From: Oryzias latipes
Lineage: Eukaryota; Chordata; Actinopteri; Beloniformes; Adrianichthyidae
Reading direction: 5' to 3'
NCBI RefSeq assembly: GCF_002234675.1
Contig: NC_019872.2
Location: 6,550,949 to 6,614,948 of the forward strand
Length of the DNA stretch: 64,000 nucleotides
A model generated the notes under the pieces. That model was not told the DNA's origin, searched no databases, and worked only from the letters and a program-made list of their open reading frames with translations. Position numbers and translations under genes: made by a program. Of the stretch, positions 1 through 64,000 are shown one piece after another (position 1 is the first letter of the stretch; each line of letters begins with the position of its first letter).

Positions 1-179
1 GCTGCTCCCAAGAAAAAAAAAAAAAAAAAGTAATATGTACAAATCTAAATGATTCTAAACTACAGAGAAAAATATTAATAAAATATACAAGCTGTGGAAA
101 ATCTCAGAGAACGTGGTTGTGAGCCAAAAATTGCATCTGTGCTTCCCAAGAGGAAAATGTGATAAACCACCAAGGCCAT

Positions 180-620
180 CCTTGTGAATCTGTGCTCTGC
201 TGGTGTGAACATCTACTGGTAGACAGTCCAACGGTCACTACCGCATGGTGCTTCTCCAGATAAGGCACACAAACACCAAAGTCTCATCTGGACAAACAAC
301 AGGACTTCTGGTTCACTGTTTTGTGGTCCGATGAAACAAAACAGTGGAATTGTTTGGCTTCCATGTTGAATCCTTGAGGTCAGCACTAAGAATACAGTTC
401 CCACTGTCAAACATAGTGGTTGGTGGGAGCTTCATTTGTTGGGGGTGATTCAGCCAATGGACCTGGGAACCTGATCACAGTGAACAACATCGTGAAAGAG
501 CAATACTTAAAAAATGTCTGCTGAGAAACCAGACCTTAGGCACCAATAGACAATCTCAGCATGATGACAACCCATTACACACAGCTAAAGTGGTGAAAAA
601 TAGTTAGCAGACACTTAAAA
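180..620 (+). pseudogene. Decayed Tc1/mariner transposase fragment
   Basis: Translated pieces in shifting frames match the catalytic core of Tc1-type transposases. WSDETKQN near 325-350 matches the FTDETK block, TVPTVKHSGWW near 395-425 the ..TVKHGGGS block, and DNPLHTAKVVKN near 566-601 the NDPKHTAKVV block. Frames are broken by indels and no inverted terminus is seen, so it is an inactive remnant. Confidence 0.7.
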
Positions 621-1424
621 CATCCAGATTTTACACAGTTTAGATATCAGTGAATGAACACACATGAGGACAAACAGGATTGCACAATGAGAACCAAGAT
701 AACCAGAACGTTCTTTTGCTGGTGTGAAAAAACCTTGACTTTTCAAATGTCAGCATTCACGTCACCCTCTCAGCCGCTCAGAGACACTGGAAGAAAAAAG
801 AGGCATCTAATCCAACACAGCCTGGCCTGGAGCCACTGTGTCCTCACTGCGTTTTACATCAACATGCAGATATGCAGCGGCGTGTTTCTTATCAACATGA
901 CTGCATGACCTTGAATCACACACTTTGGGATAACAGAGTTTTTGTCAGCATTGGAAGAGGGCCATGAGTGGAAAACCAGATCTCTCTGTCTGTACAGATA
1001 GGTGGAAAGGTGTAGGTGGAAAATATTCATTGTCTCTTGGTGTCACGCAAAAAATGAAAGCTAACTTTTGTTCAGTATTATTACATAGAGAAAAAGGTAA
1101 GTGAGAACCGGTAGTATATGACATTTTACATGGTGAAAAACTGCTAATTTAACTTCAAGAGTTGAGTATGACGGCATAAAGCACAGTTATTCAAATAATT
1201 GACCATGTAGGTCTAAAAAACAGTTGAGAAGCTGAAGTTTTGACAATTGAGTTTTTACACAAGAACAACAGCAACAATCTAAAGGAGGATATTCTTTCTG
1301 CTATGGAATAGAGTACGAGTAAGATTTATTCTCAAGTGGAAAAAATTGTGAAGAATGGCTGCCAATCTTCGTGGAAGTGAACATTCAGAAGAAGTTCATA
1401 GATCACAATGGCATATACTTATTT
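621..1424. other. No gene seen
   Basis: AT-rich upstream DNA. Short open frames here have no family resemblance or splice support. Nothing repetitive was recognised. Confidence 0.5.
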
Positions 1425-1675
1425 AGCACCTTTCTTCCTACAAGGACAAAGTGCTTTACAGTCACGGACCCATTCACCCAGTCACACATTCACACACACT
1501 GGTGGTGGCTGCTCTGCTGCCAAACACAGGCGCCTGCCAACCACCAGAGGCAAGGTGGGGTTCAGTGTCTTGCCCAAGGACACTTCAACTCATGGGCGTG
1601 CAAGGCGGGAATCGAACCTGCAATATTATGATCATGGGTCGACCGCCCTACTGCTGCACCACAGCCGCCCGTGTG
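1425..1675 (-). mobile_element. tRNA-derived SINE
   Basis: On the minus strand the head reads TGGTGCAGCAG (1661-1651, box A-like) and then GGTTCGATTCC (1618-1608, a perfect box B), spaced as in a tRNA gene. The body carries the familiar fish repeat text ...GTCCTTGGGCAAGACACTGAAC. These internal Pol III promoter boxes identify a tRNA-related SINE. Confidence 0.75.
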
Positions 1676-2337
1676 TAAGGGGGAGTGAAATAAAAAAATA
1701 TACATTTTATATTTTCTAGGTCTCACCTGGCATCTTTTGTCTGCCTTTTGCAGCAGCTTGTGTATTCCCTCTATAGAAAATAATAGCAAACTTTACCTTT
1801 ACAATAATATGTGATCTGACACAATTTCTCTTTATCAGCCTCCCTAAATGAGGCTAGAGGTTTAAAAAATGTTATTTTCTCTGATTTTCTATTACACTGA
1901 TATTTAAAACGAGAACAAAACTATTGTTTTTTTTTGTTGGATTCAGATGTGTGACGTTAAGCCTTTCTGACAACTTTCTTTGATGTTTCCACGTCAAAGC
2001 TCAGTTACATTACAAGATAATTGGTGCACAAATCTGTGTGTCTGTTTTCTTTCCGTCAATCAGATTTTAAGGGAATCTGTTTGAGGCTGTTGCTCAATCT
2101 GCAATCTGTCCGCCAAACTGTTCAGTCCCTGAAGGTTTGACAGCGAATGCATCTGTTGTTTACTGCAACAACTGACAGGTCTTTAGCCCAGCCTAAAGGC
2201 ATGCACTTAACATAAATGATTCACTTTTGGAACAAAACAAGTTAGAGAACCTGAACACTTCCTCTACTTTGTGTAATATAATGTAAGGGTGTCACAGTGT
2301 CTGTGAATTCACACAGTTAGTTAAAGATTCACTTTGA

Positions 2338-2547
2338 TAACCCTTGTGCTATCTTAGATGACCCCACCCTTACAGTGACGTGTTCTCCCTACCATGACAA
2401 AGGTGGATAAAGGTGGAAAGATTTCATGTAATCCATGGACACCAGTGAAGATCACAAATCATGGAAGAAAAAAGGTTCACAGCACTGTCTAGTGGGTCTA
2501 GATGACCCAACTCCCAATGTTATAGTGCCTAGGATAGCACAGGGGTT
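2338..2547. mobile_element. MITE with TAACCC(T/C)TGTGCTATC termini
   Basis: A 210-bp element starts TAACCCTTGTGCTATCTTAG and ends CTAGGATAGCACAGGGGTTA. The end is the inverted copy of the start with few mismatches. A subterminal motif, AGATGACCC, occurs at both ends. No coding capacity is seen. A fragment with a similar end (caggggttaaccc) occurs near 46575. Confidence 0.8.
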
Positions 2548-3119
2548 AAGGATGGATTCATTTAGGGAAACTATAAGAAGTCACTACATTTTTCATAAAA
2601 TGAATTCAAAACAAACACCTTTGTTGTTGCTGTATTCAGGTTTTAAAATAAACTAATTAAGGATAACAGCTAAATTCTAAGTTTTACCATCTAAAAAACA
2701 ACATTTCTTGTTGTTAATGTCTAAAAGATATCTAAAAAATGGCTTAAATGTGCACGGATGCTAATGGGACCACTCAAAAATAGGTTTCAAGTGGAGCAAT
2801 TCTTCAAAGACTCTCATAAAAAAGTCTCAATTTGAAATAACGTCAAAAAGTGACGCGAGGGGACCACAAAAATATGTCTACACATGATGAGTTGGGAGTG
2901 AGAACGTTTGGTTGCAACAACAACAAGAGCTCCATTTAAAATAGAGGTGCCTATCGTATTAGTTTTGCGTCAAGTTTGGATCCGGACCGCGGTTCGCTAG
3001 TTAGTGACCCAGCTATAGACGTCTTCAGGCTAAGTTGGAACATTTCAAGTTTACCTAACATGAACTATAAGACTACTGCCTCACTGTCGAGAAAGACTAA
3101 GTATAGGCTACTTGTACCC

Positions 3120-3580
3120 CACTCCAATCATCTTTTGTTCTCATTTTAAAGCGTTCCCAGCGCTTTCTTTTTTTGGTCCGTTTGTAGCCAAAATCAAAAA
3201 ATTGGTTTTGTTTTCTCGGACATAGTTTCTGCAGCGCAGCAGTAGTTCATTAGAAATCTGCCTCTGAGATGAGCAGGACTATTTGTGCGGACTGAGCCTG
3301 CCCCCTTCCCAACATTCATCTGTTTAAACTCTCTCCTGCTAGCTTACAGCCCCTCACAACCCCAACATAACATTACCGCTGCAACAAAAATGTTGAGCAA
3401 TACTGGCGCTATCCAGCTGTACAGTTTTGAGCCAGATGCAGGCTCAGACAAGAAAAGTGAAGATGTACGTGGATGTAGTCGTCAACAAGTGGATGCATCA
3501 GAATGGAGCGGAGCAGGGAGCTTGTGGCCCGCCCACCAATTGCTGCACTTATGTCACTGCTATGTCAATCTTTGAGTTTA
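3120..3580 (+). repeat. Dispersed repeat family, copy A (fossil peptide IQLYSFEPDAGSD)
   Basis: This is one of five related copies in the window. It carries the shared 5' block (CCCACTCCAAT..., ...CATAGTTTCTGCAG, TCATTAGAAATCTGCCTCTGA, TAGCTTACAGCCCCTCACAA). An open stretch follows, reading MLSNTGAIQLYSFEPDAGSD and then [12 protein letters not shown]. The reading frame is conserved between copies, but I do not recognise a complete protein. Confidence 0.7.
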
Positions 3581-3589
3581 AAAATTATA

Positions 3590-3690
3590 GTTAGTATACA
3601 AAAATAAAATTCAAGTATACCACCTCTCTTTTATCACAGACTTAGTGTATTTGTAGTATACTTAAACAGACTACTTTTTGCCAGGGCTGA
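3590..3690. repeat. Fragment of AGTATACTT-rich MITE
   Basis: It contains AGTATAC, AAGTATACC and AGTATACTTAAACAGACTAC, close to the inner arms and right end of the MITE at 3921-4673 (GACTACTTTTGCTAAGGGA there, GACTACTTTTTGCCAGGG here). It is a partial second copy. Confidence 0.5.
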
Positions 3691-3920
3691 AATAAAGGAA
3701 AATTATCCAACTAAATCCACTGGCACATTAAGATGTAGTAATGTCTCATATTAATCTGTATAAGTCCACATGGTGGAGAATCGTGTTTTGCTGAAAGTGC
3801 TGCTTGAAAATGACCGGTGAGTTTGAACAACTCTCACTTGGAAATTAGAAAAGCTCAGAATCAGAGATTAGTCTTTTGATCTCTGACCTGTCAGAAATAG
3901 TGGTAGTAGTTGTAGTTATC

Positions 3921-4673
3921 TCCCTTAGCAAAAAATAGTACACTTAAAGTTTATTTTGTTAAAGTATACTTGAGTATAAGTAGGCCTACGTGTGTAGGTC
4001 ATTCCTCCCCACAGCCATCAGACTGTACAACACCATGTCAAAGTGACACTCCACGGTCCCAGGGGTGTTTTTCTGTTTAGTCATTGATTCATTGATTCAT
4101 TTACTTTTGTTGTAGTTGTTGTTTTTCAATTTTAAATTGTTTTTTGTTCCTGAACAGTTGTTTGTTTTTGTTCTTGGTGTGAACTTCATTAGCTATTTCT
4201 GTATTTTGAAAAAATTTGTAATGTTTTTTTTTTATTACAGTTTACATGTTTTGCAGACCGCATGTTTTTTACACTTTTGCAGCTGTATTTATTTAATATT
4301 TATTTCTTTATTTAATAAGAATCTCATTTTTGATAATAATTTTTCATAATAATTTTAGTAATATTTTTAATTATCTAATATAAATGTAATTTGTGATGTC
4401 CTTTATTGATGTTATATTATATAGATTATTTCTGAATGTCGTGTTGCTGCCACAGAAATGAAATTTCCCCATTGTGGGATTAATAAAGTCATCTATCTAT
4501 CTATCTATCTATCTATCTAGTGTAGGAAGTATACTAACTGAATATTTCTGCAGACTAAATTGGAACATTTTAAAGGTACAGTTTATAGATGGTAAATAAA
4601 GGTGAACTTCAAGTATTCACCTTTAGTACATACTTCTTATAGTACACTTAAATTGACTACTTTTGCTAAGGGA
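3921..4673. mobile_element. MITE with TCCCTTAGCAAAA inverted ends, split by a LINE tail
   Basis: The left end is TCCCTTAGCAAAAAATAGTA and the right end is the inverted TTTTGCTAAGGGA preceded by AGTACACTTAAATTGACTAC. The interior carries AAGTATACTT palindromes. Bases 3999-4519 are a later insertion; without it the element is about 230 bp. Confidence 0.75.
3999..4519 (+). mobile_element. 5'-truncated LINE 3' end with (ATCT)n tail
   Basis: It begins at the end of a LINE open frame (SFLPTAIRLYNTMSK-stop, 4000-4048). A T-rich 3' UTR follows, with the fish LINE signature ATGAAATTTCCCCATTGTGGG and TTAATAAAGTC, ending in an (ATCT)n tail (about 4490-4519). It is flanked by a 7-bp direct repeat, GTGTAGG (3992-3998 and 4520-4526), the expected target duplication. 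Confidence 0.85.
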
Positions 4674-4934
4674 ACCCATTTCAGTTACATAAATGTAAAT
4701 CTATTTTACTGCAGTGTAGACTTTGTTGTCAGGAAAAGAAGCAAAGATCTTTGACATTTTAAGTTTTTAAAAGAAAGAAAGAAAGAACAAGTAATATAAA
4801 AACTCCAGCTTTAAATGTCTTTTTTCCCCTGCATACACAAAGACTGCTGAAGTCTTCCATTTCATAAGCCGTTTCTACCATTTTGTGGGTGGATTCTCGC
4901 ACGTCTGACCCACTAACACGAATCTGTTTATCAG

Positions 4935-4965
4935 ACGGAGTGACGTCAAAGGGGGCGGGGCCTGC
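4935..4965 (+). promoter_or_regulatory. ccni2: Candidate ccni2 promoter: CRE plus GC box
   Basis: A perfect cAMP-response-element palindrome TGACGTCA (4941-4948) is followed two bases later by a GC box, GGGGGCGGGGCC (4951-4962). These sit about 0.8 kb upstream of the ccni2 start codon in otherwise AT-rich DNA. Such a pair is typical of TATA-less vertebrate promoters. The assignment to ccni2 rests on position and orientation only. No transcription start can be read directly. Confidence 0.5.
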
Positions 4966-4984
4966 AGCGTTCAAAACACAGCTT

Positions 4985-5303
4985 GTTCTCAATCCTCCCC
5001 GATCTTCGCTTCCTGCTTGTTTTGCGCCTATTTTTTTTCTTTTACTTTTTGTCCCGTTCTTTTTTAATCTCGCGTTTTGTTGTTTGTTGTTTTCTTTTGC
5101 CTAATAATATATATAATGCAGCAGCTACCCGATTTTTTTTTCTTTTTTGCAAACGACGTTTTGCTCCTAGATTGTTTACCCAGAGACAGCATCCCTCTGT
5201 TGTTCATCCCTCTTTTGTTTTCGATCAATATGGACTGATTTAAAACTGAAAATCATCTCAATGCTCCGTCCATCCGAGGCATTCTCTGCTGTTGAAACCG
5301 AAG
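4985..5303 (+). other. ccni2: Possible ccni2 5' untranslated exon
   Basis: Just after the CRE/GC-box pair, the sequence runs to a consensus donor (AAG|gtgagg, donor G at 5304). The first coding exon has a good acceptor (ctccaccag|, AG at 5719-5720) and its first suitable ATG at 5767. A leader exon of about 320 bases spliced over a roughly 415-base intron would fit. The 5' edge is a guess. Confidence 0.3.
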
Positions 5304-5766
5304 GTGAGGCAGCTTCAAAATAACAGAAGCTAGTTGCCTTTGTTTGTCTGCAACTGTGCAGCAGCTGCAGCGCATTATTTCTCTCCCGTCTGTCCTGCAT
5401 CCGCAGCAGATTTGCACCAGTTCAGTCTGGAGCAAATATCAGCAGAGCTTTGGCTTCTTCTGTCTGTCTGCCTGCAAAGCCTGAAAACGTTGTTGTTCTC
5501 AGGCTGAGCCTCCATTTCCTGCTGCATTCTAGTCTCTTCTGCAGAGTTTCACTGTTTACTCTCTTCCTGGAATGCTGCAAGTGATTCCATTCCATCAGCT
5601 GCTTTTTGGATCATATTTTTGATTCACAATCATTTAACATTTTATAATTCGACCTAAGGAGTCAACTGGGTGGGGTGTCAACTTAATCAGCCTGATTTGT
5701 ATTTTGACCTCCTCCACCAGGGGTGCAGTGTGTCCTGGGGGCAGCCTGGCCGGTGCTGTGGAGGCC

Positions 5767-8700
5767 ATGAAGAGCCCAGGAGCCGCAGAGGGCCGCCGGC
5801 TGGTCGGTCTCCTTGAGGAGGCTCTGGTCCGGGAGGCTCGCCTCTGGAAGGTACCAGTCTTCAGGAATGGATCCATTCAGGTGAGACTGCAATTGTGCAT
5901 TCCTGTTCAGGTGGTGGCATCAAAACGCTACGGCTTCAAAAATACATTAGCAAAAAATGAAAGGCTTTTAAAATCCCACTCCAATAATCTTTGGATCTGC
6001 TGTAAAAGGGCTCCCGGTGGTCTTTAAACTATGATGATGCCCTTTTTAGGCTAAATCTATAAACCTGTGTCATTTTCTAGAACATAGTTTTTGCAGAGCA
6101 GAACTAGCTCATTAGAAATTTGCCTCTGAAAGCCTGCCCCTATTTCCCATCATCCTTCTGTTTACACGCTCTACCGCTAGCCTACAGCCCCTCACAACCC
6201 CTAACTTAACATTAGTGATGCAATTAAAGTGCTGAGCAATATTGGAGCTATCCAGCCGTACAGTTCTGAGCCAGATGTCAGGTCAGACAGGGAAAACAAA
6301 GACGTACACGGATCTGTTTGTCTTCAACTGGATGCATCAGAATGGAGTGGCGCAGAGAACTAAGATTTTATGTCACAGCTACAATTTTTTTAACTGCATT
6401 TTTGTTTGTTGGTTCCTGTTTCACAACAGTTAAAATTTAGAAAATGCTCAAAAATTCCATTTTAAGCTTAACTCTCTTTAAAAAAGTCCTCCATCGTTCA
6501 GAAAAATGCTAAAAGAACATGTTAAAAACGCCAAAAACAGACCTATTAATAGAGTAGGTCTTCAAGGACAAACTGTAGCAAGTTTGATCAAGTGCATGAT
6601 GACTCTTTTGGACTGAAGGTGCCCATAAGAACAGGATCAAATCTCATATTGACTTTAAAATAAACACAACTTTTCAAACAAGTGATGTAGTCTGTGTCTT
6701 AACCTCTCAGGGGGCAGACATCTCCTTTTCCCAACATCAGCAGATGATCCTTTGGCTTGGAGAAATTAGCAGACTCTTCCAGTTCTGCCCTGAGACTTTT
6801 GCCTTGGGAGTGTGCATCCTCAACCGACTGCTGTCCGCCGTCAAGGTAAGCTGGCCACAAATATATTGGATTTTCTCTGTTCACTTTACTTTAGAAAAAA
6901 AAAAAACAACTAAACTTTTCGATTTCCAAAGGCTCAGCCCAAATACCTGAAATGTATTGCTTTCACCTCGCTGGTCCTGGCTGCCAAGATAAACGAAGAA
7001 GATGAGGTAACATCAAACTTGCCAAATAGCTGAAACAGCACTTAACAAAAGGACAGCTCATTTATGTTTTTTTCCAAAACAAAAGCTTTATTTTCTTCTT
7101 CTTTTTTTTAATGTTACAGGTCATCGGTTCAGTAAAAGATCTGGTTGAACGGAGCGGATGCAACTTTTCAACCGCAGAGATTTTGCGCATGGAAAGGATC
7201 ATTCTGGACAAGCTGCACTGGGACTTGTACACAGCAACACCAGTCGACTTCATTCACATTGTAAGTCAAGAACCAGCAGGTTTAAAAAAAAAAAAAAAAA
7301 AAAAAAAAGCAGAACAGCAGCTAGTATATTTGTTAATTTTTTCTTCTTTCTTTAACAGCACACATAAGCAACTCGAAGAGTTGTAGTTATAGTTCAGGTT
7401 GTTCTGCATAAAAACACAAGCGGTACAAAAAGCACAAATATAAACCACCACATCCGATTACAGGCTGTGTTTATCAATCATCAGACATTTCCTTTCCCTC
7501 TCAAAAAAAGACTTAATCCAATAATAGTTTTGGTCATTTAGATGATTCGACTCTGTACCCATCATACTAACCATTGCAATCAAGCATCAACTTAAATGTA
7601 AAATCAAATGATTTAACACGTTTATTAGATTTTTCATCTAAAATATGGTTTAATCTTTGTAATTAATTATATTTTTACCTGTTAAAAGCAAATTACTTGG
7701 TAATTTTCCCCCCAGTTTTGCAAAAAAGTAAAAAAAGCTTAATAACAGTAAAGCCTTCTGCATCACATTTTAGATAATCTAATTATGTTGAGGAATAACT
7801 TGCTGGTAGCAGCGTCTCAAATGTTTTTTCTTGTTGTGATAAATTTTCTTCTGGCACTAAATCATGCGAAGTACAACATCCTAAAGCCAAATCCAGCAAA
7901 CAAACCCATGATTTTTGCAAGCAACACAAGGTCTTCTGTGTGAATGTTTAATGAAATTACTATTTCTGGAAACTTTATTTGGGGCTGTGGAAGATTAGAT
8001 ATTTTCATTCTAATTTAGGCTCAAATCGGTACACGGGAGAAGCACATGAAGTCCTACAGAGACTGGATTTGTGAGCCAGCATGCATGGAATCGTGCATGT
8101 GTGTTAGGCCAAGGCACTTCTGATTGCTGTCCTGCAGCCACTGAGATGGTGCTTTGATGAAAAATGTCATTTATGTTGTCAAATTTCAAAAGCCCTTCGA
8201 TATTTTTCAATTTTACACCTTAATTTACTGCCAAATGTTTATATCTTTAAAAAATTTGTTTTCATTCCTGACGTAAAAAGCAAAACAAAACAAAAAGAAA
8301 ACTTTAAATTTATCAGTGAAATCAGAATTTGTGATTAGATGTCATTTTTATGTTGTTGATTAGAAAAACATAAAACCTATCATAAAAATAAAAATGTAAA
8401 ACCAAAAAACTTAAAGACCTGCCTTGGATTTTAGCCACAGAAGTGTAAGGATTTTTCTTTTGTTCATTCTTTTATTGTTCTCAGACATCACTTTCAGATT
8501 TACAAAATCCACAACTTTGAAAATAAAGACAATGTAAAAATAAAAACATACCAAAATAAATACATTTTCTCTTTCTATACTGTTCAAATAAATATATTTC
8601 AAAAACATTACAGTTTTAATTTAAATATCTCCCAATACCACTCCCTCCTTTTCCCCTGAATAAATGAATTTGCATTTCCTGGTAATATGACATAAAATGC

Positions 8701-11250
8701 TTTTCTGTCTACGGAACAGCACAAAGTCTCCACCATGACACCTATGAGTATACAAGGGGATTTACAGATCCACAGCCTTAACCTTGCAATGTTCCCCTGA
8801 ATCTGAGTTCAAGCTCTGGGAGGCACAATCAGCTAGATGAGAGGCCGAAGTGCAGTTTGCTACATGACCCGGTGGTCAGGTGGGGTCAGAAAGAGGACTT
8901 TTTTTATTTATTTCTTTAAACTATATAATGCTGATGCACCTCCCTCTGCAGTTTAACTTTCTTTTAACCCCATGGCTTATTTAACCTTTTGGTAAACAAA
9001 AGCACACAGATCAAAATAATTTTGAATGAGTGAAAAAAAAACTGAGAAATTTAACTTTACAAAAAAAAAAGGAAGAAAACTTTATAATTGTGTTTATGAA
9101 GCCAGTTTATGATTCTACGTCAAATTTTTACTGCAGGCCAAAAACAGGCTTTCTGCTCCATCTCAGCTTTTATTGTATTGTAACTTAGCTTCACTAGTAG
9201 GCTACAATACAATACAGCCAGCATGCTAACTGCTTTTATTGACGTTTAAAGTGTGCAAAATATTTTACAAAATAGAGAAATGGAGCCAGTTTCCTGGTTG
9301 AATGTTTAAAATATTTGTCTTTCTTTGGCAATCTTAACAAAGAATCAATTTGGTGACCAAAAAACTTGTATTTGCCACATTATTAGTATTTGCATGCTAT
9401 GTCAGCTCCAGCTACAACAACAAAATCATACTGCCACCTTGTGTTGGTCATTGAAATTACAGAGTGGTTTAAATGTCATCAGTGGAAAAGGGTTTGTCTG
9501 TAGAGACTATCTTGAACCCTTTTACACCGGAGATGTCGCCGGCAACACCTAAATAACAAACGCTCTGACACACCCTAACTCTTCCACCATTAACGCGATC
9601 ACTGTAAATCAGCTGATTCTGATGTGTAAAAAGGCGACTTTTTATATCGATATGTAACACGGTTGGCGTCGAATCATAAACTGAACTAAAGCTAGAGGCA
9701 GCTTTAGTCTGAACCCATCAGGTTTGCCGTAGTCGATACAAAGAGTTCTTTTTTATGTTTTCCTCTTTTGACCAGAGAACAAACATTATTTTGTACATTG
9801 AAGCCCAACAAAGATTGAGTTTGATATATAGTGCCCAAAAAGGAACACGGAAACGCACTGTACGAATACAATACAAAACAAGTTCACCATGAAAACAAGA
9901 GCTTCATTCCTTAAATTTGACTGTCAAACGGACTGATATGAATGGTACAGTTGTCAAGACGAAAGGTTGATGGGAAAACTGATGGGACGGAAAAATGACA
10001 AATGACATCATCATGCTAACATTTTGGTCTCGTTTCTCTAGTTCCACGCCCTGCTCGTCTCCGGCCACCCCCATCTCATTCCATCCATCGGTCTCAGCCC
10101 CGTTGTTGATTCCTCTCCAGACCCTGCAGCCCTAAACTGTGGATCAGGGCATCAGAAAATGCCTCCAGGCCTCCAGGTGGCGCTGTGGACCAGGCAGGTG
10201 CAACACTGTATGGCCTGCCACCAGCTTTGGCAGTTCAAAGGTTCCACGTTGGCCTTGGCCATCATCACTTTGGAACTAGAGGCACTCACACCAGACTGGT
10301 TCTCGGTCTTCACTGATCTGCTGAAGAAAGCACAAGTAAGGGTCTGCCGCCGCTTATTTTTGATTTTGAAATAACAAAATCTAGCTATAGGGCTGGTTCT
10401 GGATGAATGCCCTATAGCAGGGGGGGGTGTCAAACTCCAGCCCTTAAGGGCTGGCCTCCTGCTGGTTTTCCAGAACTCCTGTCTTATCTGCTGCTGATGA
10501 CCTGGATCAGCTGTGTTTAGCCAACCATGAGCTTCAATGGCAGGTTGGTTGGAAAACATGTTGGACACCAGGCCCTCAAGGCCAGGATCTTGACACCCCT
10601 GCCCTATAGTTTGTATTTCGGAAACAAGAGTGGAATTTTACAGAAATCATGTCACTTTTGTTTCACAGAGTTCACTTTTTTATGAGAAAATGCTTTGGAA
10701 TCTACGGTATATAAAGAAGTCCTAGTAAGGCACATACTGGTATTTTGAAATGTTAAGATGTTTTCCAGGTAAAAGAGGGGCAAACATTCAACCTTTCATT
10801 GACTTGACAGTGAAAACACCGGCAAAAAACTGAAGCCTGTGTGTATCTTGGTTTGTTTCTAAACCTTTGAATCTAGACGGATGCCTTCATCTCCGCATCT
10901 GCTTCTTCTAGGTGGACAGTGCCGAGTTTATCCACTGTAAAGAGATGGTGGACGAGTACCTACACAGCCTGGACTTTTCCCTGCCGACCAACGCCGTTTA
11001 CATTTTTGACGGCGCCCATATCCGAGAGCAGCATCAGCAGCGAGCCTGGAGGCCCTCGCGGCGCCTCCGCATGGCCAGGAGAGGGCGTGGTGGCAGCCAG
11101 CAGGGAGACTTGGATGAATATTATGACGGTTTGAGGCGCTTGTACAATGAAGAGACAAATCCAGAGGAAGACGGCGACAACGTCAAGGCTTTGTTTGCAC
11201 CCCAAAAGGCCGTCTCCCCTTGCCCGCCATTGCACCCTGCTGTCAACTAG
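5767..11250 (+). CDS. ccni2: Cyclin I family protein (ccni2), six coding exons, 365 aa
   Basis: Coding exons are 5767-5880, 6711-6845, 6932-7006, 7120-7260, 10042-10335 and 10912-11250. All junctions are GT-AG and the first five exons all end in phase 0, so joining them needs no frame adjustment. The protein starts [20 protein letters not shown] and matches cyclin I (CCNI starts MKFPGPLENQRL, from memory). The N-terminal cyclin box spans about residues 40-155, with [36 protein letters not shown] and [20 protein letters not shown]. The second cyclin fold follows in exon 5 ([19 protein letters not shown]). The C-terminus keeps two family signatures, [12 protein letters not shown] and SPCPPLHP. 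Cyclin I proteins are non-classical cyclins expressed in post-mitotic tissue; CCNI is linked to CDK5 activation, which is inferred here and not visible. Neighbours (septin8, sowaha, shroom1) indicate the CCNI2 ohnolog rather than CCNI. Exon 5 overlaps a septin8 coding exon on the other strand. Start codon choice: family match at the N-terminus. Confidence 0.93.
5965..6530 (+). repeat. Dispersed repeat family, copy B, in ccni2 intron 1
   Basis: It shares with the other copies CCCACTCCAATAATCTTTG, CATAGTTTTTGCAGAGCAG, TTTGCCTCTGA, TAGCCTACAGCCCCTCACAA, the peptide [10 protein letters not shown] and LDASEWSGA, and the 3' block GTCCTCCATC...AGAACATGTTAAAAACGCC. It starts only about 85 bases after the ccni2 exon 1 donor. 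Confidence 0.75.
7261..10041. other. ccni2 intron 4 (2.8 kb)
   Basis: The donor is CACATT|gtaagt and the acceptor tttctctag|. It holds a 24-base A-run (7283 onward) and AT-rich unique-looking DNA. It is probably also transcribed antisense as the 3' UTR of the septin8 long isoform. No further gene is seen. Confidence 0.6.
9235..9240 (-). terminator. septin8: Candidate septin8 long-isoform poly(A) signal inside ccni2 intron 4
   Basis: This is the first minus-strand AATAAA I found downstream of the long-isoform stop at 10152. Its use would give a 3' UTR of about 0.9 kb running antisense through ccni2 exon 5 and intron 4 (7261-10041). It is a positional inference only. Confidence 0.3.
10042..10335 (+). 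CDS. ccni2: ccni2 coding exon 5 (second cyclin fold), overlapped antisense by septin8
   Basis: The acceptor is tttctctag|TTCCAC and the donor GCACAA|gtaagg. The exon encodes residues 156-253, from [13 protein letters not shown] to FTDLLKKAQ. The stretch [20 protein letters not shown] is nearly the cyclin I family consensus (human CCNI has LLHCMACNQLLQFRGS, from memory), so this frame is under real protein constraint. Bases 10152-10320 also encode septin8 on the minus strand. Confidence 0.93.
10152..10320 (-). CDS. septin8: Septin 8 long-isoform alternative last exon (cysteine-cluster tail)
   Basis: Joining the donor after 16437 to the acceptor ctttcttcag|C at 10320 completes codon AAC. The protein then reads ...[24 protein letters not shown], continues [17 protein letters not shown] and [21 protein letters not shown], and stops at 10154-10152. 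The human SEPT8 long isoform (from memory) reads KDKDKKN-RSDIGAHQPGMSLSSSK, then VMMTKASVEPLNCSSWW and PAIQCCSCLVRDATWREG, so length and register align residue for residue. This tail, with its CC-x-C cluster, is known as a palmitoylated, filopodia-inducing motif in mammalian neurons. The resulting isoform is 475 aa. The exon lies wholly inside ccni2 exon 5 on the other strand. Use in this fish is inferred from conservation and intact splice sites. Confidence 0.88.
10418..10601. mobile_element. hAT-type MITE in ccni2 intron 5
   Basis: A 184-bp element starts CAGGGG...GTGTCAAACTCCAG and ends CTTGACACCCCTG, so its ends are inverted copies of CAGGGGTGTCAA. It is flanked by a perfect 8-bp direct repeat, CCCTATAG (10410-10417 and 10602-10609), the length typical of hAT target duplications. 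The left terminus carries an extended G-run. It lies in the 576-base last intron of ccni2. Confidence 0.85.
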
Positions 11251-12204
11251 CCAGACATTTTCGCACACCGTCCGTGTCTATCACCTGTGCACAGCTGGAA
11301 GCCCAGTTTACAACAAGCTCTCCAGGGTCAAATGAATCGTTTTGACCCTTTCTATGCAGTCGTCCAAAGCCACTGAATGTAGAAAGGGGGGGCAATAAAG
11401 AAGACACGAGGTGACGGCACAGCAGCTGAGGAGAAACTAGAGAAGTTACTGAGGGAGACTGGATGAAGATCTGAATGTTTTGTGGTTTTTCTGAGTGATT
11501 TTTTTTTTCTCCCTCCTTTTTTTATATTTCAGAGTTCAGTTACTGTGAGGCATCTTGGTGCGCAGGTTCTTCCTCGGCCACAAAGCACTTTGAGATAAAA
11601 GCAAGCTTTTTTTTTTTCATTTTATATATATGTATTTTACATTTTTTTTACTTTTTTAAACCTTGTTCATACTAAACGTATTTACAAAAGTGACTTATTA
11701 CTTAAAAGCTTTATTTTCATGACTAATGCAAACGTGTTTTTTCTTTTATTACATGCTTCTGCATGTCTTGTTTTGTGATTTATCGATTAAATGGAAGCAC
11801 CTTTGGGAGATTAGTTCAACACTAGAGGAAATTTTAAAAAAATTGCGATGAGACATCTGGATTAATGATGTTTTGTTTTATTTTTCACAAATAATGTATA
11901 AATTTTAAGTTTGGCGTGAAGGCTTCTTGTCTTTCTTTAGTAAAAATCACTTTCACCTTTAATAAGGTGATGGCAAAAAGTACAACTGGAGCATTGATGA
12001 GCTCAAAGTGGGTCCAGAAGGGCCAAGGCTGAACATTTAAACCCCCAAGACATTGAACTGTGTTAGCAATAATGTCTAATGTGAAAACATTTCTTTTTTT
12101 CAGTCTTTGCTCCTTATTCTGCAGTTACTGGCCTGTTTTCCTTTTTTTCCAAGTACTAAGGCAGCTGTATTGTACTGTTATTATTGTAAACACACAGAAA
12201 TAAA
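11251..12204 (+). other. ccni2: ccni2 3' untranslated region with poly(A) signals
   Basis: Downstream of the TAG stop the sequence is AT-rich with T-runs. Two canonical AATAAA hexamers are visible, at 11394-11399 and 12199-12204, giving UTRs of roughly 160 or 970 bases. Nothing else coding is seen. Confidence 0.55.
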
Positions 12205-14568
12205 GCTACGACTTGAAAGTCTAAAGTTTCACCGTCTTTGAATAAAAAAAGTCAAGATCAATGTTAGAGAAAACAATTCAGACAAAGAAATCGGCAAAAA
12301 GTTTGAATGTAAAAAAAAGAAAGTTGGAATCAATGTTAAAGAAAAAAAAATCAATGTTAAAACTGTCTGAAAAGGTCATAACCAATGTTGAAGGGAAAGT
12401 AAATGAAAATACTCAGAAAAATCATTTAACAAAAGAAAAAGTGATTTACAAAGTCAGGAAAAGGTAAATTTTTAAAAACATTAGGTCAGAAAACGACATC
12501 AGAAATCATTTAAAAAGTAATTTAAAGTAAAAAAAAAAGTCATGTTAAAGATAAATAATAAAAATATAAAAAGTCAATTTGTGTAGAAAGAAATTATCAA
12601 TTTTAAGACTTTCATTTGAACTCAGATTTGTTGTTTAGAGTCTTAAAGGTTATAGCAAACTGTTAGGGTTATACAAGTGTTGTCTCAGACCTAAATTAAT
12701 GTTTTGTTTAATATAAATGTAAACTGTCAGGAGCAGCTGAACGTGTCTCTTTTCAGTCTCCAGCACATCTTTTAGGAAAACAACTGGGTTTGCAGTCCTG
12801 ATGTGTTCATTGCACAAAGTGACCAATGAAATGTATCTGGAGACCTTTAACAGCAGCGTAGGGCTACAGCAGCTGCTGTCAGGGAGCGATTATCGCTGGG
12901 ATCTGTTAGCACACCGAGTTAAAGACAGAACTGAGCGCTCTGAACATCCTGTGCTGCTGGACTGAATCCAGGGTGCCCTGCAGGTGGTGGACAGAATAAT
13001 AATAGGGCTTTGACACAGAAAACACTTAGAAAGGAAGAGCACTTTTACAGTGCTGCCTCCTCCTCTTGATGAAAAAGAAATCCTACTCTGGGACAGCAGA
13101 GAACTTCACTGTCCCTCTAAAGTATTTAAAGCCTAAAGATGATCTGAACTCAATTCTGTCCTAGGAGGAAAGGACAGTTTCTAGAAGTTGTTTTTACCGA
13201 AAATCAGTTTGAATTCAAAACTTTTACAAGCAAAATTCAACAACAAAAAAATAAATCGTTCGGCTGTATAATAACGTCGAATAAAAATGAAACGTTCAGA
13301 TTCAAACAGACCCAGGCTGTGGCGGCTCCATCACCACGTTTGTGCCGAAAAGCGGGTCGGTTTCAGCAGGGCTCTGTGGACAAACTTCCCCACCGTCTTT
13401 CTATCCAAGAGCATTTGAGGTTTGTGGTTCCTTTCAAAATAACTGCAAACCCAAGATGTGCTGACAAGTTATTTTTAAAAAGGTGGTTTCTCCTGACAAC
13501 TATTGTAAACAAAGCTCCAGTCCTGGTTTTACTGTTCAACATTCTCGCCTGGTTTACGGCGGAGATTCTAGCCGAGTTTTTAGGGCTTTCTTAACCTTGG
13601 GGTGAACCTGCTGGTACTTTCACTCCTGGGAAGACTGTCCTAGAAACATTTACCTCTCTAACTCAGAACAGATGTTTTCCCTCCTCAACCTTTTTTTTTT
13701 TTTTTTTAGCACATACAGAACTTTTTGTCCTCCAAGTATTTCCGCACACATTCTTATGTTCTAAATTTTCGTTTAAAAAGTACATTTGAATACTTCGATT
13801 TGTTAACTTTTTCTTTTAACTTAATTTTAAAAGCTTACCTGGTTCTAATGGCATATTTTTTTAAGCTGGACTGCATAGGTTTTCACAATCATCTACAGTT
13901 TTCTGCTTGACTGCAAAAAGCTACAATCATAACATTTGTGTTAACACACTTACTGAGCAAGTCTCTCACCCACACGCTTCCTTTTCTCATGAACAAAGTC
14001 AGCAAATGTACTTTTCTGATGCTCGTTGACAGAGCTCGCCTTCTGCAAGCCGCTGCACACCAACCTGAACTGATACCCCCCCAAAAAAAAAGCTCTCTGG
14101 TTTGGGGGAAATGCTTCAACAGGAAACGAGCATCTCAAGCTGACAGGTGTTTGCTCTCCAGACTAACTGCATCCCAGCGGGTCTTCACCTGCCACAGCAA
14201 TTCCCGCCCTCTAGGAGTAAATGCACACAAACTGCAGAGAGACGCAGCAAAATCAGGAAGTGCGGGGTGCGTGGGGGCAGATTTATTTCCAGCTACAGAC
14301 AGTAAATACAGCTGCACTCTTATCAAAGTCTGGGGTTAACTTTTACAGCAACAGGAGGCTTAAATGTTTTGTGGCGTCCACATGAGTGTGACCTTTAACC
14401 TCAACACAATGCCCATGTTTAGATCATGTACAACACCTTCTTACAACAACATGCTTTTATTAACTAGTACATTTTGCATATAAAACTTGGTCAACTCTAG
14501 AAAAACTTCACGTAAAATTTAGGACTCACAGCACCAGAACATTGCATAGATTTGAAGGACTACCTGTG

Positions 14569-14611
14569 GAGTACCTGTATAAATGCAATCGATGCATTTA
14601 TACAGGTACTC
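14569..14611. repeat. Near-perfect 43-bp palindrome
   Basis: The arms GAGTACCTGTATAAATGCA (14569-14587) and TGCATTTATACAGGTACTC (14593-14611) are exact inverted copies around a 5-base centre. It can form a tight hairpin in DNA or RNA. It may be the relic of a small foldback element. Confidence 0.85.
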
Positions 14612-15349
14612 ACTTATTGCTAATCAAAGATGCCGGGGTTTGTTTTACTACGCTAAATCTTTTATGTTATAAAATTGTTAACAGACACAACACACCTGAG
14701 AGATTTTCAAAACTGGTTTTACAGTCGAAACAATGATACCTATAAAATGCCTCAAATGCATCGTCCAGGTGTGTCTACGATGTGGTAGCAAGTCAAAATG
14801 TCTGTGAGCTTTTAATGCGTCGTCTACGTGTGAATAGATTAGGGTGAAACACATAAATTGACAAAGAAAAAAACAGTACAATCACCAGGTAAAAAAAAAA
14901 AAATGCATATATAGTAAAGATATAAAAGTGTCCAAAACAACATAGAAAGATCCTGAATGAATGAGATGGTCACGGATGGATTGTTTCTCAGCTCTCACCA
15001 CTCCGTTTTCTCCCGTGGCTTCACCACCATCATCATCATCCTCAGTGTCTTTGGTCCGTGTGTCAAGATGGAATGTCAAAAAATAAAAGAAAGAAGCCAC
15101 AAAAAAAAATTTAGACAGATGTAGTCGTTGTTATGGTGATGGAGAACAAATCCATGGTCATGTGTGGATGGGTGTACAGCAGCCATAAATTAACTGAAAA
15201 AAAATGAAACATAAAAATGAACAAATGAAGTACTTGTCTATTTAAATGATAAATTGTGTTTTATAATCCTAAAGGTGTGAGAAAGGACAGAAGCCTGGAA
15301 TGCTGTTAGTAAAAATAAAACTAATGCTTTAGCTTTTGCGTCAGCTCCT

Positions 15350-15355
15350 TTTATT
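15350..15355 (-). terminator. septin8: Candidate septin8 short-isoform poly(A) signal
   Basis: The first AATAAA I found on the minus strand downstream of the short-isoform stop is here (TTTATT on +), implying a 3' UTR of roughly 1.1 kb. Further hexamers occur at 14456-14461 and 14282-14287. Which is used cannot be read from sequence. Confidence 0.35.
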
Positions 15356-16432
15356 ATTATACATTTGATCCAGAATAAATAATAATATATATAAAAAAAC
15401 AAAAACAATTTAAGCCTCAAACTCACAAAATGGAAGATTGTTTCTTAGCAGCAGTGTGACTGAGCAGCCACAAGGTGGCGCCACATGTCTACTCGTTAAC
15501 CTGTAAAGTCTAAAACCACACATCATACTAACCAGCTCAACTATGAATCAGAGTCCATGAGAAGCACTAGTAGATCACCAAAAACCTGCACATATCTTGT
15601 TGGTGCCTCAAAAAACACTTTAGAAATGACTCCAAATATTCACAAGCTGCACAAAATAACAATAACCAAACAAAAACCTTCATTCCACGGGTCAGAATGT
15701 CTGTTAATGGCTGATGTGACATGGAGACAGGAATGAATGGGGACGGGTTCCTCCAGAATCATGTTGAAACCAGATGAGTCAAAAAGCTCCCGTTTCATTT
15801 CCGCCCAGCCTTAGACCGGCTGCGCGGAAACACATTTTTAAGAGTGAAGTCTCGACTGCACGCCAAGGCTGATGCGTGCAGGTCTGACAGATCCTTTTCA
15901 CCAACAATATTACCGGTTTGCTCTGCTTGGGCAACAAGGATAACCCATTCACTATGACAGCAAGCAGCTGGACTTACTGCAGATAAGAACTACAAAAGTT
16001 ACAACCCACTAAAAAAAAAAATAACTATCATGTAAAGTAAACCCATTTGTTCTGTCCTCTTGAGGCGAGTCCTTCATCACCCTCAGAAAACAAACTCCCT
16101 GCCTCCTCCCCAAATATCCAGAGGGAAATTTAAAGGAAAGAGTGAAGGCGCAGGAAATGTTAAGCTTGGGCAGAGCAAAGAGTCAGGAAGTCTCCTTCAC
16201 GCATGCCAGACTCTTATTAAAGCTGAAATATGTGTGTATCAGAGAAAGTTTACAACAGTAAGCACACTCCTTGAAGGCTTGGCTTGTTGTGGACAAAGCC
16301 GACTTCTTGCCAGTAAATAATCAACCAAACCAGAGGGCCAAAAGCAGCAAAAAGGGTTATTTATAAGCAAAGAGACAGATTGAGAAAAAGCAGTGATCTG
16401 TTCTGAAAAAGAATGAGAGAGGTGAAGTGCTC

Positions 16433-16437
16433 TTACT
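16433..16437 (-). promoter_or_regulatory. septin8: septin8 alternative splice donor that contains the short-isoform stop
   Basis: On the minus strand the exon 9 end reads GACAAGAAAAA|GTAAGAG. If the donor is used, the last two bases AA pair with the C of the exon at 10320. If it is not used, the reading frame goes AAG TAA, so the stop codon is made from the TAA of the donor itself. The same five bases therefore decide between KKK-stop and KKN-RSV. The donor consensus is strong. Confidence 0.85.
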
Positions 16438-19400
16438 TTTTCTTGTCTTTGTCTTTCTTGAGAGGCTGAGATAAGGACTGAGTCTCAGCGGCCATCTTTC
16501 TCCTGTTGAAAGTATTCAGCTCCTCCTCCAGGTCTCGCCGCTTCTCCTCCACTTTCCTCTTCTCCTCTTGATGTATCCGCTTCAGATGCTCAAATTTATC
16601 ATGCAACTGTGCAGATAAGGGCAGACAGAACAGTGGCAGAGGGGAAAGCTAATTATTATAAATGAACACACGAGTATTTTAGTTTTTAAAGCCTCAGAAA
16701 CCCTCATGTCAAAACGTTTTAGAGATACTTCTTCAGAAAAATGAAAATATTTGTTGAAATTGGAAATGTATTCAGATTTAGATTGGATGTCCAAAGCAAT
16801 AAAAAGATACATATATATTTTATACTTTATGCTTTTTACAGCTTGTTTTTTTGTCTCTTACATGCACCACCTAGCGTACAAAAACTCTAATCAAAAGTCA
16901 CAGAATCTGCCAGCAGAGCGACGGATCAAAGGTGTTTTTGCGTAACCTGCATTATCCAGACTTATAGAATTGTTTTTCTCCACAGAGCTACAGCCTAAGC
17001 AAAGGTATGTTTTTCATTTTCCTTTCTTATGTCCCCCAACGAAGAAGATGAGAAAAGGAAAATCTTTCACATTGTAGAGCAGATATGAGTGAATTTTGTT
17101 ACAGCTGGAACACAACCCAGCAGCTGCACACAAAATTCTGCTTCCACAAATGATGACATTTCCTAAACATGAGCAGCTAAGCTGTTGCAGTGCTGATCGG
17201 ACGTACAACTACAGTATATCAAAGTAGAAAACGATAAAGTAATGGCAGGACAAACAGACCTCTTTCTCCTTTTCTTTAAGTTCTGCTTCAGTTTCTTTCA
17301 CTTTGTTCACAAACATTTGTCGCATCTCTTCTTCTTTGCGCTGCAGGTCGCCTAAGAACTCTTTCCTCTTGGCCTCATAGGTCTCTTGAAGGCTGTGAGA
17401 AGACAGAGAGGATTACGTGAAAATGGACAGAAAAGGTCCGGCTTAGCGGGTTTCTCTGCTATGCCTGCTTTTTTTATTTTTTACCTGATTGGTTGACTGT
17501 CAGGATCTGTGTCTTTGAAGCCCATCTCCTCCAGCTTACAGCGGCGGTACAGCTCATAGTGGCGTGCGTGGGTCTGCTCCCTCAGATCCTCCATGTTGAC
17601 TCGGATCAGCATCTCTCTGAGTTTTACAAAATCACAGTGGCTCTCGTTCTCAACTGAAACAAGACAAAAACATCAAAGTTAACACAAAAGGACAAATCAG
17701 ACAGTCCAGATTTTCTGTTTAATGACAGTCAGCGTGTCAGCCGCTAATGTGCAGATGTGCCTCATCGAAAGACATCTTCTTTAGTGGTACTGTACATTTC
17801 ATTTTTAGATATTTAAAGCATGAAACACGTATTTAACAAAAAATTATTTGGAAAGTCTGAATGCATTTCCAGCACCAATGATTCAACTGCTGCAATGACT
17901 TTTAGCAACAACAACAAAGGTTTAGATTTCATGTTTAATAAAGAAAAACAGTGAATATTTGGTAGTTTACAAAATGCTACTCTGCATGTCACATATTTAA
18001 GAAAGACCTAGTCTCAACCCAAGTATTTGAACCCTGGAGCACTATTGCACTTTCACCCGAGCAAAAATATTTTCATGTATTTCAATGTCGGAGTCTGTGC
18101 CTTCAGAGAATTCCCACATGTCCCAGGAATGGCTGGACCAAAGACCAGGTTTCTAGTATCATTTTATTATTTTTTAGGAATTTTTTGTTCTCAAATTTCT
18201 AATTTTTCAGTAATTTATGAACATGTTTTTAGGAACTTTCTATGTTTTTCTTTCTCATTTTGTTACACATCCCACAGTTAAAAAGTGGAAAAGAAAACCA
18301 CTATAATTTATCATGTGTTGTCATGTTTTGATCTATTTTTTGATGACAAATACTTTTTGTTGGGTATAATATTTTGGGTAAAAATTACCCGGCGAAAATG
18401 ATGGTGTAATTTTTTAAACCGAAAGTGTTATAGGGTTAAAGGAAACGTGTTGTTTTATTGTTTTAGGAAACAAGTTAGCAAATGTTGCAAAGTTTATCCT
18501 GTAAAGCTCTTCATAGAACCTCACTGGACCTAAAGATCATGCACTGACTGAAAGGAAGCCGTTTCTGACGCCGCCATGAATCTCAATTTGGCTGAGAGAT
18601 GGCTAAAAGGATGCATGCTGCTGAGTTTAAATGCCAGCACAAGCTGCAAGCTTTGAGAAAAACAAAACAACAGTGACACAGCAAAGCTTAAAGGTGCTTT
18701 GAAACACTAAACCTCTCCACATGATGGGACATATCCATACTGCCGAGGTCACCGTTAAAACACAAACTAAAAGCAAAGAAAATTGCAGTTTTCTGGGAAA
18801 ATATCCAGGTTCCTCCAACTGTAGCAGCCCCCCCGTTGAGTCCAGAATGAAGGCCAGTTTCCTGACTGATGCAGCATTGAGCCCTCAAAATGCCTGAGCA
18901 ACACAAGCGTGTGTGTCTGGTGACTGGATGACAGAAACACTCAGATGAGGAAACAGAAAAGTAAACAGCTACCTGACCTCAAAGCACATGATACACAAGC
19001 TAAATAGATAACTTTCTGTTCATCAGATCTGCAAGCACAAAGGGCAACCAAACTGTCTTTGGTGCAGCAGCCATTGCACGCCTCAATTCTTTAAAAAAAA
19101 AAAAAATGCTGCTTTATGAAGAGACGTGACAAGTGCAGCGCTGCCGACCTCAGCGGCAGAGAGCAGTTTTCAGTTTTTGTTCGTCTCTGTTTGCCATAAA
19201 AACTAATGTGTGGTCAAAGAGATGCTCGGGGTCTCAGAGATGATGAGGAAAGATAAGCACACACCCACTGAGGCCCTTTTCTAACAACTCTCTTTGTCAG
19301 GAAACAGTCAATCCTCTGTTTTCCCCTGGAGGGGAATGAAACTTTCCCATGGCTCTTTGAGAGGCTACAATAACCCTTCTAAATAACATCTGCCATGGAC

Positions 19401-22400
19401 AAACGCTTCACAGTGACAGATTCCCATTTTCATAAATGAAAGAGATAAATAGAAACTTCAGACACTTTTCTTCAACCTCAGATGATGATAAGCTCTGAAT
19501 GGATAAAATGGTGGTGAAAGAAACGGATTCGTTTAAAAATCGACCCAAAAATATATGTTTGTAAAGTACTGCTTTACCAATTATCCTTTAAAAGATGAGC
19601 TTGGTTTATCTCAGTTTACTGGGACTGTAAGATCTTCAGATTTTTACACATAAATGATCATTTCTTGCAATGATAAAAACTCTCATTAAAAGAAAACGAA
19701 CTAAACCTTGATGCCGTGCCGCAAAACACAATGTAATTGCTACCCGTCGTTGATTTTGTTTTTTTAAAGCTTCACTTAATGCTGTGATTACTTGACATGA
19801 ATCTGTTACTGAACTGAGCTGTTGTCTCACACTGACTCCTTAGGAATTTGTCCCCCTGGAGACGCAAAGCTGGCTGAACAAATAACCGCAGAATGTCCTC
19901 TGAGGGCTGAGGAATGAGAGTGGTCATTGGATGATGGAGCTAAGAGAGGATGGGAGGGACGGCGAAAGGGAGAAATGAACCCGGAAAGAGGGGAGGAGAG
20001 AAGGAAGGGAAGGATCTTCTTTGGGAGGTTCACACCCTCATTAGCGGTGATATTCTCATGACACGTTTCTGTGCATTGTTAATAAATGAAAGCCGTTGAC
20101 AAACAAAGAGTAACTAGCTGCAGGAGACAAACCTCCCAGGACAGCGGACGCCACAGAGGACGAGGAGAATAGGAGACCAGTGTAGCATGGAAAACGGGGA
20201 AGCACAATGCTGCCTCCACAAAAATAAATAAAACAAATGCGCTCAGGCTTCAGAGTCACTCTGCAGGAAGTCCCACCTCAGTAGTAAAAGGGTGTGCACA
20301 TAAATAAACAGGCAGACAGCGGGGTGCAGTCACCATGCTGCAGCAAACAGGACGTTTTTTTATCCAGGATACAGACTACAGACATTATTATTTAAAACGG
20401 TATTTTTTGAACGCATCATTTTGATATTTCCATACATTGTGAGAAGGAATTCCACCTAAGTGTAGACTTTTTATGAGAAGAAGGACTGTAAGGCAGTTTT
20501 TCATTATTCAGATTGTATTGCTCCCTTTTTCCATTGAGCAATTATTGTATAAAGTTGCAGCCCTTAATAATATTTAACATGGCACAGACTACTGACTTCT
20601 ACTGCGTACACATGCATGTTATTTTCATTTCAATCGCAGCCATAAAATATGTCTGGTGTGAGTTGTGTAAACATATATTTCCCTAATCCGGTGTTCGACA
20701 TGAGTAACAAGCCTAAATGGGACTTTGTTGAAGCTTTTTTTGGTTGCAGTGTGAACACATTTTCTGCATGTGTTCCCTGCAATGATAATCGTGTTTTGAA
20801 CATGTACTTGAGGCGTTTTTCTGATGATGGAGGACATAAAAAGAAAATTAAGCCTAAAATTGTATTTCAGACTATTTTTTTATTCTAATCGCTGTGAATC
20901 AGGAATCAATCAAACAGATCATGTAGAAAATACAGCTGAGCGAGACACAAGCTCCCCACTTTGAGCTCTCAGCAACAAGGACAGGAAAAGGGGCGGGGTT
21001 GCTCTGCACCAACTGACCCGCCCACAAATCAGAGGCAAATTTCTAATGAACTACTGCTGCTCTGTAGAAACTACGTCCCGTAAAATGACAGGTTTTTGTT
21101 TTGTTTTGTTTTTTGGCTATAAAGAGCACTGGAAAAGTTTTTACAATCGAACACGATATGATCTGAGTGTCACTTTAACCATTCTTAAATACCAACTTTT
21201 TTCTATGCAAACTAACCATAAACAAATAAGATGCAGTGTACTTTAACATTTAAGGGTATCAATCCAAGTAAATATTTACAAAATGCTGCAGAAAGTTTAA
21301 AAAATAGATGCTAGACATCCCATTCATCCAGTAAAAGTATAGACGTTATTCCAAGTTGATCAAACTTAAAATTATTCTAAACAAAACATGTTTTTTTTTC
21401 CTTAAATTACTTAATAGTGTTTGCAGTAAAATGGTCCACAGCTAAAACCCACATTGGCCTTTGGGCATGACCCCGTTTGGCAGAAGAACAGTTGGTCCTC
21501 ATTAAGCCGAAATGCATTTGCTTGTGAAACTCAACCACACAAGTTGCGACTGTGGTGCTTCATGGCAGCTCTTACCTTGCACAACACCCCAAGGGTACTG
21601 TCTAGCCCTCACAGTTTTGTTCCCCACTTTGACCTCTTCCACGCTTCCAACCACAGCAAATGGCAGATGTGCCTGCGCAGGGAAAAAAAGCCATGTGGTT
21701 CAAATAAAAACATTAGCAGCTCACTGCCAGATATTTGGGGACAAGTTTTCATTTGTTTCAACTTTTCTGCATCATCTGCACATTACATTTACACAGTATT
21801 TTAATAGGTTAGATAAAACAAAAGTTATTCCACTGACCTACTGTCAAAGCTAAGTGTAACCGTATTTAACCCCATGAACTGGAGCTTTTAGGTTCAAGAG
21901 TTCTGTAATGCTGAAGTGATTAAACAGCTTATTGCAGCTCTCAGAGCCGCTATGCTCTGAGAGCTGCATTACCACATTATGTGGGAAAAAAAGCTTGATA
22001 TGCTGCAGCCAGACTTTAAAGGGGAGTGGAAACCAGCAGGCATCTTAAAGCGACGGGGAACAAGCCGGTGCATGTGGGTACTGATGTAACGGACTATGAA
22101 TAGATCAGGATACTGTAGAGAATTGGTGCCAGGGAAAACTAAACTGTTGGCTTACCAATTGAGCATTAAAGCATGAGTGGCTAAAGCACAGTCTGGAAAA
22201 GCATAAATCAGCTAAAAGACAAATGATCTCAGTCGATGCTGCTGGTACAAACCAGCCTTACAAACGTAAAACACAGTTTCATCTACGTGCACGGACTGTT
22301 TTGTGTTTGGTGGAAGGTGACTTACGTTCATGGAGGAATTGATCTCACTGACAGCCTCATCATCTGTTGGGAACTGATAGATCTGCACGCCGTTGCTCAC

Positions 22401-25400
22401 CAGCTCACTCATAATCTTTATTTTAAATTTATGGAGCTCGCTCTTGGAGATTGTGTCCGCTTTAGCAATGATGGGAATTATGTTGACCTTAAGAAAGGAT
22501 GAAAAGAAAAAAAAACACAATGAAAGATAGTTAAATATAAATTATACCATGGTCCGGGTGAATACTCAATTCTGATTGACTGGTGGGCGTGGATTGAAAA
22601 GTATAATCCACAGTGATAACACCTAAAAAAGAAGTTCCGGTCACCTAGCTGAAATGTTTTGCATCACTGCGCCGGCTTCTTTAAAACAACCTTTAGCTTC
22701 ATCATCTGGACAAAAACAAGCAGTAAAAGGTGAACTTTCTCTCTGAATTGATGCTTTATTTACCCATCGGACGATCACTTTTTAACGCACTTCGCAGAAA
22801 CAACCGTCCTCCGAGGCTTCCATGGCGTGCGTTAAGTAAGGGTTAATGGCCGACGAAGTGTGCGGTTACTACTTTTTAACGCACGCCGTGGAAGCCTCGC
22901 GAAGTGCGTTAAAAAGTAGTAACCGCACACTTCGAAGGCCATTAACCCGCTTATACCATGGTCACTTACAAAAGCAATACATATTAACCAGGTTTGAGTC
23001 CTTAATTCTTGTTTTTTTTCCCGATTTGGATAACTTTTCTCATAAACAGCGTACTATATATATATATATATAGTCCGCGTCGCGCAGCACCACCGCTGCA
23101 GTCAAGATTCGGCGATATATATATGCTGATCGTCCCGATGGGTTGAATAAAGCATCAATTCAGAGGGAAAGTTAATCGCTTACCGCTTGTTTTTGCCCAG
23201 ATGATGAAGCAAAAGGATGTTTCACAGAAGCCGGCGCAGTGATACAAATCATTTAAGCTAGCCGACCGGAACTTCTTTTTTCACCGTGCGGTTATCAGGT
23301 TTTAACGCATACCCAGCAGCCAATCAGAATCGAGTATTCAACCGGACCATGGTATAAAAACGGATAATGCACACTTAATTTGCCATTAACCCTTACATAT
23401 TTCGCTTTCCTTTGACGCTGTAGTCAAGGTCGGAGCCAGATCAGCCGGCTAAGCGGCTCTTTACTGTGACAACGCACCACACCATGTAAAAAAATAGTCT
23501 GCTTTTTATGAAAAAAGCGATGTAAACCAAAAAAACAACAAGAGTAAAGTACTCAAAACTGATTGAATTTTTATTTCTTTTGTAAGTGACAATAGTATGA
23601 GCGGGATGATGGCCTTCAAAGTGTGCATCATCAGAAATAATGCACTTCACAGAAGCAACCTAGACTTCCATGGCGTGCGTTTATTTCTGATTCTGAAAAC
23701 TTCATCTGTCAGTATTCTATTATCACTATCACTCCTTCCTTACTTAAGCTGTTGCTTTTGTGAGACAAAAATGTGTTTTAATCAAACCTAAATGCATATG
23801 AGCATGAAATGAATGTGTAATGGTTGCTTTTGGCCAAAAGATGAAAGCTTGAATCACCACTTGTGATTATAATGACTGCAGACAGCGAACAAGTCCGTAT
23901 ACTTTACAATTTAGAAACCATTTTCTTTTAATATATATATAAATTAGAGTAGGAAAAATGTTTGATTTTTTTTTTACATACTTGTGTTGAAAAAAAATAA
24001 GGAGACATAAATTAATTTTAAATGAAATGTTTTGGAAATAAAATCTGCCAGTAAAGTAAACAGATGTACAACAGCTGTCTAAATACAAACATGAAATAAT
24101 ATCAGAACAACAAACATAAATAAAGTCTAGTCTTTTTTTAAATATACAAGATGTAAATTTAAGTATTGATTTTTTTTTAAATATTTAAAATCATAAGTCA
24201 TTTCTATGAAAAATAATCCAATTATTATTAAAAGCTAATCCAATATGTTTTTTTCACATTCGAATCAAATATCCAACCTGCTGATTTTAATTCTAGCAAT
24301 GAAAAATAAATTGGAGACACACATTTGTTTGGGATTTGGCAGATTTCTTTTTCCAAATAAAATTAAATTGCAACACTAAATTAGCTCAACCAGAACCAAA
24401 AATCCATCATGTGATTATGATGATAAACTGGACTCCATCAACATCTAGCAGAGAAATAAACAAGAGGTCGCCTGCATTCCTTCACACAGCTGTTCTGGCT
24501 GGAACACTGACTGAGACGATGGGAAGACTCCCACTTTCCCTCATCAGTTCCACAGTGTGCTTCAAAGCAAACGCCAGCTCTCATTAGGAGTCCAATCACA
24601 GCCTCGTCATACTTTATTGAATCAATAATCTGCAGCAGAGCAACTGTTTTAATGCTTTAACTCGGATTCAATCATGTACATCCACTAATCCCGTGCTGTG
24701 AATGGCCTTGTATGGTTACTAAAGGAGATGAAGGTTAGATGGATGTATGCTGCCACTAAGAAAACAGTGGACAGCAATGCTGCTTCGTTTCCCACAGCTG
24801 GGTTTTTCCCAGCTGTCTAAATCCAAAATAGTTCCGAGTGTTTTTTTTGTAAATTTAGTGCACCATCTGTAACCACATGATAGACAATTGTGAGCAGAAT
24901 AATCACTAGCTGCGTTTACATGGACAAAAGTAATCGGAATGAACGCCTGATCGGGAAAAAAAAATGCGTCATGTAAACACGCCGTTCAGAATACTCTGCC
25001 CCGATCAGACTCGTTCGGGTCAAAATTTCTTTCAGCTCGAGATTGGTCCCGATTGTTGATCCGATCGTTGTTCATGTAAACGGTTCATTCCGATCGTGTG
25101 TCACTACAGCTCTGGTTTAACGTCATGCATAGACGGTGTGCTTTGGAGCTCAAACGGGACCAACCGGCTGCTCTGCGGACGCCCGGTGCGAAGCGCCGCC
25201 CCGCCCTCGCCCCGCCCTCGCCCCGCCCTCGCCCCGTTGGCTCTTCGCCTCTCCCCTCTCTTACATCCCTCATGGGGGGGTGCGGGGGAGGAGCTCTTCG
25301 TGCCCCGTGTGACGTCTGGACCCTGCGCTCTGTTATAATCGGAAAAAGTTTTCCTGATCCCATGGACACGGTTGGATTATAATCCGACCAATGATCCGAT

Positions 25401-28400
25401 CAAGATATTTTGCTCATGTAACCACAGTTTATGAGATAAATCACCCAAAGCAGGTTTGGTGACAATTAATGCTTAATTGTACACAGATCATAGGAAAAGG
25501 ACACGCTTGGTTGATTTAACAGAGGTTACCGATCGACATGTAGACTGTGGTTTCTGCGAGAAACCAGTTTCTGTTCTTCTGTTGAAAAAATAATGCATTT
25601 AGCTTTTTTTTGATCATGCATAGAACTTTTTGTATTGCTCAATTAGATAATTGGAAAAGTTAAAATTGTGTCCAAATTATAAAAATACACCTTTAAAAAA
25701 AGCAAAAGAAAACCAAGTTGTCCATTTTCAGTCCAGCCTAAAGACAATTTGGGTTTCCATTAAAATACTCAGTTCACAGAAATTTGTGGCAGACAATTAT
25801 TTATTGAACAGCTTCTAGAGAAAATATAAAAATCTCTCACGGCCATGCTCCCTTTGTCAAAAATACTGCTGTACAAGTACAAGTTTAGAGTACTCTCATG
25901 GCAATTTATTTCTTTAAACACAAATTTCTTTTTTTGGGGGGGGGGGGGGGGGGTAAACAAACATGAAAAGGAAGAAATAAAAACGCAATTTGGGTTACGT
26001 TTAGTGGTTACTTCTGTACTAAATATAGACTCAAATCTTGGTCCCATCTTGATATGTGCGAATCAGAAATGTATAAAATACCAAAGCTACTTTGTTTGTA
26101 CTTTTTGATGTTGTGCAGTTCAAATAGTTTGCTTTACAGCATCTTTTATTTAAAGAACCACCTTGAGCAATGATAGTAAAATAAATATTTTTGATTTCAA
26201 AGAAATTGCTGGAATAGACTCACTGAGGTTAGAACAATTGTGCAAATCTACCACATACTTTGGATAAATTCATTTTTTATGCATTGCAAGGTTGAATTAC
26301 TGTAGGAAAAAAGTTTAAAATTGAGAAAAATGTTGGCAATTTATGTTGGCCAGGTTTTCCACACTCTTTAAGCTGGTAGGAGAACACTAAAGCTATATTT
26401 AGATCCCTGTGGTTTGGTTTTTTTGAGCTGAATTATGGTAAGAGAGCATATAAACAACAAAGCTTTATAATACATTTTGATTTCTCAAGAATAAAAAAAA
26501 ATTAGACAAATCGAATGCAAATCAGTAATTCTGTATACCTTTAGCAGAAAACCAGGAGATACTCAGGCAGTTGGCATCGGTAAGGCGGCAGGTTTTGGAC
26601 ACAAGATGACCATCTGTTTTGTTCTGAATTTAGCTAAAAGCACACAGACTGCCGTTCTGTCACTTTTACTGTCCAGATACAGGTACCGGTAGTTGTAAAC
26701 ACTAATATACTGCGAAGGAAACTCTTAATTAGCTTAATACAATTCAGTTATTGAGCAGCACTTTAATTACAAAAAACACACACATGTTTGTTTGCATTGG
26801 ATAATTTAAACTTTTTTATATCCAGACTTGGACAACAAAGAAGTCTTGAAATGCAACTGTGTCTAAATGAACTTAAGTCGGCACATGTTGAGAATTCTCA
26901 CATCAACTACAGATATTATACATTACATCTAAGCAATTTAATAAACCCACTGAAGAATGTGCTTTGCAGAGCGGGAATTAACTTCAATTGCAGGGCGCAA
27001 ATTTGTCATATGCATCAAAAAACTTTGATGCATATGACATTTAAATCAAACTGTTGGTTTTGGTCTACATTCTTATTTATTTTATGAAAGCAGTTTTACA
27101 CGTAAGCACAGAAAAATCAATACATTAAAATAAAATGTATTGACTTTGGATGACAAACTATCCACAGAAAACACTAACTTCAAACTAAGTTCAACAAATG
27201 AATTCCTTTCGAGCAAAAAAAATGCCAGTTTTTCTTTTTATTACCCTGTGACACTGTGACAAAAACATGCACATCCATATTTTTTAATCTTCTAAGACAG
27301 GTGAGGAATCTTGTATTTCAGTTAAAACCACCATAGTCAGAATGATTGAGAAGGTTGGTTTCAGTTAAACTCTCTGACACGAGTCTGGTTTCACCCCAAA
27401 AATAAAATCGTGCATTTGTGTGTCTATTTGAGGTACCTTGCTATCCAGTTTCTTCATAGTCACAAGGTCCAGGGACTTGAGGGAGTGTCCCGTTGGGGCA
27501 ATGAAATACAGACAGATGTGGATCCTGGTGTCATGATAGTTAAACAGGGATCGTTTGATCTTCAGCTCCTCCTGAAGATAGTTTTCAAACTGAGTGTCAA
27601 TGTAGTCAACGATGGGCTTGTAGCTGTGAAGAGATCCAAAGAGAAGATGTCAGGGTTTGTTGAAGCCACTCCAAGTAAAAACAGTTATCTCGTCATTCAT
27701 TCATAACCAAAGACTTGTTAGTGGGGCATGAAGTGATGCAGTTATGTTTTCCAGTTGCTGTGCGATCTGACACAGAGCCAAGATCTCAGCTCAGACTTGT
27801 ACTGCTTACTTCTTCATATGCTACGGTTATGCAAGGTGGTTTCAAATTAACTACACGCAGCTTAAAACACTATTATGGGTTAGAAATAATTTTATAACTC
27901 CTAATTCATTACTTTTTTATTGATTTATTTATTTCAAGCATTGTAGTAAAAGCAATAAAGAAATTACACATATTTATCAAACTCATTACAGAAATGTTGA
28001 AATGCATAGTTTAAAAAGACAAAAAATAAACCAAAACAAAAAAGTCACTTAAATCACATTTGCTTAATTAAATATAGAGATAATTAACTAAAGTTAAGTA
28101 GAGCTTGATTTATTGCTTGAAAAGGAGTGGGAAGAAGCAAGCTTATATAATCCCATCCCTACTGAGTTAATTTATTTGATAGTTTTACAGTTTTTGAAAT
28201 CCGGTTCTGATCAAATAAAATTCTCTTCAAGTAACAAAATCCAGTGCTTATTGATGATTGATTATCTTCAGAAAACATTCATTCACAATTTCAGTAAACA
28301 GTAACGGTCACCGATATGTAATAGTCATTGATTATCATTAGAACACATGATCATAATAAACCATTAATTATTGCTACACATTGCAGATCAAGTAAACAAC

Positions 28401-31400
28401 ATTGATAGCTTATTGATTGTAAATAAAACGTTTCAGTAATAATTAATGCACATTACAATGTAATACTCATTGGTTGCAATTAAAAGAGCTTTGATTATTT
28501 CACCACAATCAAGTTCACACATGTATCTGGAATTATTCAAACACCTGTTGATCCTTAAATCCTTTTATCTTCATAACCTGAAATCAGAGTGTCTTTATAC
28601 ATTTTCTTGAATATTTGAATATTTGCACATTTCTTGAGCTCATTACTTAAACCGTTCCAAAGTTTAGTGCCACACACGGACACACAGACACACAGTTCTT
28701 TGTGGTTCTTATCAATTTGATCTTGAAGTTCCTACATCCCCTCAGTTTGTTGCCTGCTTCATTTTCTAAGAACTGTTATTGGATATTGAATGGTAACGAT
28801 TTCCCACTGGCTCTGTATAAAAGTTGCGCAGTGTAAAAATCCACAAGGTCATACAGTTTTAAAAGTCTAGATTGATAAAATAGATTGTTTGTATGATCAA
28901 GATATCCGGCTTTATGTACAATTCTGACGGCTCGTTTTTGAAGTAAAAAGAGAGGATGTAGTGAGGTCTTATAATTATTCCCCCAAATTTCTATACAGTA
29001 AGTGAAATATGGTAGTATTAAAGAACAGTACAATAAATATCTACTGTTGTATTCTAATGTATGTTTAGATTTATTTACAATTGAAATACTTTTTGAGACT
29101 TTAGTTTGCACATGTCTGATGTGTGGCTTCCAACTTAGTTTGTCATCGATTAAAACCCCTAAGAATTTGATTTCTGTAACACTTTCGATTAAGACATTAT
29201 TTATTGCAATTGAGAACTCTTTATTTACGTTGTAGTTACCAAAAAACATCACTTTGGTTTTATCTAGGTTCAAAGATAATTTATTCCATCCATAATTCCA
29301 TCCATAATTTTATTTTGTTTAACTCTGTGTTTACCACATTGATAATTTCCCTATGATTATCTGTACAATAGAATATGTTTGTGTCATCAGCAAATAATAT
29401 GAGTTTCATAAGCTTTGAAACATTGAATATATCATTTATGTAAATATTGAATAGTAGCGGGCCCAGGATTGATCCTTGTGGGACACCACAACTTATCTCT
29501 TTGGTTTCTGATGTATATTCATCAATCTTGACAAATTGTTTTCTTCCCGTTAAATAGCTTCTGACCCAAGTTAGCGCTAGTCCTCTTATCCCATACACTT
29601 CCAGTTTGTCAAGTAGGATGTCACGATTGAGATTGTCAAATGCTTTTTCTGAGTCAATGAAAATTCCAGCTGCATATTTCTTTTTGTCCAGAGCGTTTGT
29701 GATTTCCTCCACAGCATCAACGATAGCCAATGAAGTTGATTTGTTTTATCTTAAACCATATTGGTTTTCATTTATAATGTTATATTTATCAATAAATGTA
29801 ACCAATTCATCATTGAATATTTTTTCTAAAATTTGAGAATTGTGGAAGAAGAGAGACAGGTCTATAGTTTGTAAATTGGTGTTTGTCTCCACTCTTATAG
29901 ATAGGAATCACTTTTGCAATTTTCATTCTGTTTGGGAATCTCCCAGTTTGTAATGATAAGTTACATATGTACGCTAAAGGGTTACAGATACTATTAATTA
30001 CCTTTTTCACCACCTTCATATCTATATCCTCACTATCTTTTGAGTTTTTACTCTTGAATTTATTTACGATTGATATCAGCTCATTTTCCTTCACATCAGA
30101 GAGAAATATTGACTTTGGGATCCTTTCGATGGGAGGATCATTGTCTTTGCTGGTTGTGCATTTTGGAATTTATTGAGACCATTTGCTGCTTCATTGATGT
30201 TAAAGCTTTGACCCTTCTCATATGTAAAGTACTCTGGATATGTTTGCTTTTTTGTCCCATTTTTAATGGTGTTTTTAATATTTCCCAAACGCGCTTTACG
30301 TTGTTTTATTTTCATTCAGTAGATTATTAAAGCACACTTTTTTACAGTGCCGTGTTATTTTGTTTAGTTTATTTTTATATGACTTCTATCTTTGTTCAGT
30401 TTTTTTTAGGTTTGAGTCTTGAGTTTCTCTTTGGTTATAAATATTTAGGGTTTTCTGTACACTTTATTATATTAACCCTGACTTGCAAATGTAGAAGTAA
30501 AAAGGAGACTTCTTCCTCATTGCTTCAACATCTTGTCAGATGTTTTGTTTCAAAATGACTCAACCTGGAACTTTTGGATTCACTGAAGTTACTTCCTCTA
30601 CACAGGATGAACAAGAAGATTTATTTAAACAAATAAAGACAAATAAAAGCATGTTTTTATGCATGAAAGTCAAAAAGAACATTGTTTCTCAAACTATCCA
30701 GAGTGTTTCAAAGTGGGTCCTCTACCTTCACATCCATCTTCAGTCTTCTCTGAGGAATGTTAACGCTCGGACCTTCAGAAAGCCCTTGGTGCGTGAGGAT
30801 TGTTACCTTTAGCTTTTGTTTGTCCGGTATACTTCCTTCGGTTCAAGTCATGTTCTCTATTCCGGTTCTCTCAGTTACAGTCTCACCTGGGTTCTTTTGC
30901 TTATCATCCACATCTGTCCTCAGTTAATTATCCCACAGTATATTTAAGGCTGTGGTTTCCAGTTCGGGCACTCTTTTTGTTTCTATCTGGTTCAAGTTTC
31001 ATCATGTTGATGTTTAGTTGCTTTTTTGTCTTGTCTTGTAAAAGTTTATGAATTCAACTTTTAGCTTCTTGCTTTAAGCCGAATCTCCTGCATTCGGTGT
31101 CCACCTCCACCATTCCTGACATAGTGTGCATTTACAACCCACTGGAGGATCTGTCCTTCGGAGTATTGGTTTAAAACGCTTAGAGACAGTTGCCATCAAA
31201 GGGCGTGAGAGTGCAGTTAGTTGGCCTCTGCACAAGCAAGCTTCATTCCACGGTTGAATGTTTAAAAATAAATTAAATAAAACAACTTCCTCTTTTTTTT
31301 CTCTCAGCTCCCCCCACATTTATCCAAAAGAGACAAAAAAAAATAGCAAAACTTTGGAATGATAGTTGTTCTCACGACAGACAAGACTGTACAGACTGAG

Positions 31401-34400
31401 TTAATATCAGCAGGAAATGTGGCCGTTATGGAGAAGCAAAGACTTCTGGGGAAACTGACGAACATCGGACTACAGTCCAGCAAACTCACCTCTCATCTTT
31501 GTTGATCTGGTCACCAAAGCCAACAGTGTCAACGATAGTTAGTTTGAGGTGAACACTACTTTCTTGCAGATCATATGTTCTTGGCCTTAGATAGACACCG
31601 TTCTGGTAGTGGCTCGCCTCTTCGTTTTCAAACATGGTGTTAAAGAGAGTATTCATTAACGTGGATTTTCCAATCCCAGTCTCACCTGTAAATGATCACA
31701 AGTTTTTAGGACGTGAACTTTTTAGCACCAGTGCAGGAAAGACCCAAACACCTCCTAAAGCAAATGATCTGATATTACCGAGTAGACTTACCTACACACA
31801 GAATGTTGAAACAAAAACCCTGCGTGACCGATTTACTGACCAATTGGTCAGGAAGGCTGTCAAATCCAACATGGCCACCCAAGCTGAGGTTTCGCTTCTC
31901 TTCATTCTGAGGAGCACGAGACAAAAGATTGATACTTGAGTGTAGGGGAGGGGGAAATCACATGGCAATGACATTACCCAGAGGCAAAAAAAAAAAAAGA
32001 GAATGCTCACGTTACCATTAAAATAAACATCAAATCCACCCTGTTCATTCTGGAAAACCCATCAGCTCTGTGCGTTATCAGTTAGGTAATCAAAGCACGG
32101 AGTGAGAATGGGCTTTAAATGAACCCTTCAAATTCATGGAAAACCAGAAATGGTTCAAATACTGCTACCACACCAAAAAGTATCAACCAGTCTAACAAAA
32201 TAGAAAGGGTGGAAACTCAAAATAGCATTCCTTTTAGGCAAAAGTCAGGGAAAAAAGTTAAAACGTCGTTTGAACAGAAATATGATACTCAGCCACAAGA
32301 GTTTGAGTTATAAACTTCTCTGTTAAAACATGATTCCAGTAATGACCTATAATATTGCGTCTGTAAGTTAAGAAAAGACAATTATCTCAGTTCATTCCTT
32401 CCATCACAAACCTTTAGAGATTTTTCAAAGAGACAAAACAAATGGAACTGTTTCACAGCAATAGGATAAAAAGCTGGGAGTTTTTTATCCACACCTCAAA
32501 TAACAGAGCTTTTTAGAGGAGGGCAGCACTCAGCACCTTGAGATGAACTGAGCCGCAGGATCTCATCTGGCTAAGCCATGAAGGACCGCATACTTGAGGG
32601 CTGATGTCAGCCGTCAGGAAGCCTGAGCACAGCTCTGCTAAACACTAACAAACTGCGCTGAACTGAGAGGTGGAGGCGAGCTGTGAATGCACAGCAGTTC
32701 ACTCATTATCGTGACACAGGAGCAAAATAAAAGAATGAGCGATAATGGCTGTGGAAGCTTAAGTGGAGACAAAAACACCGGGTTTCCAGTGTCTGACAGA
32801 GGTAGCAATCTGACACGAGTTGAGCATTTTACGGCACACAGACTGTTTCTAATACTATTGTCACGTATTTTCTACTAACAAAAAGTTTGATTTATAAAAA
32901 AAGTATTCTTTACAACATAAACATCACAACATTTGTGTTTAATAGTAATCTATTTGGCACAATAATTAAAGCAAAGGACTTTTAGTTGGTCGTGTGATTT
33001 TATTGTGCTAAGACAATACGAAACAAATAAGGCTGTGTTTATTTGGGACGGCGGAAAATACTCACTGAAGCTATATTATCAAAGATTAATGTGAAGCTTT
33101 AAGGGCTGCACATGCCGTACAGTGTGCCTCCACATGACTGTGTCATTTTCCAGTTTCAGATAACATCGAAGCCTCGTTCCTGTGTTTACACACTCATTCT
33201 AACCATTTTTGAATACATCCTCTGCCAAGTTAAATCTGTGGAAGTGAATTAGATTTGAACATGGATGAGAAAGAGGAAATTGTGTTTCCCTCTTCATTTT
33301 CTGATCGCCGTAAACTCTGAGTTGTTGGACTACATTAACGCTTCTCTGTGGTATTTAGCTTGTTGACGAAAGCTGGAGATACTCGAATACATTCCTGAAG
33401 GAGGAGGGTGTGTGCTGTAGTTTTGTGTCAGTAAAAAAAACAAAGCAATAACTGAATGAAGTGACTAATGTATAAAGGAAAAAACAGACGACTTATGGTA
33501 TGCAAGTTGAAAATATATAGGAAAAAAGAAAAACAAGCTGTTTATTCTGGGAAAAAAAAGTTCAATCCATATAATAAATCAAACCGAAACACTGGATAAC
33601 CTGAGTTGGAAATGTTCTAACTTTCTTGCCCTGAAAGCCTAAAAACATGAACTTCGGGCCTCTGCAGCCCATTGTTCTTACTCAGTACATCACCACACCT
33701 TTAAGACACAAACGGCTAAAGTTACTTTGAAAGAGCCTTGGAAGAATTCATCTTGTAAATCTTTTTTCTAAAGAAATTATTAAAAACTCACCCAACCAGA
33801 ACAGTGAAAACTCTGCAATTCAGAAGACTAACAACAGCGATGACTCACAAGATTCTTTTGGTTTGACCTTCTACACTAAAGCAAATGTCACGCAACATCA
33901 TTTCAGTGCGCGACTGGTTAGCACAAGGGGCAAATGGGTTTGTGTATGAGGAGCCAACCCAAAATGTTAGCATTCTAGGTGAAACTCATTGAAACCGCAG
34001 ATGTGGATGCACACTGTAAAAACTGTAGAGACGTCACAGGGTATTGGACTAACAAAAATATGTTAGCACCGAAATGAGAACAGTCTTCAACAATCATCAC
34101 TTCCAAAACCCAACGCATTCAAGGCCAAAGACCAAACCACTAAGAGAAAGCTTGATGTTTCTGTTGCAGCATGAAAAATGACAAGAATGTAAAGCTTCTG
34201 GTAAACTGTCCAAGAGTGAGGAAACAACACTGCTCCAAGGCCCGTGCATCAGCAGGTCAACAGGAAGTGGCTGCACAGAGGAGCCCCAGATGACTGGAAA
34301 GAAAACGAGGGGCTAAAGATGTGAACACGCTATGAGAAGTAGTACAGTCATGTATTTATAGTCAAAAGAACGGCAAAAAAAGTTATTTTGACCTGTAATG

Positions 34401-37400
34401 TACATTATCGGAACTGATTAGCACTAAAACGTCCTCCGCTGCCCTTCCCTTTAGCACCTGAGGACGTTTTTTGTGCTAATCTTATTCCATTCTAAAGTAC
34501 AACCAATGTAAAATGAAAGAAAAACATTAGGCACATGTAAGCATGAGAAAAACCCACAGAGAAATGACTGAAACATCCATGGTGTGACTGGAAAATCAGT
34601 CTCAGCAGACCGTCTTCTTTCAACCGTCTTCTGGCTGCTTTCCACATCTGACTGGGCTTTGTATCTGCAGACTCTGTCTGCCTCACTGATCCTCCACCTG
34701 ACAAGCAGCAGCAGCAACATCACAGACAGCGACTCGCTCATGTCTAAAGACACACCAGGGGGAGGCTGCAAGGATTTACCACAACATGAGGTCCTTTTTT
34801 CCAAGCAAAACTTTGGCGGGAAGCACCTCCATCACCATTTAATCTGACCTGAAACCAAATATCCATAGCTTGGACCAGCAACTAACAAGAGTCACACTAG
34901 TTCTTGGTAATTCACCATAAAATATGAATAAAAGCAGCCTACTTTACCAGCTGGAATATGTTTAGATAAAGGGTCTTAAATCTTTTCAGAATAAACCGGG
35001 AAACAAATTTGGGACTTTGCTCTATCTGACTCCGCTTTTCCAAAGTTAAACAATGACTGAATTAATTGCTTTGGGGGTTTTCTCAGTTATTTTGAGTGTT
35101 GGCTGTAAAAGAATTGTCTATGGGTAGCTGAGAACATTCCAAAATATAAAACGGAGGAGTTCAAGATCCAATTTAACATTTAGAACAAAGAAATCTTTGT
35201 GAAGGGCCCTTAAAAATCGAGAACTAAATAGGACAAACTACACCATATCTTGTGTTTTCCACTCAGTATAAAAACATCCAGCAGCTATGGTAAATATTGA
35301 CACGCTACAGTCGACAAAAATCATCAAACCTGACAAATATCTCATGGCACTTCCTGACTTTCACTAAGATGCCCTTAAATGGATAAAAGGGAACAAACAA
35401 ACAAGAGTTTATGTTTCTGTTTGCACCACTGAGACTGCATTCACCACCGCAAGATGTGATAAGTGGGTAAATCAGATCATTTCAAGAATCTGATAAAATA
35501 AAAAAAACTTCACAGTTCAGACCATAATCTGAATCTTTTTGACTTTGTTTATATGTGGAAACTTTTTTCTTGTAAGCATTTGGTCCCATCTTGCTGTTAT
35601 TTGTGATGTGTACTTGTGTTGATGTGAACTTCAGGGTTTTCTTTCAGAGCTAACTGGTTTACCAAATAGGATTTACACTTCAGTCGTTCTTTATATACGG
35701 TAAATATATATAATATACTCAAGCAGAAAAGGCTTTCATAGAGTTGGGCCTGGTTTTGTTTTCTGTCTTTTTTCTAGGTATTTTAATCAGATTCTATAGA
35801 TCTCTTAAATGGTCTTTGTTTTTTAATCTAATTTACAATTTGCTTTGTTAATTTAAAATGAAAACATTAAGCTTTACTTGTGTCAGACCATGTAAAAAGT
35901 GCATAAAGTACTAAAACTTAAAAGACGCGAGTCTGTCCAGCTTCTGTCCAGCTTCAGCGCCACTGTTAGCACTACATCTCCCATGATGCATCGGGTTAAA
36001 GTGATGGCGTCTCTTACTGCTCCGCTGTTAAGATATGAAGCACAACAAATGCAAACGTGGAACGAACAAATTCAACTACAGACTTTAAGCAAAAACCGTC
36101 TTAAAAATGTGCGTAGCTACGCATGAATGCCAGAGTTTGTAACACAGAAGCCCAAAACCTAAATTTACAAAGACTTTTCACTGGAAGTGGCCGCTTGAAG
36201 GCCTGTTGCAGAGGTTTTAATATGGATCTTATCTGGATATCAGGTTATGCAGTTGGGACAACTCAAGAAAGATGTTTGGTGTTCATGTAAACAAGCTCAA
36301 AAACAATGTTTCTGGCTCAGGTTCACGCAGACAAAAGGCAATTCACACATGACTGATAAATATGACCTGAGAGCCAAAGTGCTCAAACTAACCATATTAC
36401 CTGATTCTCAAATGACATTATTGTGTCTTGAGAGGCTTATGTATGGTGCTGTTGATACAGAAAAGTTATCTCATTCTCTTGGAAGTCAGGAATGTGTACG
36501 TGCTAGTTTAAGATCCTTGGTTCCTGGCTGTTCGTGGAGAGCCAACTAGCTGGTGCTTCCTGTTTGATGACAGTTGGAAAAGTTGACGAAAGAATGGTTG
36601 TGTCCGAATTCCTACCCTAACCCCTAACTACAAAAAACAATAGTGTGGCACTATGTAGCGCCATGAATTTTAAAACCAATTCAGACACCATGCTCACTAC
36701 TTTTTTTATTTTATTTTGTAACGGCAGATTTGACGTCATTGATTTCACAAAGTTAAAATTGAATTAAAATGAGCGTTTTGCGATGATTATTTATGAGTCC
36801 ACTGTCGTCTGAAGATAAAAACGTTGATGGTTCATCAAAAAGATAAATTTCAATACATTTTTTTGGTAAAAAAATGTTCCGACGCAATGCATTGTGGTCT
36901 ATATTCGCCGATCCAGTGAGCATCGATGCACAATGGTTTATCGCACAGACTTCCGGGAAAGTCCCAGGGCACTCATTTTTTGGAATTGTAGATTCAGACA
37001 GCTCTACAAACTGGTGAACGCACTATATAGTGCACTATGTAGGGCTTAGGGTGGGAATTCGGTCACACTCCATGACTTGATTTTCTTTAAACCTGTCTCT
37101 ACATTACCCACAATGCACCACACTGACTGGTGTATCCAAAACTCCATATGAAGGATCGAGTTTAACATGATTTGTTTATTTTTGAACAAATGCTTTATAA
37201 CACTTTGTTTATTAGTTCTTTTGCAGTTGCTTGTCCTAATGTGGTTTAATGATAGTTTGGACATGAGAAGAGTCCATGAAATTAGTTTATTTAAGGTAAG
37301 CATCTCATTAAATACACTAATCCTCCCAATAGTCCCATTCCTATGCTAAAACAGAAAAAAAGGGTTAAAAGTCTTTTGGTTGTAAAGCTTATAGATAAAA

Positions 37401-40400
37401 ACATCAGAAAAGACCAAATTAAGATAAACTTGATTTAATGAAAGACTGCTTCAGACATGGAAAAATGTGGATTCTATTAGAGTCCACTTTGGCTCCAAGG
37501 AGAATAAATTAAATATAGCTGAAGGACTCTGAAAATTCAACTACTGGTAATTGTTGCAAGTTTTTTTTTTTTTTTTTTGGTTGCAGCAAATTCCACTTTA
37601 ATTGAATTTTGCTCCATCTGATTACTCCTACAGAGATGGCAACGAGCGATTGGACCGCTCCCTGGCATGCAAACACAATCACTCGCAAACAGTCATTGGG
37701 TTTAGGAACAGATCAGAGCATTTCTCACTGTCATTTCATTGTAGGTGTTGTAAGGATCCTGCTATAACATCTAAGACCAGTTTTTCCTCTTCTTTCCAAC
37801 GCAAAATGTGCTAGGAGTAAGTTATATGAAGCATACAATTCATGTTTAAAGATTTTAACATAAAAAAGCCTGACAAGGTCCCCCCCCCTCCCCAATGTTT
37901 GTGTCTAAAGCCCACATATATATCAGATAGGATGTAATTCAGTCTAAAATAGGACACATAGTTGCACAGCCAGCTTTAAAATTATTGATTCATTGGGGGC
38001 AACAAGCATGCCACTCATGAGGTCACGGAAATGTCTATCGCCTCCAATCCATTCAGCCCAAGAGTCACGTCAAGCACAAGACCACGTGTAATGCTTAGCG
38101 TGGTTTTTATTTATTTATTTGAACACAAAACAATAAATGAAATTGTCCGTTGGTTAAATCACAGCCCTGTGTGCAATGCAGTTGTTTTTTTTAAACTGAC
38201 AAGTTTTTACACAGATGTTGAAGCTTGGCTGTCATTATCTATTCCCATTACTGGCAATGACAAGCCTGCCTCAAGGCAGTGCTGGATTATATATGCGGCG
38301 AACAACACGGACGACACACAGAAGTCAGTAAATATGATCTACAACCAACGCTGACTCCTCACTTCTCGTCTCTTGGCCTTAAGTCCTTCATGAAACTAAT
38401 TTCCTTTTCTGCATGCAGGACTCAAGGGACAGCCAGCGCTCTTCAGGGCTAGTAAGCACTGTACTGTGTACTAAATATGTTGTAGGGCATTTCATTATGT
38501 AACCATTAAAGCGAACGCCGCCTTTTTATCCTACACAAGCTGATGCGATCGCTGAATGAACACAACGGGAGCTATCGAGCAGTTGGCTGCATTGATTGCC
38601 TCGCATGGATCCAGCCCAGAACCAAACCTCTGTAGAATCGACGGGGGCCAACAGTCCAGCCAACCATGCATCTCTGTCAATAGTTCCACATAATTAGCAA
38701 CAATCCTGTTACACACACATCCAAGCAACAATGACAGTTTGTTCAATGTGGTTTCACTTATTTCGGAGAGCTGGACGGGAAGTCAAGCCGATGTGCCGCA
38801 GCCAAACAGCAGCCTGTTCCCCAGCATTCTCAGCATTTTTGCACCAATCAATCCTTCCATCTTGTACTTAAAAAGAATCACTTAAAAAAAAAAAAAGAGG
38901 AAGTCCACACACTGCAAAAACTTCTTCTGTAAATTCCCCCTTTGTGGAATGCATTCTGAAATCATAAATGCCAAGTGAGCATTAACAGCTGCATCCTCTT
39001 TTTTTACGTTGCTCTTTCTTAAAGACATGTTGCACCACTAAGTAAGTAGGAGCGGCCTGGGAGTGTGAACTTAATCTCCTTAGCCCTGCATCTCAGTGCT
39101 GCTTACTGTTCAATTCAACAGACTTTTCAAGACAGACAAAATAACGTAATCACCTTCTTCAAATCCCCTTCTGTGCATTCACCATTGCAACATGATGTCT
39201 GCTCCACAGAGTTTGCTTTCAGCGGCAGCGGCCCACCCTAACTGCTCCTGATTGAGTCACACCTGACTTGCAAGACTATTGGAAAACATGAGCTGCCTTC
39301 CACCTGAACATCCGAGAATACTCCACCTACTGTCTTTGTGGTCCATTGTGAGATGCAGTTTTGGGCACAATAAATCACAAAATTATCGCTAGCGCGATAT
39401 CAAGCTGTGCAAAAGACGGCAAAAATGGCAATAAATGATTACCTTAAATGTGCTAAAACAATCTTATGGCAGCTTGAAGTATTTAATCAAATAAATCCAT
39501 TTCTGCATTTTGGAGCTGTAGGGTCATTTAGAGTGTAATTTCAGGTATGTTGACTCTTATTTAAATTAAACTGTTGCAGTGAAAAGGAAATGATGTTTTT
39601 GGTTCCAAGTTATATCATCATTGAAATATTGATCACTAATTTCGCATATTGCCAATTTTCCTCGTAACGCACAGCCCTACTGTACAGCATCGTTCTGATA
39701 TAAGTGTCAGTTACACAAAATAAAAGCTAAAAGTGTTTATGCAAAAGCATATTATCTGAACAGATTGTCTAAATGTATTAGTATATAATAAAGTCCTAAT
39801 AGAGAATTAGCCTTCAATCATTTGCTGGATTGATCAATAACGAGTAACATGTAATCTAGATTACATACTCAACATTTAAGAATATCAATACAATCAAATA
39901 AGAAAGACTTTGAAATGTGTGTGCTTTATTGTTCTAATATTTTAGCACTTATTTTTGAAATGGTTTTGACAAAAATCTAGTTCCCTACAAAAATGACATT
40001 TTCTTTAGTTACTGTGAGGAAGTATAGTGGTTTTATAGTGAATGTACAAGATTAAAGCTTTTATTTTGGTTCTGACAGTCCAATTATGAAATGATTTATG
40101 CTACCATTGATTGTGTGTAGTGTCTAAGTCTAATAACGTAAAATGATCACACTGTGTGACATGCGATACACACCCAAATGTCAATGGAAACACACACAAG
40201 AATTACCAACATTTCTAATCAAAATATAAAAACTCAAGCGACGACATTCATTGTCATTTTTCACGGAGATGTACGAGTCCTAAGTGTGAGGAATCAAGTC
40301 CCATTTAAAGAATTCCCTTCCACCATTTCGCCAGCTCCAGCATAAACAGGCTTCAGAAGCGAGGAAGCTTAGCCACAAACCCACACGCGCCAGCTAACGC

Positions 40401-40540
40401 ACGCTCACACACTTTTCCTAATTCCCACCACCCTTTCCTTCCCGGTGCACTTCAGTTACTGTAGAAACGTACGACAGGAGCTAGCAAACCGCGCCAAAGC
40501 CGTATCTTACCGAAAAGACGTCTACGTCCGTGGCAGCCAT
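16433..40540 (-). CDS. septin8: Septin 8, short isoform, nine coding exons, 420 aa
   Basis: Coding exons, 5' to 3' on the minus strand, are 40540-40511, 31906-31792, 31685-31490, 27623-27437, 22487-22326, 21672-21576, 17653-17485, 17392-17260 and 16606-16433. All use GT-AG junctions and the frame is continuous. The protein starts [10 protein letters not shown] (human SEPT8 MAATDLERFS, from memory). It has the septin GTPase motifs: P-loop GETGIGKS (49-56), G3 DTVGFGD (101-107) and G4 AKAD (184-187). The septin-unique element [11 protein letters not shown] (252-262) follows, then a charged coiled coil (about 325-405) rich in [20 protein letters not shown]. It ends KKDKDKKK. Septins of this SEPT6 group polymerise into cortical filaments with other septins. 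The length is close to human SEPT8 (about 429 aa). [20 protein letters not shown] favours SEPT8 over SEPT11. Whether it is the a or b teleost copy cannot be told. Confidence 0.95.
17654..20750. other. septin8 intron 6, unique-looking part
   Basis: Intron 6 spans 17654-21575. This portion is AT-rich with scattered short open frames that lack family matches. No repeat with clear ends was recognised. Confidence 0.45.
20755..21165 (-). repeat. Dispersed repeat family, copy E (internally deleted)
   Basis: The minus strand shows the shared blocks GTAGTTTCTACAGAGCAGCAG, TTCATTAGAAATTTGCCTCTGA, a GTGGGCGGG motif and the 3' block GTCCTCCATCATCAGAAAAA...ATGTTCAAAACACG. The IQPYSFEPD segment is missing. 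It lies in septin8 intron 6. Confidence 0.65.
22542..23357. mobile_element. 816-bp foldback element with about 230-bp inverted termini
   Basis: It begins TTATACCATGGTCCGG and ends CCGGACCATGGTATAA. The left arm (22542-22777) and right arm (23127-23357) are inverted copies across landmarks such as TTCTGATTG, AAGAAGTTCCGGTC, CACTGCGCCGGCTTCT, CTTCATCATCTGG and TGAATTGATGCTTTATT. The interior holds a second hairpin (22840-22948) and a (TA)n tract. No transposase frame is seen, so it is non-autonomous. It lies in septin8 intron 4. Confidence 0.85.
22840..22948. repeat. Internal 45-bp-arm hairpin of the foldback element
   Basis: The arms at 22840-22884 and 22904-22948 differ at only two of 45 positions; each runs from GGGTTAATGGCC to TTTTTAACGCAC in opposite orientation. 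The loop is 19 bases. A related, more diverged inner segment recurs outside the element at about 23385-23690 (CCATTAACCC, GATGGCCTTCAAAGTGTGC, CTTCCATGGCGTGCGTT). Confidence 0.85.
24908..25430. mobile_element. MITE-like repeat with GTTTACATG ends and an 11-bp minisatellite
   Basis: The ends GCTGCGTTTACATGGACA and (inverted) TGGTTACATGAGC bracket repeated motifs ATGTAAAC and GATCGG/CCGATC. This is the layout of the common fish 'GTTTACATG' MITE. Inside, CCGCCCTCGCC is tandemly repeated three times (25201-25233) in a GC-rich island. It lies in septin8 intron 4. Confidence 0.6.
27004..27039. repeat. Perfect 16-bp-arm palindrome in septin8 intron 4
   Basis: TGTCATATGCATCAAA (27004-27019) and its exact reverse complement (27024-27039) flank a 4-base loop. 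No wider element was recognised around it. Confidence 0.85.
27911..30345 (-). mobile_element. Non-LTR retrotransposon (LINE), 5'-truncated, in septin8 intron 3
   Basis: The minus strand holds reverse-transcriptase blocks in order: [60 protein letters not shown] and [11 protein letters not shown] with the catalytic ADD box. An [11 protein letters not shown] thumb-type block follows. The 3' UTR ends in GAAATAAATAAATCAATAAAAAA near 27911. It lies in the same transcriptional orientation as septin8. Confidence 0.88.
28776..30315 (-). pseudogene. LINE reverse transcriptase, frameshifted
   Basis: The reading frame is split into at least four segments (30315-30091, 30094-29810, 29730-29281, 29273-28776) by frameshifts and stops. 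An in-frame 12-bp duplication (repeat of LWME) lies near 29281-29305, next to a frame break. No endonuclease domain is seen upstream. The catalytic FADD box is present but the protein cannot be made intact. Confidence 0.85.
34416..34481. repeat. 66-nt hairpin in septin8 intron 1
   Basis: GATTAGCAC-T-AAAACGTCCTC (34416-34436) pairs with GAGGACGTTTTTTGTGCTAATC (34460-34481): 9 bp plus 11 bp with a small internal asymmetry, around a 23-base loop. Arm and loop sizes are in the range of microRNA precursors, but no known seed was recognised. It may equally be a MITE relic. Confidence 0.75.
36599..37068. mobile_element. MITE with GTGTCCGAATTCC-type inverted ends
   Basis: The left end GTGTCCGAATTCCTACCCTA is mirrored by the right end TAGGGTGGGAATTCGGTCACAC in inverted orientation. 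Subterminal CACTATGTAG motifs occur near both ends. The roughly 470-bp interior has no open frame. It lies in septin8 intron 1. Confidence 0.8.
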
Positions 40541-41746
40541 GGTGCGGAATGTGTGTGAGGTGTGTTTAGGCAGCAGACTGGGCAGGGGCGTTAGGGAGCA
40601 GCCCTCGTCTCTCCGTACTAGCCTGCTAAACTAACTGAGGCGCGCTGCTGCTGACAGAGATGGAAGAGAGGGACAAGCGACGGAGCAGGGAGCGCGCAGC
40701 CTTTAACGGCAAGATGATTCCCTTACTGCCCTCATAGTCCTCGCCCGAATCCATTATATCCAACGTTTATTAGGTTTAACTCCACATGTAGTTCATCGAA
40801 AGCACAAAATATTAGTCAATTTTTATTTTTCAATTAAAATATAATGTATTCTCAAGCAGAATAATGTATCTTTTCGCCTGTTTGTATCGACTGGTAACAA
40901 CCGGTGGGAAACGTAAGTGTGCGCATGCGTACCAATTGCGGCCGTTCGCTCATTTCACAACGGGTTTTCTTCGTTTAATTATGATTATAATAATCACCCT
41001 TAGTAATTAACTGACCAAAATAATTTATTTTAAAGTTTCAAACAGCCCCTAAGCTTCTCATACAAGATTACAAAGAAAATTACATGTTTGAGAGTAACGC
41101 TCGAACTATCTTGAGCTCATTTTTACTCTTTGCTACCTGCGGATTCGTTCCAATATGGCCACTGTTTTTTTTCCCAATCAGGTGGACAAAAAAAAAAAAA
41201 AAAAAGGTGGACAATCTGTCACGTGACATTTTCCCCTTTGTGAAAGTAAAACTACTCGTTATTTTGTTTTAATTTGTATATTTAGTTGGTTTCGATTTAG
41301 ATAATTTCGCATTTTTATTGAGTAAAATAATTTTATTGGGAGTTCTTTTCAAAGGTGGTCATTTTAGGGGCCAAACAATCAGTTTTTAATCAGTGCAAGC
41401 AGCAGTTTTGTATTATAAAAGTGAACAAAATAAGTATAAACTCGAATTTTTAGTAATAAATAACATAATACATATTATTTTGCTGATTTGATGTAAATTA
41501 ATTTAAAAACATTTTTTCTCCAGAGAGACATAATGTTTTTTAATGGGAGCATGTAAATAACATAAATAAATTCTTTCTTTTAATTATTTTTAGACAAATG
41601 TGTTAATGATTTTCAACCTGTCCACGTCTGCGCATTCCCCGGAAAGATACTCCCTCAGGTAATGAAGGAGTGTGTCGAGGTGAAGGCGTCTTCTATCACC
41701 TGAACAAAGGTAACTGCGCGTCAGAGGGCTGTTCAGCGGATTTATC
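40541..41746. promoter_or_regulatory. septin8 promoter/5' UTR side and septin8-sowaha spacer
   Basis: The first 180 bases upstream of the septin8 ATG are comparatively GC-rich with CpGs and no TATA box, consistent with a housekeeping-type septin8 promoter. The rest is AT-rich and holds a 17-base A-run near 41190. The two genes diverge head to head about 1.2 kb apart. No further gene is visible. Confidence 0.4.
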
Positions 41747-43156
41747 ATGGAACTGACGCAGAAAGCAGTCCTCTCTTTTCTCTTAGAGGAAGGGGGTAAA
41801 GTGATCAAATCCAGCCTGGTGGCCAAGTTCAAGGATTCTCTGACCTGCGTGGATCCCGCGGGGACAGAGCGGAACAGACAGCTTTTCAGGACTTTTGTGA
41901 ACAACGTTGCCTTCGTCAAAGAAATCGACGGTGCCCGGTTTGTTGTCTTGAAGGAAACGTACCAACATTTGCTCAGGGGGGTTAAAAATGAGGAAAGCCT
42001 TGAGGAGAACGCAGAGACCAAAGGAATTCCCCAGACAGGAGAGCAGGAGTGCACGGTTGCGCACGACGAGAAGCGTGAGGAAGACTCCGTGGGTGCTGGG
42101 GAGACGCGTCAGGCAGAGCCACCCGCTTCCAAGGCCGATGAAGGAGGAGAAGAGAGTGAAAGACATGAAAACCCCTCACCGTTACGCTCTCCAATAGAGC
42201 TGGCACTGCAGAGAAGCAAGTCTAAAGATATTAAAATGATCAAGAGGATGCTGAATTTTGACGCACCCAAGGACACGGAGAGGAAGATCAGGGCAGAACC
42301 GGGCCCAAATGAGCTGGCCACCATGAAGGGCAAACGTTACGGCTTACCTCTGAGAACACCACCCACCAGGGTGGAGGTCCATCAATTGAAGGTGGAACCA
42401 AATGAAGAAGATGTCGGGACAAAGAGGATGCTGTCTTCGGATGGGACCGGCTCCCCACAGCTGAGGAAGGCATCGAGGAGCACCAAGGCATCCGAGGAGC
42501 ACAGAGACACAAAGATTTCCATGGTTCCTCTGGAGAACACGGAGCACAAATGGATGGTGAAGTGCGCTGCCGGGCACTGGAGCCAGGCCTATGGCCTGCT
42601 GCTCAATGACTGCCAGCTGGCTGAGAAGAGGGACTTCATGTCGGGGTTCACTGCTCTGCACTGGGCTGCCAAGTTTGGGAACACAGAGATGCTTGTAAAA
42701 ATCATTGATGTGTCCAAGAAAGGAGGCGTTGACATCGATGTCAACGCAAAAACCCACGGGGGCTACACTCCTTTGCACATAGCTGCTCTGCATGATCAGG
42801 AGCACATCATGGTCATGCTGGTTGGGGAGCTTGGGGCCGATGTGAACATAAGGGACAACAGCGGGAGGAAGGCCCTCCACTATCTGCACAAAGGCATCTG
42901 TAGAAGTGTGAGGGAGATGCTGGGAGAGCCCAGATTTAAGCCACCTCAGGGTCGAGTCTGTCCAGAGAAAGAGGATCCAGACCTGTTTCCGGATCTCTCC
43001 AAGAGTCTGCACTCAATAGGTCGCCTCTTCCAACCCACTGCAGTGGCTCAGAAGAGGAAGCACAAGCAGAGGTCTGGATTCTACTCCCTGAGTGACAACA
43101 CTATCGAGGAGAAAGATGAAAACAGCTTCAGACAAAGATCTGACACTTTTGTGTGA
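41747..43156 (+). CDS. sowaha: SOWAHA-type ankyrin repeat protein, single exon, 469 aa
   Basis: One intact open frame begins at ATG 41747 (MELTQKAVLSFLLEEGGKV). Residues 1-75 form the sosondowah N-terminal domain (RNRQLFRTFVNNVAFVKEID, then GARFVVLK). A charged, low-complexity middle follows, about residues 80-265. The C-terminal part begins VPLENTEHKWMVKCAAGHW, followed by ankyrin repeats at about 296-385 (DFMSGFTALHWAAKFGNTEM; HGGYTPLHIAALHDQEHIMV). KRDFMSGFTALHWAAK is the SOWAHA version; SOWAHB has HKDFLTGYTALHWIAK (from memory). Human SOWAHA is also intronless in its coding region and about 549 aa. The molecular role is unknown; ankyrin repeats suggest protein binding. Possible poly(A) hexamers lie at 43506-43511 (ATTAAA) and 43645-43650 (AATAAA). 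Confidence 0.93.
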   Translation: MELTQKAVLSFLLEEGGKVIKSSLVAKFKDSLTCVDPAGTERNRQLFRTFVNNVAFVKEIDGARFVVLKETYQHLLRGVKNEESLEENAETKGIPQTGEQECTVAHDEKREEDSVGAGETRQAEPPASKADEGGEESERHENPSPLRSPIELALQRSKSKDIKMIKRMLNFDAPKDTERKIRAEPGPNELATMKGKRYGLPLRTPPTRVEVHQLKVEPNEEDVGTKRMLSSDGTGSPQLRKASRSTKASEEHRDTKISMVPLENTEHKWMVKCAAGHWSQAYGLLLNDCQLAEKRDFMSGFTALHWAAKFGNTEMLVKIIDVSKKGGVDIDVNAKTHGGYTPLHIAALHDQEHIMVMLVGELGADVNIRDNSGRKALHYLHKGICRSVREMLGEPRFKPPQGRVCPEKEDPDLFPDLSKSLHSIGRLFQPTAVAQKRKHKQRSGFYSLSDNTIEEKDENSFRQRSDTFV

Positions 43157-43689
43157 TCTCATAATTCCTTATCCTGTTTGCAAAAGCAGAATCAAATGAT
43201 GATCAAGCAGCACAACTCTTCTTTGGTAGCCACATCTCATTGGCATAAAAGAAATATTTATTCTTGAAGTGACTTGGTTGATGATTTCTGTCTGTTTATA
43301 GGTTGTTTTAGGGGAATGTTTGAAATGAAGATGGAGAGTTATGGGGCAACAACAGTAGAATGCAGGAGAACATTTCTGATGAATATCTCTGAAGATCAAG
43401 ATTCAACTTGTTTCTTTCACAGGTAGCAGACGAGCAAAGACACAAACCTGCACAGAATGACGTCATTTGTGGATCCAGCTGTTCCCAAAAGAAATCGTTT
43501 TGAAAATTAAAAGATTTGCTAAACGTCTGTGCTTTGAAGAAAAATCTTTCCTTGTTAACATTATAATTATTACATGCAGTTAATGAGTTAGCAATGAATA
43601 ATGAACAGCTGAACTAACAGGACACAATATCCGGATTTAAGTTAAATAAATCAAAGACGCCAATGAAATTTGTGTTTTGTTTTGTTTTT

Positions 43690-44275
43690 TAGCATGTTTT
43701 TGTGACATTTCTCACATGATGGAGGACATACATACAGAAAGTTAAACTTAAAATTACAAGTATTCCTTTATTCAGATCGTTGTAAATCAGGAGCAGATGA
43801 AAAAATGCAGTAGGAAAAGCCTGTCGCAGTGACATGGGTGCCACAGCCGGTGGGCCCCACCTCCCTGCTCCACCTTATTCTGATGCCTCCACTTGCAGAT
43901 CCATTAATGGCTTTGTTTTCCTCGTCTGAGCTGGCATCTGGCTCAAAAGAGTGCGGCTGGATTGCTCCAATTTTGCTCACCGCTGTTTTTGCACCGCTAA
44001 TGTTGAGGTCGGAGTTGTGAGGGGCTGTAAGCTAGCAGGGGGGCATGTAAACTGAAGGATGATGGGAAGTCAGGGCTGGCATGCTCCTTGCCAAAAGTCC
44101 CACCCACAACTCAGTTGGAATTTCTACAGAACTGCTTCTCGGTAGAAACTATGACCTAAAAACAACAACGGTTTTTGGATTTTGTCTAAAAATGGCATAT
44201 TCATAGTTAAAAGACCTCTGGGATTGCTTTGACAAAAGTTTGAAAGATGATTGTAGTGGGGCTTTAAACATTTCC
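43690..44275 (-). repeat. Dispersed repeat family, copy C (fossil peptide IQPHSFEPDASSDEE)
   Basis: The minus strand reads from GCCCCACTACAATCATCTTTC through the ATAGTTTCTAC block and TAGCTTACAGCCCCTCACAA to MSKIGAIQPHSFEPDASSDE, then ...GTCCTCCATCATGTGAGAAATG. It is clearly related to copies A, B and D. Confidence 0.7.
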
Positions 44276-46319
44276 CCCAAAAAGCTATATGTTTTATGTT
44301 ACCTGAGGTGCATTCAGGTGATTCATTTCTGAAATATCTCCTGGATCCATGCTCCAGCTTGTTGAGACAGCTGCAGTTCAGCCTGATAAGCAGCTGATGG
44401 GATTGAGTGTGTGTGGTTAATGGCATCACACACTCCTTTTGGCTAGGGCGCGACAGAGGAGAGGAGCATTTCAGGAAAAAAGACATGGAGGCATTTAGAG
44501 ACGGTTTGTCTGGTCCCTTTTGTTTCGTTGTTGACTTCTGATATTTCCCAAAGCAACCTCTGCTGCCAGGATGTCACTTCATAAACAATGTTCAGTTCTG
44601 TGGCTGCAGAGGGGAGAAAGGTCAGCGTAGAACCAGGAACAAGAGAGGCCATTAAAACTCCTCTTGTCAGGAGTAAAACAAATAACTCAGTGAACAGATG
44701 TCAGCTACATACACATATTTACAGACATCACAGGTGTAACTCTATCAATAGCAGAAACTACCAAAAAGATAACAGGAAAACAAAGAAAGCTGGGAATTCT
44801 GGGTAATATTCACACAGAAGAACGACCAACAGGGTCTAGAGGGGAACTGAAGGTGTGTTGACACTCCTGTAGGTGGAGAGTTCAGAGTTCAGAGTTCAGC
44901 CAGGAAACCCAGCTTAGTCCACTGATCTACACGGCTGGCAGGGAGCACTGCTGACCCACAGCAACCACTTCCACAGTAGAACCGCTGCAGTTTTTAAAGC
45001 CAGCTTATCAGATTTGATTAAGTGACTGAAAACAATTTGGTTTTCAATGCCTGAAAACTTGAAGTTAAAATAAATCCAAGGATCTTTTTTTATAAGGTTG
45101 TCATTTTCACTCCTAATGTACTAATTTCTCATTTTGTCCATATTTTACAAGTTTCCTTTATTTATATATATATGGGGTTGAATAACTCCATCTTTCTTTA
45201 AACAGCTCAAAAACAATCTGTTGAACTGAGGTAAAAGCTACATTTTATGGAAGTTTTAGAATCGGGAATATGAAGCAAGGTCATAGTCAATAGTTGGTCA
45301 GACTTCAAAAAGTCAGATATTATGTTTGTTTCTACCTATATCTGTGTTTCTTTCTATATATGGTTGGACGTATCAACTGAAAATAAACAGCAATAGTCAA
45401 TAAGTCCTCTGTTATCAACATTAGTTAATAATTAACATTTTATTTATTCAACAAATGACCCCAAAAATACCTGATTACACTCTCACTGGAAGAGTAAGTT
45501 GACCCCAAGTATTCAATTATTGATTATGAGCAAGTTGAGCCGCAGGTGCAAAGTAAATGTTCCCGCATCCTTTAGGTTTGTTTCAGAGCGATCCAGAGAG
45601 GAGAATATATCAGTAATATGGTTTATGTTGATAGTAACTGAGCTGACAAGTCTTTTCAGGTTATTCTTGACAACCTGAGTCGTTTTTCCTGCTCTGAGGG
45701 AAAATGATGCTCAAAGAAAAGGGGCTTGAAGAACTTTCTGGAGCCGATGTTCTTACTGTCATCATTCCAGGTTCAGACTTAGATCTGAGAAATAAAATAA
45801 AATCCAGAGAGCAGGGATGGCAAATCTAGTCTAAATTTATACCAATGAATCTTAAAAATGTAGCCTGGTAAGAATTTTCTTCAGTTCTTTAAAATTATGT
45901 GCCTTTGAAAAACTTCAACTCTATTCACAATAAAGATGCTTTTTATTTTACATTCACAAACGTTTGGATAAATGTGTTATTCATTTTTAATTATTCAGAT
46001 CTTTAAAAATGTTTTGACATTTTTTTGCTGACAGTGACCGGCACGTGTGTCGACTTGCCTATAGAGGGCAGGAGTGAGCTCCTACTCAAATATCAGGTCT
46101 GGAAAGTCTACATATCAGCAGAAATATCTGGTATAACAAAGAAACAATGAGATAAAAATCCAAACCAACCAGCTTTTGCAGACTGATTACCTCAGCAGCA
46201 GCTATTTTTACACTGTTCAATGCGTGTCACACCTCCTGGTGCTCTTTCACTCTTTAAGAGCACATATCTTATGGATTGAAAAAAAACAACAACAGTCAGA
46301 CAGTAAAAGCTTAATTTAT

Positions 46320-46649
46320 TCACAACATTCCAAACACAAAATTTAAAACCCCAAATGGGCACAAACAGAAACCCTTGAGAAAGTGGGTGTTAAATATAGT
46401 GGAGAAGGTGGATTTTGAAATGAGTCCATCATCATTTCTGCCATCTGAAATGTCTTTTCTGTTCTCATCAGTGTCTATTACGCTTAAATTAAATCCTCCT
46501 TTGATTGTAGCTGAAATATTTCTTCCTCTGAAAGGGAAGTTTAGCAAATCCAGAAGGAAGATGAGGGTTAACCCCTGTGCTGGTCTTTGTGAGAGCTTGT
46601 CTTCACTTTCTCCTTCAGCCTCCATAAAGTTAGGTTTTTCACATATTTT
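46320..46649 (-). other. Unrecognised minus-strand open reading frame
   Basis: From the first ATG (MEAEGESEDKLSQ) it runs about 101 codons to a TGA that overlaps an AATAAA (46319-46314). It includes a hydrophobic run, LTLIFLLDLLNFPF. I recognise no family. It could be the 3' UTR of shroom1, a repeat (a CAGGGGTTAACCC element end lies within it) or a small gene. Confidence 0.2.
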
Positions 46650-47956
46650 AGGACTTCCAGCAGAAAACAAAGAGTCTTTCCAGTGCTGCAGCCCTGCGTT
46701 AGCACAAACGTTTGCTTAGCAGACAGGGGGGAAAGTCAGAACCTCTTTAAGGTTTCACCTTGTTTTTTTCAAATGTCTTTGCCTTTCTGAGTGACTAAAT
46801 GCGTTTCGTTATGACCAAAACAATCAACCTGTTTAATTTCCTGAGGAACAAGATTGTATTTCCTGACTACACAAGATGTTTTGTTGAATGTTAACACAAA
46901 CGTGAAGACAATTAGAGGCATGTGCAGAAGGCACATGAAAGAGGCCCAGATACCGTTCAGGTCCAAACAAAGATGCTCCTGGTGGTATTTGGGAGTCACT
47001 TTATTCAAAGGGGTTTAAAAAACAGCATTTCATACACAACAAGGCTGTGTAAAGTGAAGATTAAGGTGTCTAAAAAGGTCTACCCTGTGGAGGTAAAGCA
47101 GATCTGGGACGCTTATTTGACCATTTTCAAGTACTGAAAGTTGTTTTTGCAACAAAAAGACAAAATATGGAAATCTTCTGATGGAAAATCTGCACCTTAA
47201 AATTAAAGAGTTTTGGCTAAGAATTAAGAATCCATGGCAGGTCCACGTAGATCAGGATCTGACGATGACGTCACTACACCCCACTTCCTATTAAGAATGA
47301 AATGATCTTAACAACAGTTGTGTTAATTGTTCTCATGGACCTTTTAAAAAGACACTTTCACTGAAAAGATCCAAACTGAAGAAATGTGCATTTATGTAAA
47401 TCTACAAAGTGCGTTTTTTTTTCATTCACCTTTTTTGGTTTGTAGTGCCTTCTTAATCTGAATACATTATAAAATATAAGAGCATTCAAAAAGATGAAAT
47501 CTGCCCGGCTACAGTAGATTTTTACTGGCATGATACAGTACTTGTGAGGCTCCTAAAGCCGTTCCTTCTGCCGCGTTACAATCTTAAAGCTTGTAGGTTT
47601 TCTGCAGACTGAGGAGCCATCATGAAGAAAAGCACGACCATTTATGAAGTTCTAACGTGTTCTGCACAGCAGCTCTCAAACAAAAATAATTATCAGCTAC
47701 AAAAACATTAAGGCAACGGCTTGATAGTGACGGACAGGACGTGATGCACTGGCTCTGTGTGATGAACGGGGTTGGAGCTTCAGTTTCAACAGTCTTTCTG
47801 CTGAGTCAGCATAGTGTTTAGAAAGTGGGTCCGGCTGAAGTTCTGTCAAGCATTTTGTAGCAAAGGGTTGCATCTCCTTGGACAAACAGAACCAGGAAAG
47901 TAGAGCTGAACACGTTTTCAGTTCAAGTACGACCAAAGCTTGTGTCCACGCCACTC

Positions 47957-50900
47957 TCACGGCTTCAGGCGGCTAGAAAGGGCCTCCAGCTGCTCCTCGC
48001 CCAGCCTCTGCTTCTCCTCCAAGTCCTTCAGGCGGATCAGAAGCGAAGCCTTGGTCTGCACAAAGCGTCTGTAGTCCTGCACCTGCTCCTCCGACAGCTG
48101 CCGGGACAGGAAGGTGGAGACCAGGTTCTCTCTGCGGTCCAAGTTATCCTTCAGGTCTTTGGCGTCATCCCTCTGTTTGCACAGCAGACGGTGGCGACTG
48201 TCCAGACATTCCTGCATACAAAAAAATCATTTCATTGGATATATTTGAACATTTATATTTCTTCTAGTCTTAAATAAAACTGCTATGAGAGTAAAAATCA
48301 TTTCAGGAGATGCTTTTGCTTGAATTGAAAGTGACATTGTTTTTGATGAAGGAGAAAGTTTTACAGGACAGTCGGTGTAGTGTGGCCTTAAGTCAACAGA
48401 GGGCAGGGTAGAAACAAATGTCATCGAAACTGGGCAGGAGTTTCGGTGAGTCAGTGTAAATACCAGTGTTGCCGATAACAGCAGGAAAGCAAATGAGCCT
48501 CTAACAAGCCCTCAGTAAGCAGCACCCTCAGCCGTCACGTGTCTGCCCATGGACACACCAACAAAGAGCTCTTTCAGGAATAAATCTGCAGGTCTTATGG
48601 ACATTAAATAAAAACCAACGAAACCCCACGTTTCAGCACATCATCCAGGGACACCCGTCACTTTTTGGCAAAGCTTGTTGTGGTTATTGAGACTGAATTC
48701 CAAAAACGCATGATCGTTCCAGTGAGCCAGCTCATTTAGGAACAGCAGTTTATCAAGCCTTATCTGCAAATGCCAGCTAAACTATTTGATCCAAACAGAG
48801 ATAAGCTAAAAACAATTGGCAATTAAATTCCAATAAAGCCTGCAGCATGAAAACCACAGAGTGAGAAACCTTGACTCCAATTCAGCTGTCCTTTAACTTT
48901 CCCCAAGCGTTGTGTTTGAAGTATTAAATCGAACACTGACGCTGGGAAAGGGAGTCATCTGTTACCCAGTACCTCCAAATGAGCTGCTTGAAGTGATGAG
49001 TAAGGTTGCATGACAAAGCGTTACCCTACAGGCAGCAGCTGACAGTACGCTTTTTCCTTGCGTGTCTTTGTGTGTGTAAACAGCAGCTGTACACAGGAGG
49101 GAACAAAAGGCTGGCCTTCTAACCTGTCTAAGTTTGACTAGATTGAAGTGTTTACATAAACTGCATTGATAGAGAAAATAATTGTTGCATACCTGTGTAT
49201 ATAATGCAGATCTAGAAAACATGTAAAACGTTTTTTTTTTTTTAAAGGAAAATAAGTTTTTATAGGTCAAATAAGACGTTTCCTCACCTTTTCTTCTGCA
49301 TCGGTGTTCTCATCCACGTTGCTCAGGGCGTTCTGCACTCGAGCCAGGCGGGCTGAGAGACACAGCAGCAGGTTCATCACCCTCTCCAGGTCTCCTATGA
49401 AGAGGTTATACCTCTCCTGCTCCACTGGCTGACAGCGCTCCTGCACCAGCACCTCCAGCACCTTCCCGCGCGCCGCGTTCTCCTGGACCTCCATCTGCAG
49501 GGCGCAGCGGCGCTCCTCCAGTGAGCGCAGGTGCGCCTCGATGTAGGAGACCAGCAGATGCTGCGAGCAGAGCCCAGACCAAAAAAAACAAGTCAAGAAG
49601 GCATTTCAAACTGGAGGGGAAACAGATACACTTCAAGGTGAGAGACTGCAGAGCAGCAAAGAGGAAGAAGCCCAAGCTCTACTAGCTTACCCAGACAGAC
49701 AAGTGGGAGACACTGATAAGAAGCAGACAGTAAATCAGATGATGGGATGCAGAAAACAGCTAAAAATGGGTCAACTTAAGGCCAAACAGAATCCAGATGT
49801 CATTTATATACAGAAAAAGGAGCTCAAATAATCTAGATGTAGCTGTTTTTCCAAGTTTCTTTTTGGCATATTGACTAAGTAAAAGTATGAAGGGATCTCT
49901 ATCCCTTTAATGAAGTTTTTACAGATAATTCATGACAAATAATCCCTATTAATTATGTGGAAATAACATTGTCTAATGGGTCATCAAACTAATACTTACC
50001 TTCATTTCAGAGATTTTATCTTTACATAGCACGTCTGCAGGCCGAGATTCCTGAATGTCAGACGCAGAATCGAAAGCAGACTTTTCAGGTCCTTCAACCA
50101 TTACAGCGCTGCAAAAACAAACCCGCATGTGTCAATAAAGCCTTGATGATTCATGCAATCATTTCTGCCACCACAATACAGTTATGCTACGGAGACATTT
50201 ACGCCAGCTCTTTTTAAATGTACTCAGATACAGGAGGAAAATAAAGAATCCATGAAAACAAAAAACTGTAATTTGGATTTCCAAATTTGCAAAGTGGTGT
50301 CGATTTACAAGACGCTAAGAAAATGAGGATTTTATTTTACTTGGCTCTGAAAATATTTAAACAGCATCTACATATTTATAAATTAAGCATATTGTCACCT
50401 ATAGAAGTGACAAGTAAAGCACTGAGACAGTGGATCAACATGATTTGACGTGTTCTATTTTTAGACCACGTTTTATTATTTGACATTTCTTTTGTTTGTT
50501 CGCTCCACCACATTAGCATTCACCTTTCTGCAGTTCCCCTCTGCTCCTGCTTCCTCTTGTAGTGCTCCTCCATCAGCAGCGTGTCCTCTGACATCACCTG
50601 CTCCATAAGCATCAGGGCCGTCTTCCGATTGGCCAGAGGGAAGAGCACCCTGGCTAATGACTGGTCAGCTTTGACCACTGCCTCCACAAGCTCCTCCCAC
50701 TGAGGTTTCTCATTGGGGTTTTCTACAGTCTCTCCCTCTGGTGTTCCCCTTTCCTCCGTCTTCTCTCCCACCGCCTTAGCTTCCATCCCCGGAAGCTTCT
50801 GCTCCTCCGCCTCCTGGTCGAGGTCGGCATCAGAGACAGGTGTGCAGACAGGCACAAAGGCTTCACTCGTCTGCTTCATGAGGTCTGAGCTGGGGAACTC

Positions 50901-53900
50901 GTCAAAAACGCTGTCCTCCAGCGGCGTCTGGGCTTCCTCTGAGGATTCTTCATTTGGAGGGAGATTCCACAGAAAAGGCTCTGTGGTGATGCCGCAGCTC
51001 AGAGGCACTTCATGGTTTGACTCAGGTGGTTGGAGGTTACTGCTGCTGTCATCGACATTCTGCTCCTTCTCTGCTCTACTCAAACCTGAAGAGGTCTTCT
51101 CTTTGCTGGAAATAAACACAGATGCTTCAATCAACCTTTGCTGATATCACTTTAAACATAATTGTGAGTCAGTTTGATTTAAAAAGTGGTGTGGGAAGGT
51201 CTACAAGCCAATCTGCTTCACAGCAGCAACGACTTTCTTCTGTTTATGCTTACCTGGAGCAAGATGGGGTTTCACAGGGAGGATTAGTCTGGGACACAAT
51301 AGATTTGATCTTCATGTCACTGTCTAGGCCTCTGAAGTGAAGGATGGACTCTTTCCCTGACCCGAGTCCATCAGAAAGAGGTCCATGAGGCCCCAGACAA
51401 GCAGAGTGAGCTCTGAAATGGGAAGAGGAGGTGGAGGGTGGAGAGCAGGACCTGCTGGAGCTTTTCTCCTCAGCTATTGAATCCTCCACAGAGCTCTGCT
51501 GCGACAGTGGTTGCTTCTGGGTTTGGTTTTGGATCTGTTCCTGAGGGTTCTTCTGACAAATAAACTCTGGCTCCTTCACTGCTTGATTCTTCCTTCCTCT
51601 TTCATTCCACTGGGTTTCTTTTCCATGCCCACCTCGTGAAGCGCCGGCCTCGTCTCTTCCCGGTCCTCCGGGCCCGTTCGAAATCTTCTGTAGCTGATCA
51701 AGATGCTCAGAGCTTTTGCTCATGGCACACGGCTGAGTCATCTTTGACGTTCCGAGCTCTTCCATGGACTTTCCTCTCTGTGCCGCCACACGGACAGGAA
51801 GCGGGCCCCCAGAAAGTGGCTTTACCAGAGACTCTTCAACAGCATTCTTCTGGAAACTAAAATTAAAGATCAGATCTCAAATAGCAGGCAACACTGACGT
51901 AAATCTTGCAAACAGACAAAACATAATAACAGACAATGCACGCCTTGAATGCCACTTCAGTCGGCAGATATACAGCTCAATAAAAGCTGGATATTTGAAT
52001 TTAAAACTGCACGTTTTTAAGGGTTTGTTTTTTTTCTTCTTCTGTGGTCGTCACATAAATCTACTGAAAGGAATGCTTGTTAGTTGGAGCATGTAGGTGT
52101 TGACTTTCAGATTTCACAAAGAATCAGACTGAGATTTATGATATATGATTACAGCACACACATCACTGACCTAATACTCTCCTGACCAAAAAAAAAAAAA
52201 AAAACCCAATAAAAATGTCCGAATTCATCTGGAGCACCAGTACATACCTCCTGGTTTCCATGGAGTCAACAGTTAGAAGATCTTCTGAATATTCATGTGC
52301 CTACAGACCCCGAAGAGACAAAATGAACCAGAGCTGTTTGAATTGGGTTTAAATTGGTTAAAACAGTTTACAGAAAGAGACTTGTCGGAAACGACAATGA
52401 CCTGAAATGCATGTGGTGTGGATGTGGATCGGTTCCGGCACAAACCAGCAGATTCTTGCTGGTCCAACAGGCTCTCTGCTGAAGCAGATTTTGCCTGAGC
52501 TGAACCTCGACTCTGCCTCTGTCTGAATGGATTTTGCCGGCCAGCATATTGGCCTGAACAAGACTGTGCTGGTAAGAACTGGGCATATCTGGTTTGAGAG
52601 AAGTAGAGGATTATTCAATAATGAAATAATGCCTTAAGGAAAGACAGAAACTCTGTAAAAGTCAGCTTTTCATACCTCATGGAGCTTTGGGGGCAGTCCA
52701 GTATGCGGCCAGCAGAATGGGGTCTGTGCTTCTTTGCATTTCTTCCTTCGTGGTTCCCTGGTGTAGATCGAACACCCCAGTCAGACGGTTTCTCCCCCAG
52801 GGAGTGTCTTTGTCTTGGTTGGGAAGGTAACTGAGCCATAGGCTGCTGAGGCTCAGTTACTATGTGGCCCGTCTTACGTTCCATGTACTCCACCAGAGCC
52901 TTATGCCTGAAATGCTTGAGGTTAGTTTGTGAGGCCCCTGAGACTGACATGGCTCGACCTCTAGTCTCAAACATCTTTCTGCGTGATGCAACCAGTCCCT
53001 GGTCTCCTTGATGCACACGCTCCTCTTCCTCATATTCAGCTGTAAAAGGACTGTCGCTTTCATTGCCAAACGAACGGCAAACAGCGTGCTGGGGGCCCCC
53101 GTCAAGTTGGTTGAGTTTCTCTGGTTCAGAGTAGCATATCTTCTTTTGCTCTGGTGTAAGCCTCTTTCGACCCCCAATACGTGCCACCTGAGGCTGGGCC
53201 ACATGTGCTGGCCTCCCATTCACTTTTTCAAAGTCTCTCTCCGTCATTTTTAGATTCTCACTTGCTTTTTCCTTGATGCTGCCCCTTTCGGTCTCCTCAG
53301 AAGTCACAGAAGGAGTGAGAGTGTCTGTGGAAGTCTCAGAGTCCTGTGATGAGGAGAAAGAGTGAATGCTTGTGGGTCTCTGTTCAGGTTTTAGCCTGGC
53401 CTGGTTTGGTAAAGACAGCTGCAAGTCCCTCCTTGTAAACGATGTCTCCCTCAGGACTTTCCGCTGAGCGTCCTTCAGCTTCTCTTTGTAATACTTTTTG
53501 AACGAATCGTCTAGAGTGTTGCAGGCAACAGAGGAAACTCCTCCTCTGTCGGTCATGACAGCATCATGTTGAGGAGGTCTCCCATCATTTACTCCAACAT
53601 CTCCGTGGTCTTTCGTGCTAAAGCCAGATTCATTCTTAGGTTGTAGCACAGAAAGGTTTGCTCCAGTAAGATGGTACAGAAGAGGGGTTGTGTCTTTGTT
53701 GATCTTCTCACTGACAGCATCACAGAGTGTTTGTTCTTTCTCTTTCTTTGCAGGATCTTCTCTGTTGTTGTGGTTGGATTGGTCTTTGCTGAAAAGTGTG
53801 GAGAACTCTTTTTGTGGAGCTGCTGAAAGTGGTGGACCCTTCCTGTCAGGTCCACAATAGAAAATTGGACTGTCCAAAGTGTGGCGACCAATCTCTTGAC

Positions 53901-55323
53901 TGTGCATGAAGTCCATATCCTCTAAACTGTCAAAAATTGGTGGGGACTGACTCAGGTGAGTTTGTCTGGGATTCTCCTGGTCCGAGATCTTGGACATCAG
54001 ATCTTTTTTTCTAGACACAGGTGTAAATACCTCTCTTTTTTCTGGAATGGAAGAGCAGGAGCTTTCTTGGAAAGGTCTAAACATACTATCTAGTGTGCTG
54101 TGAGATCTCTCTTTATCTCTGTGCTGACGTCTCTCTAACAAAACAGAAATGTCCCTTCCATCCTCAGCCCCACTCGTTGAAGCAGAGTGCATCCTCAGAC
54201 CAGATTCAGACATTTTGCACACTCCTGTAACAAAATAGAACTGTCCCTTATGTTGAATGCTGCCACTGATCAAATTCTGACCAGCATTCCAGGGGCTGGC
54301 ACCTCGAGTTGGGTCCAACACTATCTGATCTTGAGCTGAATGTGCTCTTCTACGATAGGTTCCAGAATAGCTACTGTGTTTTTTGTGGTTCTCCCTGTCA
54401 TATCCATCACTACTCAAAGATTCCCTGGGTGGTAAGTGGTTTGGCTGGCAATTTCTCCGGGGAGGTGATTTACTTAGAATGTTTGCTGGTCGCTGTTGCT
54501 CAGTGAGAGCCTTGTTATCAGTGATGAAAAGGTCCTCTGGAGTCATTCTGGTGTCTTTGTGATACTGTAGATGGCTCTGGTGGCTTGGTGGATTCTGGGC
54601 CTGTGGCTGTTCTTGTTTCACAGCTCTCCACACTGGATCACCGTTGAAGCTTGGGCTGTTATTGTCTTGGTTAGCAGTTTCAGATTTGGGAGGAAGGCCA
54701 CAGGGAATGAGCTGAGAATGGGATCTGGAGTTCTGTTGAGGTTTTGGTTGCTGAGGTTGTAGCTCTGTACTGTGGTGTACCCTGCTGTTTTCCAGATTTT
54801 TTGTGGCTATGTAACTGTCAAGGCGTGCTGGGATTGGAGGGGGAGGAGAATGAGGTTGGCCACCTTGAGATGGATTTCTGGAATGTGCATGTTGTGTAGA
54901 TAGTGTTTTGTTGTTGCCGTGAAGGTTGTTGTCGGTGTTTTCACTCTGATGGTTTATATTAGTGCTATTGTGATATTGCTGTGAGATAGCCTCAACGGAA
55001 CGATAGAGCTGGTCCATGGTCTTTGATTCAGAGTGAAGAATCTGGGCTGGCCGGTACAAGGACTTCACACACCCAAGTTCAGCATAGTGGCTGAAAGAGT
55101 TGGGCTGCAGCTCATCCTGGAGGAATGGAGAGGGGTAGTCTGGGGCAGTAGATCCACCAGAGAAGGAGCTGTAAGCGGAGTCTCCTTTGCCGTGTTGGTG
55201 GTGGGCAAGTTGCTCGATGATGCTGCTGCTGGACTTGGCTGGGGAAAGCCGGCTGACAGGCAGGCTCAGAGGATGCAAGTCCACGTTGCTCATTCTGTCA
55301 AAGTGCAAGCTGTAGGAATCCAT
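47957..55323 (-). CDS. shroom1: Shroom family protein (shroom1), eight coding exons, 1569 aa
   Basis: Coding exons are 55323-52676, 52588-52402, 52300-52248, 51856-51254, 51105-50524, 50108-50000, 49560-49288 and 48211-47957. All junctions are GT-AG and the frame closes exactly. There is no PDZ domain; an in-frame TGA lies seven codons before the ATG. The N-terminus carries the Shroom motif LSPAKSSSSI followed by GDSAYSSFSGGS. The actin-binding ASD1 lies at about 605-725 (LKDAQRKVLRETSFTRRDLQ, and LTPEQKKICYSEPEKLNQL). The Rho-kinase-binding ASD2 spans about 1300-1560 (WEELVEAVVKADQSLARVL, FIGDLERVMNLLLCLSARLA, DAKDLKDNLDRRENLVSTF). Shroom proteins recruit ROCK to apical actin and drive cell-shape change. 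The lack of PDZ and the sowaha neighbour favour shroom1. It is much longer than human SHROOM1 (about 852 aa) and nearer Xenopus Apx/Shroom1. The donor after 52402 (gtcatt) is weak. Confidence 0.92.
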
Positions 55324-55511
55324 GAAGGAACGGGGCAAATGTCAGGAAGGGAAGGGTACGGTTTCTGGATGTGGTAGGTGAGTACGCAGGCCAACGCATG
55401 TGCGCTTTGTGAGCAAAACTGATGAAGATGCCACCAGCACATTTGCCTGTCCCACTTGCCACTGATTAGGTCATTTTCCTGGCTCTTCCAGAGCTTCTTG
55501 AACACGTTTAT

Positions 55512-58220
55512 CCCTGGGGTAAAAAACACAAAACACACAGAAAACTGACTTTCATGTAAAAAGGTTTACTGAGAACTACTCTCAAGGGTAATCATTTGAC
55601 AAAGCATGCATGTTTAAAATGAAAATGGAAGTGGAAAAATGTGTTCTGCCAAGCTGAGAATCTTACACAAACATTAATGTTTATCTAAGATTTTTCACCT
55701 GGTGAGCCTTCAGTTTAACAGAATTGACTTTCTCGTAAAAAAAAAAAAGCTAACTTCATGCTTCTTCTTCTTCGCTGCATGCATGGCAGAAATAGTTTAC
55801 GAAGAAAGTTTACAGTGTTACCTGGCAAGACGTCCAAAACCCGAATCCAAGACAACCACCCTCCCCTAAGTTTCAAACATTTGTGTGGGTTGACACACGT
55901 TTTACAAAAATATTTGACAAAGACATCACCTAATAAAATATTTTGAATAATATAGTATTTATTATACTTTGTTGTGTCACTTCTACTTTGTTCACAGCAG
56001 TGTGCTTTTGTAGGCCAGCATCACTCTGTGCTGTTTCACATCAACAAAGCCTTTAATTAGAGGCCTTGAGATTGGTGTGCACTTTGCAGCAGGCACATGA
56101 AAAAATGAGAGGTATGCCTAATGAAATATCTGGGGTTTAGTCTTGTGACAGCTAGAACACATTGTAAGACAGCAATGTGGCAGGCTGACCTCCCTGAGCT
56201 TTTCTTTCTATTATTCATGAGAACCTCAGGTTTTTGCCAACTCACTTTTGTGCATTTATTCACTATTTAGATGTAATGACATAAGCACCGATGTCCACTT
56301 TATTAAGGCATAAAGAAACATTGAAATAAATATTTTTTGTAGTTTTAATCACTTTGAGCTATAGCTTTATGTGGATTTAACTCTTTATGAGGCACATCAC
56401 TACCATCCCAGTTAACAACTCATTAATAAGATGTTAGGAACTGTTATATGTAAATATTTAATAAACATGACAAAAAATGTGAACTTGGAGGGCAAGAAAG
56501 GAGTTTCAAAACAGATGGCCTGTCAATAAGGAACTGAAAACTAAACATGTGTATATGCTGTGGAGAATTAACAGAAAATAAAAACAGCTGTGAATGATAA
56601 TGAATGTAAAGTGACGGTAACAGAGAGACAACTCATAACAGAACCTGACCAAAAACCAAAAGGTATCACTGTACTGACAAACTTAAATGTATCATCCTCA
56701 CACTAAAATAAACATTATTAAAGGAAATTTGTCAAGCATATTGCTGTATTGCTGTAGCAAGTCTGTTTACCACACAATATAAATTCAGTAAATACGTAAA
56801 ATTTCGAGGAAATCAGTAGTCTTGGAACCATAGGTTGGTCCTGTAAACCAAGCTCCCAGTAAAAATAAACAACACTACTTGTCATTTATGATACTGAAAT
56901 TTAATAGGAACTCTATGGATCGTTTTTAATAAGAGTTTATTGATACAAATAAAAAAGATGGAAGTCTTGAGTCATCAGCAACAACTCTAGAAACCTGTTG
57001 ATCCTAAAATGAACCACTGCAGGTTAATGACGGGTTCAGACTAATGACAGTGCTCTGCAATGACCAACACACTGTTGTAATCGGGATTTAGTTCTATTAC
57101 TTCATGCTCCTACAACGATAAATGATACAACCAAAAGACAACCAGACAGCTCAGTCTCAAACCAGAGGCATCTGAGTGATGGGAAAAGCAGGATAACTTA
57201 ATCGCTGCAGAACCTTTAAAGAAAGGCAAAAATCTAGCATCTTTGCAATACAGCAACATAACAGTAAATAAAAAATTCTATGATTTCTTCATTAAGTGTT
57301 CCTGTTTTCACAAAAAAATCCTCTAACTTGTTGGCATTAAATTCCTCCAGTTTCTTGAGTTATAACCAGCTCCCCTGAAAATGTAAAGCCTCAGAGGCAA
57401 AGTAATAAGCCCCCCCAGGTTAATGATAGGTTTAAGACTCTAATGACAGTGCTCTGAAGTGACCCACATACTTTTCATTGGCTTTGTTATCATGCCTAAA
57501 GCTATATTCATGCCGTGCATATACAAAGGTAATAGATACTAGTTGAACAACAATGCTTGATACACAATGACAAAGCAGTATTTATTTATTTAGCCCATAT
57601 TTTTAATATGCAGAGTACAGTTTCTTATTTACAGTACTGGGTTGGCTTCAAATTCGGCCAGGTGAGTGATGGGAAAACCAACAAATCCTGTTCACAACAT
57701 GAGGTTATTGTTTTATTTAAAGTCATTTCTAATAAACTGCATGCTTTGTGCTGGGAAATGTGCATGAAGGATTAGTATCAGTGGTCACTTTTTGCATACG
57801 GACTAAAATTTGCATGCCACTGTGTAATGGGGGGGACTCTGTGAGCTTATATGTATGTGTGCAGCTTTCTGGTCTCCTCTCTCCTCTGAGAAGGGAGACA
57901 GAGGCTCCCCAAACAGAGGAGCACTCGAGTGGAAGTGATGGAGGGGACAGGCAGTGACAAAATGTACAGAGAACCAAAAAGTGGGGAGAGAGGACAAGGC
58001 ACAGACAAATACTCTCGCACGCAAGCCACAACAGCAAGAGACAGCAGAGGCCAACAATGACAGCAGAAAAGCAGAGCACAAGTTGCATGAATGGCATCAT
58101 CTGAGACAATGGTGAAGTGGAGCGTGGGGAACTACTGAGAACTGAACTCCCTTAAGGCTGGACTGAAAGTTTGTAACATCAGAGCCTCATTATTTAGAAG
58201 AGAAAAAAGAAAAAACTTAC
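55512..58220. other. Putative shroom1 5' intron
   Basis: AT-rich DNA between the candidate 5' UTR exons. It holds a duplicated non-coding motif pair (57020-57072 and 57416-57470), each followed by GTGAGTGATGGGAAAA or a close variant. No gene is seen. Confidence 0.4.
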
Positions 58221-58350
58221 CCAATCTTACAGTTTATGCCATTGGCTTTCCTGATTCCCATCTAAAACAAAAACAAAAAAGCAAGCCTCCCCTTGGTTCT
58301 TCTCAACAAAAACACCTCTTTGACTGAAGAGTGACCAGACCAAGTTACCA
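58221..58350 (-). other. shroom1: Possible shroom1 5' untranslated exon 1
   Basis: It ends at the consensus donor GATTGG|GTAAGT (exon edge 58221). The next plausible acceptor on the minus strand is ttttttaccccag| with the exon edge near 55511, which would place a roughly 190-base leader in front of the ATG at 55323. The 5' edge is a guess. Confidence 0.3.
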
Positions 58351-58373
58351 GGAGAGCCAGAAATAAGAGAGAA

Positions 58374-58455
58374 GATTTTTAGAGGGTCCCTCCTTCCCCC
58401 ACTGGGACCCAAGGCTGCCTAGTGGGAGCCATTGATTGGCCAGCCGATGACGTCC
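58374..58455 (-). promoter_or_regulatory. shroom1: Candidate shroom1 promoter (CCAAT, CRE-like, A/T-rich box)
   Basis: Reading the minus strand, a CRE-like GGACGTCA (58455-58448) is followed by CCAATCAAT (58439-58431). About 55 bases further on is a TATA-like/MEF2-like CTCTAAAAATC (58384-58374). A strong donor GATTGG|gtaagt follows, with its GT at 58220-58219. This is what a promoter and short first exon should look like about 3 kb upstream of the shroom1 ATG. No start site is directly shown. Confidence 0.4.
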
Positions 58456-58680
58456 GGCTCTCCGATGCACAATGAGCGCAGCGGAGGGAATATTTCACTG
58501 CTGCAGATAGCCACTAGTGCAGCCGGCTGCCTGAACAACAGGGAGAGAAAGGGGGGCAAAGTAAAAAAAAAAAAGAGGCCTCGCATTCCTGGCTAGCTTC
58601 AAAGACGGAGCAGAGCTGGGGCACCATTCATTCCCAAGGCCCTGAGCCTGGCACATGGAGACTAGCCAAGGCAAGGAGGA

Positions 58681-58827
58681 GAAGAGAAGAGAAGAGAAGA
58701 GAAGAGAAGAGAAGAGAAGAGAAGAGAAGAGAAGAGAAGAGAAGAGAAGAGAAGAGAAGAGAAGAGAAGAGAAGAGAAGAGAAGAGAAGAGAAGAGAAGA
58801 GAAGAGAAGAGAAGAGAAGAGAAGAGA
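58681..58827. repeat. (GAAGA)n microsatellite, about 29 copies
   Basis: A nearly perfect pentanucleotide tract of about 147 bp, purine-only on + and (TCTTC)n on -. It creates an artificial open frame of SLLFSS repeats on the minus strand. It sits about 230 bases upstream of the candidate shroom1 promoter. Confidence 0.95.
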
Positions 58828-59984
58828 GGGGTAAAATGGATAGATGGGTAACCCCCCTACCTCGAATCAACAGGAAAAAAAGCTGATACCTCATACCGTG
58901 AAGTATTGCCAACTTTCACCTTGGTTATTCTTGTATTTCCTATTAGTTTACCTTCTTTTTCCATCCCTACCAACATAAAAATTAAATAAACCCACAGCGT
59001 TCCCATGCTCTTATTATCAACCTCTTTTTACTTGGAAAAAGTCCAAATTCACAGCAAAGTTTTGCTGATTGAACCAAACAGACACATGACAATTCAGTTT
59101 AAAGGGCCTTCTCTGTTGTTTTCACAAAGTGCTCATAGCATGCCGTGAACCAACTGGACCTCCTTCACAATGGTCAATCTCTCTAACAAGGTCAGCTTTC
59201 AGAACTCCCTTGTGATTGTTTGGTGTCACAAAGACCCCTGTTGCCTTCTCTATTGTTTTGTGTTGAGGCTGGCAGTATTGGTGTTTAACTACGCAGTATT
59301 TGTGACTGCTCAGTGTCAGACAAAGTGGAGCAAAGAGCTGTTTATTTGGGAGTTATAGCTGCTGACAGACGGTTAAAATACATATTTACTGGAACATAAA
59401 GGGGTATGTCTACAAAGAACTCTAAAAACCCCAACAATTTAATGAGTTTTATTAATACTAAACATGTTCCAGAAAGGTGTCAAACTGGAACACATTTTCT
59501 TAAGGATGTTAGAATCATAGAGCAAAGAGGAGAAAGACAGCAAATGAGATAAGGTTGGTTTAGAGAGGAGGAAAAGAAAGGATAAGAGGGAGATGATAAC
59601 TTATTTTAATTGCTTTTTCATTTTTCCTTTGGCGATTGGCAATTATGAGTTCCTTGACCTAAAGCAGACAGCCATGAGTCTGGACCACCACCAGGCTCCG
59701 TGAGGCTCATACAGAACACCTAGCTAGGTCCGAAAGCTCAGTAGCTGTGACAGAGGAAATTATACAGACTGTTGTTGTGCATCAAAATGCATTAAAAAAA
59801 AGACTCTTATTTGGCATCCTTGTAGCTGCTTCATTATTCTTGAAGACTAACAGCCAAGTAGAATGAAATATTATTCCAGTTAACAAGCTTTATTGAGAGT
59901 AAAAAAAAAAAAAACACACCAAATTGCTTCAAAGTTACAGTGACAAAGTTAAAGTTCCAGTAAGATTTAAACTCTGATGGAAAT

Positions 59985-60535
59985 TGTGTTTTTAACATGT
60001 TCTTGTGGCATTTTTGTCATGAAGAAAATTAAACTAAAATTTAATTTCCAAGTATTTCTTTAATCGAATCAAGAGCAGATGAAAAAATACTGTTGGAAAA
60101 AACTTGTAGCTGTGATGTAGAAGCTACCACAGCAAGCCCTGCTCCACTCCATTCTGATGCATCCACTTGTAGACAAATAGACCCACGCACGTCTTTGTTA
60201 TCCTCGTCCGAGCTGCCATCTGGCTCAAAACTGTATGGCTGGATTGCTACAATTTTGCTTGCCATTTTTGTTGCACCAGTACCGTTAGGTTGTGAGGGGC
60301 TGTAAGCTAGCGGGAGGGCGCGTTAACAGATAGATGACAGGAAATGGGAGCAGGCGTACTCCATTCCAACAGTCCCGCCCACAACTCAAAGATGAATTTC
60401 TAATGAACTCCTGCTGCTCTGCAGAAACTATGTCCCAGAAAACACAAATTTTCTGATTTTGGCCAAGAAAACAGCAAAATCATATTTAAAAGACAATTGG
60501 AAACACGTTTACAATAGAGTGGGACTTTAAGGCAC
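59985..60535 (-). repeat. Dispersed repeat family, copy D (fossil peptide IQPYSFEPDGSSDED)
   Basis: This is the best-preserved copy. The minus strand has GTCCCACTCTATTGTAAACG, GGGACATAGTTTCTGCAGAG, TAGCTTACAGCCCCTCACAA, and then an ATG-initiated frame of 74 codons (MASKIVAIQPYSFEPDGSSD, then [14 protein letters not shown]). It ends with the shared AGAACATGTTAAAAACAC block. Confidence 0.75.
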
Positions 60536-60539
60536 AAAA

Positions 60540-62249
60540 AGCTGCCAATAGACCTGAAAAAGGCCTAAAGATGTCTAGTACTGGACCTCAAAAGCCTCAT
60601 CTGTAAACTGATGTTACCTTTCTGTAAGACAGAGATCCATCCTTAAAAACCCCAATGGACAGATATAAACAATATAAAAGACACAAAGAAAAACTTGAAA
60701 GATGACTGCAAAGAAAGATTTGCAGCAAAGTTTATAAAAAACAATATTTCAACCATTTTCTGAATATAATAAACACCTTTTTTTTTTGCTCATAAGATGT
60801 CTATTAGATGGGAAAAACGTATCAGGTTGTGTTTTTGGTACGCTTTCTGTAGGAGACAGAAAGTGTAATGTTGTCGTAGCAGCAGCACGCTTGTGAAAGT
60901 CATTATGCTGAATGACCAACATTATTGTGTCCTCCTGTGCTTGATCAAACAGAGGCAAAGAGGAAGCCAGTTTGAAAAGGTGGAAGTGCTGTGGCTTAAG
61001 CACTGAAAGCGTGAAGTGTGTTGTTGTGTGAAAAGGAAAAGAACTGACAACTGAAGGCTTGCTTCTTTAGTCTGTATGTCAAACAAAAAAACACCTTTGT
61101 CTGGTGCATATGTACAAGGGCCAGAAACTGTGGCGGAGTGTTGCTGGGCAGTGCTCACATAAGTGTTAGAAATCTCAAGCAGACCAAGACAAGCTGTCAC
61201 ACTCTAATAAGCTCTACATTCCTGCCCTGATCTGCCCTAAATACTTGTTTGACAATGTCAACCTTTGGTCTACTTGATTTAATGTTTTTATTAAGGTTTT
61301 GATTCAAAATTGTAGATATATTTACACTTTTTACTTAAGATTGAACTTAGGGATGATGCTTCTGTGGCTGCATTGCAAGGATCGTAAGATGGCAAAAGAA
61401 ACCCAACAAAGGGCAACCAGGTGAACAGGAGTTTAAAAACAAAGCTACTAAATATTTCTCTCCAACCTGTAGTAAACCATTAACAGGAGAAAAACATTAT
61501 GTTTCCCCTAGAAATGCCTCAACAAATGACAAACTTCCCTTTCAACTGGCCTCTGCAAAGACAGTTACTTTTGTATTAAGGACTCCCGAGGGATTTGCAA
61601 TATGATCTTGCAAGTTTAACTGGATACTGTACAAAATTCCTCTGCACTGGAATAGTATGCAGCTGCAGGCCACAGGAGGTTTTTCTTTTTTTATGGCTTA
61701 ATTCTAGAAATGTTGAACACCAAACATTTATTTTGGAAAGTTATTACGTTTTAACTTTCAGAAAAACACACAGCTGAGTCCAAAAAACAGAAACTCCTAT
61801 TGTTGCAAAGCAACTTCGACTAAAACATTAAGTCAATATTTTCAAATTGGCATTCTATATCTGATTAAAAAAAACTAGTGTTGAAGAAATTGCTTTTCAC
61901 CAAGTCTTACAAGCATTACATGATACAAAATGTGTCTTTATTCACAGATGTGACTTGACTTCAACAAGTGTTTGAATAAGTATATGTTTTGAGATTTTTA
62001 TTCATAAGTTTGTATTACAACTGATTGTTTAACACACAATAAATAAAGTTTTATTTAGAAGACAAACTTAGTTTTTTCCCTGGGTTGCATTTAGAGGAAC
62101 AAAAGTTTTTGGATTGCTTTTAGAAGCAAACACAGTAAAAATGTTCTGTGCTGAAAGGAAAGACCAGTTTGGCATACGTTTTGTTTTTTAAAAGACACAT
62201 TTAACAAACCTTTGCTCAAAAATACACTTTAATAGAGATGCAAGGCATA
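60540..62249. other. No gene seen
   Basis: AT-rich DNA with short open frames only. No splice-supported exon, RNA gene or clear repeat end was recognised. Confidence 0.45.
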
Positions 62250-62257
62250 CTATTAAC

Positions 62258-62775
62258 TAGGCCTGGGCGGAAAATGGATTGAATGACTTAATTCAAATTT
62301 TTTGTTATGGGCGATTTCAAAATTAACTAAATCGAGTTTTTGTGTAATGGCGCATTTTTGGCTCCTCAGAGCTTCCGTAGCGTTAGTTTCAGACGGCGGT
62401 ATGACAAGAGACAAACAACAACATCATAGCACCACGAAAAAGCAAGCGACAACATGGCTATCGGTGAGAGTGGGAAGTTTGTTCCCAAGAAAGGAATAAA
62501 ATCATCTGTTGTTTGGAACTGGTATGGGTTTACTGCCACAGACGTGGAGGAAGAGACCCCCCCCCCCCCCCCCACGCTGCTACATTTGCCTAAAGACCAT
62601 CGCAGTCAAAGGCAGCAGCACCACAAACCTATTCCAACATCTGGGGAAACCTTTTATTACTGTTCTCCTTCACTCCGTAACACAAAACATGAAAGTGCAC
62701 CTCCAACACTTGTGCACGCTCTCACTCACTGTCGCGCGGCACACGCTCATTCCTCTTACATACGCAGCGTGCTAA

Positions 62776-62807
<32 letters not shown>

Positions 62808-63624
62808 GTCATTCTACAACACCTACATAGTTAGTTCATTAGTTAGATAGTTAGTAGTTAGTTGTTACTGTTATTTGTTAATAAAGAACAGTGTGTTGTC
62901 ATTATTACTTGTACCAGTATTAATTTGCGATGCGGCCGCCGAAGGATTTTGTGTTTGGCGGTGTAGACCGCGACTCCTGCTGCTTCAGCAGCGCGGTGAT
63001 CAAAAATGACACACCATCACAGCTCTAGTTTATATCTTGTGGGACCAAAAAAAATGCGACTTCTCCAGTACCGATAGCAGAACCGTTGATGTCAGATCTT
63101 ACGGAGACTGCGGTCTTGAAGAATGTTGCCCCGGGGTTCGTTCAATACCGGGGCTCGGTCCCCATCCCTGGGAAAGGGGCACAGTGGAGAACAATCACCG
63201 AAGCGGTCGCTTTGCATATAGTCAAAGACATGGTACCAATATATACCGTGGAGAAGACTGGGTTTATTAATTTAATTAAAACCTTAGACCCCAGATATGA
63301 GCTGTATTGTTAATCCTTTAGAAAATGGTGCTACTCTCAAGGTGAATGTTTGTCTCCTTTTAGTCTAGACTATAAAATGTGACTTAAAACACAGCTGGGA
63401 CTTTGATTCCAAGAGTGTGTTCATTTATTTATTACTCATCCCAGAAATGGGAGTTACATTTGTCTTCCGTTTATAAAATAAAGGCAAAACTTGCTTTAAG
63501 TTGTCTGCCGTTTGTACTTACTGCTTTCCATCAGTATGTGTGATTGTGTTTGTGTGTGTGTGTGGGGGGGGGGGGGGGGGGGGATCGGAAATCGAATTTA
63601 AAAAGGCCATATCGCCCAGCCCTA
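62258..63624 (+). mobile_element. Internally deleted hAT transposon with 8-bp target duplication
   Basis: The 1367-bp element has ends TAGGCCTGGGCGG and, inverted, TAGGGCTGGGCGA, the classic hAT terminus. It is flanked by perfect 8-bp repeats CTATTAAC (62250-62257 and 63625-63632). It retains a BED zinc-finger start and a piece of transposase, with a C-run, a (CA)n tract and a long G-run between. The middle of the transposase is missing. Confidence 0.92.
62454..63312 (+). pseudogene. hAT (ZBED-like) transposase remnants
   Basis: The first piece starts MAIGESGKFVPKKGIKSSVV and leads to a BED finger: C-Y-I-C-L-K in one frame, then GSSTTNLFQHL, broken by a C-run at 62562-62573. The second piece (about 63186-63312) reads TITEAVALHIVKDMVPIYTV, then EKTGFINLIKTLDPRY, the conserved early transposase domain. 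The RNase H-like catalytic region and C-terminal dimerisation domain are absent. Confidence 0.85.
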
Positions 63625-64000
63625 CTATTAACTAGAACTATATTTTAGCAATGTAATAAATAAATAAATCAGCCCATTTCTAACTATTCCGGCTCAAAAC
63701 TTTTGTTTCATGTCTATCTAACATCAATACCTGCTTTATTTTGAGAAAGGTCACAGTGGTTCCTGGTGCTTATCCACTCTTTTACAAGGCAAAGTACATC
63801 AGTAATATTTAAAACCCAAAATACGTTAGCAAGCATTAGACATATTATTTACACAGGAAAACATAAAAAGAAGTTTTAAATGATGTCATATATTGCAGTA
63901 TTTTGAAATGTTTGCAGATTGTTTATGACCACAGAGCAGCAGCAAGACTTCACACTAGTTTGTTCAGCGTCTTAGTGTTGGATTGTCATTCTGACAGATG

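Follow-up and report, generated by a model that had tools for sequence, protein, structure and literature searches.

The window, a 64,000-nucleotide stretch of Oryzias latipes contig NC_019872.2 (positions 6,550,949 to 6,614,948), holds ccni2 (cyclin I2) on the plus strand and septin8 on the minus strand, with the following features in and around the segment that they share.

5767..7260, plus strand: ccni2 coding exons 1-4 (5767-5880, 6711-6845, 6932-7006 and 7120-7260); Cyclin_N match in the near-identical protein P0019
7261..10041, minus strand: ccni2 intron 4, the presumed home of a long septin8 3' UTR
10042..10335, plus strand: ccni2 coding exon 5, a variable loop and then the beginning of the second cyclin repeat; 99% to Oryzias latipes P0019
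10152..10320, minus strand: final septin8 coding exon, corresponding to exon 10b of mouse: the third base of a split Asn codon, then 55 codons and TGA
10200..10205, minus strand: adjacent Cys codons of IQCCTCLV, corresponding to the palmitoylated pair C469/C470 of mouse SEPT8-X1 (PMC6092797)
10321..10342, minus strand: septin8 3' splice site (CAG) and pyrimidine tract, facing ccni2 LeuLysLys codons and the exon 5 donor: CCCTTACTTGTGCTTTCTTCAG
10336..10341, plus strand: ccni2 exon 5 donor, GTAAGG
10321..16436, minus strand: septin8 intron crossed by the long-tail splice; holds ccni2 exon 6 and presumably the ccni2 3' end (plus strand)
10912..11250, plus strand: last ccni2 coding exon with stop, within the septin8 intron
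16437..16606, minus strand: septin8 penultimate coding exon, a coiled coil ending KKDKDKK; donor GTAAG from 16436
17260..40540, minus strand: upstream septin8 exons; Septin Pfam match in the relative P0002

The initial annotation had read 10042-10335 as a coding exon of ccni2, and this reading holds: the plus frame is open for 98 codons, bounded by ag/TTC and CAA/gtaagg. The gene has a Cyclin_N domain and orthology to annotated cyclin-I2 proteins. Names among its relatives vary between cyclin-I, cyclin-I-like and cyclin-I2. In a structure model of CCNI2, exon 5 forms helices at residues 197-218, 221-237 and 241-251, an assignment of only modest confidence because pLDDT is low (mean 61.8, with blocks across residues 191-250 averaging 47-73). 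All 50 fold matches listed were cyclins or cyclin complexes, the matches being weak and the best of them, all cyclins, reaching query TM values of 0.31-0.37. Across 13 species, mean pairwise identity of the cyclin was 0.77 in the overlap (0.85 in its core) versus 0.23-0.70 in the remaining exon parts, with the six-residue exon end, at 0.95, as the exception.

On the opposite strand, the identification of 10152-10320 as the SEPT8 long-isoform tail was likewise borne out. From base 10319, the minus frame encodes 55 residues followed by a TGA stop at 10154-10152, and over the tail region the product is 93% to P0002, septin-8-A isoform X1 of Pelmatolapia mariae. An Asn codon is split across the junction, with AAG AAA AA running up to 16437 and the C supplied by 10320; frame 1 from base 10320 is thus the wrong septin frame, because that base is the last of the split codon. 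The junction residues KKDKDKKN-RSV also occur in annotated relatives such as P0002, from which we infer that the 16437-10320 junction is used in medaka. Matches to upstream septin8 peptides start at 40540, 31894, 31683, 27625, 22484, 21672, 17654 and 17394, which are not exact exon starts. The gene shows the SEPT8 long-isoform arrangement of a GTPase domain and then an SSSKVMM..WW.AIQCC.CLV tail with adjacent cysteines; Pfam Septin was found in the relatives P0002 and P0008, and rodent P0017 carries CC at 468-469. Solved structures leave the tail uncovered, the matches of the 45 chains listed stopping at or before residue 429 of 483. Poly(A)-like signals lie on the minus strand of ccni2 intron 4 at 9235, 9169, 8907, 8903, 8471 and other positions.

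The two coding exons have 169 bp in common (10320-10152 of septin8 within 10042-10335 of ccni2), so that the ccni2 and septin8 mRNAs would be complementary over 169 bases or more. Proper splice sites had been claimed for both frames and are present: the gtaagg donor of ccni2, and the CAG acceptor and GTAAG donor of septin8. Seventeen of the 20 nucleotides upstream of the acceptor AG are pyrimidines, and the ccni2 donor and septin8 3' splice site both fall inside about 22 bp. The frames are set wobble base opposite wobble base, with the first base of every cyclin codon opposite the second of a septin codon and the second opposite the first. The locus has the marks of an antisense dual-coding exon of the THRA/NR1D1 type. 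By reading frames and splice signals, the same bases are coding on opposite strands, and the genes converge, a last exon of septin8 lying within a ccni2 coding exon, with alternative use of that exon shown in mouse only. Selection is indicated on both frames, for septin by the simulations described below (weak for Alosa) and for cyclin by identity. A search with the exon 5 peptide pattern against genome contigs (147 matches) and viral contigs (10 matches) confirmed no vertebrate DNA.

A search for the tail (scored region 416-471) returned 17 proteins, namely 14 septin gene products (six teleost, three from one caecilian, four bird and one rodent cluster) and three unnamed ORFs resembling the medaka antisense frame past the tail stop. 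Species that have lost the tail would go unseen, because the tail itself was the search target. Mammals are represented by a rodent-led cluster of 417 members for the tail and by primates for the cyclin. The initial annotation had matched the tail to human at the same length and register; across the tails compared the register is the same, and the length is almost constant. Counted from the R, the tail has 55 residues in medaka and in the cichlid, whereas the rodent, birds, caecilian, Alosa, Prochilodus and Sinocyclocheilus have 54. In medaka and ten further tails, 25 residues are invariant, a number that the Ser at position 27 of P0006, outside the residue tables, would cut to 24.

We compared 12 tails (medaka and 11 of the 17 matches) with 216 cyclins, counting conflicts with the antisense reading over 54-55 positions. 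Left out were P0003, P0004 and P0018, the unnamed ORFs continuing past the stop; P0010 and P0011, with tails identical to that of P0009; and P0012, shorter and with a different join. The cyclins, 223 in all, came from the best 120 of 671 and the best 120 of 271 proteins, and seven were excluded as lacking the strict core pattern. Six of the seven align without a Tyr in the overlap, and P0098 looks mispredicted. The P0098 entry, from Dissostichus, appears to be misannotated. Eight of the 12 tails (medaka, Pelmatolapia, Alosa, Prochilodus, Geotrypetes, Pardalotus, Oenanthe and Corvus) showed no conflict with the CCNI2 antisense of a related species among the 216 listed cyclins, and the minimum was one for Sinocyclocheilus rhinocerous and Leiothrix, two for S. 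grahami and five for the rodent. Over all 216 cyclins the tails had a median misfit of 10-15; with shuffled cyclins, tried for three pairs, the means were 48-49 conflicts and the minimum 40.

Among the cyclins listed, the best partner of every tail came from the nearest group represented, tied with falcon in the case of Geotrypetes; the rodent tail fitted three primates and one unnamed sequence best, with 5 of 54 positions conflicting with primate cyclins. Lineage-specific changes in the tail also match the antisense cyclin of related species. Outside the window, only Prochilodus offers a same-species pair, its septin and cyclin having consecutive locus numbers on contigs listed as equally long; codons elsewhere were inferred from protein pairs. 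A composite cyclin segment derived from tetrapod tails, with ambiguous positions picked by hand, scored better against CCNI2 of tetrapods and coelacanth than against almost any ray-finned sequence, and also retrieved shark cyclins, among the best 120 of 271. The eight cyclins checked from sharks and rays would all permit 24 of the 25 invariant residues of the tail. The Chanos cyclin P0121, with core HCMGFHQF, would change the tail. Antisense stops in other vertebrates, which would have spoken against the overlap, did not emerge at the protein level: over the first 44 tail codons none of the 216 listed cyclins forces one, and none has a Tyr in the overlap. CCNI and SEPT11, the paralogous pair, are neighbours in human, and CCNI presumably has Tyr where CCNI2 has His, which would force an antisense stop.

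How much of the septin conservation the cyclin could produce by itself was gauged with random synonymous codons, under saturated synonymous sites and a single codon-usage model for all lineages. The antisense frame stayed open with a probability of 0.055-0.40, by lineage and codon model, and an open wobble-facing frame in a single genome is accordingly weak evidence; it is the comparative evidence that raises the overlap above chance. Of the first 44 residues of the medaka tail, some 27-33 were recovered by random codons on the cyclins of other lineages, and by this estimate the greater part of the raw tail identity is a geometric by-product of cyclin conservation. Observed identities to medaka were 37/44 for Geotrypetes (simulated mean 29.5), 34/44 for Corvus (27.0), 35/44 for Pardalotus (28.1) and 39/44 for Prochilodus (30.1), none reached in 10,000 draws, and 35/44 for Oenanthe (28.1), reached once. 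Alosa was weak, with 54 of 10,000 draws reaching the observed identity.

Tail residues K17, K22 and N24 need TTA or TTG at cyclin Leu, codons that make up 21% of Leu codons elsewhere in ccni2 and septin8. Without these three residues, 32-59 of 10,000 draws reached the observed value in the four tetrapods, 8 in Prochilodus and 977 in Alosa. Across five lineages, 28 residues were invariant, against a simulated mean of 18.5 and maximum of 24 in 20,000 draws, and 14 of the 25 invariant tail residues hinge on cyclin codon choice in medaka, crow or both. Because the four tetrapod tails and that of Prochilodus beat nearly every draw, the septin frame itself is most likely under selection.

These results bear directly on the possibility that selection acts on the cyclin alone, the register copying its constraint to the other strand. 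The simulated recovery of so many tail residues fits such a ghost frame, as do the similarity of the three unnamed ORFs to the medaka frame beyond the tail stop and the statement in PMC6886504 that the wobble-facing register often gives coding signal. Yet identities in the deep pairs exceed the draws, Alosa excepted, codon choice decides those 14 invariant residues, and the mouse tail has been expressed and tested (PMC6092797). We consider this reading very unlikely, and as a sole explanation the comparison with simulated codons rejects it. A chance ORF was rejected by the antisense fit across clades.

The exon might instead be kept as RNA or DNA, for splicing signals or a sense-antisense duplex, a constraint that could also act beside the dual-coding explanation. 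The crowding of both splice signals and the extent of mRNA complementarity agree with it, and the retained wobble bases, inferred from proteins, would by themselves fit it equally. Tail positions vary where the cyclin varies, however, and the mouse cysteine mutants lose detectable palmitoylation and arbor rescue (PMC6092797), and we regard this reading as improbable. Least credible of all is a separate capture of a septin tail antisense to ccni2 in fishes and in tetrapods. One survey lists few human-fish exon/exon overlaps (one with fugu and five with zebrafish, PMC2151771), but the register is identical, the stop falls within one residue, the first residues after the junction are the same in most tails and 25 residues are invariant in 11 tails. 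Independent capture was rejected on this common register and these residues.

We therefore favor, with high confidence, convergent ccni2 and septin8 genes with interlocked 3' ends and a dual-coding exon for a cyclin repeat and a palmitoylable septin tail. Under this dual-coding explanation, the long septin8 transcript would run about 6 kb past its penultimate coding exon into its convergent neighbor and splice to a coding exon lying wholly antisense within ccni2 exon 5, so that the 169 bp would encode both a cyclin repeat segment and a membrane-anchoring septin tail. An amino-acid change in either protein would mostly alter the other too, with third bases, and first bases of Leu and Arg codons, free to suit the septin tail while the cyclin is unchanged. 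The tail may have arisen when an older cyclin exon was overprinted, and the two genes may be in transcriptional conflict.

Both products were found in ray-finned fishes and tetrapods, in keeping with the claim that they are recognizable across vertebrates. The proposal that the dual-coding exon predates the fish-tetrapod split is supported by the antisense fit and the excess septin conservation (weak for Alosa). Judged from these protein comparisons, birds and amphibians are indicated to carry the same double-coding exon, mammals probably do, and the exon appears to go back at least to the separation of ray-finned and lobe-finned fishes. More tentatively, we speculate that it was already dual-coding in the jawed-vertebrate ancestor, with codons and splice signals locking the pair together. 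The cyclin and the palmitoylated septin might then be alternative products, because the long septin8 must be transcribed head-on through ccni2, and neurons making the septin would silence ccni2.

The conserved overlap encodes a motif with measured neuronal effects in mouse. There, the exon 10b tail of SEPT8-X1 is NOVA-regulated and palmitoylated, induces filopodia and promotes dendrites; it comes from an alternative last exon whose use bypasses an earlier one (PMC6092797). Mutation of its two cysteines left palmitoylation undetected, and SEPT8-X1 partly restored dendritic arbors where non-palmitoylated variants failed. The main text of that paper contains neither Ccni2 nor antisense and does not treat the overlap. 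Among the papers listed in literature searches for a CCNI2/SEPT8 coding overlap (20 of 283 in one of them), none reported it, and the available parts of the overlap surveys mention neither SEPT8 nor CCNI2 (PMC2330155, PMC6746723) and neither SEPT8 nor 'cyclin' (PMC2151771). Published surveys find gene overlaps mostly unconserved at long evolutionary distance and coding/coding overlaps selected against (PMC2330155). Similar old overlaps may be undercounted, because the whole-genome PhyloCSF survey excluded the wobble-facing register (PMC6886504). Should the human locus prove to be arranged as expected, "synonymous" CCNI2 exon 5 variants could alter or truncate SEPTIN8, and vice versa.

Among known systems, the medaka tail resembles mouse SEPT8-X1 in its adjacent cysteines and alternative last exon (PMC6092797). 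POU5F1/TCF19 are likewise convergent human genes with common exons on opposite strands, but there only one ORF enters the common part, which is reported as unconserved in PMC8493703. The closest likeness is to THRA (TR-alpha2) and NR1D1 (Rev-erb-alpha), convergent genes in which the alternative last exon of one runs antisense through 67 codons of the other; that overlap is concluded in PMC3047299 to be unique to eutherian mammals, whereas the ccni2/septin8 overlap extends over ray-finned fishes and tetrapods. The ccni2/septin8 pair, which overlaps in the wobble-facing register, is further set apart by a tail with a palmitoylation motif.

The overlap lies between ccni2 on the plus strand and septin8 on the minus strand, with the following predicted coding features:

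5767-5880, plus strand, ccni2 coding exon
6711-6845, plus strand, ccni2 coding exon
6932-7006, plus strand, ccni2 coding exon
7120-7260, plus strand, ccni2 coding exon
10042-10335, plus strand, ccni2 coding exon 5
10912-11250, plus strand, ccni2 coding exon
40540 down to 16606-16437, minus strand, septin8 as far as its coiled-coil exon
10320-10152, minus strand, next coding exon of the septin8 long isoform, wholly within ccni2 exon 5

By protein search, the CCNI2 of the window best matches an Oryzias latipes protein (99%), which points to medaka as the most likely source. The initial annotation held that both strands of exon 5 are coding and bear splice sites, and the layout bears this out: the septin8 tail exon sits inside ccni2 exon 5, its predicted junction falls within an Asn codon, which takes AA from the exon ending at 16437 and C from 10320, and its acceptor, with 17 pyrimidines in 20 bases, lies 14 bases from the ccni2 donor GTAAGG. 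The complement of this donor therefore contributes to the septin pyrimidine tract, as does the complement of the ccni2 Lys-Lys codons (AAGAAA). Upstream of septin8 are an ankyrin-repeat ORF (41717-43153, plus strand) and Shroom ASD1/ASD2 domains (47963-55341, minus strand), in agreement with the SOWAHA-SHROOM1 neighbourhood of human SEPTIN8. Several long ORFs in a septin8 intron (28776-30169, minus strand) give, from their residues, the impression of a broken reverse-transcriptase element; no Pfam family was found for 28779-29309.

In a codon-by-codon listing, the three positions of each septin codon pair, in order, with positions 2 and 1 of one cyclin codon and with position 3 of the cyclin codon before it, so that the wobble bases of the two frames face each other. 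With this register and the genetic code, most amino-acid changes hit both proteins alike and conservation of one pulls the other along; selection on the septin frame can be read at residues set by the third base, or by the first base of Leu/Arg codons. The informative tail residues are Trp versus stop, Met versus Ile, Lys/Asn versus Arg/Ser, Glu versus Asp and Cys versus Trp/stop.

Within the cyclin, no other long stretch of the CCNI2 sequences compared is as well conserved as the overlap, whose mean pairwise identity across 13 species, shark to primate, is 0.77 (core, 0.85; other exon parts, 0.23-0.70). Residues 193-248 hold 22 of the 29 invariant columns in 47 chosen CCNI2 proteins. Tyrosine occurs in the overlap in 0 of 216 cyclins, and many other segments of the protein have it in most species. 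The cyclin fold alone could account for this conservation, which is thus consistent with double constraint and no proof of it. Among individual CCNI2-type cyclins, those of a monitor lizard (P0200, Varanus) and two owls (P0201, Athene; P0212, Strix) carry Trp for a near-invariant Cys (QHWMACHQ; window 10207-10209); by codon logic, TGT to TGG would leave the septin Gln and Ile in place. The core of P0121 (Chanos chanos), HCMGFHQF, would alter the septin tail, and P0098 (Dissostichus) shows unrelated sequence at this place, which a faulty gene model probably explains.

The 56-residue tail matched 17 proteins, a sample made only of tail bearers since it was gathered with the tail. Septin-8 or septin-like matches came from a cichlid, two Sinocyclocheilus, Alosa, Prochilodus, Coryphaenoides, a caecilian (three isoforms), four birds and a rodent (a cluster of 417 members). 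The other three are unnamed ORFs (P0003, P0004 and P0018) with Trp at the tail-stop position, reading on antisense through the rest of the exon as if TGA were Trp; their residues past the stop resemble the medaka antisense frame, an example of shadow conservation from the cyclin. The septin models P0008 (Prochilodus) and P0012 (Coryphaenoides) add residues before the tail or duplicate the coiled coil; automated annotation seems to have trouble with this exon.

For 12 tails and 216 cyclins, we computed the smallest number of conflicts when one DNA in the overlap register must encode both. Eight of the 12 tails had zero conflicts with a related species' cyclin, two had a minimum of 1 and one of 2; the rodent tail came down to 5, its partners being primate cyclins, as none of the cyclins compared was identified as rodent. 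Median conflicts against all cyclins were 10-15, and shuffled cyclins gave about 48 (three pairs tested). Lineage-specific changes agree between the predicted tails and cyclins: the Prochilodus tail start, RSDKNENQSGMSLSNSK, fits the actual Prochilodus cyclin, ERLMPDWFSFLSDL, and conflicts with that of medaka. In the reverse direction, a cyclin segment composed from tetrapod tails, with ambiguous positions chosen by hand, retrieved one sturgeon sequence first, then lizard, bird, turtle, coelacanth and caecilian CCNI2 at 85-90%; frogs, sharks, primates and teleosts ranked below among the matches listed. Because the common cyclin core would by itself retrieve CCNI2, the evidence lies in this ranking. 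The proposal that the dual-coding exon predates the fish-tetrapod split gains support from tails and cyclins jointly codable in both groups; from these protein pairs, we infer that the overlap would go back to the last ancestor shared by ray-finned and lobe-finned fishes.

Does selection act on the septin frame itself, or is its conservation a shadow of the cyclin? With cyclin residues held constant and synonymous codons drawn randomly, 5.5-40% of the simulated sequences kept the antisense frame open, the share varying with lineage and codon model, and open draws already matched about 27-33 of the first 44 medaka tail residues, so raw tail identity overstates the case. Observed identities were 37 of 44 for caecilian (draw mean 29.5), 34 for crow (27.0), 35 for Pardalotus (28.1) and 39 for Prochilodus (30.1), each reached in 0 of 10,000 draws, 35 for Oenanthe (28.1; 1 of 10,000) and 37 for Alosa (31.5; 54 of 10,000), with all cyclins but that of Prochilodus taken from relatives and codons inferred via near relatives. 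Doubling TTA/TTG use or making third bases AT-rich shifted the counts little (at most 1 for all but Alosa, at 53 of 10,000 and 25 of 6,000). Across five lineages, 28 tail residues are invariant, against a draw mean of 18.5 and maximum of 24 (20,000 draws). K17, K22 and N24, present in 11 of 11 tabulated tails, require the cyclin Leu to be TTA/TTG, the codons used for 21% of Leu residues elsewhere in ccni2 and septin8; without these three residues the excess is weaker (32-59 of 10,000 for the four tetrapods, 8 for Prochilodus, 977 for Alosa). The real tails thus exceed the draws and appear more medaka-like than the cyclin alone imposes.

Judged by title and partly by abstract opening, none of the open-licence papers listed deals with the ccni2/septin8 overlap; those co-naming CCNI2 with SEPT8 (4) or with SEPTIN8 (1) appear, on the same basis, to be association or DNA-methylation studies. 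Genome browsers could well already show an overlap at the human locus. Long septin production would entail head-on transcription across the 3' half of ccni2, making interference between the genes probable in cells using both. In mouse Sept8, which has alternative last exons 10a and 10b, NOVA bound close to the poly(A) site of 10a is described as favouring read-through and 10b use (PMC6092797); the main text of that paper contains neither Ccni2 nor antisense. There, the 10b product is reported to be palmitoylated at C469/C470 (PMC6092797). The mouse 10b and medaka tails share adjacent cysteines, with palmitoylation known from mouse (PMC6092797).
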